Position numbers and translations under genes: made by a program. A stretch of DNA of 64,000 nucleotides, taken from positions 17,438,230 to 17,502,229 of the forward strand of contig NC_045128.1 in assembly GCF_007655135.1 (NCBI RefSeq). Direction: 5' to 3'. Within the stretch, counting starts at the first letter, position 1, and each line of letters begins with the position of its first letter. This DNA comes from Punica granatum. Lineage: Eukaryota; Streptophyta; Magnoliopsida; Myrtales; Lythraceae. Below are positions 1 through 64,000 of the stretch, piece after piece. The notes below the pieces were generated by a model, which saw only the letters and a list, made by a program, of their open reading frames with translations, did no database searches and was not told where the DNA came from.

Positions 1-535
1 TGCTTGCCCAGATACAAGTAAATCCAAGAACTCGCGGTTCTGGTTCACGCAGGGATTCAACCTCCATGGTTCGATGAACTATAACGCAAGATTGTGAACC
101 AACTCCCCGACATACGGGTTTACTTCTCTCTCGGCTTCTCAACCGACATCGTTTGGTTCACCGAATCTCCGGTGTCAAAACGTGCGAGCCGAGTGCAGCT
201 TAATTCATGCGGTAAATCATAAAACATGTAAGCCTAGCAAACCAGAGTACCGAAAGGGCGTGCGGGATATAGGCCCGCACGTAACATGAACCCCCGAACA
301 CGGATTTTCCGGTTCCGCACAGATCAATGCCTTAACAACAAACTAGGTGTTCCATACCCCTAGACCCGGGTAACTTATCCGCCCTCGACCTTCGGGTCGT
401 AAAATGATAAGTGGCGACTCCTTCTCTCACGCGTGTCCGTCACGCGTCCCCACAGGAAGGTGGACACTCCTAAGCTGCGCGATCCAAAAGCGCGCAATGC
501 GGGCCCCGACGAGAGTCCACATTCGGGTACGTACA
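1..535 (+). mobile_element. 3' end of LTR, element A (5' part outside window)
   Basis: The last 535 bp of a plus-strand LTR. It ends in GTACGTACA and is followed by GCT and a PBS, as at 9317 and 56716. It matches the 3' ends of the LTRs at 9317, 35945 and 56716, including the GTGCGGG hairpin (259-281), the UUCG hairpin (386-399) and the decamer TGGCGACTCC (412-421). Small ORFs here are not conserved between copies and are not called as genes. Confidence 0.85.
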
Positions 536-538
536 GCT

Positions 539-556
539 TGACGACTCCACTGGGGA
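539..556 (+). other. Primer-binding site, element A
   Basis: TGACGACTCCACTGGGGA lies three bases after the LTR end. It differs by one base from the PBS of element E. The sequence class is the one I associate with Ogre/Tat elements, reported as complementary to a tRNA-Arg 3' end; the tRNA identity is from memory. Confidence 0.8.
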
Positions 557-1808
557 CATACTTAGTGGGTTCAGGCTCGATCCGTTTGCTTGCTTGCATG
601 TTTATTTATCGCTTTTCGTACATTTATTTTGTGCACATTTACTTTCCCGCACTTGCATTGCATCATTCTAGCGGATTTAGGTACCAAATGCCTGAAATCC
701 CACGGGCACCAATCTAGGAAGCTAGGTTAGTCAGAGGTTCCGAGTAAGGGAACGGATCGAGTAGGCTCTGCCACCGAATCGGCCCCCAAAGATCCTCGCT
801 CGATTTCAAGGAATTGATCCCCTTGAATCGGGAGCCCCCATCCCTAGTTAGTGGTTTTCCCAGTAGAACACTGAAACCATGCATAAACAGGGACCGTCAT
901 GCTGGACCAAAACAAAACTCATGCCGTCAATCGACCCAAAAGTTGAGTCTTTGAGTCGGCCTATAGTTTTTCCTTTAGGCGGGCCTTTTGCTGTTTTTCA
1001 CAAAGAGCGATGTACATTGTAATAGATTCAGTTATACTATACTTTTCTGCACTGCATGCATGTTTTCAAACAAACTAGGACATTGCATTGGTTTATTGCT
1101 TAAGTTCCCTTTTTCAAATGAACCATCTTCGTAAATTTGGGAACTTGAATCAAATCAATGCAACGACATTAGCTTTTGAAAACTCATGCATTGCCTGCAT
1201 CCGATGCTTGCACAGCAACTACCATGTCCCGCACGACAGGCGAGTCGTGCCCACTTTCGCGGGTAGGCCACTTGCGGCCTTCACCCTTCCTCCACGGCAA
1301 GACGAGCTGTGGCTCGAGGAACGATCAACCTTCCCAGGCGAAGTTAACCAACACTAACTTCTTCCTAACAGAGAGTGTCACCGCGTGATCGGACACACTT
1401 CTACCAATGATAAAGCGTGCCTCACACATGTCCAAGTATGTTCACACCAACTCATACATGCCTGCTCAACGTATCAATGCATGTCTCTCGGTGTGCTCGC
1501 ACGACGCCTACCAGGCCAGTTCGCTTCCCTACACTCTTGCATTGAAATCTTGAACAGTTCATGCTCCTTCATTGTTTTCTTTTCCCATTGCAGGAAATTC
1601 TCAACAAGAAGACAGCCTGAATACTGAGCGACCACAATTGAGACAACAAACGTCTCTCATCCAGCTCCTTGGGATTTCAACACTAAGTCCCCATCCTTGC
1701 TCCACAGAGCAATACCGCAAGCAAATCAGCGTCACCGCCTAGCAGAGCTCTGCGCTGTTCCCCAGCATTGACCTTTGCTTTTGCATCTCTTGCACTTTCT
1801 TATCGAGC

Positions 1809-2060
1809 ATGCATTTATTGCATTGGGCTTCGGCCCCGCATCGGGCTCTGACCCAGCATCAGGCTCCCGCCCCGCATTTACTGCATTGGGCTTCGGCATC
1901 ACATCGGGCTTCGACTCTTCATCGGGCTTCGGCCTCGCATCAGGCCTCGGTCCTACATTTACTACTTTCGGACCCCGGCCCAGCATTTACTGCTTTTGGG
2001 CTCCGGCCCCGCATTTACTACTTTCAGGTTTTGACACATCGCATTTACTGCTTTCAGGCT
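1809..2060 (+). repeat. Minisatellite, ~28-30 bp GC-rich unit (family 1)
   Basis: Degenerate tandem copies of a unit resembling GCATTTACTGC followed by TTTCGGGCTCCGGCCCC. The same family, reverse-complemented, fills 24567-25083 in element C, so it belongs to the internal region of this element family. The short Ser/Gly/Phe-rich reading frames across it come from the repeat. Confidence 0.8.
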
Positions 2061-4709
2061 CATCTGAAATCCAAAATCGACTTGGATTCAAATTCATCCA
2101 AGCGATACTTCAAGGAGCAAGTCTAATCCTTCCACTGCGAAGACAGAAAGTGACAGCTCCACAAACAGAGCATGACCCAACTCTCGATTGCAGACCAGCA
2201 CAGTCATGCCTCCAATCAACGAATGGATCTCATCCACCTCCGTTGTGGTCACCGACTAAACACTGGGGCAACACGCGCAGTTTTCTTTAAACTCTCTGTT
2301 GCTTTCATTCAAATGCATTCCCACAAATGGGCTCCCGACATGAACAAATCCTTCAATAGAGCATTAGGACAGTCTCGAAGACGCCTTATCAATTCTGTTG
2401 GACCTGTTCGACTCAACTGTCCTCGTGGGACCCGGCTCCTCGAGCCTTCCCTAGGACGGCTGCGAATGCCTACTCGCAATTAGGGAAAACATGCTTATGT
2501 GACCTCAGTCATGGTCTAACCACTCCAGAGTGGTGATGACTACATTCCCGGAAACAAATGTCATCCATACGCGACACCCCATGGGTCGTGAGCGAGACAA
2601 AAGGGATTTTCCCATGGGTCCACCCCATATTTCTTACCGCATACTCCACCGCACAATCGCCTAACACACCATCTTCTTTGTCATCTTTTATAGGGACACG
2701 CCGGTCACAGGCGAAGAATGATGCACAGGCTCACGCCTTTCCGAGAACTCCTCTCGAGCCTCCTCCCTTATACTTTGACAGGGAAGGGGCTCGGCACGGA
2801 AGTACCCCCTATAAAGCTAAAGACAAAAATAACTGAGCGAGCCATATGCCATCAACACAACCATTTCAGTTGACATTGACGACATGAGACGGCCAGGGGC
2901 GACAGTTGCACAAACCGCCCACCACGAGTCACATCGACGATAAAAGACTAGGGCATTCGCGTTCAACGCTTGCACCGAGACCACCTCGGACATCATCCAC
3001 CCACGATAAACATTTCCAAGCGACGTACACTGGGGCATCCCCGGTTGAAGTTCGCGCCAACACAACCTCGGCAAGTGACGTACGCTGGGGCCTCCCTGGT
3101 TGAAGTTCGCCCCGAGGTCGCCATTGTGGGTCACTCCAGCAAGTGACGTTGGACCGCTCCTGGTCATTTGCGTCAAGACCAGGCCTCCTCCACAACAAGC
3201 ACCAGGACAACCCCGGCCACTGATTCCTTATGGCAATTTTGTATTTTCCTTCTAGACAATAGGGGAATTCACCTGAAGAGATTGCAAGGGCAAACACCAC
3301 GAAGTTCAGCTTTCGAGTGCACAAGAGTCAAACTTCCAAGAAAGCCGGTCCTCACAAAATAGGGCTAGCAACACACAACAAGTCTCCACGAGGCGAAGCA
3401 CACCAAAGCGGCCTCGGCGATGCAAAGTCGAGGAGTTTCAAACAAAGACACGGGGCATAAAACAAACCCCAGCTGCAAGAAAAAAAAAACAAAGCGAAAA
3501 GAAGCGGGAAAAATTCTCCAATGAAGAGAGAGAGAAAAGACGTGGGAAAAACCTGCCAATGAACAAAACAAGGCATCGCCGAGATTTAAAACTCCGGCGT
3601 CGCCAATCCTGAGAAATCAAATCACCAAATCACCGAAGCCTCGAAAGGTGCCAATATGGGACTCTAAAAATCCCTCCCGGTCCCAAAGTGACCAATGACG
3701 CATCCGGGCGCATTTCGGAGATGTCCTGCTTAGGCCGGGGCGTCCCCCAAACTCTCACGGACGTCTTTTCTAACGGGGCTCCGGGAGGCCCGATTCACAA
3801 ACAGATAAACGGCACCCGGAAACAGACCTGCACACACCCAAGGACCACCGGGACCAAGGAACAAGTTTCAGACTGCCTTTCGGAGTTCGTCTTGGTCTCC
3901 CGAGTGGATCCCGACCCGGAGAAAGGGCCCCTTTTTGCACAAAAACGTGGCCAGAGCCCCTTTAATGAACCGTCAGTGCACGAAATCCGCGCCAACCAAT
4001 CCCAAGGACCTCAACGCCTGGGAAAACAAACCCTGATTGCATTGCACAATCCATTTAGGTTTTCAGGGTACTATTCCGGCAACAAAAAGGCCCCTTTCAA
4101 GCGGAATCTTGCGCTTAGAGCTCATTCGAGGAAATGTTGACGTCCAAGCTTTGCACCACCCACTCCCAGCAAACCCTAGGGTCCAGGAAATCATATCAGC
4201 TCGGACCAAGCAAATCATACTGATCCCGAGTGACGTTTTAATGGTCATAAACGCCTCCCGGCAAGCCTTTGGGACTCGTTTTTGACAAACGGAGATCACA
4301 GTGGTCTCTGAACACATCAGAACACTCGGGAAACACTAAGAAAGCCCCGTTTGCGAATTCCTAGGACGCCTTTGGATATCGATCTCCAGCCGGGGCCGAC
4401 AAGTAAACCGTTCTGTCCAAAGCACAAAGCACGGCGACACGAGCAGTACAGCACGCAGAGGCGCGAACGAGCGACGGAAACGGACAACTTCACTCTGATT
4501 ATCCAAACGGAGCGAAACCGGCTTTCGAGTCCCCGGGACACCCGAGCATTCACCCATACGAAGAATGTCAATATTAGGCTCATTAAAACCGTATTCGCGC
4601 GTACATCGATAATTCCTCGTTCAAGCGAACTACAGAAATCGAATGCGTGATTAATCAAGCCCCGAGCTTCTTTCGGCTTTCTTCCTAATCAAGTGGGACC
4701 CTTGAGCTA

Positions 4710-4752
4710 GCCAAGCCAAGCCGAGCCGAGCCGAGCCAAGCCGCGAGCCATG
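4710..4752 (+). repeat. (AGCCG/AGCCA)n microsatellite in LTR
   Basis: Runs of GAGCC and AAGCC pentamers in U3, about 210-250 bp upstream of the TATA-like box. The same pentamer run, reverse-complemented, occurs at about 18991-19034, 30860-30900, 42705-42740 and 51355-51390. It is therefore part of the LTR family, with length varying between copies. Confidence 0.75.
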
Positions 4753-4960
4753 GCTCTCCTCTAAAGACAAGCCAAATGAGCCTCCACCACACATTTTCAA
4801 AATATCTTCTTACACCCATCACTTCCCTTCTCCCATCCATCACCTCCCATCACCTTTCAAGACAACTTCCCCACCCTAATCTTCCCTCCAAAAATTCGGA
4901 TCCCCTAAGCACCACTTAATTGCACTTAACTCCACTTAATCTTGTCATTAAGCTTGCTTT

Positions 4961-4968
4961 TATAAGTG
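4961..4968 (+). promoter_or_regulatory. TATA-like box of LTR
   Basis: TATAAGTG sits at a position that holds a TATA-like motif in every LTR where I looked: 53011-53018 (+), 18781-18791 (-), 30644-30654 (-) and 42474-42486 (-, CTATATAAGC). It would place U3 at about 1.3-1.55 kb and leave a very long R-U5. The transcription start is inferred, not seen. Confidence 0.5.
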
Positions 4969-5702
4969 CATTGGGTCATTAACTTAATCACAACTCAACT
5001 TCTATCATCTCTCTAGCTTTCTCACTCTAGGAAACCCTCTCCAAGCCCTCTCAACTTCAGCATCTTTCCAGAAATCGCATAGCCTCACCTCAGCCCGGTT
5101 ACAAGGCAAAATTGTCCGAAAACTCAACCGTTTTCCGGTGACCGCCACCCAACCTAAGCCAACTTCGATCAAACTTCATATCCCACATGTATTCGACCTC
5201 CTGAGTCCATTCACGGTGTTAGTTTTTCCATTTGAAGTCATCTAGGTCCCGTTTCAGCCCAATCCAGATTCGGGTCTCTAGGGAGTTTCCCGGTTTCTAG
5301 GCGAGTTATTCCTTCCCGACTTATCCGAGCCTCAAACCAACTACATACCCCACATGTATTCGACCTCCCGAGTCCATTTCCGGTGTTAGTTTTGCGATTC
5401 GAAGCTTCCAGCAGTCCGAACCAGCTCTGTTCAGAACCGGGTTCCATAGGCATTTTCACGGCTTCCCGGGATTCCTCGACATTTCCACTACCTCACGACT
5501 ATGGCGAGTCGTGCCATCACTTTTTAGGGGTTCTTTACAACCCTCACTCTCCCCCGTGACGAGGTGGTTGCGTGTTGGGAGCTGTCCAACTGTGCACCAC
5601 CGTCGTTTCCCTCTTTTCTCCCTTCACAGATATTTCCAGTTTTTTACCGGTTTGCTTTGCATCTTTTAGCAAAATCGACATATTCAATCTTTATGAAACC
5701 AC

Positions 5703-6500
5703 TACAGGCATGATCCTCACTCAGTTAGGAGTCCAATGCCACCGACCTTGCATCAAAAGACCACCGGGAGCCTCCCGTAGAGTCGTTTCTTCATCGGGTG
5801 CCAGTCGGGTCTGTTCCTTTGGTTTTCTTTTCTAACCCGAACTTTGCAGGAACGTACATGTCAGCTCGGGTTGAATCTCGCTACGAGCCACCTATCACCG
5901 TGATCTTCACTCAGTTAGGAGTCCAATGCCACCAATCTTGCACCAAAAGACCAGCGGGAACCACCTGTAGACCCACTTCTTCATTGGGTGCCAGTCGGGT
6001 CTGTTTCTTCCCGACTGGGTCTGTCATTTTTTTTACTAACCCGACTTTGTTTTTCATTTCCAGAAAATCTACGCATGCTCTCCTTCCAAAACCACCGTAG
6101 GCATGATCCTCAGTGAGTTGGGAGTCCAATGCCGCCGACCTTGCAGCAAAATACCACCGGGAGCCTCCGGGACAGCCATTTCTTTCTAACCTGCTCAATC
6201 GGGTCAGTTCCGCCCAGTCGGTTCTGTTTTCTGCTAGCTAACCCGACTTTGTTTTCGATTTCCAGAAAATATACGCATGCTCTCCTTCCGAAAACACCAC
6301 AGGCGCGATCCTTAGTCTCTTGGGAATCCAACGCAACTGGCCCCGCGCGAAAATTCCATCCCGATCAACCGGTACAGCCCCGACAAGCCGGACTGCCAAT
6401 CGGGTCAGCCAGTCGACCCGACTGCACCGGTTCGGGTCTGTTCGTTCCAGCCGAGTCTCCCGACTCCCTTTGCCACTTCTCCGACTCTTTCCTCGTGTTC
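5703..6500 (+). repeat. Four ~190-203 bp tandem units inside the LTR
   Basis: The anchor GTCCAATGCC (or a variant) recurs at 5731, 5921, 6124 and 6325. Units also share CACCGGGAGCC, CAGTCGGGTC/CCCGACTGGG and TTTCCAGAAAAT. Copy number differs between LTRs: four in C and F-left, three in F-right, and one recognisable in LTR E (around 53604). This accounts for much of the LTR length difference. Confidence 0.8.
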
Positions 6501-9050
6501 CGAGGCTAGGTAACATTTCTCTACAACTTAAATGAGTCTAGGTCTCCGATTTCCGCTTGTTATGGGGTGATAAATTGTTAATACACATGTTGCACGTAAA
6601 CTAGGGTCTTCATGCGATTCCATTCACTACCATGCAATTTCATGCACGTTTACTCTCCGCATTATACCCGTATGACGTATAAATGCATGTATCATGATGG
6701 GAAACGGCTTGGATCGGGACAGGAGAGACCCCTTGGCCACGGTAGAGTCATGGGAGCCCACGGTCTAGTCCCAAGGGAGGGACCCGTGAACTCCCTTGAC
6801 TTACCCGGGGCTAGGACGGTCTCTTTTCCCCCAAACTAGCCGGTTCCCATGCCATTGTCATCGATTTCCGCGTGTGATGTGTTAACATGACGGGAAAAAA
6901 CTTAAGTCGGGGTTGAAGAGGTCGCCTTGACTCGTGTAAGCCACGGAAACTCACGGTTATTCCCCATGGGAGGTGGCCGAGAGTTTCCTTGGACCACACG
7001 GGTCCAAGGAGCTCTCTTTCGCCCCGAAATAAGTCGGTTCCCGTATTTATTTTATTTTATTTTATTTCGTTGTTGCATGAGCCGACGCCGTTTTATTGAT
7101 TCCCTTTAAATACGATATTTGCGTTTGCATTATGTGCTTGTTTGCGCACCCAAGATCATGGCGGTATCGGCTTTATAGAATGTGTGTTATTATCATGTTT
7201 GACGTTTTACGCATGCAAGAAACGGTTAAAACTGATTCTTGGAATTGATTGTAATCACAATTTTCATTTAATCATTGGTTTCATGTTAATTCGTATGCTA
7301 GGTACGTTAATATCGAACAATCATTTCATTGATCCATAACAATTGAGGTTCGCAGTCTCAATCATTAAACCACTTCACAAACGGGAAACGGGACGTACCA
7401 TTCGGCTAAATGAACCACTCGGCCTAAGTAATCGGATAAATCGAATATCAACTCGTAAACGCGTCGACGAATCACTAAACGGTGATAGTGTCCTTTTAAA
7501 ATTCACAATTTCAAAACATCGAGACACATAACACGAATAGAATTAGTGTCTAGGGAGCACTCGTGCGCTATGACTTGAGTCAAGGCCCGATTTGAGGAGG
7601 CTCATGTCTAAGTGCGCGAGTCCTCTTTGGACCTCTTCGTGTCATGCGATCCCAACTTCCACATATACGCTCTACACGTTTTACCGTTCAAAGGGCATGA
7701 CCATCATTTCGTGGTTCGCCGACATTCTAGGCGTTAGGAAGACCGAAATACCTCGATCTATGAACGAAAAAAGGCAACCCGTTCGGGTGCGAGTTTCATT
7801 CGTACGGCCCATTCCGTTCACTTTCGGTGTTTCTATTTTCCTATCATAGATTCGGTGGTGAACATTTTATTTCTGTTACGAAACACAAAGAACCAGATTA
7901 ATCATGTATTTGACTTAATCAAACATTATATAATGGATAGGTGGAATGCTAGATTCCAATCTAGAGTCAAAATACGAGTTTGGCTAATTCGGTGAAACCG
8001 TAGTGACACCTAACTGAATAAGAGTTCTAAAACAAGTTCACACACATAATTGGCTTAGAACCATATTCTAGCCCACCATCTATATTTGCCTAGGTTAGAT
8101 ACTTTGTTTGTTACTCAACCCCGGTTAATAACTGATTAAATCATGTACACTTGACTTAATACACCACTTGTCTGCATTCACCGGTATTTATCAGTTATTA
8201 TCTGTTTTTCGTCAGTTTTATCATTTTTCTTCCGTCTTCCATTTGTCTTTGCTAATTTGTTGTGGTTTGGGTCCGAACCCATAGGTTATGTAATACACGG
8301 GATCCAACGCCTCAAACCACCGAACACGAGGTCCAACACTTCCTAACTCACTGAGCGCGCGCAACCCGAGTGCGGAATGGGATCTAGCCTCGATTCACCA
8401 TCATACTCCAAACATGGCCTATGTGGAAGGCAATTTGGACTGGATGTGTGAAACGTGTTTAGATATCACCCGGGAGCTCGGTCGGTCCGACGGTTACAGC
8501 GGGAATCAACCGGTTCTCCTGCAAACCGTTGGTTCGATCGGACCCAACCCCCGGCTCCTTGAGCCCGCGTTGCATTAATTCATTTATCGGTTATTCAAAA
8601 CACACGGTGAGCCGGAGTGAAATATTGGCCCAATGCAAACCGATCGGGATCCATTTACTTATTCAGTTACACTTTGTAATTATTTGAGAGAACATTGTGA
8701 GGATTTTATCTGTACACTCGCTCATTCATTTGTAAGGATCCCCGATCGGCGAGCGAGAGGTTCGAGTGTCGAACCGGTCAAGTCGGTCTATTGTTACCAA
8801 GAGATGAGTAAGCTCGAATACTCGCGGTTTCGGTTTGCGCAGGTTATCGACCATCACGGTTCGATGAACTGTAACGCTAAGATAGTGAACCGATTCCTCG
8901 ACGCACAAGCCTACTCATCTTTCGGATTCTTGGCCCAACTTGATCAATTCATCGACTTTACGGTGTCAAAACGGGCGAGTCAAGTGCAACCCTAAATCAC
9001 GCGGTAAATAAACAAAACGGCAAGCCTAGCAAACTAGAGTACCGAAAGGG

Positions 9051-9073
9051 CGTGCGGGATATAGGTCCGCACG
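9051..9073 (+). other. Conserved U5 hairpin 1 (8-bp stem)
   Basis: CGTGCGGG, loop ATATAGG, then TCCGCACG; the single C-to-T change keeps a G-U pair. Equivalent hairpins lie at 259-281, 35679-35701 and 56451-56473 on plus. On minus they are at 15113-15135, 27005-27027, 38755-38777 and 47443-47465. Confidence 0.65.
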
Positions 9074-9173
9074 TAATAGAACCCCCGAATTCGTAATTTT
9101 CGGTTCCGCATGACCATTGCCTTAGCATTTAGGTGTACCTCGTACCCCTAGACCCGGGCGACTCAACGGCCCT

Positions 9174-9187
9174 CGACCTACGGGTCG
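9174..9187 (+). other. Conserved U5 hairpin 2 (UNCG tetraloop)
   Basis: CGACC, loop TACG, GGTCG. Other copies read CGACC-TTCG-GGTCG (386-399, 37232-37245, and 38641-38654 on minus) or TACG (35802-35815, and 47329-47342 on minus). UUCG and UACG closed by C-G are both of the extra-stable UNCG tetraloop type. Confidence 0.6.
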
Positions 9188-9320
9188 TAAACAATAAGTG
9201 GCGACTCCTTCTCACACGTGTTCGTCGCGCGTCCCCGGGAAGGTGGACACCCCCAAGCCGCGTTGCATAGGCTTCGCGCATGCGTGCCCCGACGAGATTA
9301 AAATTCGGGTGCGCACAGCT

Positions 9321-9338
9321 TGGCGACTCCATTGGGGA
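9321..9338 (+). other. Primer-binding site, element B
   Basis: TGGCGACTCCATTGGGGA begins three bases after the LTR end at 9317. It has one mismatch to the PBS of E and C. Confidence 0.85.
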
Positions 9339-9886
9339 AGTCTAGAGGGTTCGGGCTCAATCCCGTTTGATTGCTTGCTTGTTTATTTACTGCTTTCCGT
9401 CATTTACCGCTTATCTACTTACGCACATTTATGTCACGCATGCATTGCATATCATGCCAGCTTTAGGTGCCTCGTCTGAAATCCCATGGGCGCCAAAATA
9501 GGAAGCTAGGTTAGTCAGAGGTTCCGAGTAAGGGAAAGGATCGAGTCGGCTATGCCACTGAACCGGCCCCCAAAGATCCTCGCTCAATTTCAAGGAATTT
9601 ACACCCTTGAGTCGGGAGCCCCCATCCATAGATAGCACGGTCCCTGTAGCACCGAACCATGCATCGTGCTATGCCTCCATGCAAGCTTTCAACCCGACGC
9701 CGACAACAGTCCATCGAGTCGGCCTGCGTGCCACTTGAGTCTTTTCTATTTCAAGAGCGATGTACCATGTAATTTGTACTAAGTCGTGGGCATTTACTTT
9801 TCTCTGCACATATGCATCATGCAGTTTTCAAAAATTAGGATGTCATTCATATTGACGAGTCCTAAACGGATTTTCCTGTCGTCTTG

Positions 9887-10451
9887 GTAAGGGACGCCTT
9901 GCTCGGCCTCTTGCTTGCGCCTCGAAAGAGTCCGCCAACACACGAGGACCTCACCGACCCGCCACAGAACGCGAATGGTGTATATTCCGGGACAACATGA
10001 TCGACCTCATCAACACTAGGTTCGATCACCGAGAGGTCGCTGAGAGATGAAGAACTTGCCGGCCAACCACCTTAGAGGGAGCTCTCCCAAACCCGTGCCA
10101 AGATGCAAAGATGCGGTCAGGAGCTCGCTTAAGCGAACGCCGCCCTGGAGAGGTCTAGGAAGAGGGCTCGAGGGGGCCCACACATGCACTCTAGGATAGA
10201 TATTTCCGCAAGGCCCTCGCTTAGAACCGGTGCTTTCGGAGGCCGCGCTCTCTCAAACCCCGAGTGTGGTGGCAAATCAGCTTAAGGCTCTATTTTACAA
10301 AATTTGCATTGTACTTTGAACCTTTCGAGTCAATGTGAACGACAACATTAGCTTTTGAAAACTCACGCATTGCATGCATCCTATCCATTTACTGTTTTAC
10401 ACGACAATTAACACTACCACACGGTAGACAAAGTTGTGACCGCCTTTGCAG
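9887..10451 (+). other. Candidate leader intron (565 nt), element B
   Basis: The donor-like TTG|GTAAGG (9887) and the acceptor-like CCTTTGCAG|GTGG (10451) enclose the decayed coding stretch. Element C has the same pair at the same 565-nt spacing (26194 to 25630, minus). E has AG|GTAAGG at 57320, immediately before the ORF1 start codon. No transcript evidence is available. Confidence 0.4.
9899..10182 (+). pseudogene. Decayed coding fragment with coiled-coil-like tail
   Basis: I do not recognise this protein. One frame is open for about 50 codons and ends in a stretch reading FRDNMIDLINTRFDHREVAE just before a TGA at 10048. The frame starting at 10046 then continues as a charged, helical-looking segment (ELSQTRAKMQRCGQELA) interrupted by TAG and TAA. 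The same frame change, with stops at the same two codons, is present in element C (25893-26182, minus), so the damage predates the split of B and C. It lies between the leader and the post-ORF1 sequence, where E carries ORF1, so it may be a relic of an ORF1-like C-terminal coiled coil. Confidence 0.45.
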
Positions 10452-13284
10452 GTGGACTTCTCATGGTCCTCACCCTTCCTCCCCGGCGAGACGATCAGTA
10501 GCTCAAGGGCCAACCATCCAAACAACACTAACTCCCCATTAATCCCGCGCAATCGATTATGTCATTGCATGGTTGAGCACACGTCCCTCTATGCTACAAG
10601 TGCTTCCATCAGCACAACTGAGCATGCCCTTTCCGCGTCGTGCGAGCACACCCCTACCTTGCCCATGCACGCATCCTCGACACACCTTGTGCATGTCTCT
10701 CAGTGTGCTTGCATGACGCCTACCAGGCCAGTTCGCTCCCCTACGCTGTTGCATTCAAATTACGAATAGTTCTCGTTCCTTCATTGCTTTTCCTCTTCCC
10801 ATTGCAGGAAATAACTGACAAGAAGGTAACTTGAACCTTGAACGACCACAATTAGGACAATGAACACTTCCCGTCCAGCACCTTGGAACTTCGACACCGA
10901 ATCCCAACCCTCCCTCCACAAAAGATCACAGGCAACAGCTCCGACGAATAGAGCATGACCCTGCCCACCCGCCGTAAAAGTCACTAGCACGATCACATCT
11001 CCGACCGGAGAATGATCCCTGCCCACCCTCCGCTGTGGCCATCAACCAGCCACTGGGGCAACATGCACTCTTCTTTAAACTCTCTTTTGCTTTAATTTAA
11101 ATGCATTCCCACAAATGGTTTCCCAGCATGAACAAATCCTTCAATTGAGCATTAGGACAGTCTTTGCGATGCCCTATTAGTTCTTTTGGACCTGTTCGAC
11201 TCGCCTGTCCTCATGGGACCCGGCTCCTCGAGCCTTCCCTAGGACGGCTGCGCAGGCCTACTCACAATTAGGGAAAATATGCTTATGTGACCTTAGTCAC
11301 GGTCTAACCACTCCAGAGTGGTGATGACCAGATTCTCGGAAACAAATGTCGTCTGCACGTGGCAACCCATGGGTCGCGGGTGGGACAAAAAGGGATTTTC
11401 CCATGGGACCACCTCATATTTCTTACCACATATCTCCCCGCATAATCGCCTAATGCATTGTCTTCTTTGTCATCCTTCACAAGGGCATATTGACCACAGG
11501 AGAAGAACGATGCGCGAGTTCACGCTTCCCCGAGAACTTGTCTTGGAACCTTTCCTTATACTTTGACGTGGGAGGTGTCCAACGATGAGGTACCCTCCAT
11601 GAAGTCGAAGACGAGGACAATCGAGCGAATCGCCCAGCATCAACACAACCGTCTTCCTCGAATATTCAGCGACTTTAGCAGCATGCACCATCCAAGAGGC
11701 ATGTACTGCTGAAATAGCAAGATATGATTGGGGACAACGATAGCACAAGGCGCCTTCCACGGGCCATTTCAACAAATGAAGACCGGGGCATCCCCGTTCA
11801 ACATTCGCATCAAGGCAACCACGTTTCCCTATTCCACATGGGGCAATTTGACATCTTCTTTTCCTAGACAATAGGGGAAGTTCACATGTAATGCTTGTAA
11901 GGGCAAATGACACGAAGTTCAGCTTTTGAATGCACGAGAGTCAGACTTCCAAGAAAGCCGGTCCTCACAAAATAGGGCTAGCGACATACAACAAGTCTCC
12001 ACGAGGCGAAGCACACCAAAGCGACCTCGGCGATGCAAAGTCGAGGAGTTTCAAACAAAGACACGGGGCACCAAAACAAACCCCAGCTGCAAGAAAAAAA
12101 ATAGAGCGAAAAGAAGCGGGAAAAACCCGCCAATGAAGAGAGAGAGAAAAGACGCGGGAAAAACCCGTCAATGAAGAGAGAGAGAAAAGACGCGGGAAAA
12201 ACCAGTCAATGAACAAAACAAGGCACCGCCGAGATTTAAAACTCCGGCACCGTCAATCCTGAGAAATCAACAAACCCCGACAAAAAGGGGAGCAGCAGAT
12301 ACAACTCCTTGACAGAGACAAAAAACAATGCATTTGGAGGTTGAATCTTTCGAACCCTTCGCCCTTGCAAACTCGAGAGATAAAAGAATCGAGCCCGCTA
12401 GGTCGAAAACCCCTTTTGGGGAGGCCTAGGCAAAAGCTAGGGTAAAAGAGAGGCACGACCGGAAACCCTTTGGGGCGGTTGTGGCAAAAGGAGAGCTCTT
12501 CCCCTTTAGGTTGAGAGGTGCGGCTCCGAGGTGGGTGACCGTAGCAAAAGGAGAGCAAAACGAGAGATAAATAAAATTGCCCCCTAGTCTCTCACACATC
12601 GTGCGGACAAGGGATCCCCAAGGGAAGTGGCCAATTTATCAAATTCCAACACGATCCTCGATCAGCTCTCCAATACCATTCAACCGTCCAGGAAGGAACC
12701 TTCCCCAAGCACAGTGGGCAACTGAATATACCGTCCAAGCAGTTCGATAAAACCTACACAACAGAAGGACGAAGGAAGATGGGGGTACATCTCGCTGCAA
12801 GCGTGAACCCGTGTATCCTTTTAGCCTGGGGCAACATGCTTCCCAAGCTTTCTCTTTTCTCCTTGTCTTTGCATAACTCCGAATGGGTCACAGCCACCCT
12901 TTAACAGGCTACCACAGAGCCAAAATCCCAGACATTCCTCTCCGGGGGTTTAGTCATAACACTTTGGAAATTGTCAGACCGAGTCTGACCAAATCTGAAT
13001 AGAAATCCCCAAGCGGGTTGCAAATGCAGCTGCCCTATGGTACCCTATCGAGAAGGGTTCGAAGCCAACGGGCGCGTCGAACAAACAATAGAACTGCTAG
13101 GGCATCATTGGGAAGTCTCGATATGCCCAAGCATGGCTAACGAGAGCTCCTTTGAGGCCTCGCATCTAGGCCTCCGAAAACGGGACCCATCTGCACTGTC
13201 AAAGCAAAATTCTTCACGGGTTGCTCAAGCGACCCGAAACTGAAGATCTTAATGCCAAGATCACAGGTACTGCAAACGCAAAAA

Positions 13285-13324
13285 CTACGGCGGACTCTGA
13301 TTTCCGACCCCTCGGGATACGTAG
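13285..13324 (+). other. Conserved CTACG...CGTAG element, copy B
   Basis: CTACG and CGTAG bracket 30 bases containing GACTCTGATTTCCGACCCC. The same 40-base block is conserved in C (22027-22066, minus) and F (45734-45773, minus), although the arrays beside it differ completely. The ends can pair as a 5-bp helix. Confidence 0.55.
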
Positions 13325-13596
13325 GCGCTCTACTCCAGAGCTCGAGTCCCTCATCGCACGACCGGGGCATCCCCAGCGAAACAGCCCCCTCAGCGTGAGA
13401 CTGATCCTCTACAAAGCGAAGACCTCGGGGCCATGCATGACGCCATCATCAAACAAGCGCTTCGGTCACACGACAATCCGCAAGCCATAATCTCCACTGC
13501 ACCACCCAGTGCGGTTTTGGCCGAGTGTCAAAGCGAACTGTCCTTCCAACACTAAGCGCCATTCCTTAACATTGATCTTTGATCCTGCATTCCATG

Positions 13597-14870
13597 CGTG
13601 TCTTACTTTTCTTGCACTGCACGGGCCCGTAAACCCGTGTCTTACTTTTCCTGCTGCACGGGCCCGTAAACCCGTATCTTACTTTTCCTGCTAAACCCGT
13701 GTCTTTCTTTTCCTGCTACACGGGCCCGTAAACCCGTGTCTTACTTTTCCTGCTACACGGGCCCGTAAACCTGTGTCTTACTTTTCCTGCACTGCACGGG
13801 CCCGTAAACTCGTGTCTTACTTTTCCTGCTGCACGGGCCTGTAAACCCGTGTCTTACTTTTCCTACTGCACGGGCCCGTAAACCCGTGTATTTCTTTTCC
13901 TGCTGCACGGGCCCGTAAACCCGTCTCTTACTTTTCTTGCTGCACGGGCCCCTAAACCCGTGTCTTATTTTTCCTGCTGCACGGGCCCATAAACCCGTGT
14001 TTTACTTTTCCTGCAGCACGGGGCCGTAAACCCGTGTCTTACTTTTCCTGCTGCACGGGCCCATAAACCCGTGCCTTACTTTTCCTGCTGCACGAGCCCA
14101 TAAACCCGTGCCTTACTTTTCCTGCACTGCACGGGCCCATAAACCCGTGTCTTACTTTTCCTGCTGCACGGGCCCGTAAACCCGTGTCTTACTTTTCTTG
14201 CACTGCACGGGCCCATAAACCCGTGTCTTATTTTTCTTGCTGCACGGGCCTGTAAACCCGTGTCTTACTTTTCTTGCACTGCACGGGCCCATAAACCCGT
14301 GTCTTACTTTTCCTGCTGCACGGGCCCGTAATCCCGTGTCTTACTTTTCTTGTACAGCACGGGCCCATAAACCCGTGTCCTTACTTTTCCTGCACCGCAC
14401 GGGCCCATAAACCCGTGTCCTTACCTTTCCTGCACCGCACGAGCCCATAAACCCGTGTCCTTACTCTTTCCTGCACCGCACGGGCCCAGAAACCCGTGTC
14501 TTTACTCTTTCCTGCACCGCACGGGCCCAGAAAGCGTGTCTTTACTTTTCTTGCCCCGCACGGGCCCATAAACCCGTGTCCTTACCTTTCTTGCACCGCA
14601 CGGGCCCATAAACCCGTGTCCTTACCTTTCTTGCACCGCACGAGCCCATAAACCCGTGTCCTCACTTTTCATGCACCACACGGGCCCATAAACCCGTGTC
14701 CTTACCTTTCTTGCACCGCACGGGCCCATAAACCCGTGTCCTCACTTTTCATGCACCACACGGGCCCATAAACCCGTGTCCTTACCTTTCTTGCACCGCA
14801 CGGGCCCATAAACCCGTGTCCTCACTTTTCATGCACCACACGGGCCCATAAACCCGTGTTCTTACTTTAC
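13597..14870 (+). repeat. 37-bp tandem array, ~32 copies (family 2)
   Basis: The unit is CTTACTTTTCCTGC followed by TGCACGGGCCCGTAAACCCGTGT. It contains the palindrome ACGGGCCCGT, and CACGGG can pair with CCCGTG. I counted about 32 copies by eye. Copies drift from GGGCCCGTAAA on the left to GGGCCCATAAA on the right. Alternating spacer types (CACCGCAC/CACCACAC near 14600-14860, CTGCAC/CACTGCAC near 14140-14300) form two-unit higher-order repeats. The array runs straight into the degraded end of element C's LTR. Confidence 0.9.
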
Positions 14871-14874
14871 ATGA

Positions 14875-17800
14875 ACTCACGAATTTTATCTCGTCGGGGC
14901 ACGCATCCGCGCGCCTAAGCAAACGCGGCTTAAGAGTATCCACCTTCCCGAGGACGCCCGACGGACACTCGTGAGAAGGAGTCGCCACTTACTATTTACG
15001 ACTCGTAGGTCGAGGGCCGTTGAGTCGTCCGGGTCTAAGGATACGGGGTACACCTAAATGCTAAGGCAATGGTCATGTGGAACCGGAAATTCCGAATTCG
15101 GGGGTTCTATTACGTGCGGGCCTACATCCCGCACGCCCTTTCGGTACTCTAGTTTGCTAGGCTTGCCGTTTTGTTTATTTACCGCGTGATTTAGGGTTGT
15201 GCTTGACTCGCCCGTTTTGACACCGTAAATTCGATGAATTGGTCAAGTTGGGCCAAACGTCCAAAAGGCGAGTACGCTTGTGCATCGAGGAATCGGTTCA
15301 CTATCTTAGTGCTACAATTCACCGAACCATGATGGCCGATTCCCTGCGTGAACCGAAACCACGAGTATCCGAGCTCACTTATCCTTTGGTAGGGATAGAC
15401 CAACTTAACCGATTCGGCACTCGGACCTCTCGCTCATCGATCGGGATCCTTACAAGTATATGAATGAACATGCAAATAGAATTCTTACAATGTTCTCTCG
15501 ACTAATTACAAGGTACAACTGAATGAGTAGATGGATCCCGATCGGTTTGCATTGGGCCAATATTCCGCTCCGGCTCACCGTGCGTTTTGAATGACCGGTA
15601 AATAAATTAAGGCAACGCGAACTCAAAGAGCCGGGGGTCGGGTCCGATCGATCCAACGGTTTGCAGGGGAACCGGTTGGTTCCCACTGTACCCGATGGAT
15701 CGGTCGAGTTCCCGGGTGATATCTAAACCCGTTTCACGCATCCCATCCAAATTTACCTTCCACATAGGCCGCATTCGGAGTGTGACGGTGAATCGAGGCT
15801 AGATCCCATTCCGCACTCGGGTTGCACGCACTCAGTGAGTTAGGAGGCGTTGGACCTCGTGTTCGGTGATTTGGGGCGTTGAACCTCGTGTTCGGTGATT
15901 TGGGGCGTTGAACCCCGTGCGACACGTAACCTATGGGCTCGGGCCCGAACCGCAATAAATCATCATAGGCAAATGGAAAACAGACGAAAACTGATAAACT
16001 GATGGAAAACAGATAACAACTGACAAACGTAGATGAATACAGACAAATGGTGTATTAAGTCGAATGTACGTGATTTAATCAGTTATTAACCGGGGTTGAT
16101 TAACAAACAATATATCTAACCTAGGCAAACATAAAGGGCGGGCTAGAATATGGTTCTAAGCCAATTATATGTGTGAATTTGTTTTAGGACTCTTATTCAG
16201 TTAAGTGTCGCTACGGTTTCACCGAATTAGCCAAACTCGTGTTTTGACTCTAGATTGGAATCTAATATTCCGCCTATCCATTATCTAATGTTTATTTAAG
16301 TCGAGTGCACAATTAATCCGGTTCTTCGTGTTCATAACTGAAATAAAATGTTCCCCACCGAATATACGATAAGAAGAAAGAAACACCGAAAATGAACAGA
16401 AGGGGCCGCGCGAATGAAACTCGCACCCGAACGGATTGCCCTTTCTCGTTCATAGCTCTAGGTGTTTCCGACCCCCTAATGCCTAGGGTATCGGTGACTC
16501 ACGGAATGACGATTATGCCCTTGGATGATAAAATTGCAATGTTCATATATAAATTGGAGATTGCGTCACACGAAGGAGTCTAAGAAGGACTCTCATGCCC
16601 CGACTCGGGCCGCCTCAAATTGGGCCCGGACACGAGTCATAGCACGTGAGTACTCACTAGACATCAATTCTATTCGTGTTACGCGACTCGGTATTTTGAA
16701 ATTGTGAATTTTTTAATGGAAAAGGACATTCTCGCCGTTCCGTAAATCATCGATGCGTTTACAAATTAATAACCAATTTACCCAATTATTTAGTCCGAGT
16801 GATCTAATTAGCCGAATGATACGTCTCGTTTACCGTTTGTGAAGTGGTTTAATGATTGAGACCGCGAACCTCAATTGTTATGGATCAAGCAAATGATTGT
16901 TCGATATTAACGTACCTAACATACGAATTAACATGAAACCAATGATTAAATGAAAATTGTGATCACAATCAATTCCAAGAATCGGTTTTGACTGTTTCTT
17001 GCATACGTAAAACGTCAAACATGATAATAACACACATTCTATAAAGCCGATGCCGCCATGATCTTGGGTGCGCAAACAAGCACATGATGCAAATGCAAAT
17101 ATCGTATTTAAAGGGAATCGATAAAACGGCGTCGGCTCATGCAACAACGAAATAAAATAAAATAAAATAAATACGGGAACCGACTGATTTCGGGGCGAAA
17201 GAGAGCTCCTTGGACCCATTTAAGTCGTAGAGAAATGTTACCTAGCCTCGGAACACGAGGAAAGAGTCGGAGAAGTGGCAAAGGGAGTCGGGAGACTCGG
17301 CTGGAACGAACAGACCCGAACCGGTGCAGTCGGGTCGACTGGCAGACCCGACTGGCAGTCTGGCTTGTCGGGGCGGTACCGGTTGATCGGGATGGAATTT
17401 TCGTGCGGGGCCAATTGCGTTGGATTCCCAAGAGACTATGGATCGCGCCTGTGGTGGTTTCGGAAGGAGAGCATGCGTAGGTTTTCTGGAAATCGAAAAC
17501 AAAGTCGGGTTAGCTAGCAGAAAACAGAACCGACTGGGCGGAACTGACCCGACTGGGCAGGTCAGAAAGAAATGGCTGTCCCAGAGGCTCCCGGTGGTAT
17601 TTTGCTACAAGGTCGGTGGCATTGGACTCCTAACTCACTGAGGATCATGCTTGCGGTGGTTTCGAAAGGAGAGCATGCATAGATTTTCCGGAAATCAAAA
17701 ACAAAGTCGGGTTAGTAAAAAAAAGACAGATCCAGTCGAGACAAGCAGACCCGGCTGGCACCCGGAAAAGAAAAGGCTCTACAGGAGGCTCCCGGTGGTC

Positions 17801-20346
17801 TTTTGATGCAAGGTCGGTGGCATTGGACTTCTAACTGAGTGAGGAACACGGTGATAGGTGGCTCGTAGCGAGATTCAACCCGAGCTGACCTGTGCGTTCC
17901 TGCAAAGTTCGGGTTAGAAAAGATGACCAGAGGAACAAACTCGACTGGCACCCGATGAAGAAACGACTCTACTGGAGGCTCCCGGTGGTCTTTTGGTGCA
18001 AGGTCGGTGGCATTGGACTCCTAACTGACTGAGGATCATGCTTGCAGTAGTTTCATGAAGATTAGACATGTCAATTTTCCTGAGAGATGCAAAGAAAACC
18101 GGTAAAAACTGGAAAAAATCTGTGAAGGGAGAAAAGAGAGAAATGGCGGTGGTGCGCGGTTGAGCGGCTCTCGGCACGCGGCCACCTTGTCACGGGGGAG
18201 AGTGAGGGTCATGAGGAACCCCTAGGAAATGATGGCACGACTCGCCGTAGTCGTGAGGTAGTGGAAATGTCCGGGGAGCTCGGGAAGCCGTGAAAACACC
18301 TATTGGACCCGGTTCTGGACAGGGCTGGTTCGGGCTGCTGGGAGCTTCAAATCGCAAAACTAACACCGGAAATGGACTCGGGAGGTCGAATACATGTGGG
18401 GTATGTAGTTTGTTTGAGGCTCGGATAAGTCGGGAAGGAAGAACTCGCCTAGAAATCGGGAAACTCCCTAGGGACCCGATTCTGGGTTGGGCTGGAACTG
18501 CATGCTGGAAGCTTCAAATGCCGAAACTAACACCGGAAATGGACTAGGGAGGTCGAATACATGTGGGATATAAAGTTTGGTCAAGTTTGGTTCGGGTTGA
18601 TTGGCGGTCGCCGGAAAACGGTTGAGTTTTCCGGCAATTTTGCCTTGGTTTCGGGCTGAGGGAAAGCTGGACGAATTTCTGAAAAATGCTGAGCTCTAAG
18701 GGGCTTGAGAGGATTTTCTAGAGTGAGAGAGCTTGAGAGAGAATGGATGGTGAGTTGTGATTAAGTTAATGATGCAATGGGCTTATAAAGGAAGACTTAA
18801 TGGCTTGTTTAGTGAAAACTAAGTGCAATTAGTGGGTGCTTAAGGGATCCGAATTTTTGGAGGGAAGATTAGGGTGGGGAAGTTGTCTTGAAAGGTGATG
18901 GGAGGTGATGGATGGGAGAAGGGAAGTGATGGGTGTAAGAAGATATTTTGAAAATGTGTGGTGGAGGCTCATTTGGCTTGTCTTTAGAGGAGAGCCATGG
19001 CTCGCGGCTTGGCTCGGCTCGGCTCGGCTTGGCTAGCTCAAGGGTCCCACTTGATTAGGAAGAAAGCCGGAAGAAGCTCGGGGCTTGATTGATCACGCAT
19101 TCGATTTCCGTGATTCGCTTGAACGACGAATTATCGATATATGCGCGAATACGGTTTTAATGAGCCTAATATTGACACTCTTCGTATGGGTGAATGCTCG
19201 GGCGTCCCGGGGACTCGAAAGCCGATTTTGCCCCGTTTGGATGATCGGGGTGAAGTTGTCCGTTTCTGTCGCTTGTTCGCGCTTCTGCGTGATATACCGC
19301 TCGTGTCGGCATGCTTTGTGCTTTGGGCAGAACGGTTTACTTGCCGGCCCCGGCTGGAGATCGATATCCGGAGGCGTCCTAAGAATCCGTGAACGGGGCT
19401 TTCTCGGTGTTTCCCGAGTGTTCTGATGTGTTCGGAGAGCTCTGTGATCTCCGTTTGTCAAAAATGAGTCCCGAAGGCTTGTCGGGAGGCGTTTATGACC
19501 ATTAAAACGTCACTCGGGAGCTCGGTATGATTTGCTTGGTCCGAGCCAAAATGATTTCCTAGCCCCTGGGGGTTGTTGGGACTGGGTGGTGCAAAGCTCG
19601 GACGTCAACATTTCCTCGAATGAGCTCTAAGCGCAAGATTCTGCTTGAAAGGGGCCCTTTTGTTGCCGGAATAGTGCTCGGGAAACCTAAATGGATTGTA
19701 CTATGCGATCAGGGTTTGTTTTCCCAGGCCTTGAGGTCTTCGGGATTGGTTGGCGCGGATTTCGTGCACTGACGGTTCATTAAAAGCGTCTCTGGCCACG
19801 TTTCTGTGCAAAAAGGGGCCCTTTCTCCGAGTCGGGATCCGCTCGGGAGACCAAGACTAACTCTGAAAGGCAGTCTCAAACTTATTCCTTGGTCCTGGTG
19901 GTCCTTGGGTGTGTGCAGGCCTGTTTCCGGGTGCCGTTTACTTGTCCGTGGATCGAGCATCCCGGGAGCCCCGTTAGGAAGGCGTCTGCAAATGTTCGGG
20001 AGTGCCCCGGCTTAAGCAGGAGGGTTCTGAAATGCGCTCGGAGGTGCCATTGGTCATTTTGGTACCAAGAGGGATTTTTAAAGTCCCATATTGGATATCT
20101 TCTGACGCTCCGGTGATCCGATGATGAATAGTGCCATTGTGTCGGCTCCGCTGTTTTCGGGGTTTCTCGTTTGTCTGTTCTTTTGACAGTTTTCCTCTGC
20201 CTTTTCAGTGCACCCTGCTTTTCTCTTGTAATTCATGTCTCTTTGCCCGCATATTCGCCTCTGATCGTCGGGTGATGAATAGTAACCCGGGCTTTGGTCG
20301 GAGATTCTCGCTTAGGAAGCCGGTGGGCCAAAATGGGGTGCTGACA
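14875..20346 (-). mobile_element. 3' LTR of element C
   Basis: About 5.47 kb; it begins TGTCAGCACCC at 20346 on the minus strand. The other terminus has lost the usual GCGCACA end (14871-14881 reads ATGAACTCACG). It carries four ~195-bp internal units, hairpin 1 at 15113-15135, hairpin 2 at 14999-15012 and the decamer at 14978-14987. Compared with its partner LTR it has one extra 29-bp copy at 15846-15903. Short ORFs in it recur in other LTR copies by descent only. Confidence 0.85.
15846..15903. repeat. 29-bp tandem duplication private to C's left LTR
   Basis: Two consecutive 29-bp copies of GGCGTTGRACCTCGTGTTCG plus GTGATTTGG. The partner LTR has one copy at about 27737-27765. The duplication therefore arose after, or during, insertion of this element. 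Confidence 0.7.
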
Positions 20347-20362
20347 GCTTGCCCCTCTTTGG
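20347..20362 (-). other. Polypurine tract, element C
   Basis: On the minus strand, CCAAAGAGGGGCAAGC ends directly at the LTR start TGTCAG. The identical tract precedes the LTR of element F (43759-43774). It is the expected priming site for plus-strand DNA synthesis. Confidence 0.7.
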
Positions 20363-20500
20363 TTACATGCTCGGTTAGAGGATGTAGCCAAAGATTATAA
20401 GAAGCATCCCCTTTTTACACCCAGCGACTGCTCTGATGACGTTCCCCCATGGCTGCTCGTGCCTTGCTTGGATATAATGGGACATTGCGCGGGAAATTAG

Positions 20501-21612
20501 AACCGGGATGGACTCGAATGTAAATGAACCAGGATAGACCTGAATGACCGGGATGGACCCGAATGCAGATGAACCAGGATAGACCTGAATGTGACCGGGA
20601 TAGACCCGAATGCATGAACCAGGATAGACCTGAATGACCGGGATGGACCCGAATGCATGAACCAGGATAGACCTGAATGTGACCGGGATGGACCCGAATG
20701 CATGAACTAGGATGGACCGGAATGACCTGGATAGACCCGAATGCATGAACCAGGATAGACCTGAATGTGACCGGGATGGACCCGAATGCATGAACTAGGA
20801 TGGACCTGAATGACCGGGATAGACCCGAATGCATGAAACAGGATAGACCTGAATGTGACCAGGATGGACCCGAATGCATGAACCAGGATAGACCTGAATG
20901 TGACCAGGATGGACCCGAATGCATGAACCAGGATAGACCTGAATGTGACCGGGATGGACCCGAATGCATGAACCAGGATGGACCTGAATGACCGGGATTG
21001 ACCCGAATGCATGAACCAGGATAGACCTGAATGTGACCGGGATGGACCCGAATGCATGAACTAGGATGGACCTAAATGACCGGGATGGACCCGAATGCAT
21101 GGACCAGGATAGACCTGAATGTGATCGGGATAGACCCGAATGATCGGAATTTAGACCAGATGGACCCGAATAACCGAAATTTAGACCGGGTGGACCCGAA
21201 TGACCGGAATTTTGACCGATTGGACCCTGAGTGACCGGGATTTAGACCGGAAGGATCCGAATGACCGGAATTTAGATCGGACGGACCCGAATGACCAGGA
21301 TTTAGACTGGGCGGACCTAAACGAATGAAAATTAGGCCAAATGAGCCCGAACGACCGGGAGGACCTGAGTGACCGGAATTTAGACCGGAAGGACCTGAAT
21401 GATCGGAAGGAGCTGAGTGAGACCAGGATAGACCTGAATGATCGGGATGGATCCGAATGTGACCAGGATGGACCTGAATGACCGGGATGGACCCGAATGT
21501 GACCAGGATGGACCTGAATGATCGGGATGGACCCGAATGTGACCAGGATAGACCTGAATGACCGGGATGGACCCGAATGTGACCAGGATGGACCTAAATG
21601 ACCGGAATCTAG
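20501..21612 (-). repeat. 45-bp tandem array (family 3)
   Basis: Read on plus, the unit is two related ~22-bp halves, ACCGGGATGGACCCGAATG and ACCAGGATAGACCTGAATG, with CATGA or TG spacers. About 14 regular copies span 20501-21130. From 21130 to 21420 the array breaks into ~30-bp copies containing GGAATTTAGACCGG, then returns to GACC-type units. Because 45 is divisible by 3, frames of up to 184 codons stay open; these are not genes. Confidence 0.9.
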
Positions 21613-22026
21613 TCCGGAAAGCGCTATGTGATATGGCTCGCTTGGGGTTTGGGTTCGAACCGCCTCATGCGCGGTGACTGATGATGATCTCCTATCGTTT
21701 GTTCTTCTTTGAACATCGTTGGCTTAAATGGTGTGGTGCAACCCTTGATGACTTCCGATGCCTTGGGGGCACGATCTACCGTGCGAGGCAGCCATGGGTC
21801 CGTCAGTGGGGATGCCCCTTGGGGTTCCATGCGCATCGCGATGAAATTGCTTCGTCGGTGCTCTGCCCCTGGGGTGGCGGTGTGTTTGACCTGCCGGAAG
21901 CCGATTTTGCTGCTAGGGCGATTGCTTGTTGCTCTGCCAGGTGCCGGCTTTATCGCAGGGGCGATTGTAGTTTGCTGGGGATGCCCCGGTCTCGCGATGA
22001 GGGACTCGAGCTCTGGGGTAGAGCGC

Positions 22027-22066
22027 CTACGTATCCCAAGGGGTCGGAAATCAGAGTCCGCCGTAG
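22027..22066 (-). other. Conserved CTACG...CGTAG element, copy C
   Basis: The plus strand reads CTACGTATCCC...GAATT-like...CCGTAG. In element orientation it is the same block as B 13285-13324 and F 45734-45773. It lies about 1.7 kb from the 3' LTR, on the far side of the 45-bp array. Confidence 0.55.
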
Positions 22067-24566
22067 TTCTTGTGGGTGGTTGTACCTGTGATCCTGACAT
22101 CATTAGTAAGTCATGGGATTACTAGCGATTTGTAAGCTCTGGTGAAAGGAAGTGTTTGTAACACATGCTCTTCAGTTTCGGGTCGCCTGGGCGACCCGTG
22201 GAGACTTTTTGCTTTGGTGATGTGAATGGGGGTCCCGCTTTCAAAGGCCCCGATGTGAGGCCTCCGGGGCTCCTGTTGGCCTTGCATGGGCATATCAAGA
22301 CGTTCTCAAAGGTGCCCAAGCGGCTCTATCGGTTGTTCGACGCGCCCGTGAACTTAGGACCCTTCTCATCAGGGTGTCGTAGGGCGGCTGCATTTGTAAC
22401 TCGCATGGGGAATTTTGTTCAAATTTGGCCAGACCTCGGTCTGGTCATTTTCAGAGTGTTATGACTAGACTCCCGGAAAGAAATGTCTAGGATTTTGGCT
22501 TTGTGGTAGCCGATTGAAGGGTGGCTGTGACCCGTTTTGGAGTTGTGTAATGGCAAAGAGAAAAGAGAAAGCTTGGGGAGCACATTGCCCTAGACTGAAA
22601 GGATACACGGGTTCACGCTTGCCGTGAGATGTACCCCCCTTCTCTTCCGTCCTTCGGTTGGTGTTGGCTGTCTTAAACTATTTGTATTGCGTGCTTGGTC
22701 GCCTGCTGTGCTTGAAGGAGAATCCGCCTTGGACGGTTGAGTTCGCTAGGAGAGCCGATCGGGGATCGTGTTGGAGTAGATAACCTGGCCATTTCCCTTG
22801 GGGATCCCTGGTCCGCGCAGTATGCGAAGGCCCGGGGTGACTGTTTTGTTTATCTCTCATTTTACTCTCCTTTTGCTACGGTCACCCACCTCGGGGCCGT
22901 ACCTCTCAACCTAAAGGGGATGAACTCTCCTTTTGCCACGACCGCCCGCCTCGGGATTTTCAGTCGTGCCTCTCTTTTGCCCTAACTTTTGCCTAGATCG
23001 CCCCGAGGGGTTTTCGACCTAGCAGGCTCGATTCTTTTGTCTCTCGAGTTTGCAAGGGCGAAGGGTTCGAATAATTCGACCTCCGAGTGTGTTATGTTAT
23101 GTCTTCGTCGAGGAGTTGCGACTGCCGCTTCCCTTTTTGTCGGGATTTGTTCATTTCTTTTGGATTGGGGGTGCTGGGGCTTTTAGTGAACCTCGACATT
23201 GCCCCATTTTTTGTTGGCGGGTTTTTCCCGCGTCTTTTCGCTCTTTTTTTTTCACAGCTGGGGTCTGTATTGTGCCCCTTGTATTTGTTTGAAACTCCTC
23301 GACTTTGCATCGCCGAGGCCACTTTTGTTTGCTTAGCCCCGTGGAGACTTGATGTACTTTGTTGTCCTAGCCCAATTTTGTGGTGACTGGTTTTCTCAGA
23401 AGTCTGATTCTTATGCACTCGAGAGTCAAACTTCGCGTCTTTTGTCCTTGCAAACTTTACAAGTCCTTTTCTCTATTGTCTAAAACGAAAACAAAATTGC
23501 CCCAAGAGTGTGGGTGACCAAGGTTGCCTCTACGTGAATGTTGGACGGGGATGCCCTGATCTTTATAGCCTGTGTCGGGAGTCTTGTACGATTGCTTCTC
23601 CCGATCGTGGGTTGTTGCTCCCGCGGAGGGTGCCCCTTAGAGGATAGGCACTCTTGAAGCCGATTGTGTCCTGCCTCAGGGCTTATCGTTGCATGTTGTC
23701 AGTGATGGGTCTTTACAGTGGGGAAGGCCCGATTTGCCCTGAGGTACCGCTTGATCTAGATGGAGACGCATGCTTCGAGGTTGATCGGTTTGTTCGATTG
23801 TCTCTATCTTCGGCTTCGTGGGGGGTACATATTCGTCGGAAACCTCCCTCGTCGAAGTATGAGGAAAGGGTCCGAGAGGAATTCTCAGGGAGATGTGAAC
23901 CTGTGTATCGTTCTTCGCCTGTGCCCGGCGTGTCCCTGTGAGAGATGACGAAAAAGATGATGCATTAGATGATTGATCGGTGGAATATGCGGTAAGAAAT
24001 GTGGAGTGGACCTCTAGGAAAATCCCCTTGTCCAACGTGCGACCCATGGGGTACCGCGCGTGGGGGACACTCAATTCCGAGATCTAGTCATCGCCATCCT
24101 GGATTGGGCAGACCGTGGCTAGGGGCCGCATAGGTGTACTTTCCCCGATTGCGGGTTGGCATGCGCAGCCGTCCTAAGGAAGGCTCGAGGAGCCGGATCC
24201 CATGAGGACATATGAATCGAACAATTCCGACAAAACCAACAGGGCGTCTTCGGGGCTGTCTTAGTGCGCCCGTGAAGGGTTCGTTCATGCCGGGAGCTTG
24301 TTTGGGGATGCATATAAATGTAAAAGAGAGTTTAGGGAAGAGTGCATGTTGCCCCAGTGATTGGTTGATGGCCGCAGTGGAGGGTGGGCTGGGATCATTC
24401 TCCGGTCGGAGATGTGACCATGCTAGTGACTTTCGCGGCTGGTGGGCAGGGCCATGCTCTGTTCGTCGGAGCTGTTGCTTGTGATCTTTTGCGGTTGAAG
24501 GATTAGACTTGCTCCTCGGAGTATCGCTTGGATGAATTTGAATTCAAGTCGATTTTGGATTTTAGA

Positions 24567-25083
24567 TGAGCCTGAAAGCAGTAAATACGAGTTGTTAAGA
24601 CCTAAAAGCAGTAAATGCGGGGCCGGAGCCCAAAAGCAGTAAATACTGGGCCAGGGCTCGAATGCAGTAAATGTAGGACCGAGGCCCGAAAGCAGTAAAT
24701 GCAGGGCCGAGGCCCGATGCGGGGCCGAAGCCCGAAAGTGGGGCCGAAGCCCAAAAGTGGGGCCGGAGCCCGATGCAGGGTCGAAACCTAAAAGTAAATG
24801 CAGGGTCGGAAGCCGATGCAGGGCCGGAGCCCGATGCGGGGCCGAAGCCCAATGCAATAAATCCAGGGCCAGAGCCCGATGCGTGGCCGAATCCCGATGC
24901 GGGGCCGAAGCCCAATGCAGTAAATGCAGGGCCGGAGCCCGATGCGGGGCCGAAGCCCGATGCAATAAATGCGGGGACGGAGCCCGATGCGTGGCCGAAG
25001 CCCGATGCGGGGCCGAAGCTCAATGCAGTAAATGCAGGGCCGGAGCCCGATGTGGGGCGAAGCCCGATGCAATAAATGCGAGG
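24567..25083 (-). repeat. Minisatellite family 1, element C copy
   Basis: Tandem units of the type AGTAAATGCAGGGCCGGAGC plus CCGATGCGGGGCCGAAGCCC, reverse complement of the array at 1809-2060 but about twice as long. Open frames on both strands, rich in Pro/Asp/Ala on plus, come from the repeat and lack any domain. Confidence 0.85.
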
Positions 25084-25892
25084 TTGATAGGAAAGTGCAA
25101 GAAATGCGAAAGCAAAGGTCAATGCTGAGAAATAGCGTGAGGCGCTGCGATTTGGTGACGCTGATTTGCTTGCGGTCTTGCTTTGTGGAGCAGGGATGGG
25201 GACTTAGTGTTGAAATCCTAAGGAGCTGGATGGATGGCAGACGTTTGTTGTCTCAATTGTGGTCGATCAGTATTCAGGCTGTCTCCTTGTGTAGAGTTTC
25301 CTACAACGGGAAAAGAAAACAATGAAGGAGCAGACTATATTCGCGGTTTCAGCGTAAGGGCTTAGGGGATTGAACTAGCCTGGTAGGCGTCGTGCGAGCG
25401 CGCTGAGGGTGCGTGCATGGAGAAGGTGGAGGCATGCTCGCACGACGCGGAAATGGCACGCTCAGTTGTGCTAATGGAAGCACTTGTAGCATAGGGACGT
25501 GTGCTCAACCATGCAATGACATAATCGATCACGCGAGATTAATGGGGAGTTAGTGTTGCCTGGATGGTTGGCTCTTGAGCCATTGATCGTCTCGCAGTGG
25601 AGGAAGGGTGAGGACCACGAGAGGTCCACCTGCAAAGGCGGTCACAACTTTGTCTACCGTGTGCTAGTGTTAATTGTAGTGTAAAATAGTAAATAGATAG
25701 GATGCATGCAATGCTTGAGTTTTCAAAAGCTAATGTTGTCGTTCACATTGACTCGAAAGGTTCAAAGTACAATGCAAATTTTGTAAAATAGATCCTTAAG
25801 CTGATTTGCCACTACACTCGGGGTTTGAGCGAGCGCGGCCTTGGAAAGCACCGGTTCTAGGCGAGGGCCTTGCGGAGATATCTATGCTAGAG

Positions 25893-26182
25893 TGCATGTG
25901 TGGGCCTCCTCGAGCCCTCTTCCTAGACCTCTCCAGGACGGTGTTTGCTCAAGCGAGCTCTTGACCGCATCTCTGCATCTTGGCGCGGGTTTGGGAGAGC
26001 TCCCTTTAAGGTGGTTGGCCGGCGAGTTCTTCATCTCTCAGCGACCTCTCGGTGATCGAACCTAGTGTTGATTAGGTCGATCATGTTGTCCCGGAATATA
26101 CACCATTCGCGTTCTGTGGCGGGTCGGTGAGGTCCTCGTGTGTTGGCGGACTCTGTCGAGGTGCGGGCAGGAGGCTGAGCAA
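25893..26182 (-). pseudogene. Decayed coding fragment, element C copy
   Basis: Minus-strand counterpart of 9899-10182, with the same frame break after a segment reading NMIDLINTRFDHREVAE. The same two codon positions are stops, here TAA and TGA where B has TAG and TAA. The protein is unrecognised; a charged helical tail follows. It lies inside the candidate leader intron (26194 to 25630). Confidence 0.45.
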
Positions 26183-26740
26183 GGCGTCCCTTACCAAGAC
26201 GACAAGAAAATCTGCTTAGGACTCATCAACATGAATGACATCCTAATTTTTGAAAATTGCATGATGCATGTGTGCGAAGAGAGTAAATGCCCACGGCTTA
26301 ATAGAAATTACATGTACATCGCTCTTGAAATGGAAAAGACTCAAATGGCTCGCAGGCCGACTCGATGGACTGTTGTCGGAGTCGGGTTGAAGGCTTGCAT
26401 GGAGGCATAACACGATGCATGGTTTGGTGCTACAGGGACCGTGCTATCTATGGATGGGGGCTCCCGACTCAAGGGTGTGAATTCCTTGAAATCGAGCGAG
26501 GATCTTTGGGGGCCGGTTCGGTGACATAGCCGACTCGATCCGTTCCCTTACTCGGAACCTCTGACTAACGTAGCTTCCTACTTTGGCGCCCGTGGGATTT
26601 CGGACGAGGTACCTAAAGCTAGCATGACATGCAATGCATGCATGAAATAAATGTGCGTGAGTAGATAAGCGGTAAACGACGGAAAGCAGTAAAAAAACAA
26701 GCAAGCAAGCAAACGAGATTGAGCTCGAACCCTCTAGATG

Positions 26741-26758
26741 TCCCCAGTGGAGTCGCCA
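26741..26758 (-). other. Primer-binding site, element C
   Basis: On the minus strand TGGCGACTCCACTGGGGA, identical to E, three bases inside the LTR edge at 26762. Confidence 0.9.
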
Positions 26759-26761
26759 AGC

Positions 26762-29700
26762 TGTGCGCACCCGAATTTTATCTCGTCAGGGCACGCATGC
26801 GCGCGCCTAAGCAAACGCGGCTTGGGAGTGTCCACCTTCCCGGGGACGCGCGACGGACACGCGTGAGAAGGAGTCGCCACTTACTGTTTACGACTCGTAG
26901 GTCGAGGGCCGTTGAGTCGCCCGGGTCTAGGGGTACGGGGTACACCTAAATGCTAAGGCAACGGTCATGTGGAACCGGAAATTCCGAATTCGGGGGTTCT
27001 ATTACGTGCGGGCCTACATCCCGCACGCCCTTTCGGTACTCTAGTTTGCTAGGCTTGCCGTTTTGTTTATTTACCGCGTGATTTAGGGTTGTGCTTGACT
27101 CGCCCGTTTTGACACCGTAAATTCGATGAATTGGTCAAGTTGGGCCAAACGTCCAAAAGGCGAGTACGCTTGTGCATCGAGGAATCGGTTCACTATCTTA
27201 GTGCTACAATTCACCGAACCATGATGGCCGATTCCCTGCGTGAACCGAAACCACGAGTATCCGAGCTCACTCATCCTTTGGTAGGGATAGACCAACTTAA
27301 CCGATTCGGCACTCGGACCTCTCGCTCATCGATCGGGATCCTTACAAGTATATGAATGAACATGCAAATAGAATTCTTACAATGTTCTCTCGACTAATTA
27401 CAAGGTACAACTGAATGAGTAAATGGATCCTGATCGGTTTGCATTGGGCCAATATTCCGCTCCGGCTCACCGTGCGTTTTGAATGACCGGTAAATAAATT
27501 AAGGCAACGCGGACTCAAAGAGCCGGGGGTCGGGTCCGATCGATCCAACGGTTTGCAGGGGAATCGGTTGGTTCCCGCTGTACCCGATGGACCGGTCGAG
27601 TTCCCGAGTGATATCTAAACCCGTTTCACGCGTCCAATCCAAATTTGCCTTACACATAGGCCGCATTCGGAGTATGACGGTGAATCGAGGCTAGATCCCA
27701 TTCCGCACTCGGGTTGCACGCACTCAGTGAGTTAGGAGGCGTTAGACCTCGTGTTCGGTGATTTGGGGCGTTGAACCCCGTGCGACACGTAACCTATGGG
27801 CTCGGGCCCGAACCGCAATAAATCATCATAGGCAAATGGAAAACAGAAGAAAACTGATAAACTGATGGAAAACAAATAACAACTGACAAACGTAGATGAA
27901 TACAGACAAATGGTGTATTAAGTCGAATGTACGTGATTTAATCAGTTATTAACCGGGGTTGATTAACAAACAATATATCTAACCTAGGCAAACATAGAGG
28001 GCGGGCTAGAATATGGTTCTAAGCCAATTATATGTGTGAATTTGTTTTAGGACTCTTATTCAGTTAAGTGTCGCTACGGTTTCACCGAATTAGCCAAACT
28101 CGTGTTTTGACTCTAGATTGGAATCTAATATTCCGCCTATCCATTATCTAATGTTTGTTTAAGTCGAGTGCACAATTAATCCGGTTCTTCGTGTTCATAA
28201 CTGAACTGAAATGTTCCCCACCGAATATACGATAAGAAGAAAGAAACACCGAAAATGAACGGAAGGGGCCGCGCGAATGAAACTCGCACCCGAACGGGTT
28301 GCCCTTTCTCGTTCATAGCTCTAGGTGTTTCCGACCCCCTAACGCCTAGGGTATCGGTGACTCACGGAATGACGATTATGCCCTTGGATGATAAAATTGC
28401 AATGTTCATGTATAAATTGAAGATCGCGTCACACGAAGGAGTCTAAGAAGGACTCTCATGCCCCAACTCGGGCCGCCTCAAATTGGGCCCGGACACGAGT
28501 CATAGCACGTGAGTACTCACTAGACATCAATTCTATTCGTGTTACGCGACTCGGTATTTTGAAATTGTGAATTTTTTAATGGAAAAGGACATTCTCGCCG
28601 TTCCGTAAATCATCGATGCGTTTACAAATTAATAACCAATTTACCCAATTATTTAGTCCGAGTGATCTAATTAGCCGAATTAAACGTCTTGTTTACCGTT
28701 TGTGAAGTGGTTTAATGATTGAGACCGCGAACCTCAATTGTTATGGATCAATGAAATGATTGTTCGATATTAACGTACCTAACATACGAATTAACATGAT
28801 ACCAATGATTCAATGAAAATTATGATCACAATCAATTCCAAGAATCGGTTTTGACTGTTTCTTGCATACGTAAAACGTCAAACATGATAATAACACACAT
28901 TCTATAAAGCCGATGCCGCCATGATCTTGGGTGCGCAAACAAGCACATGATGCAAACGCAAATATCGTATTTAAAGGGAATCGATAAAACGGCGTCGGCT
29001 CATGCAACAACGAAATAAAATAAAATAAAATAAATACGGGAACCGACTGATTTCGGGGCGAAAGAGAGCTCCTTGGACCCATTTAAGTCGTAGAGAAATG
29101 TTACCTAGCCTCGGAACACGAGGAAAGAGTCGGAGAAGTGGCAAAGGGAGTCGGGAGACTCGGTTGGAACGAACAGACCCGAACCGGTGCAGTCGGGTCG
29201 ACTGGCAGACCCGACTGGCAGTCTGGCTTGTCGGGGCTGTACCGGTTGATCGGGATGGAATTTTCGTGCGGGGCCAGTTGCGTTGGATTCCCAAGAGACT
29301 AAGGATCGCGCCTGTAGTGGTTTCGGAAGGAGAGCATGCGTAGGTTTTCTGGAAATCGAAAACAAAGTCGGGTTAGCTAGCAGAAAACAGAACCGACTGG
29401 GCGGAACTGACCCGACTGGGCAGGTCAGAAAGAAATGGCTGTCCCGGAGGCTCCCGGTGGTATTTTGCTGCAAGGTCGGCGGCATTGGACTCCTAACTCA
29501 CTGAGGATCATGCCTGCGGTGGTTTCGGAAGGAGAGCATGCGTATATTTTTCGGAAATCAAAAACAAAGTCGGGTTAGCAAAAAAAAGACAGATCCAGTC
29601 GAGACAAGCAGACCCGACTGGCACCCGGAAAAGAAAATGCTCTACAGGAGGCTCCCGGTGGTCTTTTGATGCAAGGTCGGTGGCATTGGACTCCTAACTG

Positions 29701-32209
29701 AGTGAGGAACACGGTGATAGGTGGCTCGTAGCAAGATTCAACCTGAGCTGACCTGTGAGTTCCTGCAAAGTTCGGGCTAGAAAAGAAGACCAGAGGAACA
29801 AACCCGACTGGCACCCGATGAAGAAACGACTCTACGGGAGGCTCCCGGTGGTCTTTTGGTGCAAGGTCGATGGCATTGGACTCCTAACTGACTGCGGATC
29901 ATAACTGCAGTGGTTTCATGAAGATTAGACATGTCAATTTTCTTGAGAGATGCAAAGAAAACTGGTAAAAACTGGAAAAAATCTGTGAAGGGAGAAAAGA
30001 GGGAAATGGCAGTGGTGCGCGGTTGAGCGGCTCTCGGCACACGACCACCTTGTCACGGGGGAGAGTGAGGGTCATGAGGAACCCCTAGGAAATGATGGCA
30101 CGACTCGCCGTAGTCGTGAGGTAGTGGAAATGTCCGAGGAGCTCGGGAAGCCGTGAAAACACCTAGTGGACCCGGTTCTAGACAGAGCTGGTTCGGGCTA
30201 CTGGGAGCTTCAAATCGCTAAGCTATTACTGGAAATGGACTCGGGAGGTCGAATACATGTGGGGTATGTAGTTTGTTTGAGGCTCGGATAAGTCGGGAAG
30301 GAAGAACTCGCCTAGAAACCGGGAAACTCCCTAGGGACCCGATTCTGGGTTGGGCTGGAACTGCATGCTGGAAGCTTCAAATGCCGAAACTAACACCGGA
30401 AATGGACTCGGGAGGTCGAATACATGTGGGATTCAAAGTTTGGTCAAGTTTGGTTCGGGTTGAGTGGCGGTCGCCGGAAAACGGTTGAGTTTTTCGGCAA
30501 TTTTGCCTTGGTTTCGGGCTGAGGGAAAGCTGGACGAATTTCTGCAAAATGCTGAGCTCTAAGGGGCTTGAGAGGATTTTCTAGAGTGAGAGAGCTTGAG
30601 AGAGAATGAATGGTGAGTTGTGATTAAGTTAATGATGCAATGGGCTTATAAAGGAAGACTTAATGGCTTGTTTAGTGAAAACTAAGTGCAATTAGTGGGT
30701 GCTTAAGGGATCCGAATTTTTGGAGGGAAGATTAGGGTGGGGAAGTTGTCTTGAAAGGTGATGGGAGGTGATGGATGGGAGAAGGGAAGTGATGGGTGTA
30801 AGAAGATATTTTGAAAATGTGTGGTGGAGGCTCATTTGGCTTGTCTTTAGAGGAGAGCCATGGCTCGCGGCTTGGCTCGGCTCGGCTCGGCTTGGCTAGC
30901 TCAAGGGTCCCACTTGATTAGGAAGAAAGCCGGAAGAAGCTCGGGGCTTGATTGATCACGCATTCGATTTCCGTGATTCGCTTGAACGACGAATTATCGA
31001 TGTATGCGCGAATACGGTTTTAATGAGCCTAATATTGACATTCTTCGTATGGGTGAATGCTCGGGCGTCCCGGGGACTCGAAAGCCTGTTTTGCCCCGTT
31101 TGGATGATCGGGGTGAAGTTGTCCGTTTCTGTCGCTTGTTCGCGCCTCTGCGTGATGTACCGCTCGTGTCGGCATGCTTTGTGCTTTGGGCAGAACGGTT
31201 TACTTGCCGGCCCCGGCTGGAGATCGATATCCGGAGGCGTCCTAAGAATCCGCGAACGGGGCTTTCTCGGTGTTTCCCGAGTGTTCTGATGTGTTCGGAG
31301 AGCTCTGTGATCTCCGTCTGTCAAAAATGAGTCCCGAAGGCTTGTCGGGAGGCGTTTATGACCATTAAAACGTCACTCGGGAGCTCGGTATGATTTGCTT
31401 GGTCCGAGCCAAAATGATTTCCTAGCCCCTGGGGGTTGTTGGGACTGGGTGGTGCAAAGCTCAGACGTCAACATTTCCTCGAATGAGCTCTAAGCGAAAG
31501 ATTCTGCTTGAAAGGGGCCCTTTTGTTGCCGGAATAGTACTCGGGAAACCTAAATGGATTGTACAATGTGATCAGGGTTTGTTTTCCCAGGCCTTGAGGT
31601 CTTCGGGATTGGTTGGCGCGGATTTCGTGCACTGACGGTTCATTAAAAGCGTCTCTGGCCACGTTTCTGTGCAAAAAGGGGCCCTTTCTCCGGGTCGGGA
31701 TCCGCTCGGGAGACCAAGACTAACTCTGAAAGGCAGTCTGAAACTTATTCCTTGGTCCTGGTGGTCCTTGGGTGTGTGCAGGCCTGTTTCCGGGTGCCGT
31801 TTACTTGTCCGTGGATCGAGCATCCCGGGAGCCCCGTTAGGAAGGCGTCTGCAAATGTTCGGGAGTGCCCCGGCTTAAGCAGGAGGCTTCTGAAATGCGC
31901 TCGGAGGTGCCATTGGTCATTTTGGTACCAAGAGGGATTTTTAAAGTCCCATATTGGATATGTTCTGACGCTCCGGTGATCCGATGATGAATAGTGCCAT
32001 TGTGCCGGCTCCGCTGTTTTCGGGGTTCCTCGTTTGTCTGTTCTTTTGACAGCTTTCCTCTGCCTTTTTAGTGCACCCTGCTTTTCTCCTGTAATTCATG
32101 TCTCTTTGCCCGCATATTCGCCTCTGATCGTCGGGTGATGAATAGTAACCCGGGCTTTGGTCGGAAATTCTTGCTTAGGAAGCCGGTGGGCCAAAATGGG
32201 GTGCTGACA
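26762..32209 (-). mobile_element. 5' LTR of element C
   Basis: Complete 5448-bp LTR. It starts TGTCAGCACC at 32209 (minus) and ends GGTGCGCACA at 26762. It is nearly identical to 14875-20346. TATA-like box at 30644-30654 (minus), hairpin 1 at 27005-27027, hairpin 2 at 26891-26904 (with a C-A mismatch at the loop closure), decamer at 26870-26879. The bases to its right (CCGTC at 32210) belong to the plus LTR it interrupted. Confidence 0.9.
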
Positions 32210-35200
32210 CCGTCCAACTGTGCACCACCGCCGTTTCCCTATTTTCTCCCTTCACAGATTTTTCCAGTTTTTTACCGGTTTTCTTTGCATATTTTAGGAA
32301 AATCAACATTTTCAATCTTCATGAAACCACTGCAGGCATGATCCTCACTCAGTTAGGAGTCCAATGCCACCGACCTTGCATCAAAAGACCACCGGGAGCC
32401 TCCCGTACAGTCGTTTCTTCATTGGGTGCCAGTCGGGTCTGTTTCTCTGGTTTTCTTTTCTAACCCGAACTTTCCAGGAACGTACAGGTCAGCTCGGGTT
32501 GAATCTCGCTACAAGCCACCTATCACCGTGATCTTCACTCAGTTAGAAGTCCAATGCCACCGATCTTGCACCAAAAGACCACCGGGAACCTCCTGTAGAC
32601 CCGCTTCTTCATTGGGTGCCAGTCAGGTCTGTTTCATCCCGACTGGGTCTGTCATTTTTTTTACTAACTCGACTTTGTTTTTGATTTCCGGAAAATCTAC
32701 GCATACTCTCCTTCCAAAACCACCGCAGGCATGATCCTCAGTGAGTTGGGAGTCCAATGCCGCCGACCTTGCAGCAAAATACCACCGGGAGCCTCCGGGA
32801 CAGCCATTTTCTTTCTGACCTGACCAGTCGGGTCAGTTCCGCCCAGTCGGTTCTGTTTTCTGCTAGCTAACCCGACTTTGTTTTCGATTTCCAGAAAATC
32901 TACGTATGCTCTCCTTCCGAAAACACCACAGGCGTGATCCTTAGTCTCTTGGGAATCCAACGCAACTGGCCCCGCGCGAAAATTCTATCCCGATCAACCG
33001 GTACAGCCCTGACAAGCCGTACTGCCAGTCGGGTCTGCCAGTCGACCCGACTGCACCGGTTTGGGTCTGTTCGTTCCAGCCGAGTCTCCCGACTCCCTTT
33101 GCCACTTCTCCGACTCTTTCCTCGTGTTCCGAGGCTAGGTAACATTTCTCTACGACTTAAATAGGTCTAGGTCTCCGATTTCCGCTTGTTATGGGGTGAT
33201 AAATTGTTAATACACATGTTGCACGTAAACTAGGGTCTTCATGCGATTCCATGCACTACCATGCAATTTCATGCACGTTTACTCTCCGCATTATACCCGT
33301 ATGACGTATAAATGCATGTATCATGATGGGAAACGGCTTGGATCGAGATAGGAGAGACCCCTTGGCCACGGTAGAGTCATGGGAGCCCACGGTCTAGTCC
33401 CAAGGGAGGGACCCGTGAACTCCCTTGACTTACCCGAGGCTAGGACGGTCTCTTTTCTCCGAAACTAGCCGGTTCCCATGCCTTTGTCATCGATTTCCGC
33501 GTGTAATGTGTTAACATGACGGGAAAAAACTTAAGTCGGGATTGAAGAGGTCGCCTTGACTCGTGTAAGCCACGGAAACTCACGGTTATTCCCCATGGGA
33601 GGTGGCCGAGAGTTTCCTTGGACCACACGGGTCCAAGGAGCTCTCTTTCGCCCCGTAATAAGTCGGTTCCCGTATTTATTTTATTTTATTTTATTTCGTT
33701 GTTGCATGAGCCGACGCCGTTTTATCGATTCCCTTTAAATACGATATTTGCGTTTGCATTATGTGCTTGTTTGCGCATCCAAGATCATGGCGGCATCGGC
33801 TTTATAGAATGTGTGTTATTATCATGTTTGACGTTTTACGCATGCAAGAAACGGTTAAAACCGATTCTTGGAATTGATTGTAATCACAATTTTCATTTAA
33901 TCATTGGTTTCATGTTAATTCGTATGCTAGGTACGTTAATATTGAACAATCATTTCATTGATCCATAACAATTGAGGTTCGCGGTCTCAATCATTAAACC
34001 ACTTCACAAACGGGAAACGGGACGTACCATTCGGCTAAATGAACCACTCGACCTAAGTAATCGGATAAATCGAATATCAACTCGTAAACGCGTCGACGAA
34101 TTACTAAACGGTGAGAGTGCCCTTTTAAATTCACAATTTCAAAATATCGAGACACATAACACGAATAAAATTACTGTCTAGGGAGCACTCGTGCGCTATG
34201 ACTCGAGTCAAGGCCCGATTTGAGGAGGCTCATGTCTAAGTACGCGAGTCCTCTTTGGACCTCTTCGTGTCATGCGATCCCAACTTCCACATATATGCTC
34301 TACACGTTTTACCGTTCAAAGGGCATGACCATCATTTCGTGGTTCGCCGACATTCTAGGCGTTAGGGAGACCGAAACACCTCGATCTATGGACAAAAAAG
34401 GGCAACCCGTTCGGGTGCGAGTTTCATTCGTACGGCCCATTCCGTTCACATTTGGTGTTTCTATCTTCCTATCATAGATTCGGTGGTGAACATTTTATTT
34501 CTGTTACGAAACACAAAGAACCGGATTAATCATGTATTTGACTTAATCAAACATTAGATAATGGATAGGTGGAATGCTAGATTCCAATCTAGAGTCAAAA
34601 TACGAGTTTGGCTAATTCGGTGAAACCGTAGTGACACCTAACTGAATAAGAGTTCTAAAACAAGTTCACACACATAATTGGCTTAGAACCATATTCTAGC
34701 CCACCATCTATGTTTGCCTAGGTTAGATACTTTGTTTGTTACTCAACCCCGGTTAATAACTGATTAAATCACGTACACTCGACTTAATACACCACTTGTC
34801 TGTATTCACCGGTATTTGTCAGTTATTGTCTGTTTTTCATCAGTTTTATCACTTTTCTTCCGTCTTCCATTTGTCTTTGCTAATTTGTTGCGGTTTGGGT
34901 CCGAACCCATAGGTTACGTAATACACGGGGTCCAACGCCTCAAACCACCGAACACAAGGTCCAACACCTCCTAACTCACTGAGCGCGTGCAACCCGAGTG
35001 CGGAATGGGATCTAGCCTCGAATCACCATCATACTCCAAACATGGCCTATGTGGAAGGCAATTTGGACTGGATGTGTGAAACGTGTTTAGATATCACCCT
35101 GGAGCTCGGTCGGTCCGATGGTTACAGCGGGAATCAACCGGTTCTCCTGCAGACCGTTGGTTCGATCGGACCCGACCCCCGGCTCCTTAAGCCCGCATTG

Positions 35201-35945
35201 CCTTAATTCATTTATCGGTTATTCAAAACACACGGTGAGCCGGAGCGGAATATTGGCCCAATGCAAACCGATCGGGATCCATTTACTTATTCAGTTACAC
35301 TTTGTAATTATTCGAGAGAACATTGTGAGGATTTTATCTGTACACTCACTCATTCATTTGTAAGGATCCCCGATCGGCGAGCGAGAGGTCCGAGTGTCGA
35401 ACCGGTCAAGTCGGTCTATTGTTACTAAGAGATGAGTAAGCTCGAATACTCGCGGTTTCGGTTCGCGCAAGGAATCGACCATCACGGTTCGATGAACTGC
35501 AACGCTAAGATAGTGAACCGATTCCTCGACGCACAAGCCTACTCATCTTTCGGATTCTTGGCCCAACTTGATCAATTCATCGACTTTACGGTGTCAAAAC
35601 GGGCGAGTCAAGTGCAACCCTAAATCACGCGGTAAGTAAACAAAACGACAAGCCTAGCAAACTAGAGTACCGAAAGGGCGTGCGGGATATAGGCCCGCAC
35701 GTAATAGAACCCCCGAATTCGGAATTTTCGGTTCCACATGACCATTGCCTTAGCATTTAGGTGTACCCCGTACCCCTAGACCTGGGCGACTCAACGGCCC
35801 TCGACCTACGGGTCGTAAACAGTAAGTGGCGACTCCTTCTCACGCGTGTCCGTCGCGCGTCCTCGAGAAGGTGGACACCCCCAAGTCGCGTTGCGTAGGC
35901 TTCGCGCATGCGTGCCCCGACGAGATTAAAATTCGGGTGCGCACA
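32210..35945 (+). mobile_element. 3' LTR remainder of element B, interrupted by C
   Basis: Starts at the point equivalent to 5582 of the LTR 3621-9317 and stays colinear to the terminal GCGCACA at 35945 (3736 versus 3736 bp). Similarity is high throughout, including shared wording near the 3' end (TTGCRTAGGCTTCGCGCATG). It has no PBS after it, so it is a 3' LTR and not a 5' LTR. Its missing first third should have lain left of element C and was deleted. Confidence 0.8.
33674..33697 (+). repeat. (TTTTA)n microsatellite in LTR
   Basis: Four to five TTTTA units. The same run occurs at about 7044-7067 and, reverse-complemented, at 17155-17174 and 29018-29037. It is a fixed component of this LTR subfamily. 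Confidence 0.8.
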
Positions 35946-37376
35946 AATGTTGTTACCTCTATCACAAAATATATAAAACTGGACTAAACATTCACTCGGC
36001 TTATATAAACGTTAGATAATGGCTAGGCGGAACTCTAGGTTCCAAATCTAGAGTCAAAACACAAGTTTGGCATATTCAGTGAAACCACATTGTCATCTAC
36101 AGAACAAAGCCTTAAAACAAACCCACTCACATAGTCGACTTAGAACTGCATTCTAGCACATTCCTCTGTTTGCCTAGGCTAGATTAATTGTTTGCCAATT
36201 AATCCCTGTTAATAACTGATTAAATCACGTAAATTCGGCTTAATACACAACTTGTCTGTATTTGTCTGTATTTATTAGTTTTTGTCAATTTCTATTAGTT
36301 TTTCTCTGTTTTCTACTATTTCTTACTGATTTGTCGCGGTTCGAATCCGAGCCCATAGGTCACGCTTGTCACGGGGTCCAACGCCCCAAACCATCGACCA
36401 CGGGGTCCAACACCCCCATGCACACTGAGTGCGCGCAACCCGAGTGCGGAATGGGGTCTAGCTCCGAGTCACTATCTTGCTCCGAGTACAATCTATGCAG
36501 AAGACAACTCGGATCGGGTGTGTGAATCGCGATTAGGCATCACCCGGGAGCTCGACCGGTCCAACGGTTATCGTGATAATCAATCCATTCTCTCGCCTAC
36601 TATCGGTCCGGTCGGACCCGACCCCCGGCTCCTCGAGCTCGCGTTGCTTTAATTTATTTTTCGATCATTCACAAAATGTACGGCGAGTTGAGAAGAATAT
36701 TGACCCAACGTGAACCGATCGGGATCCATGTATTTTATTATGTAATTATTCGAGAGCATATTGTGAGGACATTTATTTGTGCATTCCTTCATTCATTGTA
36801 AGGATCCCTGGTCGGCGAGCAAGAAGTCCGAGCATAGAATCGATCGAATCGATTCATTTACCCGAAAAACAAGTAGATTTAATACTTCACGGCTTCGGTT
36901 CGTGCGGGAAATCCACCACCATGGTCCAACGAACCGTAGCGAGAATAGCGAACCATTTCCTTGATGTGTGAGCTTACTTTTCTCTCGGATTCTTGACTTG
37001 AATCGATTAGTTTATCGACTTTACGGTGTCAAAACGGGCGAGGAGAGCGCAACCTAATTCATGCAGTAAATAAATAATAAATGGCAAGCTTAGCAATCTA
37101 GAGTACTGAAAGGGCGTGCAGGATATAGGCCCACGCGTAATAGAACCCCCGAACTCAGAATTTTTGGTGACCATTGCCTTAGCATTTTAGGTGTATCCTG
37201 TACCCCTAGACTCGGGCAACTTAACGGCCCTCGACCTTCGGGTCGTAAACAGTAAGTGGCGACTCCTTTTCACGTGCGTCCGTCGCGCGTCCTAGGGAAG
37301 GTGGACACTCCCAAGCCGCGTTGCTTAGGCCACGCGCATTGCGTGCCCTGATGAGATTAAAATTCGGATGCGCACA
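35946..37376 (+). mobile_element. Older LTR fragment (3' 1.4 kb)
   Basis: Aligns with the last ~1.45 kb of the LTR family (from the point equivalent to about 7870) with many differences. It ends GGATGCGCACA at 37376 without a PBS. It keeps the UUCG hairpin (37232-37245), but hairpin 1 is eroded. Element B inserted into it. Confidence 0.7.
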
Positions 37377-38054
37377 ACAGGGCTATACAGGTCGACCCGA
37401 GACTCTTCGACTTAAAAGACCACCACCACCACCACCTAGAGGGGTCCCTTGGGTCTCCTGAACCGCCTTGGCCCATCTTAGAAACCGATCTGAAATGCCT
37501 GAACCCGCATGATCTTTCCGGGTGTCCCAGTCGAGTCGAGACAACGCCCAGTTAAGTCTGTGCAAGCCAAAGCAGCCTAAACCCGACCCACTAGTGGTCT
37601 AACTCGACCTTTTACGATGCCATCCCGCATACCGGGACTAGGTATAACCATTCCCGACTTAGAGAAGTTAGGACTTTTATGTTTTCTTTGCGTTTGTGGG
37701 GTAATAAGGCGTTTTAAGTTTGATTTACATGCAAGATCACGTTTTTATGAATTTTTATGTTATATCATGGTTGTTTATCATCATATGATATGCTAGCATG
37801 TTGGGAAAGGTTTAAATCGGAGTCGAGGAGGCCGTCTTAAGACGGAATAGCCAAGGAAGTTCACAGTTTTACTTCAAGGGAGGTGATCGTGGATCCTTCT
37901 TGGTTTTCCCGGGTCATAGCCGATCTCTTTGCCTCAATTTAAATCATTTCTCGAGCTTTTACATTTTTCCCGCATCCATGAAGTCGGTATCGTTTTATCG
38001 ATTCCATAATATCATGTTTGTGCATGCTTGTATGTTTAAATATGTTTTCCAAAG
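37377..38054 (+). mobile_element. Oldest LTR fragment (middle part)
   Basis: Resembles the LTR middle (equivalent to about 6400-7140 of the LTR 3621-9317): AGGTATAACCATTCCCGACTTAGA, a following GGGGTAATAA, and the ATGTTGGGAAAGG segment. It is strongly diverged. It is cut on its left by the LTR ending at 37376 and on its right by a new LTR starting TGTCAG at 38055. A (CCA)n run lies at 37423-37436. Confidence 0.6.
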
Positions 38055-38510
38055 TGTCAGCACCCATTTTGGCCCACCGGCTCCCAACATGAGGACTATC
38101 GGCCGAAGCTCGGATTACTATTCATGACCCGACAATCGGAGGCGAACGCGCAAACGTGGGAGCATGGACTACAGAAGGGAAACAGGGTCTTTCAAAAGGC
38201 TCAGAAGGGTGATCAAAAGGGCAGATAAACAACGAACCCCAAAACAGTAGAAGCCGGCACTGTGGCACTATTCATTATCGGATCACCGGAGCGTCAAAAG
38301 ATATCCAATATGGGACTTTAAAAATCCCTCTTGCTACCAAAATGATTAATGGCACCTCCGAGCGCATTTCAGAGGTCTCCTGCTTAAGCCGGGGCACTCC
38401 CGAACATTTGCAGACGCTTTCCTAATGGGGCTCCCGGGGCACCCGATCCAAGGACAAGTAAACGGCACCCAGAAACGGGTCTGCACACACCCAAGGACCA
38501 TCGGGACCAT
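38055..38510 (+). mobile_element. First 456 bp of a plus-strand LTR, interrupted by F
   Basis: Begins TGTCAGCACCCATTTTGGCC and matches the start of LTR E (51673-52128). It stops at 38510, where the minus-strand LTR of F begins. The base before it is preceded by CAAAG, its possible target duplication. The remainder should lie beyond the right edge of the window. Confidence 0.75.
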
Positions 38511-41500
38511 TGTGCGCACCCGAATTTCATCTCGTCGGGGCACGCATGCGCGAAGCCTGTGCAATGCGGCTTGGGAGTGTCCATCTTCCCGGGGACGCGC
38601 GACGGGCGTACGTGAGAAGGAGTCGCCACTTGCCATTTTACGACCCGAAGGTCGAGGGCCGGCAAGTTACCCTGGTCTAGGGGTATGGGGTACACCTAAA
38701 TGCTAAGGCAATGGTCATGCGGAACCGGAAATTCCGAATTCGGGGGTTCTATTACATGCGGGCCTATATCCCGCACGCCCTTTCGGTACTCTAGTTTGCT
38801 AGGCTTGCCATATTGTTTATTTACCGCGTGATTTAGGGTTGCACCTAACTCGCCCGTTTTGACACCGTAAAGTCGATGAATTGATCAAGTTGGGCCAAGA
38901 ATCCGAAAGATGAGTAGGCTTGTGCGTCGAGGAATCGGTTCACTATCTTAGCGTTACAATTCATCGAGCCGTAATGGTCGATTCTCTGCGCGAACCGAGA
39001 CCTCGAGTATTCAAGCTTACTCATTTCTTGGTAACAATAGACCAACTTGACCGGTTCGACACTCGGACCTCTCGCTCGCCAATCGGGGATCCTTACAAAT
39101 GAATGAGTGAATGTACAAACAAAATCCTCGCAATGCTCTCTCGAATAATTACAAAGTACAACTGAATAAGTAAATGGATCCTGATCGGTTTGCATTGGGT
39201 CAATATTCCGCTCCGGCTCACCGTGTGTTTGGAATAACCGATAAATAAATTAAAGTAACGCGGGTTCAAGGAGCCGGGGGTCGGGTCCAATCGAACCAAC
39301 GGTCTACAGGAGAACCGATTGATTCTCACTGTAACCGTTGGACCGATCGAGCTCCCGGGTGATATCTAAACACGTTTCATACATCCAATCCAAATTGCCT
39401 TCCACATAGGTCATACTTGGAGTGAGATGATGACTTGAGGCTAGATCCCGTTCTGCACTCGGGTTGCACGCACTCAGTGAGTTAGGAGGGGTTGGACCTC
39501 GTGTTCGGTGATTTGGGGCGTTGGACCCCGTGCAACATGTAACCTATGGGCTCGAACCCGAACCGCAACAAATCAGCAAAAGCAAATGGAAAACAGAAGA
39601 AAACTGATAAAACTGATGAAAAACAGACAACAACTGACAAATATAGGTAAATACAGACAAGTTGTATATTAAGTCGAATGTACGTGATTTAATTAGTTAT
39701 TAACCGGGGTTGATTAGCAAACAATGTATCTAACCTAGGCAAACAAAGAGTTAGGCTGGAATATGGTTCTACGCCGATTACATGCGTAGATTTGTTTTAA
39801 AACTTTATTCAGTGATGTGTCACTATGGTTTCACCGAATTAGCCAAACTTGTATTTTTGACTCTAGATTGGAATCTAGCATTCCACCTATCTATTATCTA
39901 ATGTTTGATTAAGTCAAATGCATGATTAATCCAGTTTTTCGTGTTTTGCAACGGCAATGAAAACGTCCACCACCAAATCTACAATAGGGGGTAGAAACAC
40001 CGAAAGTGGACGGAATGGGCCGTACGAATGAAACTCGCACCCGAACGGGCCGCCCCTTTCCGTCCATAGATCGAGGTGTTTTCGACTCCCTAAAGCCTAG
40101 GATATCGGTGAATCACGGAATGACGACTATGCCCTTGAGTGGTAAAACATGTGATGTTCATATACAAATTAAAGATCGTGTGACACGAAGAGGTCTAAAG
40201 GGGACTCGCGCATCTCGACTCGAGCCGCCTCAAATTGGGCCCGGACTTGAGTCATAGTAAGCGAGTACTTGCTAGACACGATTCTATTCGTGTTACACGT
40301 CTCGATGATTTTAAATTATGAGCTTTTAAGGAAAAGGGCATTTCCGCCGTTCCATGAACCATCGATGCGTTTACAAATTAATATTCAATTTTTCCAATTA
40401 TTTAAGCCGAATGATTTCATTAACCAAATGACACGTCCCATTTCCCATTCGTGGAATGGTTTAATGATTGAGACCTCAAACCTCAATTGTTATGGATCAA
40501 TAGAATGATTGTTCGATATTAACATACCTAGCATACGAATTAACATGAAACCAATGATTAAATGAAAATTGTGATTACAATCAATTCCAAGAATCGGTTT
40601 TGACCGTTTCTCGCATGCATAAAACATCAAACACGATGACAACGTACATTTTTTACATAGCCGGTGCCGCCATGATCTTAGGAACGCAATTAAACATACA
40701 AACAAGCACAAACACGATATTTAGAGGAATCGATAAAACGACACCGACTCATGGGAAGCGAAAAATGTAAAAACTCGGGGAAACAACTTGAGTCGGGGAA
40801 ATGAGGCCATCCATGGCCCGAGGAAGCCAAGAGGGGCTCTCGGCCACCTCCCTTGGGGTGAGGCCGAGAGGCTCCTTTGGCTTGCCTGAGCCAACGAGAT
40901 CTCCTCGACTCCGATTCAAGCTATTTCCCGACATGCTAGCACTATATACGATGAAGACATGCATAATACGATGTAAAAAACACATAAAAACATAAACTTG
41001 CATGCGAATCGGTCATGGACCGCCTTATCGCCCCACAAACGCAAATAAAACGTAAAAGTCCTAACTTCTCTGAGTCGGGAATGATTATACCTAGCCCCGG
41101 GATGCGGGAAAAGTCGAGGAAAGCCAGAAAAAGGGGCTTGGGAAGTCGGTTCTACCCCCTGGAATGAACAGACCCGAATCGGTGCAGTCGGGTCGACTGG
41201 CAGACCCGACTGGCAGTCCGGCTTGTCGGGGCTGTACCGGTTGATCGGGGTGGCCATTTCACGCAAGGCCGTTGCGTTGGACTCCTAACTGATCAAGGAT
41301 CGTGCCTGCCATAGTTTCATGTGGATTGAACGTCTATATTTTCCTGAAAATACGAGCAAAGTTGGGTCAGTAAAAAATGACAGACCCAGTCGGGTCAAAA
41401 CAGACCCGACTGGCACCCGATGAAGAAAAGGCTCTAGAGGAGGCTCTCGGTGGTCTTTTGATGCAAGGTTTGTGGCATTGGACTCCTAACTGACTGAGGA

Positions 41501-43758
41501 TCACTCCTGCGGTGGTTTTGTGAGCATTGCACGCCTATATTTTCTGGAAATAAAAAACAAAGTCGGGTTAGCTAGCAGAAAACGGAACCGACTGGGCGGA
41601 ACTGACCCGACTGGGCAGGTCGGAAAGAAATGGCTGTTCCGGAGGCTCCCGGTAGTATTTTGCTGCAAGGTTGGTGGCATTGGACTCCTAACTGACCGAG
41701 GATCATGGTGATAGGTGGCTCGTAGCGAGGTTCAACCCGAGCTGACCTGTATGTTCCAGCAAAGTTTGGGTCAGAAAAGAAAACCAGCGGAACAGACCCG
41801 ATTGGGCTATTTGGGTTGAAACAGCTGCAAAGGGGGCTTCGGGTGTTGCACCAAGCTGGCTCGAGTTCCTCTGACTCCTAAGGGACTGCTTGAAGCATCT
41901 ATAATGAACTGATAGAGTGCCAAGACTCGAGCAAACCCGGAAACTCAAAGAAAAACTGCTAAAAACTGTAAAGAAAAACTGAAATGGAAGAAAAGAGGCA
42001 AATGGTGGTTGTGCACGGTTGATCGGCCCTCGGCACATGACCACCTTGTCACGAGGGAGAGTGAGGGTCGTGAGGGACCCTTAGAAGGTGGTGGCACAAC
42101 TCACCATGCTTGCGGGAAGAAATGGCATGCTTGGAACCCGATAATGACCGTGGGAACTCGGTTTTACACTGTTTCTGTGCTGAGCTGAAACGCTGGGCTG
42201 GGAGCCTCGAATGTGAAAACTGAGCTTGGAAATGAACTTGGGAGGTCGAAAACATGTGGGATATGAAATTTGGTTGAAGTTGGCTAAGGTGGAGAGGGTG
42301 GTTGCCGGAAAACGTCGAGTTTTCGGGTCAAATGGCCTTGTATCCGGGCTGTTGTGGGGGCTGTGCGGGCTGAGCTATTGCTGGATGAAAATGGGGAGCT
42401 TGAGAGGATTTTAGAGTGAGAAATGCTTGAGGGAAGATGGAAGATGAGTTGTGATTAAGTTAATGACCCAAGAGGCTTATATAGGAAGGCTAATGATGCA
42501 AAATTAGTGAAATTAAGTGCAATTAGAGGGGGTGCTTAGGGCATCCAAATTTTTAAGAGGGATTAGGGAGGGAAAGTTGTCTTGAAAAGTTGATGGGAGG
42601 TAATGGATGGAAGGAGAGAAGTGATGGGGTGTAAGAGATATTTTGAAATGGGTGGATAGGGGAGACTTGGCTTGCTTTTAGCCACCCCTAGAGAGAAGCC
42701 ATGGCTTGTGGCTTGGCTTGGCTCGGCTTGGCTTGGCTAGCTCAAGGGTCCCACTTAAATAGGAAGAAAGCCGGAAGAAGCTTGGGGTTCAATTGGTCGC
42801 GCGTTTGATTTTCGTGGCTCGTTTGAACGACGAATTATCGATGTACGTGCGAATGCGATTTTAATGAGCCTAATATTGACATGCTCCGTGTAAGTAAATG
42901 CTCGGGTAGCCTAGGGACTCAAAAGCCGATTTTGCACCGTTTGGATGATCGGAGCGAAATTGTCCGTTTCTGTCGCATGTTCGCACCTCTACGTGTTGTA
43001 TTGCTCGTGTCGGTGTGCTTTGTGCTTTGGGCAGAACGGTTTACTCATCAACCCCGGCTAGAGATCGATAACCGGAGACATCCTAGGAATCCGCGAACAG
43101 GGCTCTCTTAGTGTTTCCCAAGTGTTCTGATGTGTTCGGAGACCACTGTGATCTCCGTTTGTCAAAAATGAGTCCCGAAGGCTTGTCGGGAGGCGTTCGC
43201 GACCACTGAAATGTCACTCGGGAGACCCAACCGACTTGTTTGGCCAGAGGCGAAATGACCTCCCTGGTCCTAGGAGTTGTAGGGAGTGAGGGGTGCGAAA
43301 CTCGGACATCAATTTTCCACCGAATGAGCTCTGAACGCTAGATCCCGTTTAAAAGGGGGGGCCCTCTTTCCAGGTCGGGGTCCACTCGGGAGACCAAGTC
43401 GAATTCTGAAGGGCAATCTGAAACCTGTTCCATGGTCCTGGTTGTCCTTGGGTGCATGCAGGCCCGTTTCCGGGTGCCGTTTACTTGTCCGTGGATCGGG
43501 CCCCTAGAAGCCCTTCTGACGCTTCGGTGATCAGGTGATGAATAGTGCCATAGTGCCAGCTTCTGTTGCTTCAGGGCTCGTTGTTTATCTCCCTTTTTTA
43601 TTGCCCTTCTGAGCCTTTTGGAGGACCCTGCTTCTCTTCTGTAGTCTGTGCTCCCACGTCCGTGCGTTGCCTCCGATTGTCGGGTCATGAATAGTAATCC
43701 GAGCTTCGGCTGGGAGTCCTCGTGTCGGGAGCCGGTGGGCCAAAATGGGGTGCTGCCA
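38511..43758 (-). mobile_element. Left LTR of element F
   Basis: 5248 bp between TGTGCGCACC (38511) and GGTGCTGCCA (43758); the start reads TGGCAG instead of TGTCAG. Clear TATA box CTATATAAGC at 42474-42486 (minus). Hairpin 1 at 38755-38777 has a G-U pair; hairpin 2 at 38641-38654 has the UUCG loop. It resembles the F right LTR only at roughly the high-80s percent level over the first ~140 bp, so F is older than C. The bases ACCAT before 38511 may be one target-site copy. Confidence 0.85.
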
Positions 43759-43774
43759 GCTTGCCCCTCTTTGG
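43759..43774 (-). other. Polypurine tract, element F
   Basis: CCAAAGAGGGGCAAGC on the minus strand, identical to that of element C, ends at the LTR start. Confidence 0.7.
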
Positions 43775-43930
43775 TTGCATGCTCGATTAGAGGATGTAGC
43801 CAAAGATTATAAGAAACACTCCCTTTTGGGTCCGGCGACTACTCTGGTACCGTTCCCCCATGGTCGCTCGTACCCTACTTGGATGTATCGGGATATTGTG
43901 CCTGGAACAAAAATTCACAGGTTGGGGGGA

Positions 43931-45198
43931 TTCAAACAAGAATTTGAACACCGAGACGGACCCGGACAGAAATTTAAATCGGGATGGACCCGAACAAGAA
44001 TTTAAAACCGGGATGGACCCGAAATAGGAATTTAAATCGGGATGGACCCGAAACAGGAATTTGAAACCGGAATGGACCCGAACAAGAATTTGACACCGGG
44101 ATGGATCGGAACAGGAATTTAAACCGAGATGGACCCGAAACAGGAATTTGAAACCGGGATGGACCCCAACAGGAATTTAAACCGGGATGGACCCGAACAG
44201 GAATTTGAAACTGGGATGGACCGGAAGAGGAATTTAAACCGGGATGGACCCGAAACAGGGATTTTAAACCGGGATGGACCCGAAACAAGAATTTAAACCG
44301 GGATGGACTTGAACAGGAATTTGAAACCGGGATGGACTCGAAACAGGGATGGACCCGAACAGGAATTTGAAACCGGGATGGACCCGAACAGGAATTTAAA
44401 CCGGGATGGACCCGAACAGGAATTTGAAACCGGGATGGACCCCAACTGGAATTTAAACCGGGTTGGACCCGAACAGGAATTTGAGACCGGGATGGACCCG
44501 AACAGGAATTTAAACCGGGATGGACCCGAACAGGAATTTGAGACCGGGATAGACCCGAACAGGAATTTAAAATCGGGATGGACCCGAACAGGAATTTAAA
44601 CCAGGATGGACCCGAAACAGGAATTTGAAACCGGGATGGACCCGAACAAGAATTTAAACCGGGATGGACTCCAACAGGAATTTGAGACCTGGATGGACCC
44701 GAACATGAATTTAAAACCGGGATGGACCCGAACAGGAATTTAAACCGGGATGGACCCGAAACAGGGATTTGAAACCGGGATAGACCCGAACAGGAATTTG
44801 AAACCGGGATGGACTCGAACAAGAATTTGAAACCAGGATGGACCCGAACTGGAATTTAAATCGGGATGGACCTGAACATGAATTTAAAACCGTGATGGAC
44901 CCGAACTGGAATTTAAACCTGGATGGACCCGAAACTGGAATTTGTAACCAAGATTGACCGGAGCAGGAATTTAAACCGGGATGGACCCGAACAGGAATTT
45001 GAAACCGGGATGGACCCGAACAGGAATTTAAACCGGGATGGACCCGAACAGGTATTTGAAACCGGGATGGACCCGAACAGGAATTTAAACCGGGATGGAC
45101 CCGAACAGGAATTTGAAACCGGGATGGACCCGAAATAGGGATTTGAAACCGGGATGGACCCGAGACGGGAATTTAAAAAACTGGGATGGACCCGAGAC
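43931..45198 (-). repeat. 28/29-bp tandem array, ~44 copies (family 4)
   Basis: The unit is CCGGGATGGACCCGAACAGG followed by AATTTGAAA (29 bp) or AATTTAAA (28 bp), often alternating as 57-bp dimers. The core CCGGGATGGACCCGAA is shared with the 45-bp array of element C. A 57-bp period is divisible by 3 and keeps a 282-codon minus-strand frame open, which is an artefact. Confidence 0.9.
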
Positions 45199-45733
45199 AC
45201 TTGCTTGGGGATCGCGTAAAGCGTCAGGTGACATGGTTTGCTTGGCGTTGGGCCTGGATCACGTGCGGCGACTGATGATGATTCCTCGATGCTTGCCCTT
45301 CTTTGGACGTCAGTTGTTTGGTAGCGTGGAACATCCCTTGACGGTTTCCGACGTATCGAGAGCACGACCTGTCGCGTGAGACAGATATGAGTCCGTTAAG
45401 GAGGAAATGCCCCTTGGGGTTCCATGTGCATCTACAGAGAAGAGCATAACTCTTCGTTAGTCATGTGGACAGTGGTGCGCGCTGAGTGTACAAGGCTGAT
45501 GCTGTCCCAAAGGTGTTGATCTGCTGTAGATTGGCGTTGCTGCCGCAATGAAGTTGTTTCGTCGTTGCTTGGCCCTTGGGGTGGCGGTGTGTCTGATCTG
45601 CCGGAAGTCGGCTTTGCTGCTAGGGCAGTTGCTCGTTGCTATGCCAGATGCCAGCTTTGTCGCAGGGGCGATTGTAGTTTGCTGGGGATGCCCCAGTCTT
45701 GCGATGAGGGACTCGAGCTCTGTGGTGGAGCGC

Positions 45734-45773
45734 CTACGTATCCCGAGGGGTCGGAAATCAGAGTCTGCCGTAG
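45734..45773 (-). other. Conserved CTACG...CGTAG element, copy F
   Basis: Same 40-base block as 22027-22066 with three or four substitutions; both CTACG and CGTAG ends are intact. Confidence 0.55.
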
Positions 45774-47198
45774 TTCTTGCGGCTTGTAGTACCTGTGATC
45801 CTAACATCATTGGTAAGTCATGGGATTACTAGTGGTGTGTAAGCACAGGTAAAAGGAAGTGTTTGCGACGCATGCTCTTCAGTTTCGGGTCGCCTAGTGG
45901 AGAGTCTTTATTTTAGTGATGCAAATGGGGGTCCCGCTTTCAAAGGCCTCGATGCGAGGCCTCCGGGGCTCCTGTTGGTCTTGCACGGGCATATCGAGAT
46001 GTACTCAATGATGCCCTAGCGACTTCGTCGGTTATTCGACGCACCCATTGGCTTAGGACCCTTCTCGTCAGGGTGCCGTAGGGCGACTGCGTCTGTGACC
46101 CGTATGGGGATTTCTATGCAAATTTGGTCAGACCTCGATCTAGTCATTTCCAAAGTGTTATGACTAGACTCTCGGAAAGGAATGTTTGGGATTTTTGGCT
46201 TTATGGTAGCCGATTGAAGGGTGACTGTGACCCGTTCTGGAGTTATGCAATGACAAAGAGAAAAAGGAAAGCTTGGGGAGCACGTTGCACAAGGCTGAAA
46301 GGATACACGGGTTCACGCCTGCCGTGAGATGTACCCCCCTTCTCGTCCGTCCTTCGGTTGGTGTTGGTTGTCTTGAACTGCTTGGATTGTGTGCTTGGTC
46401 GCCCGTTGTGCTTGAGGAAGAATCCGCCTTAGACGGTTGAGTTCGGTAGTAGAGCCGATCAGGGATCGTGTTGGAGGAGATAACCTGGCCATGGGTGACT
46501 GTTTTGTTTATCTCTCGTTTTACTCTCCTTTTGCTACGGTCACCCGCCTCGGCGCCGTACCTCTCAACCTAAAGGGGATGAGCTCTCCTTTTTCCACGAC
46601 CACCCGCCTCGGGATTTTCAGTCGTGCCTCTCTCTTTCCCTAGTTTTTGCCTAGGTCGCCCCGAGGGTTTTCGACTTAGCGGGTTGGATTCTTTTGTCTC
46701 TCAAGTTTGCAAGGGCGAAGGGTTCGAATAATTCGACCTCCGAGTGCATTACGTTCTGTCTCCGTCGAGGGGTTGCGTCTGCTGCTCCCCCTTTTTGTCA
46801 GGGTTTGTTGATTTCTTCTTCGAATTGGCGGTGCCGGAGTTTTATATCTGGGCGGTGCCTTGTTTTGTTCATTGGCGGGTTTTTCCCGTATCTTTTCTCT
46901 CTCTCTTCATTGGCAGGTTTTTCCCGTTTCTTTTCGCTCTGTCTTTTTCTTACAGCTGGGGTTTGTATCGTGTCCCCATGTATTTGTTTTACTTTTCCCA
47001 ACTTTTTCGTTGTTGCGGGTGCTTTGATCCGCTTTGCCTCGCGGAGACTTGGTGTTTGTTCTTCATGCATTCGAAAGCCGAAGTACGTGTTCTTCGTCTT
47101 TACAATCTTTAAAAGTGGTTTCCCCTGTTGTCTAGAGAAAGAAAATGCAAAATTGCCCTAGGGAGTGTGTGACCAAGGTTGTCCTGATGCTTGCTGTG

Positions 47199-50100
47199 TG
47201 TGCGCATCCGAATTTTATCTCGTCGGGGCACGCATGCGCGAAGCCTATGCAACGCGGCCTGGGGAGTGTCCACCTTCCCGGGGACGCGCGACGGACACGA
47301 GTGAGAAGGAGTCGCCACTTACTGTTTACGACCCGTAGGTCGAGGGCGGTTGAGTCTCTCAGGTCTAGGGGTACGGGGTACACCTAAATGCTAAGGCAAT
47401 GGTCATGCGGAACCGAAAATTCCGAATTCGGGGGTTCTATTACATGTGGGCCTATATCCCGCACGCCCTTTCAGTACTCTAGTTTGCTAGGCTTGCCGTT
47501 TTGTTTTAGTCACCGCGTGATTTAGGATTGCACTTGACTCGCCCGTTTTGACACCGTAAAATCGATGAATTGATCAAGTTGGGCCAATAATCCGAAAGAT
47601 GAGTAGGCTTGTGCGTCGAGGAATCGGTTCACTATCTTAGCGTTACAGTTCATCGAACCGAGATGGTCGATTCCCTGCGCGAACCGAGACCACGAGCGTT
47701 CGAGCTTACTCATCTCTTGGTAACAATGGACTGACTTGACCGGTTCGACACTCGGACCTCTCGCTTGCCGATCGGGGATCCTTGCAAATGAGTGAATGTG
47801 CAAATAAAATCCTCGCAATGTTCTCTCGAATAATTACAAAGTATAACTGAATAAGTAAATGGATCCCGATCGGTTTGCATTGGGCCAATATTCCACTCCA
47901 GCTCTCCGTGTATTTTGAATAACCGATAAGTAAATTAAGGCAACACGGGCTCAAGGAGCCGGGGGTCGAGTTCGATCGTTCCAACGGTTTGCAGGAGAAC
48001 CGGTTGACTCCCACTGTAACCGTTGGACCGATCGAGCTCCCGGTTGATATCTAAACCCGTTTCATGCATCCAATCCAAATTGCCTTCCACATAGGCCATA
48101 TTTGGAGTATGACGGTGAATCGAGGCTAGATCCCATTCCGCACTCGGGTTGCATGCGCTCAGTGAATTAGGAGGCGTTGGACCTCGTGTTCAATGGTTCG
48201 GGGCGTTGGACCCCGTGCAACACGTAATTTATGGGTTCGGGCCCGAACCGCGACAAATTAGCAAAGATAAGTGGAATACAGAAGAAAAATGATAAAACTA
48301 ACGAAAAACAGACAACCACTGACAATTAGAAGTGAATACCGACAAATGGTGTATTGGGTCGAGTGTACGTGATTTAATAAGTTATTAACCAGGGTTGATT
48401 AAAAAACAATGCGTCTATTCTAGGCAAACATAGATGGTGGGCTAGAATATGGTTCTAAGCCGATTACGTGTGTGAATTTGTTTTAAGATTCTTATTCAGT
48501 GAGATGACACAGATTGGAATCTAACCGATTACGTGTGTGAATTTGTTTTAAGATTCTTATTCAGTGAGATGACACAGATTGGAATCTAATATTCCACCTA
48601 CCCATTATCTAATGTTCGTTTAAGTCGAGTGCATGATTAATCCGGTTCTTCGTATTTTGTAACTGAAATAAAATGTTCACCGCCGAATCTACGATAGGAA
48701 GATAGAAACACCGAAAGTGAACGGAATGGGCCGTGTGAATGAAACTCGCACCCGAACGGGTTGCCCTTTCTCTCCCATAGATCGAGATGTTTCCAACTCC
48801 CTAACGCCTAGGATATCGGTGAATATCGGAATGACGATTATGCCCTTGGATAATAAAACGTGTGATGTTCGTGTACAAATTGAAGATCGTGTGACACGAA
48901 GAAGTCTAGGGAAGACTCGCGCGTCCCGACTCGAGCCGCCTCAAATCGGGCCCGGACTCAAGTCGTAGCACGCGAGTACTCGCTAGACGTCGATTCTATT
49001 CGTGTTACACGTCTTGGTATTTTGAAATTGTGGGCTTTTTAAGGAAAAGGGCATTCTCGCCGTTCCGTGAGCCATCGACGTGCTTACGAATTAATAATCA
49101 ATTTATCCAATTATTTAGTCCAAGATGATTTAATTAACCGAATGATACGTCTCGTTTCTCCCATTTGTGGAATGGTTTAATGATTGAGACCTCAAACATC
49201 AATTGTTATGGATCAATGAAATGATTGTTCGATATTAATGTATCTAGCATACGAATTAACATGAAACCAACGATTAAATGAAAATGGTGATTACAATCAA
49301 TTCCAAGAATCGGTTTTGACCGTTTCTTGCATGCATAAAACATCAAACACGATGACAACATACATTTTTTACATAGCCGGTGCCGCCATGATCTTAGGAA
49401 CGCAATTAAACATACAAACAAGCACAAACACGATATTTAGAGAAATCGATAAAACAATGGGAAGTGAAAAATGTAAAAACTTAGGAAACGACTTGAGTCG
49501 GGGAAAGGAGGCCATCCATGGCCCGAGGAAGCCAAGAGGGGCTCTCGGCCACCTCCCTTGGGGTGAGGCCGAGAGGCTCCTTTGGCTTGCCCGATCCAAC
49601 GATGTCTCCTCGACTCCGATTCAAGCTATTTCCCGACATGCTAGTACTATATACGATGAAGACATGCATAATACGATGTAAAAACACATAAAAACATAAA
49701 CTTGCATGCGAATCGTAAAAGTCCTAACTTCTCTGAGTTGGGAATGATTATACCTAGCCCCGGGATACGGGAAAAGTCGAGGAAAGCCGGAAAAAGGGCT
49801 TGGGAAGTCGGTTCTGCCCCCTGGAATGAACAGACCCGAATCAGTGAAGTCGGGTCGGCGGCAGACCCGACTGGCAGTCCGGCTTGTCGGGGCTGTACCG
49901 GTTGATCGGGATGGAATTTTCGTGCGGGGACAGTTGCATTGGATTCCCAAGAGACCAAGGATCGCGTCTGCGGTGGTTTCGGGAGGAGAGCACGCGTAGA
50001 TTTTCCGGAAATAAAAAACAAAGTAGGGTCAGTAAAAAAAGACAGACCCAGTCGGGTCAAAACAGACCCGACTGGCACCCGATGAAGAAACGGCTCCACG

Positions 50101-51672
50101 GGAGGCTCCCGACTGTCTTTTGATGCAAGGTCGGTGGCATTGGACTCCTAACTGACTGAGGATCACGGTGATAGGTGGCTCGTAGTGAGATTCAACCCGA
50201 GCTGACCTGTATGCTCCTGCAAAGTTCCGGTCAGAAAAGAAAATCAGAGGGACAGACCCGACTGGGCTGTTTGGGTTGAAACGGCTGCAAATGGGGGCTC
50301 CGGGTGTTGCACCGAGCTGGCTCGAGTTCCTCCGACTCCTAACGGACTGCTCTTGGTGTTCGTGACCAGCTTGTGGCGTGCGCACGACTGATTTCAACTG
50401 GAAATGCAAAGAGAAACCGATAAAAAAAACTGTGGAAACCCGGTAAAGGAAAAGATTGAAAAAGGGCGGTCTTGCGCAGTTGAGCGGTTCTCGGCACGTG
50501 ACCACCTCATCACGGGGGAGAGTGAGGGTCATGAGGAACCCTTAGGAAGTGATGGCACAACTCGCCATGGTCGTGGGAAGGAATGGCGTCAAAGAAGCCC
50601 GGGAAGCCGTGAAACCGTCTAGGGAGCCCGATTCTGGACAGGGGCAAAACCGATTGCTGGAAGCTTCCAAATGAAAATCTAAGGCCGGAAATGGACTCGG
50701 GAGGTCGAATACATGTGGGGTATGAAGTTTGTTTGAGGCTCGGATAAGTCGGGAAGGAAGAACTCGCCTAGAAACCAGGAAATTCCCTAGGGACCCGATT
50801 CTGGACTGGGCTGGAACTGCATGCTGGAAGCTTCAAATGCCAAAACTAACACCGGAAATGGACTTGGGAGGTCGAATACATGTGGGATATAAAGTTTGGT
50901 CAAGTTTGGTTCGGGTTGAGTGGCGGTTGCCGGAAAACGGTTGAGTTTTCTGGCAATTTTGCCTTGGTTTCGGGCTGAGGGAAAGCTGGACGATTTCTGG
51001 AAAATGCTGAACTTTGAGAGGGCTTGGAGAGGGTTTCCTAGAGTGAGAAAGCTAGAGAGATGATGGAAGTTGAGTTGTGATTAAAGTGTCTTGCAATTAG
51101 GCACTTATTGGATGTCTTAATGAGCCAAATTAGTGAGTTTAAGTGCAATTAGAGGGGGGTGCTTAGGGGTTCCGAATTTTGGAGGGAAGATTAGGGTGGG
51201 GAAGTTGTCTTGTTGAGTGTGGGGAAAGGAAGAGAAGGGAAATGAGAGTTGATGGATGGAAGGATGGATGGGAAGTGTGTAAGAGATATTTTGAAATGGG
51301 TGGATGGGGGAGAGTTGGCTTGCTTTTAGCCACCCCTAGAGAGAAGCCATGGCTTGTGGCTTGGCTGGGCTCGGCTTGGTTTGGCTAGCTCAAGGGTCCC
51401 ACTTGACTAGGAAGAAAGCCGGAAGAAGCTCGGGGCTCGATTGATCGTGCGTTCGATTTCCGTGGTTCACTTGAACGACGAATTATCAATGTGCGCTCGA
51501 ATACAATTTTAATAAGCCTAATATTGACATGCTTCTTGAAAGCGAATGCTCGGATGACTCGGGGACTCGAAAGCCGGTTTTGCTCTGTTTGGATGATCGG
51601 AGCAGAGTTGTCCGTTTCTGATGCCTATTTGCACTTCTGCGTGTTGTAAGGCTCGCACCGGTGTATTTTCCG
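47199..51672 (-). mobile_element. Right LTR of F (or of a separate element), cut by E
   Basis: Starts TGTGCGCATCC and runs on the minus strand to 51672, where element E begins. The missing part (about 0.7 kb, the LTR 5' end) should continue after E. It has three ~195-bp units, hairpin 1 at 47443-47465 (one mismatch), hairpin 2 at 47329-47342 (UACG) and the decamer at 47308-47317. No PBS lies at its left edge, so pairing with the LTR at 38511 is likely but not proven. Confidence 0.75.
48460..48588. repeat. 65-bp direct tandem duplication in LTR
   Basis: Two consecutive, nearly identical 65-bp copies start CCGATTACGTG at 48460 and 48525. All other LTRs have one copy, so the duplication is private and recent. 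Confidence 0.85.
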
Positions 51673-54600
51673 TGTCAGTACCCCATTCTGGCCCACCGGC
51701 TTCCCGCACGAGAATTCCCGACCGAAGCTCGGGACACTATTCCTCGCCCGGCAATCAGGGGGCGAATAGGCAGGCACGGGGTCACGAATAACGGGAGAAG
51801 AGCTAGGTTATTGAGAAAGACGGAGGAAAGCCATTGGAAGAACGAACGGACAAAGAACCCCGAAATGGCGGAGCTGGCACTGTGGCACTATTCATCACCG
51901 AGCCACCGAAGCATCGAAAGGTGCCCAATATGGGGTTTCAAAAATCCCCCTCAGTGCCAGAGTGACCAACGAGACGTCCGGGCGCATTTCCGGGGCATCC
52001 TGCTTAAGCCGGGGCACCCCGATCCCCCACGGACGCCTTTTCTGACAGAGCTCCCGGGGTTCGCTTCACTGACAAGCAAACGGCCCCTCAAAGCGGGCCT
52101 ACAGGCACCCAGGGACCACCGGGGCCGGGGAACAAGTTTCAGACAACCTTCTGGAACTCGGCTCGGTCTCCCGAAGTACGTTTCAGTGGTCGCGAACGCC
52201 TCCCGGTGAGCCTTCGGGTATTTCCACGGAAAGCAGAGACCACAACGATCTCTGAGTACCTCACAATAATCCCCAAGCATCTCAAGGCATTCAGGACACA
52301 CTGAGAAAATCCCGGTCAAAGTCCCTAGGTCTTCCCGGGCCAACGGTCCCCGACCGAGGACGACGGGCCAACGATCCCCCGCGGGGCAAAAGGATCGCCA
52401 AAACGAATGCAGGCATGCACAAAGAACAATCGGTGATCGAGGGACACCAAACTCCACCCCAAACGTCCGAACAGGGCAAAACCGACTCCCGAGGCGCCGA
52501 GTCGCCCGAACGTCCGTCCACACGACGCATGGCGATATTAGGCTCATTCAAATCCTCGTCATTCAAGCGTTCCAAATCCATAAATTAATTGGACGTCGGA
52601 GATCGGACGCGCGCTCAATCAAGTCCCAAGCATTTTCCGGCTTTTCTCTCAACCGAATGGGACCCACAGCTCAGCCAAGCCAAGCCATCAAGCCGCGACT
52701 CAACCCCAAGCCACAGCTCAACCCTCGGCTCCGATTGGACAGCCCCAAGCCGCGACTTCCCCCCCATGGCCGGCGGCTCCACCTCCCAAGACACTCCCTC
52801 CACCACACATTTTGAATTTCCCTCACATCCATCACCTCCCTCCATCCATCCATCACACCCATCACCCATCCATCACCCCATCAATTCCCTCTGGCTTCCC
52901 CTACACTCCACATGACTATTTCCCCATCCTAATCCCCTCCAAAATTCGGCAGCCCTAGATTAAGGCCCTAATCCGTGATTAAACTCCCCAAATCAAGCCG
53001 TTAGTCACTCCTATAAAGCCTCTAGCATCATTAGACTTAATGACTTCTTCATTCTCCTTCTCTCTCAAGCCATTCTCTCTCAAGAATCCTCTCAAACCCC
53101 AACCCACTCCCACAGCTCGTACAACCCCGTGCCAAGGCCGAAACCGACTAAAATCGCCGGAAAACCACCCGGTATTCCGGTAACCACCCGACCCGACTTA
53201 AGCCAAAAATCACCAAACTCCCTAGCCTACATATTTCCCACCCCCTAAGTCCATTTCCGGGCTTGGATTTTCGATTTGAGGTCCCCAACATCCCGTTCCA
53301 GCCGTAAGAACGTTCGGGTCTCGGGACCCCTAGTCGCGCGCACACGACCCTCCACGCGTGCCATTTTTTTCCACGACTTCGGCGAGTCGTGCCATCACTT
53401 TCGAAGGGTTCCTCACAACCCTCACCCTCCCCCGTGAAGAGGTGGTCACGGTCCGAGGGCCGATCAACCGTGCACAACCACCATTCACTAGTTTCTCCCT
53501 TACCGGGTTCCATTCACTTTTACCGAACTTTCTCTCACACTTTCGGGTTCATTCAGGCTTTGGCACGCTCGGGGCTGCCCATGGTCATCTAGATCCGTCT
53601 CTTAGGAGTCCAACGAGCCCGACCTTGCACCGTGCCGTGCCCGGAGCTCGCGTGCCGACCCATTTTTCCACGGACTGCCGCGGCTGCCCACATTTGGGTC
53701 ACCCACCCGTAGCCCTCTATCCGAGTCTTGTGACTCCCACGGCCACTTCCCCGACTCTTTTCCTCGTACATCGGGGCTAGGTAATGCTCCTTTACGACTT
53801 AGACGAGTTAGAATCTTAGCTCTTTACTTGTACGAAGTGTTTATACGTTTTAAAGGTATGGAATGCTTGAAAGTTTATGTTTTTCCTTCGGATCCATGCA
53901 CACCCATGCACTTTCATGCACGTACATCCATCATGTCTCGTTTATATGCCCATATAACGTCTATGCCGTGAGGGGAAAGGACTAGAATCGAGGAAGAAGA
54001 GGCTTTCAAGCCATGGTTGGACCATGGGAACCCACGGTCTATGTCCAAAGGGGGGGACCCGTGGGTTCTTTTGGTCCTTCCGAGGCCTAATCGGCCTCTT
54101 CTCCCCCGAAACTTTTTAGTTCCTGTGTTATTATCGTTATTCATTGCATGAGATGTATTGGCATGGCGGGAAAAGACTCGGATCGGGGTCGAAGAGCCCA
54201 CCTTGACCCATGTGAGTCACAGGAACTCACGGTTTCCCTTGAAAAGGACGGCCGAGAGCTCCCTTGGACCACACGGGTCCGAGGCGGCCTCTTTGGCTCT
54301 GAGATAGGTCGGTTCCTGCATTTCACGCTTTCCCATCACATGAGTCGATGTCGTCTTTGTTGTTTCCGTTTAAACACCTCGTTCGTGCGTGTTTGTATGA
54401 TTTTATGTGACCATGATCGTGATAGTGTTGAGATGATTAGAACATGTATCATTAACGTGTTTAATACGTCATGCATACGAGGAATGGCCCGAACCAAGGT
54501 GGTAGACCACCCGTGACCCAAGGCGGGTCAAGGGAACCTCTCGGCTTAGTCCCTCGGAGGATGGCCGAGTGTCCCTTGACCCCTCCCGGATCTAGGGTGG

Positions 54601-56716
54601 CCTTCTTCGTCGTTTCGTGTTCGTTCCTTGGAGTTGAGTGCATTTATGCTCGTGTTCTACCGCTAGCCATGCATCAATTTCGCGACGGATAAATTGACCT
54701 CGGGTCGTTACCCATTAAACCCATGGCACCTATAATATGAGATCACTACCATCGAATAATGTCACAAACGGGATGAACGGGACGTATTATTTGGATAATT
54801 AAATCATTTGGACTAAACAATTGGGTGAATCAATCCTCAATTTGTAAACGCATCGATGATTTACGGAACGATGAAAATGCCCTTGTTCATTAAAAATCTC
54901 ACAATTTCAAAATACCGAGATACGTAACACGAGTGGAATTGATGTCTAATGAGTACTCGAATACCATGACTCGAGTCCGGGCCCGATCTGAGGCGGCTCG
55001 AGTCGAGATGCGCGAGTCCTCCTTAGACTCCTTCGTGCGACGTGATCTCCAATTTGCATACAAACACCACAATTTTATTCCAAGGGCATAATTGCCATTC
55101 CGTGACTCACCGATACCCTAGGCGCTAGGGAGCCGGAAACGCCTCGATTTATGGACTGAAAGGGGCAACCCATCCGAGTACGAGTCTCATTCGTATAGCC
55201 CATTCCGTCCATTTTCGGTGTTCCTATCTTCCTATCATAGATTCGGTGGGGAGCATTTTACTTCAATTACAAAACACGAACAACCGGATTAATTGTACAT
55301 TCGACTTAATCGAACCCTAGACAATGGATAGGTGGGATAATAGATCCCAATCTAGAGTCAAAACACGAGTTTGGTTAAATCGGTGAAAAAGCAGTGACAT
55401 TTAACTGAATAAAAGTCATAAAACAAACACACACATGTAATTGGCTTAGAACCTTATCCTAGCCCGCCCTCTATGTTTGCCTAGGTTAGATGCATTGTTT
55501 GCCAATCAACCACGGATAATAACTGATTAAATCACGTACAGTCGGCCTAATACCCAATTCGTTTGTATTCACTGACACTTGTCAGTTATTGTCAGTTGCT
55601 TTCTGTATTGTGTCAGTTATATCAGTTTTCTTCTGTTTTATTCTTGCTCTTGATGATTTATTGCAGTTCGGGCCCGAACCCATAGGTTACGAGTTGCACG
55701 GGGTCCAACGCCCCAAATTACCGAACACGAGGTCCAACGCCTCTTAACTCACCGAGCGCGTGCAACCCGAGTGCGGAATGGGATCTAGCCTCGATTCACC
55801 GTCACACTCCGAATACGGCCTATGTGGAAGGCGGATTTGGATTGAGCGCGTGAAACGTGTCTAGATATCACCCGGGAGCTCGATCGATCCAACGGTTACA
55901 GTGGAAACAAGTCGTTTTTCTGCAAACCGTCGGTTCGTTCGGACCCGACCCCCGGCTCTTCGAGCCCGCGTTGCCTTAATTTGTTTATCGGTTATCCAAA
56001 ACACACGGTGAGCCGGAGCAGAATATTGGCCCAATGTAAACCGATCGGGATCCATTTATTTCGTTCAGTTGTATTCTGCAATTATTCGAGTGTACATTGT
56101 GAGGATCTTATTTGTATGTTTATTCATATACTTGTAAGGATCCCGGTCGGTGAGCAAGAGGTCCGAGTGTCGAGTCGATTAAGTCGGTCTATCTCACCAA
56201 GGGATGAGTAAGCTCGAATAATCATAGTCTTGGTTCGCGCAGGGAATCGACCATCACGGTTCGAAGAACTGTAACGCTAAGATAGCGAACCGATTCTTTG
56301 ACTCACAAGCCTACTCATCCTTCGGATTCTTGGCCCAACTCAATCGATTCATCGATTTTACGGTGTCAAAACGGGCGAGTCAAGTGCGACCCTAAATCAC
56401 GCGGTAAATAAACAAAATGGCAAGCCTAGCAAGCTAGAGTACCGAAAGGGCGTGCGGGATATAGGCCCGCACGTAATAGAACCTCCGAATTCGGAATTTT
56501 TGGTTCCGTATGACCATTGCCTTAGCATTTAGGTGTACCCCGTACCCCTAGACCCGGGCGACTCAACGGCCCTCGACCTATGGGTCGTAAACAGTAAGTG
56601 GCGACTCCTTCTCACGTGCGTCTGTCGCGCGTCCCTGGGAAGGTGGACACTCCCAAGCCGCGTTTGCTTAGGCGCGCGCATGCGTGCCCCGACGAGATCA
56701 AATTCGGGTGCGCACA
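51673..56716 (+). mobile_element. 5' LTR of autonomous-type element E
   Basis: Complete 5044-bp LTR, TGTCAGTACCCC to GGTGCGCACA, with PBS at 56720. It is shorter than the other LTRs mainly because it has one instead of three or four ~195-bp units and one copy of the ~165-bp block. Its U3 and R differ clearly from the A/B/C copies, while the last 2 kb is closely similar. TATA-like CTATAAAG at 53011; hairpin 1 at 56451-56473; hairpin 2 at 56574-56587 with a TATG loop; decamer at 56599-56608. It is inserted into a minus-strand LTR after TTCCG (possible target duplication). Confidence 0.9.
53011..53018 (+). promoter_or_regulatory. TATA-like box of LTR E
   Basis: CTATAAAG at 1339 bp from the LTR start, positionally equivalent to the TATA-like motifs in the other LTRs. 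A start about 30 bases downstream would give a leader of about 3.7 kb before the PBS. Confidence 0.5.
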
Positions 56717-56719
56717 GCT

Positions 56720-56737
56720 TGGCGACTCCACTGGGGA
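56720..56737 (+). other. Primer-binding site, element E
   Basis: TGGCGACTCCACTGGGGA, three bases after the LTR end at 56716. Its first ten bases also occur at 56599-56608, inside the LTR. Confidence 0.9.
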
Positions 56738-57325
56738 GACTTAGAGGGTTCGGGCTCGTTCCCGCTTGTTTTGTTTGCTTGTCTATTTACCGCTTCCGCA
56801 TTTCCCGCTTATCTATTTTATGCACTCTTATTTCCCGCACATGCATTGCACATCATACTAGTTTCTTAGGTACCTTGTCCGACATCCCACGGGCACCAAT
56901 ATAGGAAGCTAGGTTAGTCAGAGGTTCCGAGTAAGGGAACGGATCGAGTCGGCTATGCCACCGAACCGGCCCCCAAAGATCCTCGCTCGATTTCAAGGAA
57001 TTCACACCCTTGAGTCGGGAGCCCCCATCCCTAGTTAGCAGTTCTCCCAGTAGCACCGAAAGCCATGCATACACAGGGACCGTCATGCTGGACCAATTTT
57101 TACCTCCATGCCGTCAACCGACCCAAAGTCGAGTCCTTGAGTCGGCCCGTAGTTTTTTTTAGGACGGGCATTTTGTTGTTTTTGTAAGAAAGAGCGATGT
57201 ATACTGTAAAGAACACAATTATAGTTTATCTTTCCGCATTGCATACATTCTTTCGAAAAACCTAGGACATTACATTGATTTGATCCTAAAAATGTTAAGT
57301 CGACATCTCCCCCATCTAGGTAAGG
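56738..57325 (+). other. Untranslated leader between PBS and ORF1
   Basis: About 590 bases, conserved in A (557-1085), B (9339-9880) and C (26200-26740, minus), including the block GGTTAGTCAGAGGTTCCGAG and the block around GATCCTCGCTCGATTTC. Conservation in elements that encode no protein points to an RNA function such as packaging or dimerisation (inference). It ends with AG|GTAAGG at 57320, just before the ORF1 start codon. Confidence 0.6.
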
Positions 57326-58660
57326 ATGGATCGCTCGCATCCCTGTCTCAGGCTCGATGACATCATCATGCCATCCGCGGACATTACTCGCCTCTGGAAC
57401 ACATTCCGCCCAGTGGACCGGGCATTCCTTCGGCTCATCGTAGGAGACTTGCCATTACTCGCTGATTCCCCCATTGACTGGACCCTACTTGAAGCTGCTA
57501 TTAGTTATTGGGACATTCAGCGGGCTGTATTCAGTTTTCAGGGGACAGAGCTGGCTCCTACAGTAGAGGAGTACGCGGTACTCATTCAGCGACCCACGCC
57601 GACCCTCGACATCGTGGTGCCCAATCAGTTCGCCACGATACAGAGTAGACTCGCCATCCTCTTAGATCTCCGCGAAGAAGAAATTCGTCTTGAACTTCAG
57701 CATGGACGGGAGCATAGCGTTAGGACCACATGGCTCATAGACTTCATACATGTTCGTTCTCTCAATGCCAGGGAGGAATCATACCAGCATGACGCCTGTC
57801 ACGGGTTCCTCTTGCTCATCTTTGGGACCATCCTGTTTCCCCACTCGTCGAACCTCATAGACGGGGCACTTGCCCTAGTCGTCCTCCAAGTGGTAGGGGG
57901 CCATAGTTATGTAGAAGCCGTCTTGGCTGAGACCATTCGGTCTCTTGACTATGTACGAGAGGTTCGACGTGGTAAAATGAGAGGAGCTCCGCATCTTCTT
58001 CAGATTTGGCTCCTCGGACACATTAGGCCATTCTGTTCATCACATCCCTTTTCCTGCATCGCTGACAAACGTTCGCTCATCGCTCGCCTACTTCAAGTGT
58101 TTCGGCCCTCCGATCGCGACTACACTGACTGGATCCAGTTCTTCAAGAGACTCACCCCGGCACAGTTTTCATGGGCTGCTCGCTGGAATCCCGGTGGTCC
58201 CATGACCGTCGGATGTCCCACAAACATAGGACTCCCTCTGATCGGTCACTTAGGGAGCACACTTGTTTTCCCAGCCCGAGTCATCAGACAACTTGGCGGC
58301 TTACAGGATATTCCTAGGGAGGCAGATCACACTCCCCACCGCTTCACATGGACGGATATTATGGCTTTACTTCCAGATAGAGTTCTGCGAATTAGAGAAG
58401 TTCAACATCTATGGAACACGCGCACCGTTCAAGAGCTCTATTTCCCGGGACACCCTACCGACGACGAACGAGCTTTCTCAGCTACTGTAGCATATGTGGC
58501 GCAATTCCATCCGCAGGGACTCACACCCGTTCGTCGACGACATTTGCCTCGGATTCCCCGCACACTGCATGCAGACGTTCCAGACGCGGAGAGCTCAGTC
58601 CAAGGAGTCATGCACACAGAGTTGCAGTCCATCAAAGAAGAGAGATCGATTCCGTTGTGA
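57326..58660 (+). CDS. ORF1, plant mobile domain/DUF7745-like protein
   Basis: A 444-residue protein upstream of gag and not part of the gag-pol frame. The N-terminal part has the plant mobile domain signature: a Trp (W52, in IDWTLLEAAISYWD), then FSFQGTELAPTVEEYAVLI (about residues 70-88). I associate this pattern with PMD/DUF7745 proteins. Helical, Trp-rich segments follow (residues 130-330), and the C-terminus turns charged. An extra ORF upstream of gag is a known feature of Ogre-type Tat elements; its function there is unknown. The ATG at 57326 (context AAGGATGG) is the first in this frame and follows the conserved leader. The frame ends early: at about 58643 a net 2-base loss shifts out of a coiled-coil tail that continues in another frame. 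Cellular PMD proteins act in silencing and development, so a host-derived or host-interacting role is possible. I am confident of the reading frame and fairly confident of the family. Confidence 0.8.
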   Translation: MDRSHPCLRLDDIIMPSADITRLWNTFRPVDRAFLRLIVGDLPLLADSPIDWTLLEAAISYWDIQRAVFSFQGTELAPTVEEYAVLIQRPTPTLDIVVPNQFATIQSRLAILLDLREEEIRLELQHGREHSVRTTWLIDFIHVRSLNAREESYQHDACHGFLLLIFGTILFPHSSNLIDGALALVVLQVVGGHSYVEAVLAETIRSLDYVREVRRGKMRGAPHLLQIWLLGHIRPFCSSHPFSCIADKRSLIARLLQVFRPSDRDYTDWIQFFKRLTPAQFSWAARWNPGGPMTVGCPTNIGLPLIGHLGSTLVFPARVIRQLGGLQDIPREADHTPHRFTWTDIMALLPDRVLRIREVQHLWNTRTVQELYFPGHPTDDERAFSATVAYVAQFHPQGLTPVRRRHLPRIPRTLHADVPDAESSVQGVMHTELQSIKEERSIPL

Positions 58661-58830
58661 GCTTGCGGATATTCGCGCAGAACTCACTGACCACAGAGAG
58701 CTTTAGAGCGAGTGGGCTTAGATTCACGTACGCATAGCAAACCAAGACAGGGAGATAGCACGTTTGAGCGCTATGCTGGACCAAGCGCGGGCAAAAGCTC
58801 GCAAGGCTTTTACCCTTAGGATTAGTCTGT
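58644..58830 (+). pseudogene. Out-of-frame C-terminal coiled coil of ORF1
   Basis: From 58644, in the frame one base on from ORF1, the sequence reads DRFRCELADIRAELTDHREL and reaches TAG at 58704. It resumes to a second TAG at 58719 and continues as RIANQDREIARLSAMLDQ and a basic end. Heptad-like spacing of Leu and Ile suggests a coiled coil. Both stops could be former CAG (Gln) codons. ORF1 was probably about 60 residues longer before decay. Confidence 0.6.
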
Positions 58831-59135
58831 TAACGTTTTTGCCCTCGCTCAGACCCACGACACTTTCGAGCGGCCACCGAGCGCAAAGGGATATCGGCTT
58901 TACGTTTATGTTCCTTTCTTTTCTTCCGAATGTTCTATTTTGTAAAATCATGGAGCTTGGAGCTAATCCATGTAATGACATTAGTGTTTGAAAACTCATG
59001 CATCTCATACATTTCCTCATCTTACTTAATTCCGCACTTATCATTTGAGATATTGGTGTCTGTCCTTACACATTCTTGGAATCTAGGTGATCACAACTGG
59101 CGTCACACTGCTACCCGACTCATCAACGTCTCAGG

Positions 59136-62100
59136 ATGGCGGAAGGAGATCACGTCGATATTTCCGAAGAAGTCAACCTTTCGGTCCCGACCCTCTCTCA
59201 ACCACCGCAGACACACGCCCTGCCACCTCTTACTCCTGCAGGCGTACTCCCGGCATACTCCGGTGCCCTTCCGACGCATCTCCCGCCCCCGGCACCTTCA
59301 GGGGCGCCTCTCCCACCGGCCTCACCAACATCCGCTGCCACCAATGACCAAGCCCGCATTGCGGCCCTCGAGGGCACGGTCAACCAAATGGCCACTAATA
59401 TGGCGGAGCTACTCGCCTTGCTCAGAGGACCTAACTGGGCCTCCTCGAGTTCTACTCCTCCCCCGGGACCGGGACCAACAGCCGATCCAACCCCGTGGGC
59501 TCCACCGATCCAAGCCCCGGAGAACGTTGAAGCTCCCGCACCACTAACGCTGTATACGTCCACGGTCTACCCCTTCACAAGTCAATTTCCGCCACCGCCG
59601 GCCCCTTCGGTAGTCTCTCTTCCACCGGCTACCTTCCTATCCGCGGAGCACATCCTGTCTGCACCTCCACCTGCTCCCATACCGGCTCCGGCTATGATCT
59701 ACACGGCGCCTCCGCCGACGGTTTTCCCAGCAACCGCCGCACCCGCCCCAACTCATCCTCAAGCCACGGAGCTTCCTCCCTATCCGACTCTACAGCCTCA
59801 CGCCGGCCTCTCCTACCAGGCACCGCCCCCCATAAACACCACCTTCCACGAACCGGGCACGCCGACTCACGCGGCCCAGTTCGCCTCCCCAACGCATTTC
59901 TTCCCCGAGGCTGACACCGAACAGGAACGAAGGCTCAAGAGGATGGAAGAGACGATACGGGCCCTACAAGCGGGTGATGCTCGTCCCAACGCATGCTACG
60001 GCGACTGCAGCCTATTCCCGACTATGCGGCAACCCCCAAAGTTCAAGATCCCAGAGTTCAAGACTTATGAGGGCACTACGGATCCGCGCCACCATCTCCG
60101 CCACTACCGGGGAAAGATGCTGCAATACTGGGAGTACGAGGAGTTTGTCATTCACTCCTTCCAAGATAGCCTGTCGGGATCGGCCCTCGATTGGTTCATG
60201 TCACTGACGGCCGAAGACATTCCGACGTGGGAAGACCTATCCCGGAAGTTCACCGATCAATATCGATACTGCGCGGAAGCACCTCCCACCCTCCTGGAGT
60301 TGAGCACCAAAGAGATGGCGAGGGGTCAAAGATTCGAGGAATACGCCACCAAATGGCGCAGCCAAGCGGCGAAGCACATCCCCCCAATTAGCGAAGCACA
60401 ACAGATTCAGCTGTTCCACTCTACGCTGAGAGGGGTATATTACTCGTATTTGTTGGCGCACACTTCCTCATTCTCCGATCTCATCGAGGCCGGGAAAAAG
60501 CTTGATTTGGGCATCAAGCTCGGAAGGATGGAGGACCCCACCAACAAAGGGGAAGAGTCATCAAAGAAGGTCTCCATGGCACCGTCATCTTCCGGCGGGA
60601 GGAGGGCGAAGGAAGTCTCGGTAAACGCCGTCCACACGGCACATCAGGCGCCCCAGCAATACTCAGTGAATTTCACGGCCGCACCTCCCGTAGCTTCCTC
60701 CTTCGCCCCACACGCGCCTCAATATCGGCCTCAACCCCCTACCCAACCGATCTACTATTCCACGCCGCCGCCTCCACCCCTATCTGCGGCGCCGTCACCA
60801 GTCGTCCACCATTATGATCCTACTCTGTCCCAAGCTCCTCAATACCAACCCCCAGCTCCTAAAGCCTCTCACCCGACGCAACGAGTCCCGCCCCCGCAAA
60901 GTCAACAGGGCGGTGCAGCACCATCGCGACCCCGCCGACAATACCCGACCCTACCAGTCCCGCCTTCCCACGTCTACCAGCAAATTCGCGAGAAGGTCGG
61001 AACAATAGCGCCCGGCCCGAGCTTCGATCCAACCATTCAAGATCAAAGCAAGCAGTGCGAATATCATCGAGGGGCACCGGGGCATACCCTGGACACTTGT
61101 TGGAGATTGAGGGAGAGGATCCAAGAGATGATCGATGCGAAGGAGCTCGTATTCAATGCTGTAAAGCCTCCGACCGTACAGGCTAATCCTCTCCCCGACC
61201 ATGGACCGGCTCCGGGGCCCTCTATCAATATGATCACTATATGCGCATCGGGAGAGGGCGAAGGCGAGCCAAGTTGTTCCTCCCCCTTCGTGATCGAATA
61301 CGTACCCGCGGAAGCTGCAGTCGGGTTCACCGGGATGGACATACCTCATGCCCCGCTTGTTATAGACGTCCCCGCCCCGGAGCCATACTCGAGCGATAGG
61401 GTCCCCTGGATCTATGACGGAGCTGTCGGAAACCTGGAGCAACAATTTGGTGTCATGGGCATAACCCGCTCAAGACGGCTGTATGAGAATCCAGCGGTCT
61501 CGGACAAAGGAAAGGCGCTCGCAATAGGAGCCGAAGCCACGCCCGAAGTCTCGCCTACTCCGCCCAAGAAAGTGACAGAAGAGGAGGCCGAAGCCTTCAT
61601 GAAGGTCATCAAAGCGAGTGAGTATAAGGTGGTGGAACAGATGGCCAAATCTCCGGCCCATATCTCATTGCTCGGCCTCCTACTCAACTCGGAACCTCAC
61701 AGGGAGGCCCTCATGCGGGTCCTGACGGCCGCACAAGTCCCCAAAGGGTCGCCCCCAGACCGGATAGAGGAAACCATCAGCACCATTTTCTCCAATACCA
61801 TCTCGTTTTTGGACGATGAGCTCCCTTCTGAAGGATGCGCGCATTTCCGGGTACTGCACATCGTTTGCAAGTGCAACAACCATATCATGGGCCGGGTCAT
61901 GATCGACAACGGTTCCGCGCTCAACGTATGCCCGGTGACCACTTTGAAGCAGATGAATGTGGATCTCAACCGCATCCGCCCTAGCAAAACAGCGGTCCGA
62001 GCCTTTGACGGTTCGAGGAGAGAGGTGAACGGGGAGATCGACCTCCTCATAGATATCGGCCCATGCTCCTTCAGCGTCACATTCCAAGTGTTGGATATCC

Positions 62101-62783
62101 CGAACGCTTTCAGTCTACTCCTTGGAAGGCCTTGGATTCACTCGGCTGGCGCCATTCCGTCCTCGCTACATCAGAAGGTGAAATTCATCGTCGAGGAAAA
62201 GATCATCACGGTCAAGGGGGAGGAAGATTACGCCATCTACAAGGAGACGGCGGTTCCCTACATCAGTGTCGGGGACGACGAAAACTTACCCTTCTACTCC
62301 TTCGAGACCATCTCCGTTATTCGGGATTACGGAGAGGTCGGGCCGTCCCGCACCGACCGCATGATAGGGAAGGTCCTTTTGCGCCACAATTACATTACAC
62401 CGGCCTTGGGGCGCGAGGGCAAGGAATCAACCGCCCCATTGAAGTTGAAGCGTGCAAGCATAGGAGGGGACTTGGCTTTCGCCCCTCCTGCCATGAAATT
62501 ATTGAGGCCCGCCGGGGCAACCATCTCCACCGCCTCGCCACGCACTATGGTAGGCTCAACAGGGGCATCCCAGTCCCTCCGCTATTGCACTTTTTCCCGG
62601 GACCTCCACTCATCATCGGGAGCACCTCTGACGGCCCTTCCTCGGACTTCGACGACGCGACTGACACCTTGCCAACCGTGTATGCCGTCACCGAGGAGAT
62701 TCCTTCAGGGGTTCACATCCGCCAGGCGTAGGAAGACGAGGAGCTTAGCAATTGGACCTCAGTCCTGCGCTACTCGGCTGTGA
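59136..62783 (+). CDS. gag-pro: gag-protease polyprotein, Ty3/gypsy Tat/Ogre lineage (frameshifted near 3' end)
   Basis: 1215 residues. In order: a Pro/Ala-rich N-terminal region (1-290) with a short coiled coil at about 71-98; a retrotransposon gag (capsid) domain at about 300-465 (KFKIPEFKTYEGTTDPRHHL, then ALDWFMSL and WEDLSRKFTDQY); and a second Pro/Gln-rich linker. A variant zinc knuckle, C-X2-H-X5-H-X4-C, lies at 641-655. An aspartic protease has catalytic D924-N-G in MIDNGSALNVCP and a conserved LLLGRPWIHSAGAIP (about 993-1007). DNG instead of DTG/DSG is common in this lineage. The first ATG of the frame was taken as start, 50 bases after a possible splice acceptor. Near 62385-62408 the frame slips, so the last ~125 residues before the stop at 62781 are not the ancestral ones. 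The true C-terminus continues in the next frame. Confidence 0.9.
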   Translation: MAEGDHVDISEEVNLSVPTLSQPPQTHALPPLTPAGVLPAYSGALPTHLPPPAPSGAPLPPASPTSAATNDQARIAALEGTVNQMATNMAELLALLRGPNWASSSSTPPPGPGPTADPTPWAPPIQAPENVEAPAPLTLYTSTVYPFTSQFPPPPAPSVVSLPPATFLSAEHILSAPPPAPIPAPAMIYTAPPPTVFPATAAPAPTHPQATELPPYPTLQPHAGLSYQAPPPINTTFHEPGTPTHAAQFASPTHFFPEADTEQERRLKRMEETIRALQAGDARPNACYGDCSLFPTMRQPPKFKIPEFKTYEGTTDPRHHLRHYRGKMLQYWEYEEFVIHSFQDSLSGSALDWFMSLTAEDIPTWEDLSRKFTDQYRYCAEAPPTLLELSTKEMARGQRFEEYATKWRSQAAKHIPPISEAQQIQLFHSTLRGVYYSYLLAHTSSFSDLIEAGKKLDLGIKLGRMEDPTNKGEESSKKVSMAPSSSGGRRAKEVSVNAVHTAHQAPQQYSVNFTAAPPVASSFAPHAPQYRPQPPTQPIYYSTPPPPPLSAAPSPVVHHYDPTLSQAPQYQPPAPKASHPTQRVPPPQSQQGGAAPSRPRRQYPTLPVPPSHVYQQIREKVGTIAPGPSFDPTIQDQSKQCEYHRGAPGHTLDTCWRLRERIQEMIDAKELVFNAVKPPTVQANPLPDHGPAPGPSINMITICASGEGEGEPSCSSPFVIEYVPAEAAVGFTGMDIPHAPLVIDVPAPEPYSSDRVPWIYDGAVGNLEQQFGVMGITRSRRLYENPAVSDKGKALAIGAEATPEVSPTPPKKVTEEEAEAFMKVIKASEYKVVEQMAKSPAHISLLGLLLNSEPHREALMRVLTAAQVPKGSPPDRIEETISTIFSNTISFLDDELPSEGCAHFRVLHIVCKCNNHIMGRVMIDNGSALNVCPVTTLKQMNVDLNRIRPSKTAVRAFDGSRREVNGEIDLLIDIGPCSFSVTFQVLDIPNAFSLLLGRPWIHSAGAIPSSLHQKVKFIVEEKIITVKGEEDYAIYKETAVPYISVGDDENLPFYSFETISVIRDYGEVGPSRTDRMIGKVLLRHNYITPALGREGKESTAPLKLKRASIGGDLAFAPPAMKLLRPAGATISTASPRTMVGSTGASQSLRYCTFSRDLHSSSGAPLTALPRTSTTRLTPCQPCMPSPRRFLQGFTSARRRKTRSLAIGPQSCATRL

Positions 62784-62793
62784 TCGCCGATGT
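62400..62793 (+). pseudogene. Ancestral frame of protease C-terminal part up to the splice donor
   Basis: In the frame of codons starting at 62402, translation reads GLGARGQGINRPIEV (a G-patch-like Gly-rich motif), then IPVPPLLHFFPGPP and SSDFDDATDTLPTVYAVTEE. It stops at TAG 62729-62731, then continues as NWTSVLRYSAVIADV to 62793. This is far more retroelement-like than the same stretch in the long frame. The TAG sits where a Gln codon CAG is plausible. This copy therefore carries both a frameshift and a nonsense mutation. Confidence 0.7.
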
Positions 62794-63007
62794 GTAAGAT
62801 TTATCTATGTATGAGATGTTTCCCGCGTGTCGGCGTAGCCGTAGGCCACACGACGGAAGAGGGAACTCTGTTATGGATTCGTGATCCTCACTATCAATGA
62901 ATTCCCTATATGCATTTTTTGAATCCTTGTCTATTCCACTCTCTCTTCCTTACTCTTTTGTTCATATCATTCTAAATTTCTCTAAGACAATTCTTTCAAT
63001 TCTCCAG
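62794..63007 (+). other. Intron between protease and reverse transcriptase (214 nt)
   Basis: Donor GT|GTAAGATTT at 62794; acceptor with a pyrimidine-rich tract ending TTCAATTCTCCAG at 63007; possible branch sites in TTCTAAATTTCTCTAAGAC. The segment is T-rich at its 3' end and has stops in the frames that matter (TAA at 62795). Removing it joins the ancestral protease frame (codons from 62792) to the pol frame (codons from 63009) with no base gained or lost. A spliced intron at this place is a hallmark reported for Ogre elements. Confidence 0.7.
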
Positions 63008-64000
63008 GCTCCACTCGAATCCAAATCTTCGATGCGTTGATTCGAACCCATCCGAAGAATGTCTCGAAGAGCCTGGACCCATATACTTCGGGGAAGGGCT
63101 CGACGAAGACAGTCTAGGGCCTGAGATAGAAGAGAGTTTGCGCCGCCTCGAGGATCGCCAGCTCACCTCGCTCGAGCCAACAGAAGAGATCAACGTGGGC
63201 ACTAAAGAGGAACCCCGCGTCCTTAAGATCGGTACGAGCCTCGACCCAACACAACGGGTCCGAATGATCGACTTCCTGACAAGGTATCAAGAAGTCTTCG
63301 CCTGGTCCTACGCCGACATGCCGGGTCTAGACCCGTCAATAGTAAAGCACTTCCTCCCGCTGGACACCGAGAAGTTCCCGCCCAAACGGCAACAATTGCG
63401 ACGGCAACGGGCAAGCCTCCTTCTCCGCATCAAGGAGGAGGTTGTCAAGCAGATCAACGCGGGCTTCCTCGAGGTCTGCAATTATTCTGAATGGGTTGCA
63501 AACATCGTGCCGGTGGAGAAGAAAGATGGAAGGGTTGGAGTCTGCGTCGACTATCGGGACCTCAATAAGGTCAGCCCCAAGGACGATTTTCCCTTGCCCC
63601 ACATCGACATACTAGTTGACAACACGGCGCGCCACTCTCAGTTCTCTTTCATGGACGGCTTCTCCGGATACAATCAAATTCGGATGGCCGAGGAAGACAA
63701 GATCAAGACGACGTTCACTACCATGTGGGGAACCTTTTGTTACCGCGTCATGCCTTTCGGCCTCAAGAACGCCGGAGCAACTTATCAGAGGGCCATGGTC
63801 ACGTTATTCCACGACATGATGCACAAGGAAGTCGAGGTCTACGTCGACGACATGATTGCCAAGTCCAAAGAAGGAGAGGACCACCTCGTTAATCTGAAGA
63901 GCCTCTTCGATCGTTTAAAGGAGTACAAGCTTCGGCTCAATCCGGCGAAATGCATGTTCGGCGCTCGATCGGGAAAATTACTAGGATTCGTGGTCAGCGA
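63008..64000 (+). CDS. pol: pol: reverse transcriptase N-terminal part (continues past window)
   Basis: Open without a stop from 63009 to the window end in codons starting at 63009. After a ~90-residue acidic linker (GPIYFGEGLDEDSLGPEIEE) comes the Ty3/gypsy RT: VRMIDFLTRYQEVFAWSYAD, INAGFLEV, VANIVPVEKKDGR, VCVDYRDLNKVSPKDDFPLP, FSFMDGFSGYNQI and MPFGLKNAGATYQRAM. The catalytic YVDD is at 63840-63851, followed by LRLNPAKCMFGA and LLGFVVS. The wording (VCVDYRDLNK, DDMIAKSK) fits the Tat/Athila side of Ty3/gypsy. There is no start codon before 63264, consistent with expression by splicing to gag-pro. All RT residues I can check are intact. RNase H, integrase, polypurine tract and 3' LTR must lie to the right. 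Confidence 0.93.

Follow-up and report, generated by a model that had tools for sequence, protein, structure and literature searches.

In the available excerpts of PMC6317226, Ogre retrotransposons carry two ORFs with an intervening gap that averages 274 bp; for pea and Medicago, the gap is described as an intron that is spliced out of part of the transcripts. Splicing of Ogre is also mentioned in the portions of PMC12786077 and PMC3735527 available to us. According to the same excerpts of PMC6317226, an ORF with a plant mobile domain is found in 57% of Ogres and a Transposase_28-type extra ORF only in 23% of Retand elements, while the Ogre primer binding site corresponds to tRNA-Arg in the part of PMC9289625 that was available. 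Related arrangements are described in the Ty1/copia superfamily. Bianca also has two ORFs, with an average gap of ~172 bp that suggests the same kind of control, and differs in its superfamily (PMC6317226, partial text). BARE and EVADE likewise use alternative splicing to separate the products of one element (excerpts of PMC3735527 and PMC12786077): EVADE generates subgenomic RNAs in this way (PMC12786077), and in BARE the removal of 104 nt creates a stop codon and yields an RNA for a single protein (PMC3735527), whereas splicing in the pomegranate family described here would yield a gag-pro-pol RNA. With a probability of about 95%, we consider positions 62794-63007 of the analysed DNA to be a real spliceosomal intron in pol of an Ogre-like Ty3/gypsy family, whose intron-bearing RNA gives rise to new copies and whose spliced RNA serves to make pol.

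The window, i.e. the whole 64,000-nt stretch of pomegranate (Punica granatum) DNA that was analysed (17438230-17502229), holds a plus-strand Ty3/gypsy element at its right end. The element begins with the 3' part of a long LTR-like repeat (54762-56716; at least 2 kb, ending in ...CA at 56716), which several further copies in the window match up to the same end point in a self-BLAST. Three nucleotides past the LTR end, the sequence TGGCGACTCCACTGGGGA (56720-56737, read directly) resembles a primer binding site, with the putative binding-site word TGGCGACTCC starting at 56720. An extra ORF follows upstream of gag (57326-58660, first ATG at 57326), which matched DUF7745 (PF24924, E 4e-26) and the plant mobile domain (PF10536, E 4.5e-13, 49.5 bits against a cutoff of 34.9) in Pfam. 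Assignment to Retand (Tat) through a Transposase_28-type extra ORF was considered and rejected, as this ORF matches DUF7745/plant mobile domain only. The gag-protease coding region (59136-62395, first ATG at 59136; PF03732, E 4.4e-06) lies in a frame that is open from 59091 to 62783, and residues 880-1130 of this frame, covering the protease region, matched 838 proteins, of which the 120 listed are all from Punica granatum. It is followed by the end of exon 1 (62399-62793), comprising a G-patch domain (PF01585, scored at 23.2 bits with the cutoff at 22) and a tail conserved among aligned copies, in the frame that would join RT. Downstream of the predicted 214-nt, phase-2 intron (62794-63007), exon 2 (63008-64000) encodes a linker and the RT domain (PF00078, E 2.9e-27) in an open frame that begins at 62976, and would continue the exon 1 frame once spliced.

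Exon 2 runs past the window into RNase H, and the matches of this copy end near window position 64517, and the 7 kb searched downstream contain nothing that matches a second RNase H or integrase. In addition, its frame is broken shortly before the G-patch, in contrast to all seven copies long enough for comparison, and a nonsense codon (TAG) lies at 62729 within exon 1, where 37 of 40 close copies read CAG and three, including the window, read TAG. The window copy is thus a dead, broken and truncated member of its family, with a frameshift, a nonsense codon and a cut within RNase H. It is a fossil, too broken to perform the proposed splicing control itself, and the splicing system is a property of the family. 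Further upstream, we also considered whether the extra ORF sits within a second, 5' intron. The donor-like AGGTAAGG at 57318 was kept in 15 of 15 copies compared and the acceptor-like AG at 59085-59086 in 20 of 20; the exact joined word had no match in the genome and such an intron was not supported. An 8-base repeat, ATCTAGGT, is present at both the 57318 and the 59085 sites and offers another possible reason for their conservation.

The donor GTAAGA occupies positions 62794-62799 and the acceptor TTCTCCAG positions 63000-63007, as an earlier note on this DNA had reported. Codons start at 2 mod 3 in the G-patch frame and at 0 mod 3 in the RT frame. Joining 62793 to 63008 restores a valine codon that is split between 62792-62793 (GT) and 63008 (G), making the junction exact and in phase 2, and the claim that this join links the protease-side frame exactly to RT holds, also in view of two joined genomic copies described below. 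At 214 nt (3n+1), the intron is not "in-frame" as the earlier note had called it, nor does the gap begin at 62729 as proposed there, since 62729-62793 is exon and its TAG is the nonsense codon seen in 3/40 copies. When the intron is retained, the upstream frame runs into a TAA at 62795, inside the donor, and a further stop, TGA, at 62882; the RT frame stays closed up to 62973. The donor itself hence provides the gag-pro stop whenever the intron is retained; any phase-2 GTAAG donor necessarily contains this TAA. Among the 12 GT-AG pairs formed by four GT in 62735-62796 and three AG with an exon start in 62965-63059, only two are in phase, both using the donor at 62794 (exon starts 62987 and 63008). 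The acceptor with exon start 63008 is among six sites tied for first in pyrimidine content out of 139 YAG sites in 57320-63998, and is the richest in T among them. The donor had been described as a consensus site: GTAAGA is indeed present, but the match to the donor consensus is only moderate (5/8 positions). Because 31 GT sites in 57320-63998, itself included, reach a score of at least 5, the donor alone is no better than chance. Its exon side is poor, with GT in place of AG. AT content is 60% in the intron compared to 40% and 44.5% in the flanking exons, and the 3' half of the intron consists of 47% T. Beyond chance, the support for the predicted intron is comparative, coming from joined copies, unjoined counts and divergent introns.

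A search with 62400-63400 returned 1217 candidates, of which 40, the window among them, were scored. All 40 span essentially the whole query including the intron with 94-100% identity; the intron measures 214 nt in 40/40, starting with GTAAG in 40/40 and ending in AG in 39/40. The G-patch exon frame is free of stops in 32 and the RT N-terminal frame in 30 of these copies, and frame-breaking lengths were observed in seven copies upstream and seven downstream. Divergence amounted to 1.5% in the intron, 3.0% in the exons and 4-8% at four-fold sites, and in a set of 20 copies (window included) to 0.3% in the intron versus 4.0% in non-coding spacer. Constraint specific to the intron was nevertheless rejected as an explanation, as the valley of low divergence extends into both exons: four-fold sites differ by 0-4.3% over 62521-62793 and 63008-63160 and by 8-15% farther out. 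Such a valley is explained by recent shared ancestry or recombination of the stretch, and with divergence low throughout ~62560-63160, synonymous sites included, intact splice sites in the 40 close copies prove little. Values of pN/pS likewise lend weak support: the G-patch exon gave 0.27, the RT N-terminus 0.18 and the segment from the acceptor to the first RT-frame ATG 0.34, but one frame of the intron also gave 0.35 and the other 1.5, both on few differences.

We then compared intron-bearing and intron-less copies genome-wide (320 Mb, 474 contigs) using the gapped pattern GCYGATGT-N(0-30)-CTCCACTCRAAYCC, which permits either in-phase acceptor. Directly joined exon words (N 0-30) were found at two places, with no match for a reversed-pattern control, and both copies read GATGT|GCTCC, corresponding exactly to 62793|63008. 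With a spacing of 200-230 bases, the same words were found at 382 places (control 0), and in 97 of the 100 listed among these and read by eye, the gap starts with GTAAG. Both counts require exact exon words, and decayed copies of either kind are missed. The two intron-less copies share 81% identity over 3 kb. One is 96.9-97.9% identical to the 40 close copies on the exon 1 side and 98.7-100% on the exon 2 side (median to best), the other 82.6-83.8% and 79.1-79.9%, respectively. Based on their limited mutual identity and unequal similarity to the close copies, they probably represent two separate intron losses, although the more distant one may belong to an older intron-less lineage rather than reflect a loss. 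In both, the frame across the junction is open throughout the 3 kb fetched, with gag-region matches upstream and a second RNase H and integrase downstream. Such a full element context is as expected from reverse transcription of a whole spliced genomic RNA. Two chance deletions exactly between the splice sites are very unlikely, and the signature is that of spliced RNA; rare reverse transcription of spliced RNA best explains the intron-less copies. The 382:2 count further indicates that new copies derive almost always from unspliced RNA, in line with genomic RNA mostly escaping splicing. It informs on the templates of copies and not on the fraction of RNA that is spliced. The family comparison proposed in the earlier note, namely GT and AG retained with intron-less copies in the minority, came out as anticipated, with 382 unjoined places versus two exact splice products.

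For a view beyond the close copies, 40 introns chosen by eye for variety from 100 of the 382 places were aligned together with the window. As these copies were found via intact words beside both sites, the sample favours little-decayed ends. The 41 introns (204-218 nt) show a mean pairwise divergence of 23% and a maximum of 41%. GTAAG is present in 38 and AG in 35 of them (six read AA), GT and AG are both present in 32, and one or the other has been lost in nine. In the CAG of the acceptor, methylated C is prone to decay. Diversity in the donor columns was 0.03 versus 0.22 in the next 17 columns, whereas the five acceptor columns (0.18) hardly differ from the last 25 (0.24). A clear conservation signal in this alignment thus comes from the donor only, the acceptor being hardly above its surroundings, and only the donor is informative in the divergent introns. 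Folding of the window intron was no better than that of shuffled sequences (z -0.76; donor region z -1.03), and although a hairpin at 62823-62856 was paired in 94.6% of cells in the 41 copies, its covariation was not above shuffles.

Gene models of related loci were examined for the 120 listed of the 838 proteins related to the protease region. These are predictions; one pomegranate annotation combines ab initio, homology and RNA-seq evidence (PMC5999313, partial text), and the models may stem from another annotation than this one. The exon 1 tail is present in 80 of the 120 proteins, 57 of which also include an RT part. Tail and RT linker occur together in 49 models: in 20, the junction falls precisely on the predicted codon (19 have Val there, one Met), and in 29 it does not, while eight more contain the RT core without the linker; many of the non-matching models look like predictions across broken copies. 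A further 23 models have the tail without RT, and 10 of them terminate in ...DV or ...NV, at the position of the donor stop. The occurrence of both kinds of model, together with a TAA-bearing GTAAG in 38/41 divergent introns, agrees with the earlier proposal that unspliced RNA gives gag-pro only and spliced RNA gag-pro-pol. In two gene models, P0110 and P0113, the protease is fused directly to the RT linker region without a G-patch; by another reading of these models, the linker is missing along with the G-patch. A deletion in the DNA seems to us more likely there than splicing, as the matching position in the window sequence is not directly preceded by an AG. P0110 and P0113 show the domain order RT-RH-RVT_3-INT, which was also observed in four of six family loci, the other two lacking a part.

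We weighed four other explanations against splicing with partial intron retention. Recoding at the gag-pol boundary is common among retroelements, and RT could be reached by frameshifting or stop-codon read-through over the 214-nt segment; the two frames do differ, so that any unspliced route needs a shift. However, there is no overlap between the frames: stops at 62795 and 62882 end the upstream one and the RT one is open only downstream of 62973, meaning that a ribosome would have to pass stops and shift frame as well, and the GT-AG segment is precisely what is missing from two genomic copies. We therefore regard this route as extremely improbable. Slightly more credible, though still highly improbable, is an internal start of RT by re-initiation or from a subgenomic RNA at the first RT-frame ATG (63264). 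This ATG does precede the RT domain itself. The 85 codons separating it from the acceptor fall into a stretch conserved at the protein level, which internal initiation does not require. In the 20 exact models, this linker stretch is 64-89% identical over up to 110 residues, with alignments beginning at residue 1 in 19 models and at residue 3 in one. The existence of spliced retrocopies also argues against an internal start.

That the gap is mere decay of one dead copy with splice-like sites arisen by chance would be compatible with the decayed state of the window copy and with a donor that, taken alone, is equalled or exceeded in score by 30 other sites in 57320-63998. Of all the explanations it deserves the least weight, practically none: the segment occupies the same position at 382 places, where the exon words are spaced 200-230 nt apart, and the genome contains exact intron-less copies as well as divergent introns in which the donor is conspicuously conserved. 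Finally, the intron might be spliced fully and constitutively, without a regulatory role, with intron-bearing copies dominating through packaging of unspliced RNA. Given a serviceable donor-acceptor pair, this is the least improbable of the four, yet we hold it to be quite unlikely: a gag-pro frame ending in the donor, kept in 38/41 divergent copies, would be useless, and splicing is reported to affect just part of the Ogre transcripts in pea and Medicago (excerpts of PMC6317226).

The preferred reading, an intron that is spliced from part of the RNA, would work as follows. Intron-retaining RNA would be translated as gag-protease-G-patch, ending at the TAA within the donor, and would serve both as genome and as message for this product. 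Splicing would fuse the G-patch exon in one frame to RT, RNase H, the second RNase H and integrase, creating the message for the full polyprotein. Partial splicing, i.e. the spliced fraction, may then set the gag:pol ratio, and nuclear export or packaging may sort spliced from unspliced RNA. New copies would arise overwhelmingly from intron-bearing RNA, with spliced RNA only rarely reverse transcribed. At the level of genomic sequence, the comparisons demonstrate the exact junction, its phase, donor conservation across divergent copies and exact intron-less copies; from these, we infer control of the gag:pol ratio by splicing. The G-patch forms the end of gag-pro, and its coding sequence lies immediately before the intron. 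G-patch domains are found in proteins that activate spliceosomal DEAH helicases, and it is conceivable, though unlikely, that the G-patch product acts on the spliceosome or on export and tunes intron retention, with the donor doubling as its stop. If true, the element would steer its own splicing.

With respect to its placement, the pomegranate family resembles Ogre, a clade of Tat (Ty3/gypsy), in having gag-protease and RT onward as two ORFs split by an intron (204-218 nt here, compared to the 274 bp Ogre average) and a plant mobile domain ORF upstream of gag (excerpts of PMC6317226). Between RNase H and integrase it also has a second RNase H of the archaeal type, a feature of Ogre/Retand elements. 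Intron, second RNase H and plant mobile domain ORF fit its classification as Ogre-like, as judged from these predicted features. The family is a member of the already known Ogre type of gag-pro/RT intron, with pomegranate as an additional host, and Ogre had correctly been named as its precedent (PMC6317226, as far as excerpted). Compared by description with the partially available accounts of legume Ogre, it differs in its host and may differ in the G-patch at the end of gag-pro, the donor-internal stop, and the joined copies (2 vs 382). A G-patch is shared with G-patch-bearing plant Gypsy elements among dicot LTR elements, where no intron is discussed alongside it in the available part of PMC9289625. 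Within the literature surveyed, which is partial and supports no claim of priority, spliced genomic copies, a donor-internal stop and a G-patch beside the intron had no earlier mention. Nor did this literature, covered mostly by title, contain a pomegranate gag-pro/RT intron; PMC9271057, on clove, does not treat it in the portion available. One scan for relatives among viral contigs, which may omit records close to the window's own genome, returned none.

Retroelements require more Gag than Pol as well as unspliced RNA as their genome, and this family appears to use an intron for both. The genome records how far the separation leaks, as 2 of the 384 places retrieved by one exon word pair resemble copies made from spliced RNA. 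Exact intron-less copies of this kind provide evidence of splicing independent of transcripts that is searchable in any plant with Ogre-like elements, and their counts offer a measure of how strictly spliced RNA is excluded from reverse transcription.

The 214-nt phase 2 intron of the Ogre-like element (62794-63007) is flanked at a short distance on its 5' side by a G-patch domain (62399-62476), which lies at the end of gag-pro; other dicot Gypsy elements likewise carry G-patch domains, as reported in PMC9289625. Both this domain and the linker are absent from the full-length gene models of two relatives (proteins P0110 and P0113), in which an internal deletion has possibly produced one continuous frame without an intron. 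Comparison of 40 family copies revealed a valley of low divergence at 62560-63160, synonymous sites included, that spans the intron and the edges of both adjoining exons. This pattern suggests recombination, or a recent common source of that stretch. The 5' half of the intron contains a GC-rich hairpin (62823-62856; arms CCGCGUGUCGGC...GCCACACGACGG), whose pairing was kept at 94.6% in 41 divergent copies, and covariation among these copies did not rise above that of shuffles.

A second, 5' intron, whose splicing would take out the extra DUF7745/plant mobile domain ORF (57326-58660), is possible judging from candidate splice sites. The strong donor-like sequence AGGTAAGG (in the 57314-57325 region) immediately precedes the ATG of this ORF and is conserved in 15 of 15 copies compared, and an acceptor-like AG 5' of gag, in the 59081-59088 region, is conserved in 20 of 20. 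In the window, both sites are contained in an 8-base repeat, ATCTAGGT. An exact search of the genome for the word joining donor and acceptor returned no matches.

Elsewhere in the window, two direct repeats of 5.5 kb each (14880-20346 and 26772-32209; 97% identity between them) lie on the strand opposite to the LTR ending at 56716 and probably belong as LTRs to a giant element that has no long ORFs. Other parts of the window hold more copies of the same LTR, on both strands. Tandem arrays within or adjoining LTR-like repeats occupy 13517-14934 (unit of ~37-40 bases), 20459-21616 (~43-45 bases), and 43907-45202 (~29 bases).

The family copies L041-L060 from the same genome share 95-96% identity with the window around the intron. 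In the pre-gag spacer (58500-59300), their divergence from the window reaches 18% or parts of the spacer are missing, and one copy has no match there at all. Taken together, likeness around the intron and divergence or loss in the spacer indicate a mosaic family composed of different 5' subtypes.
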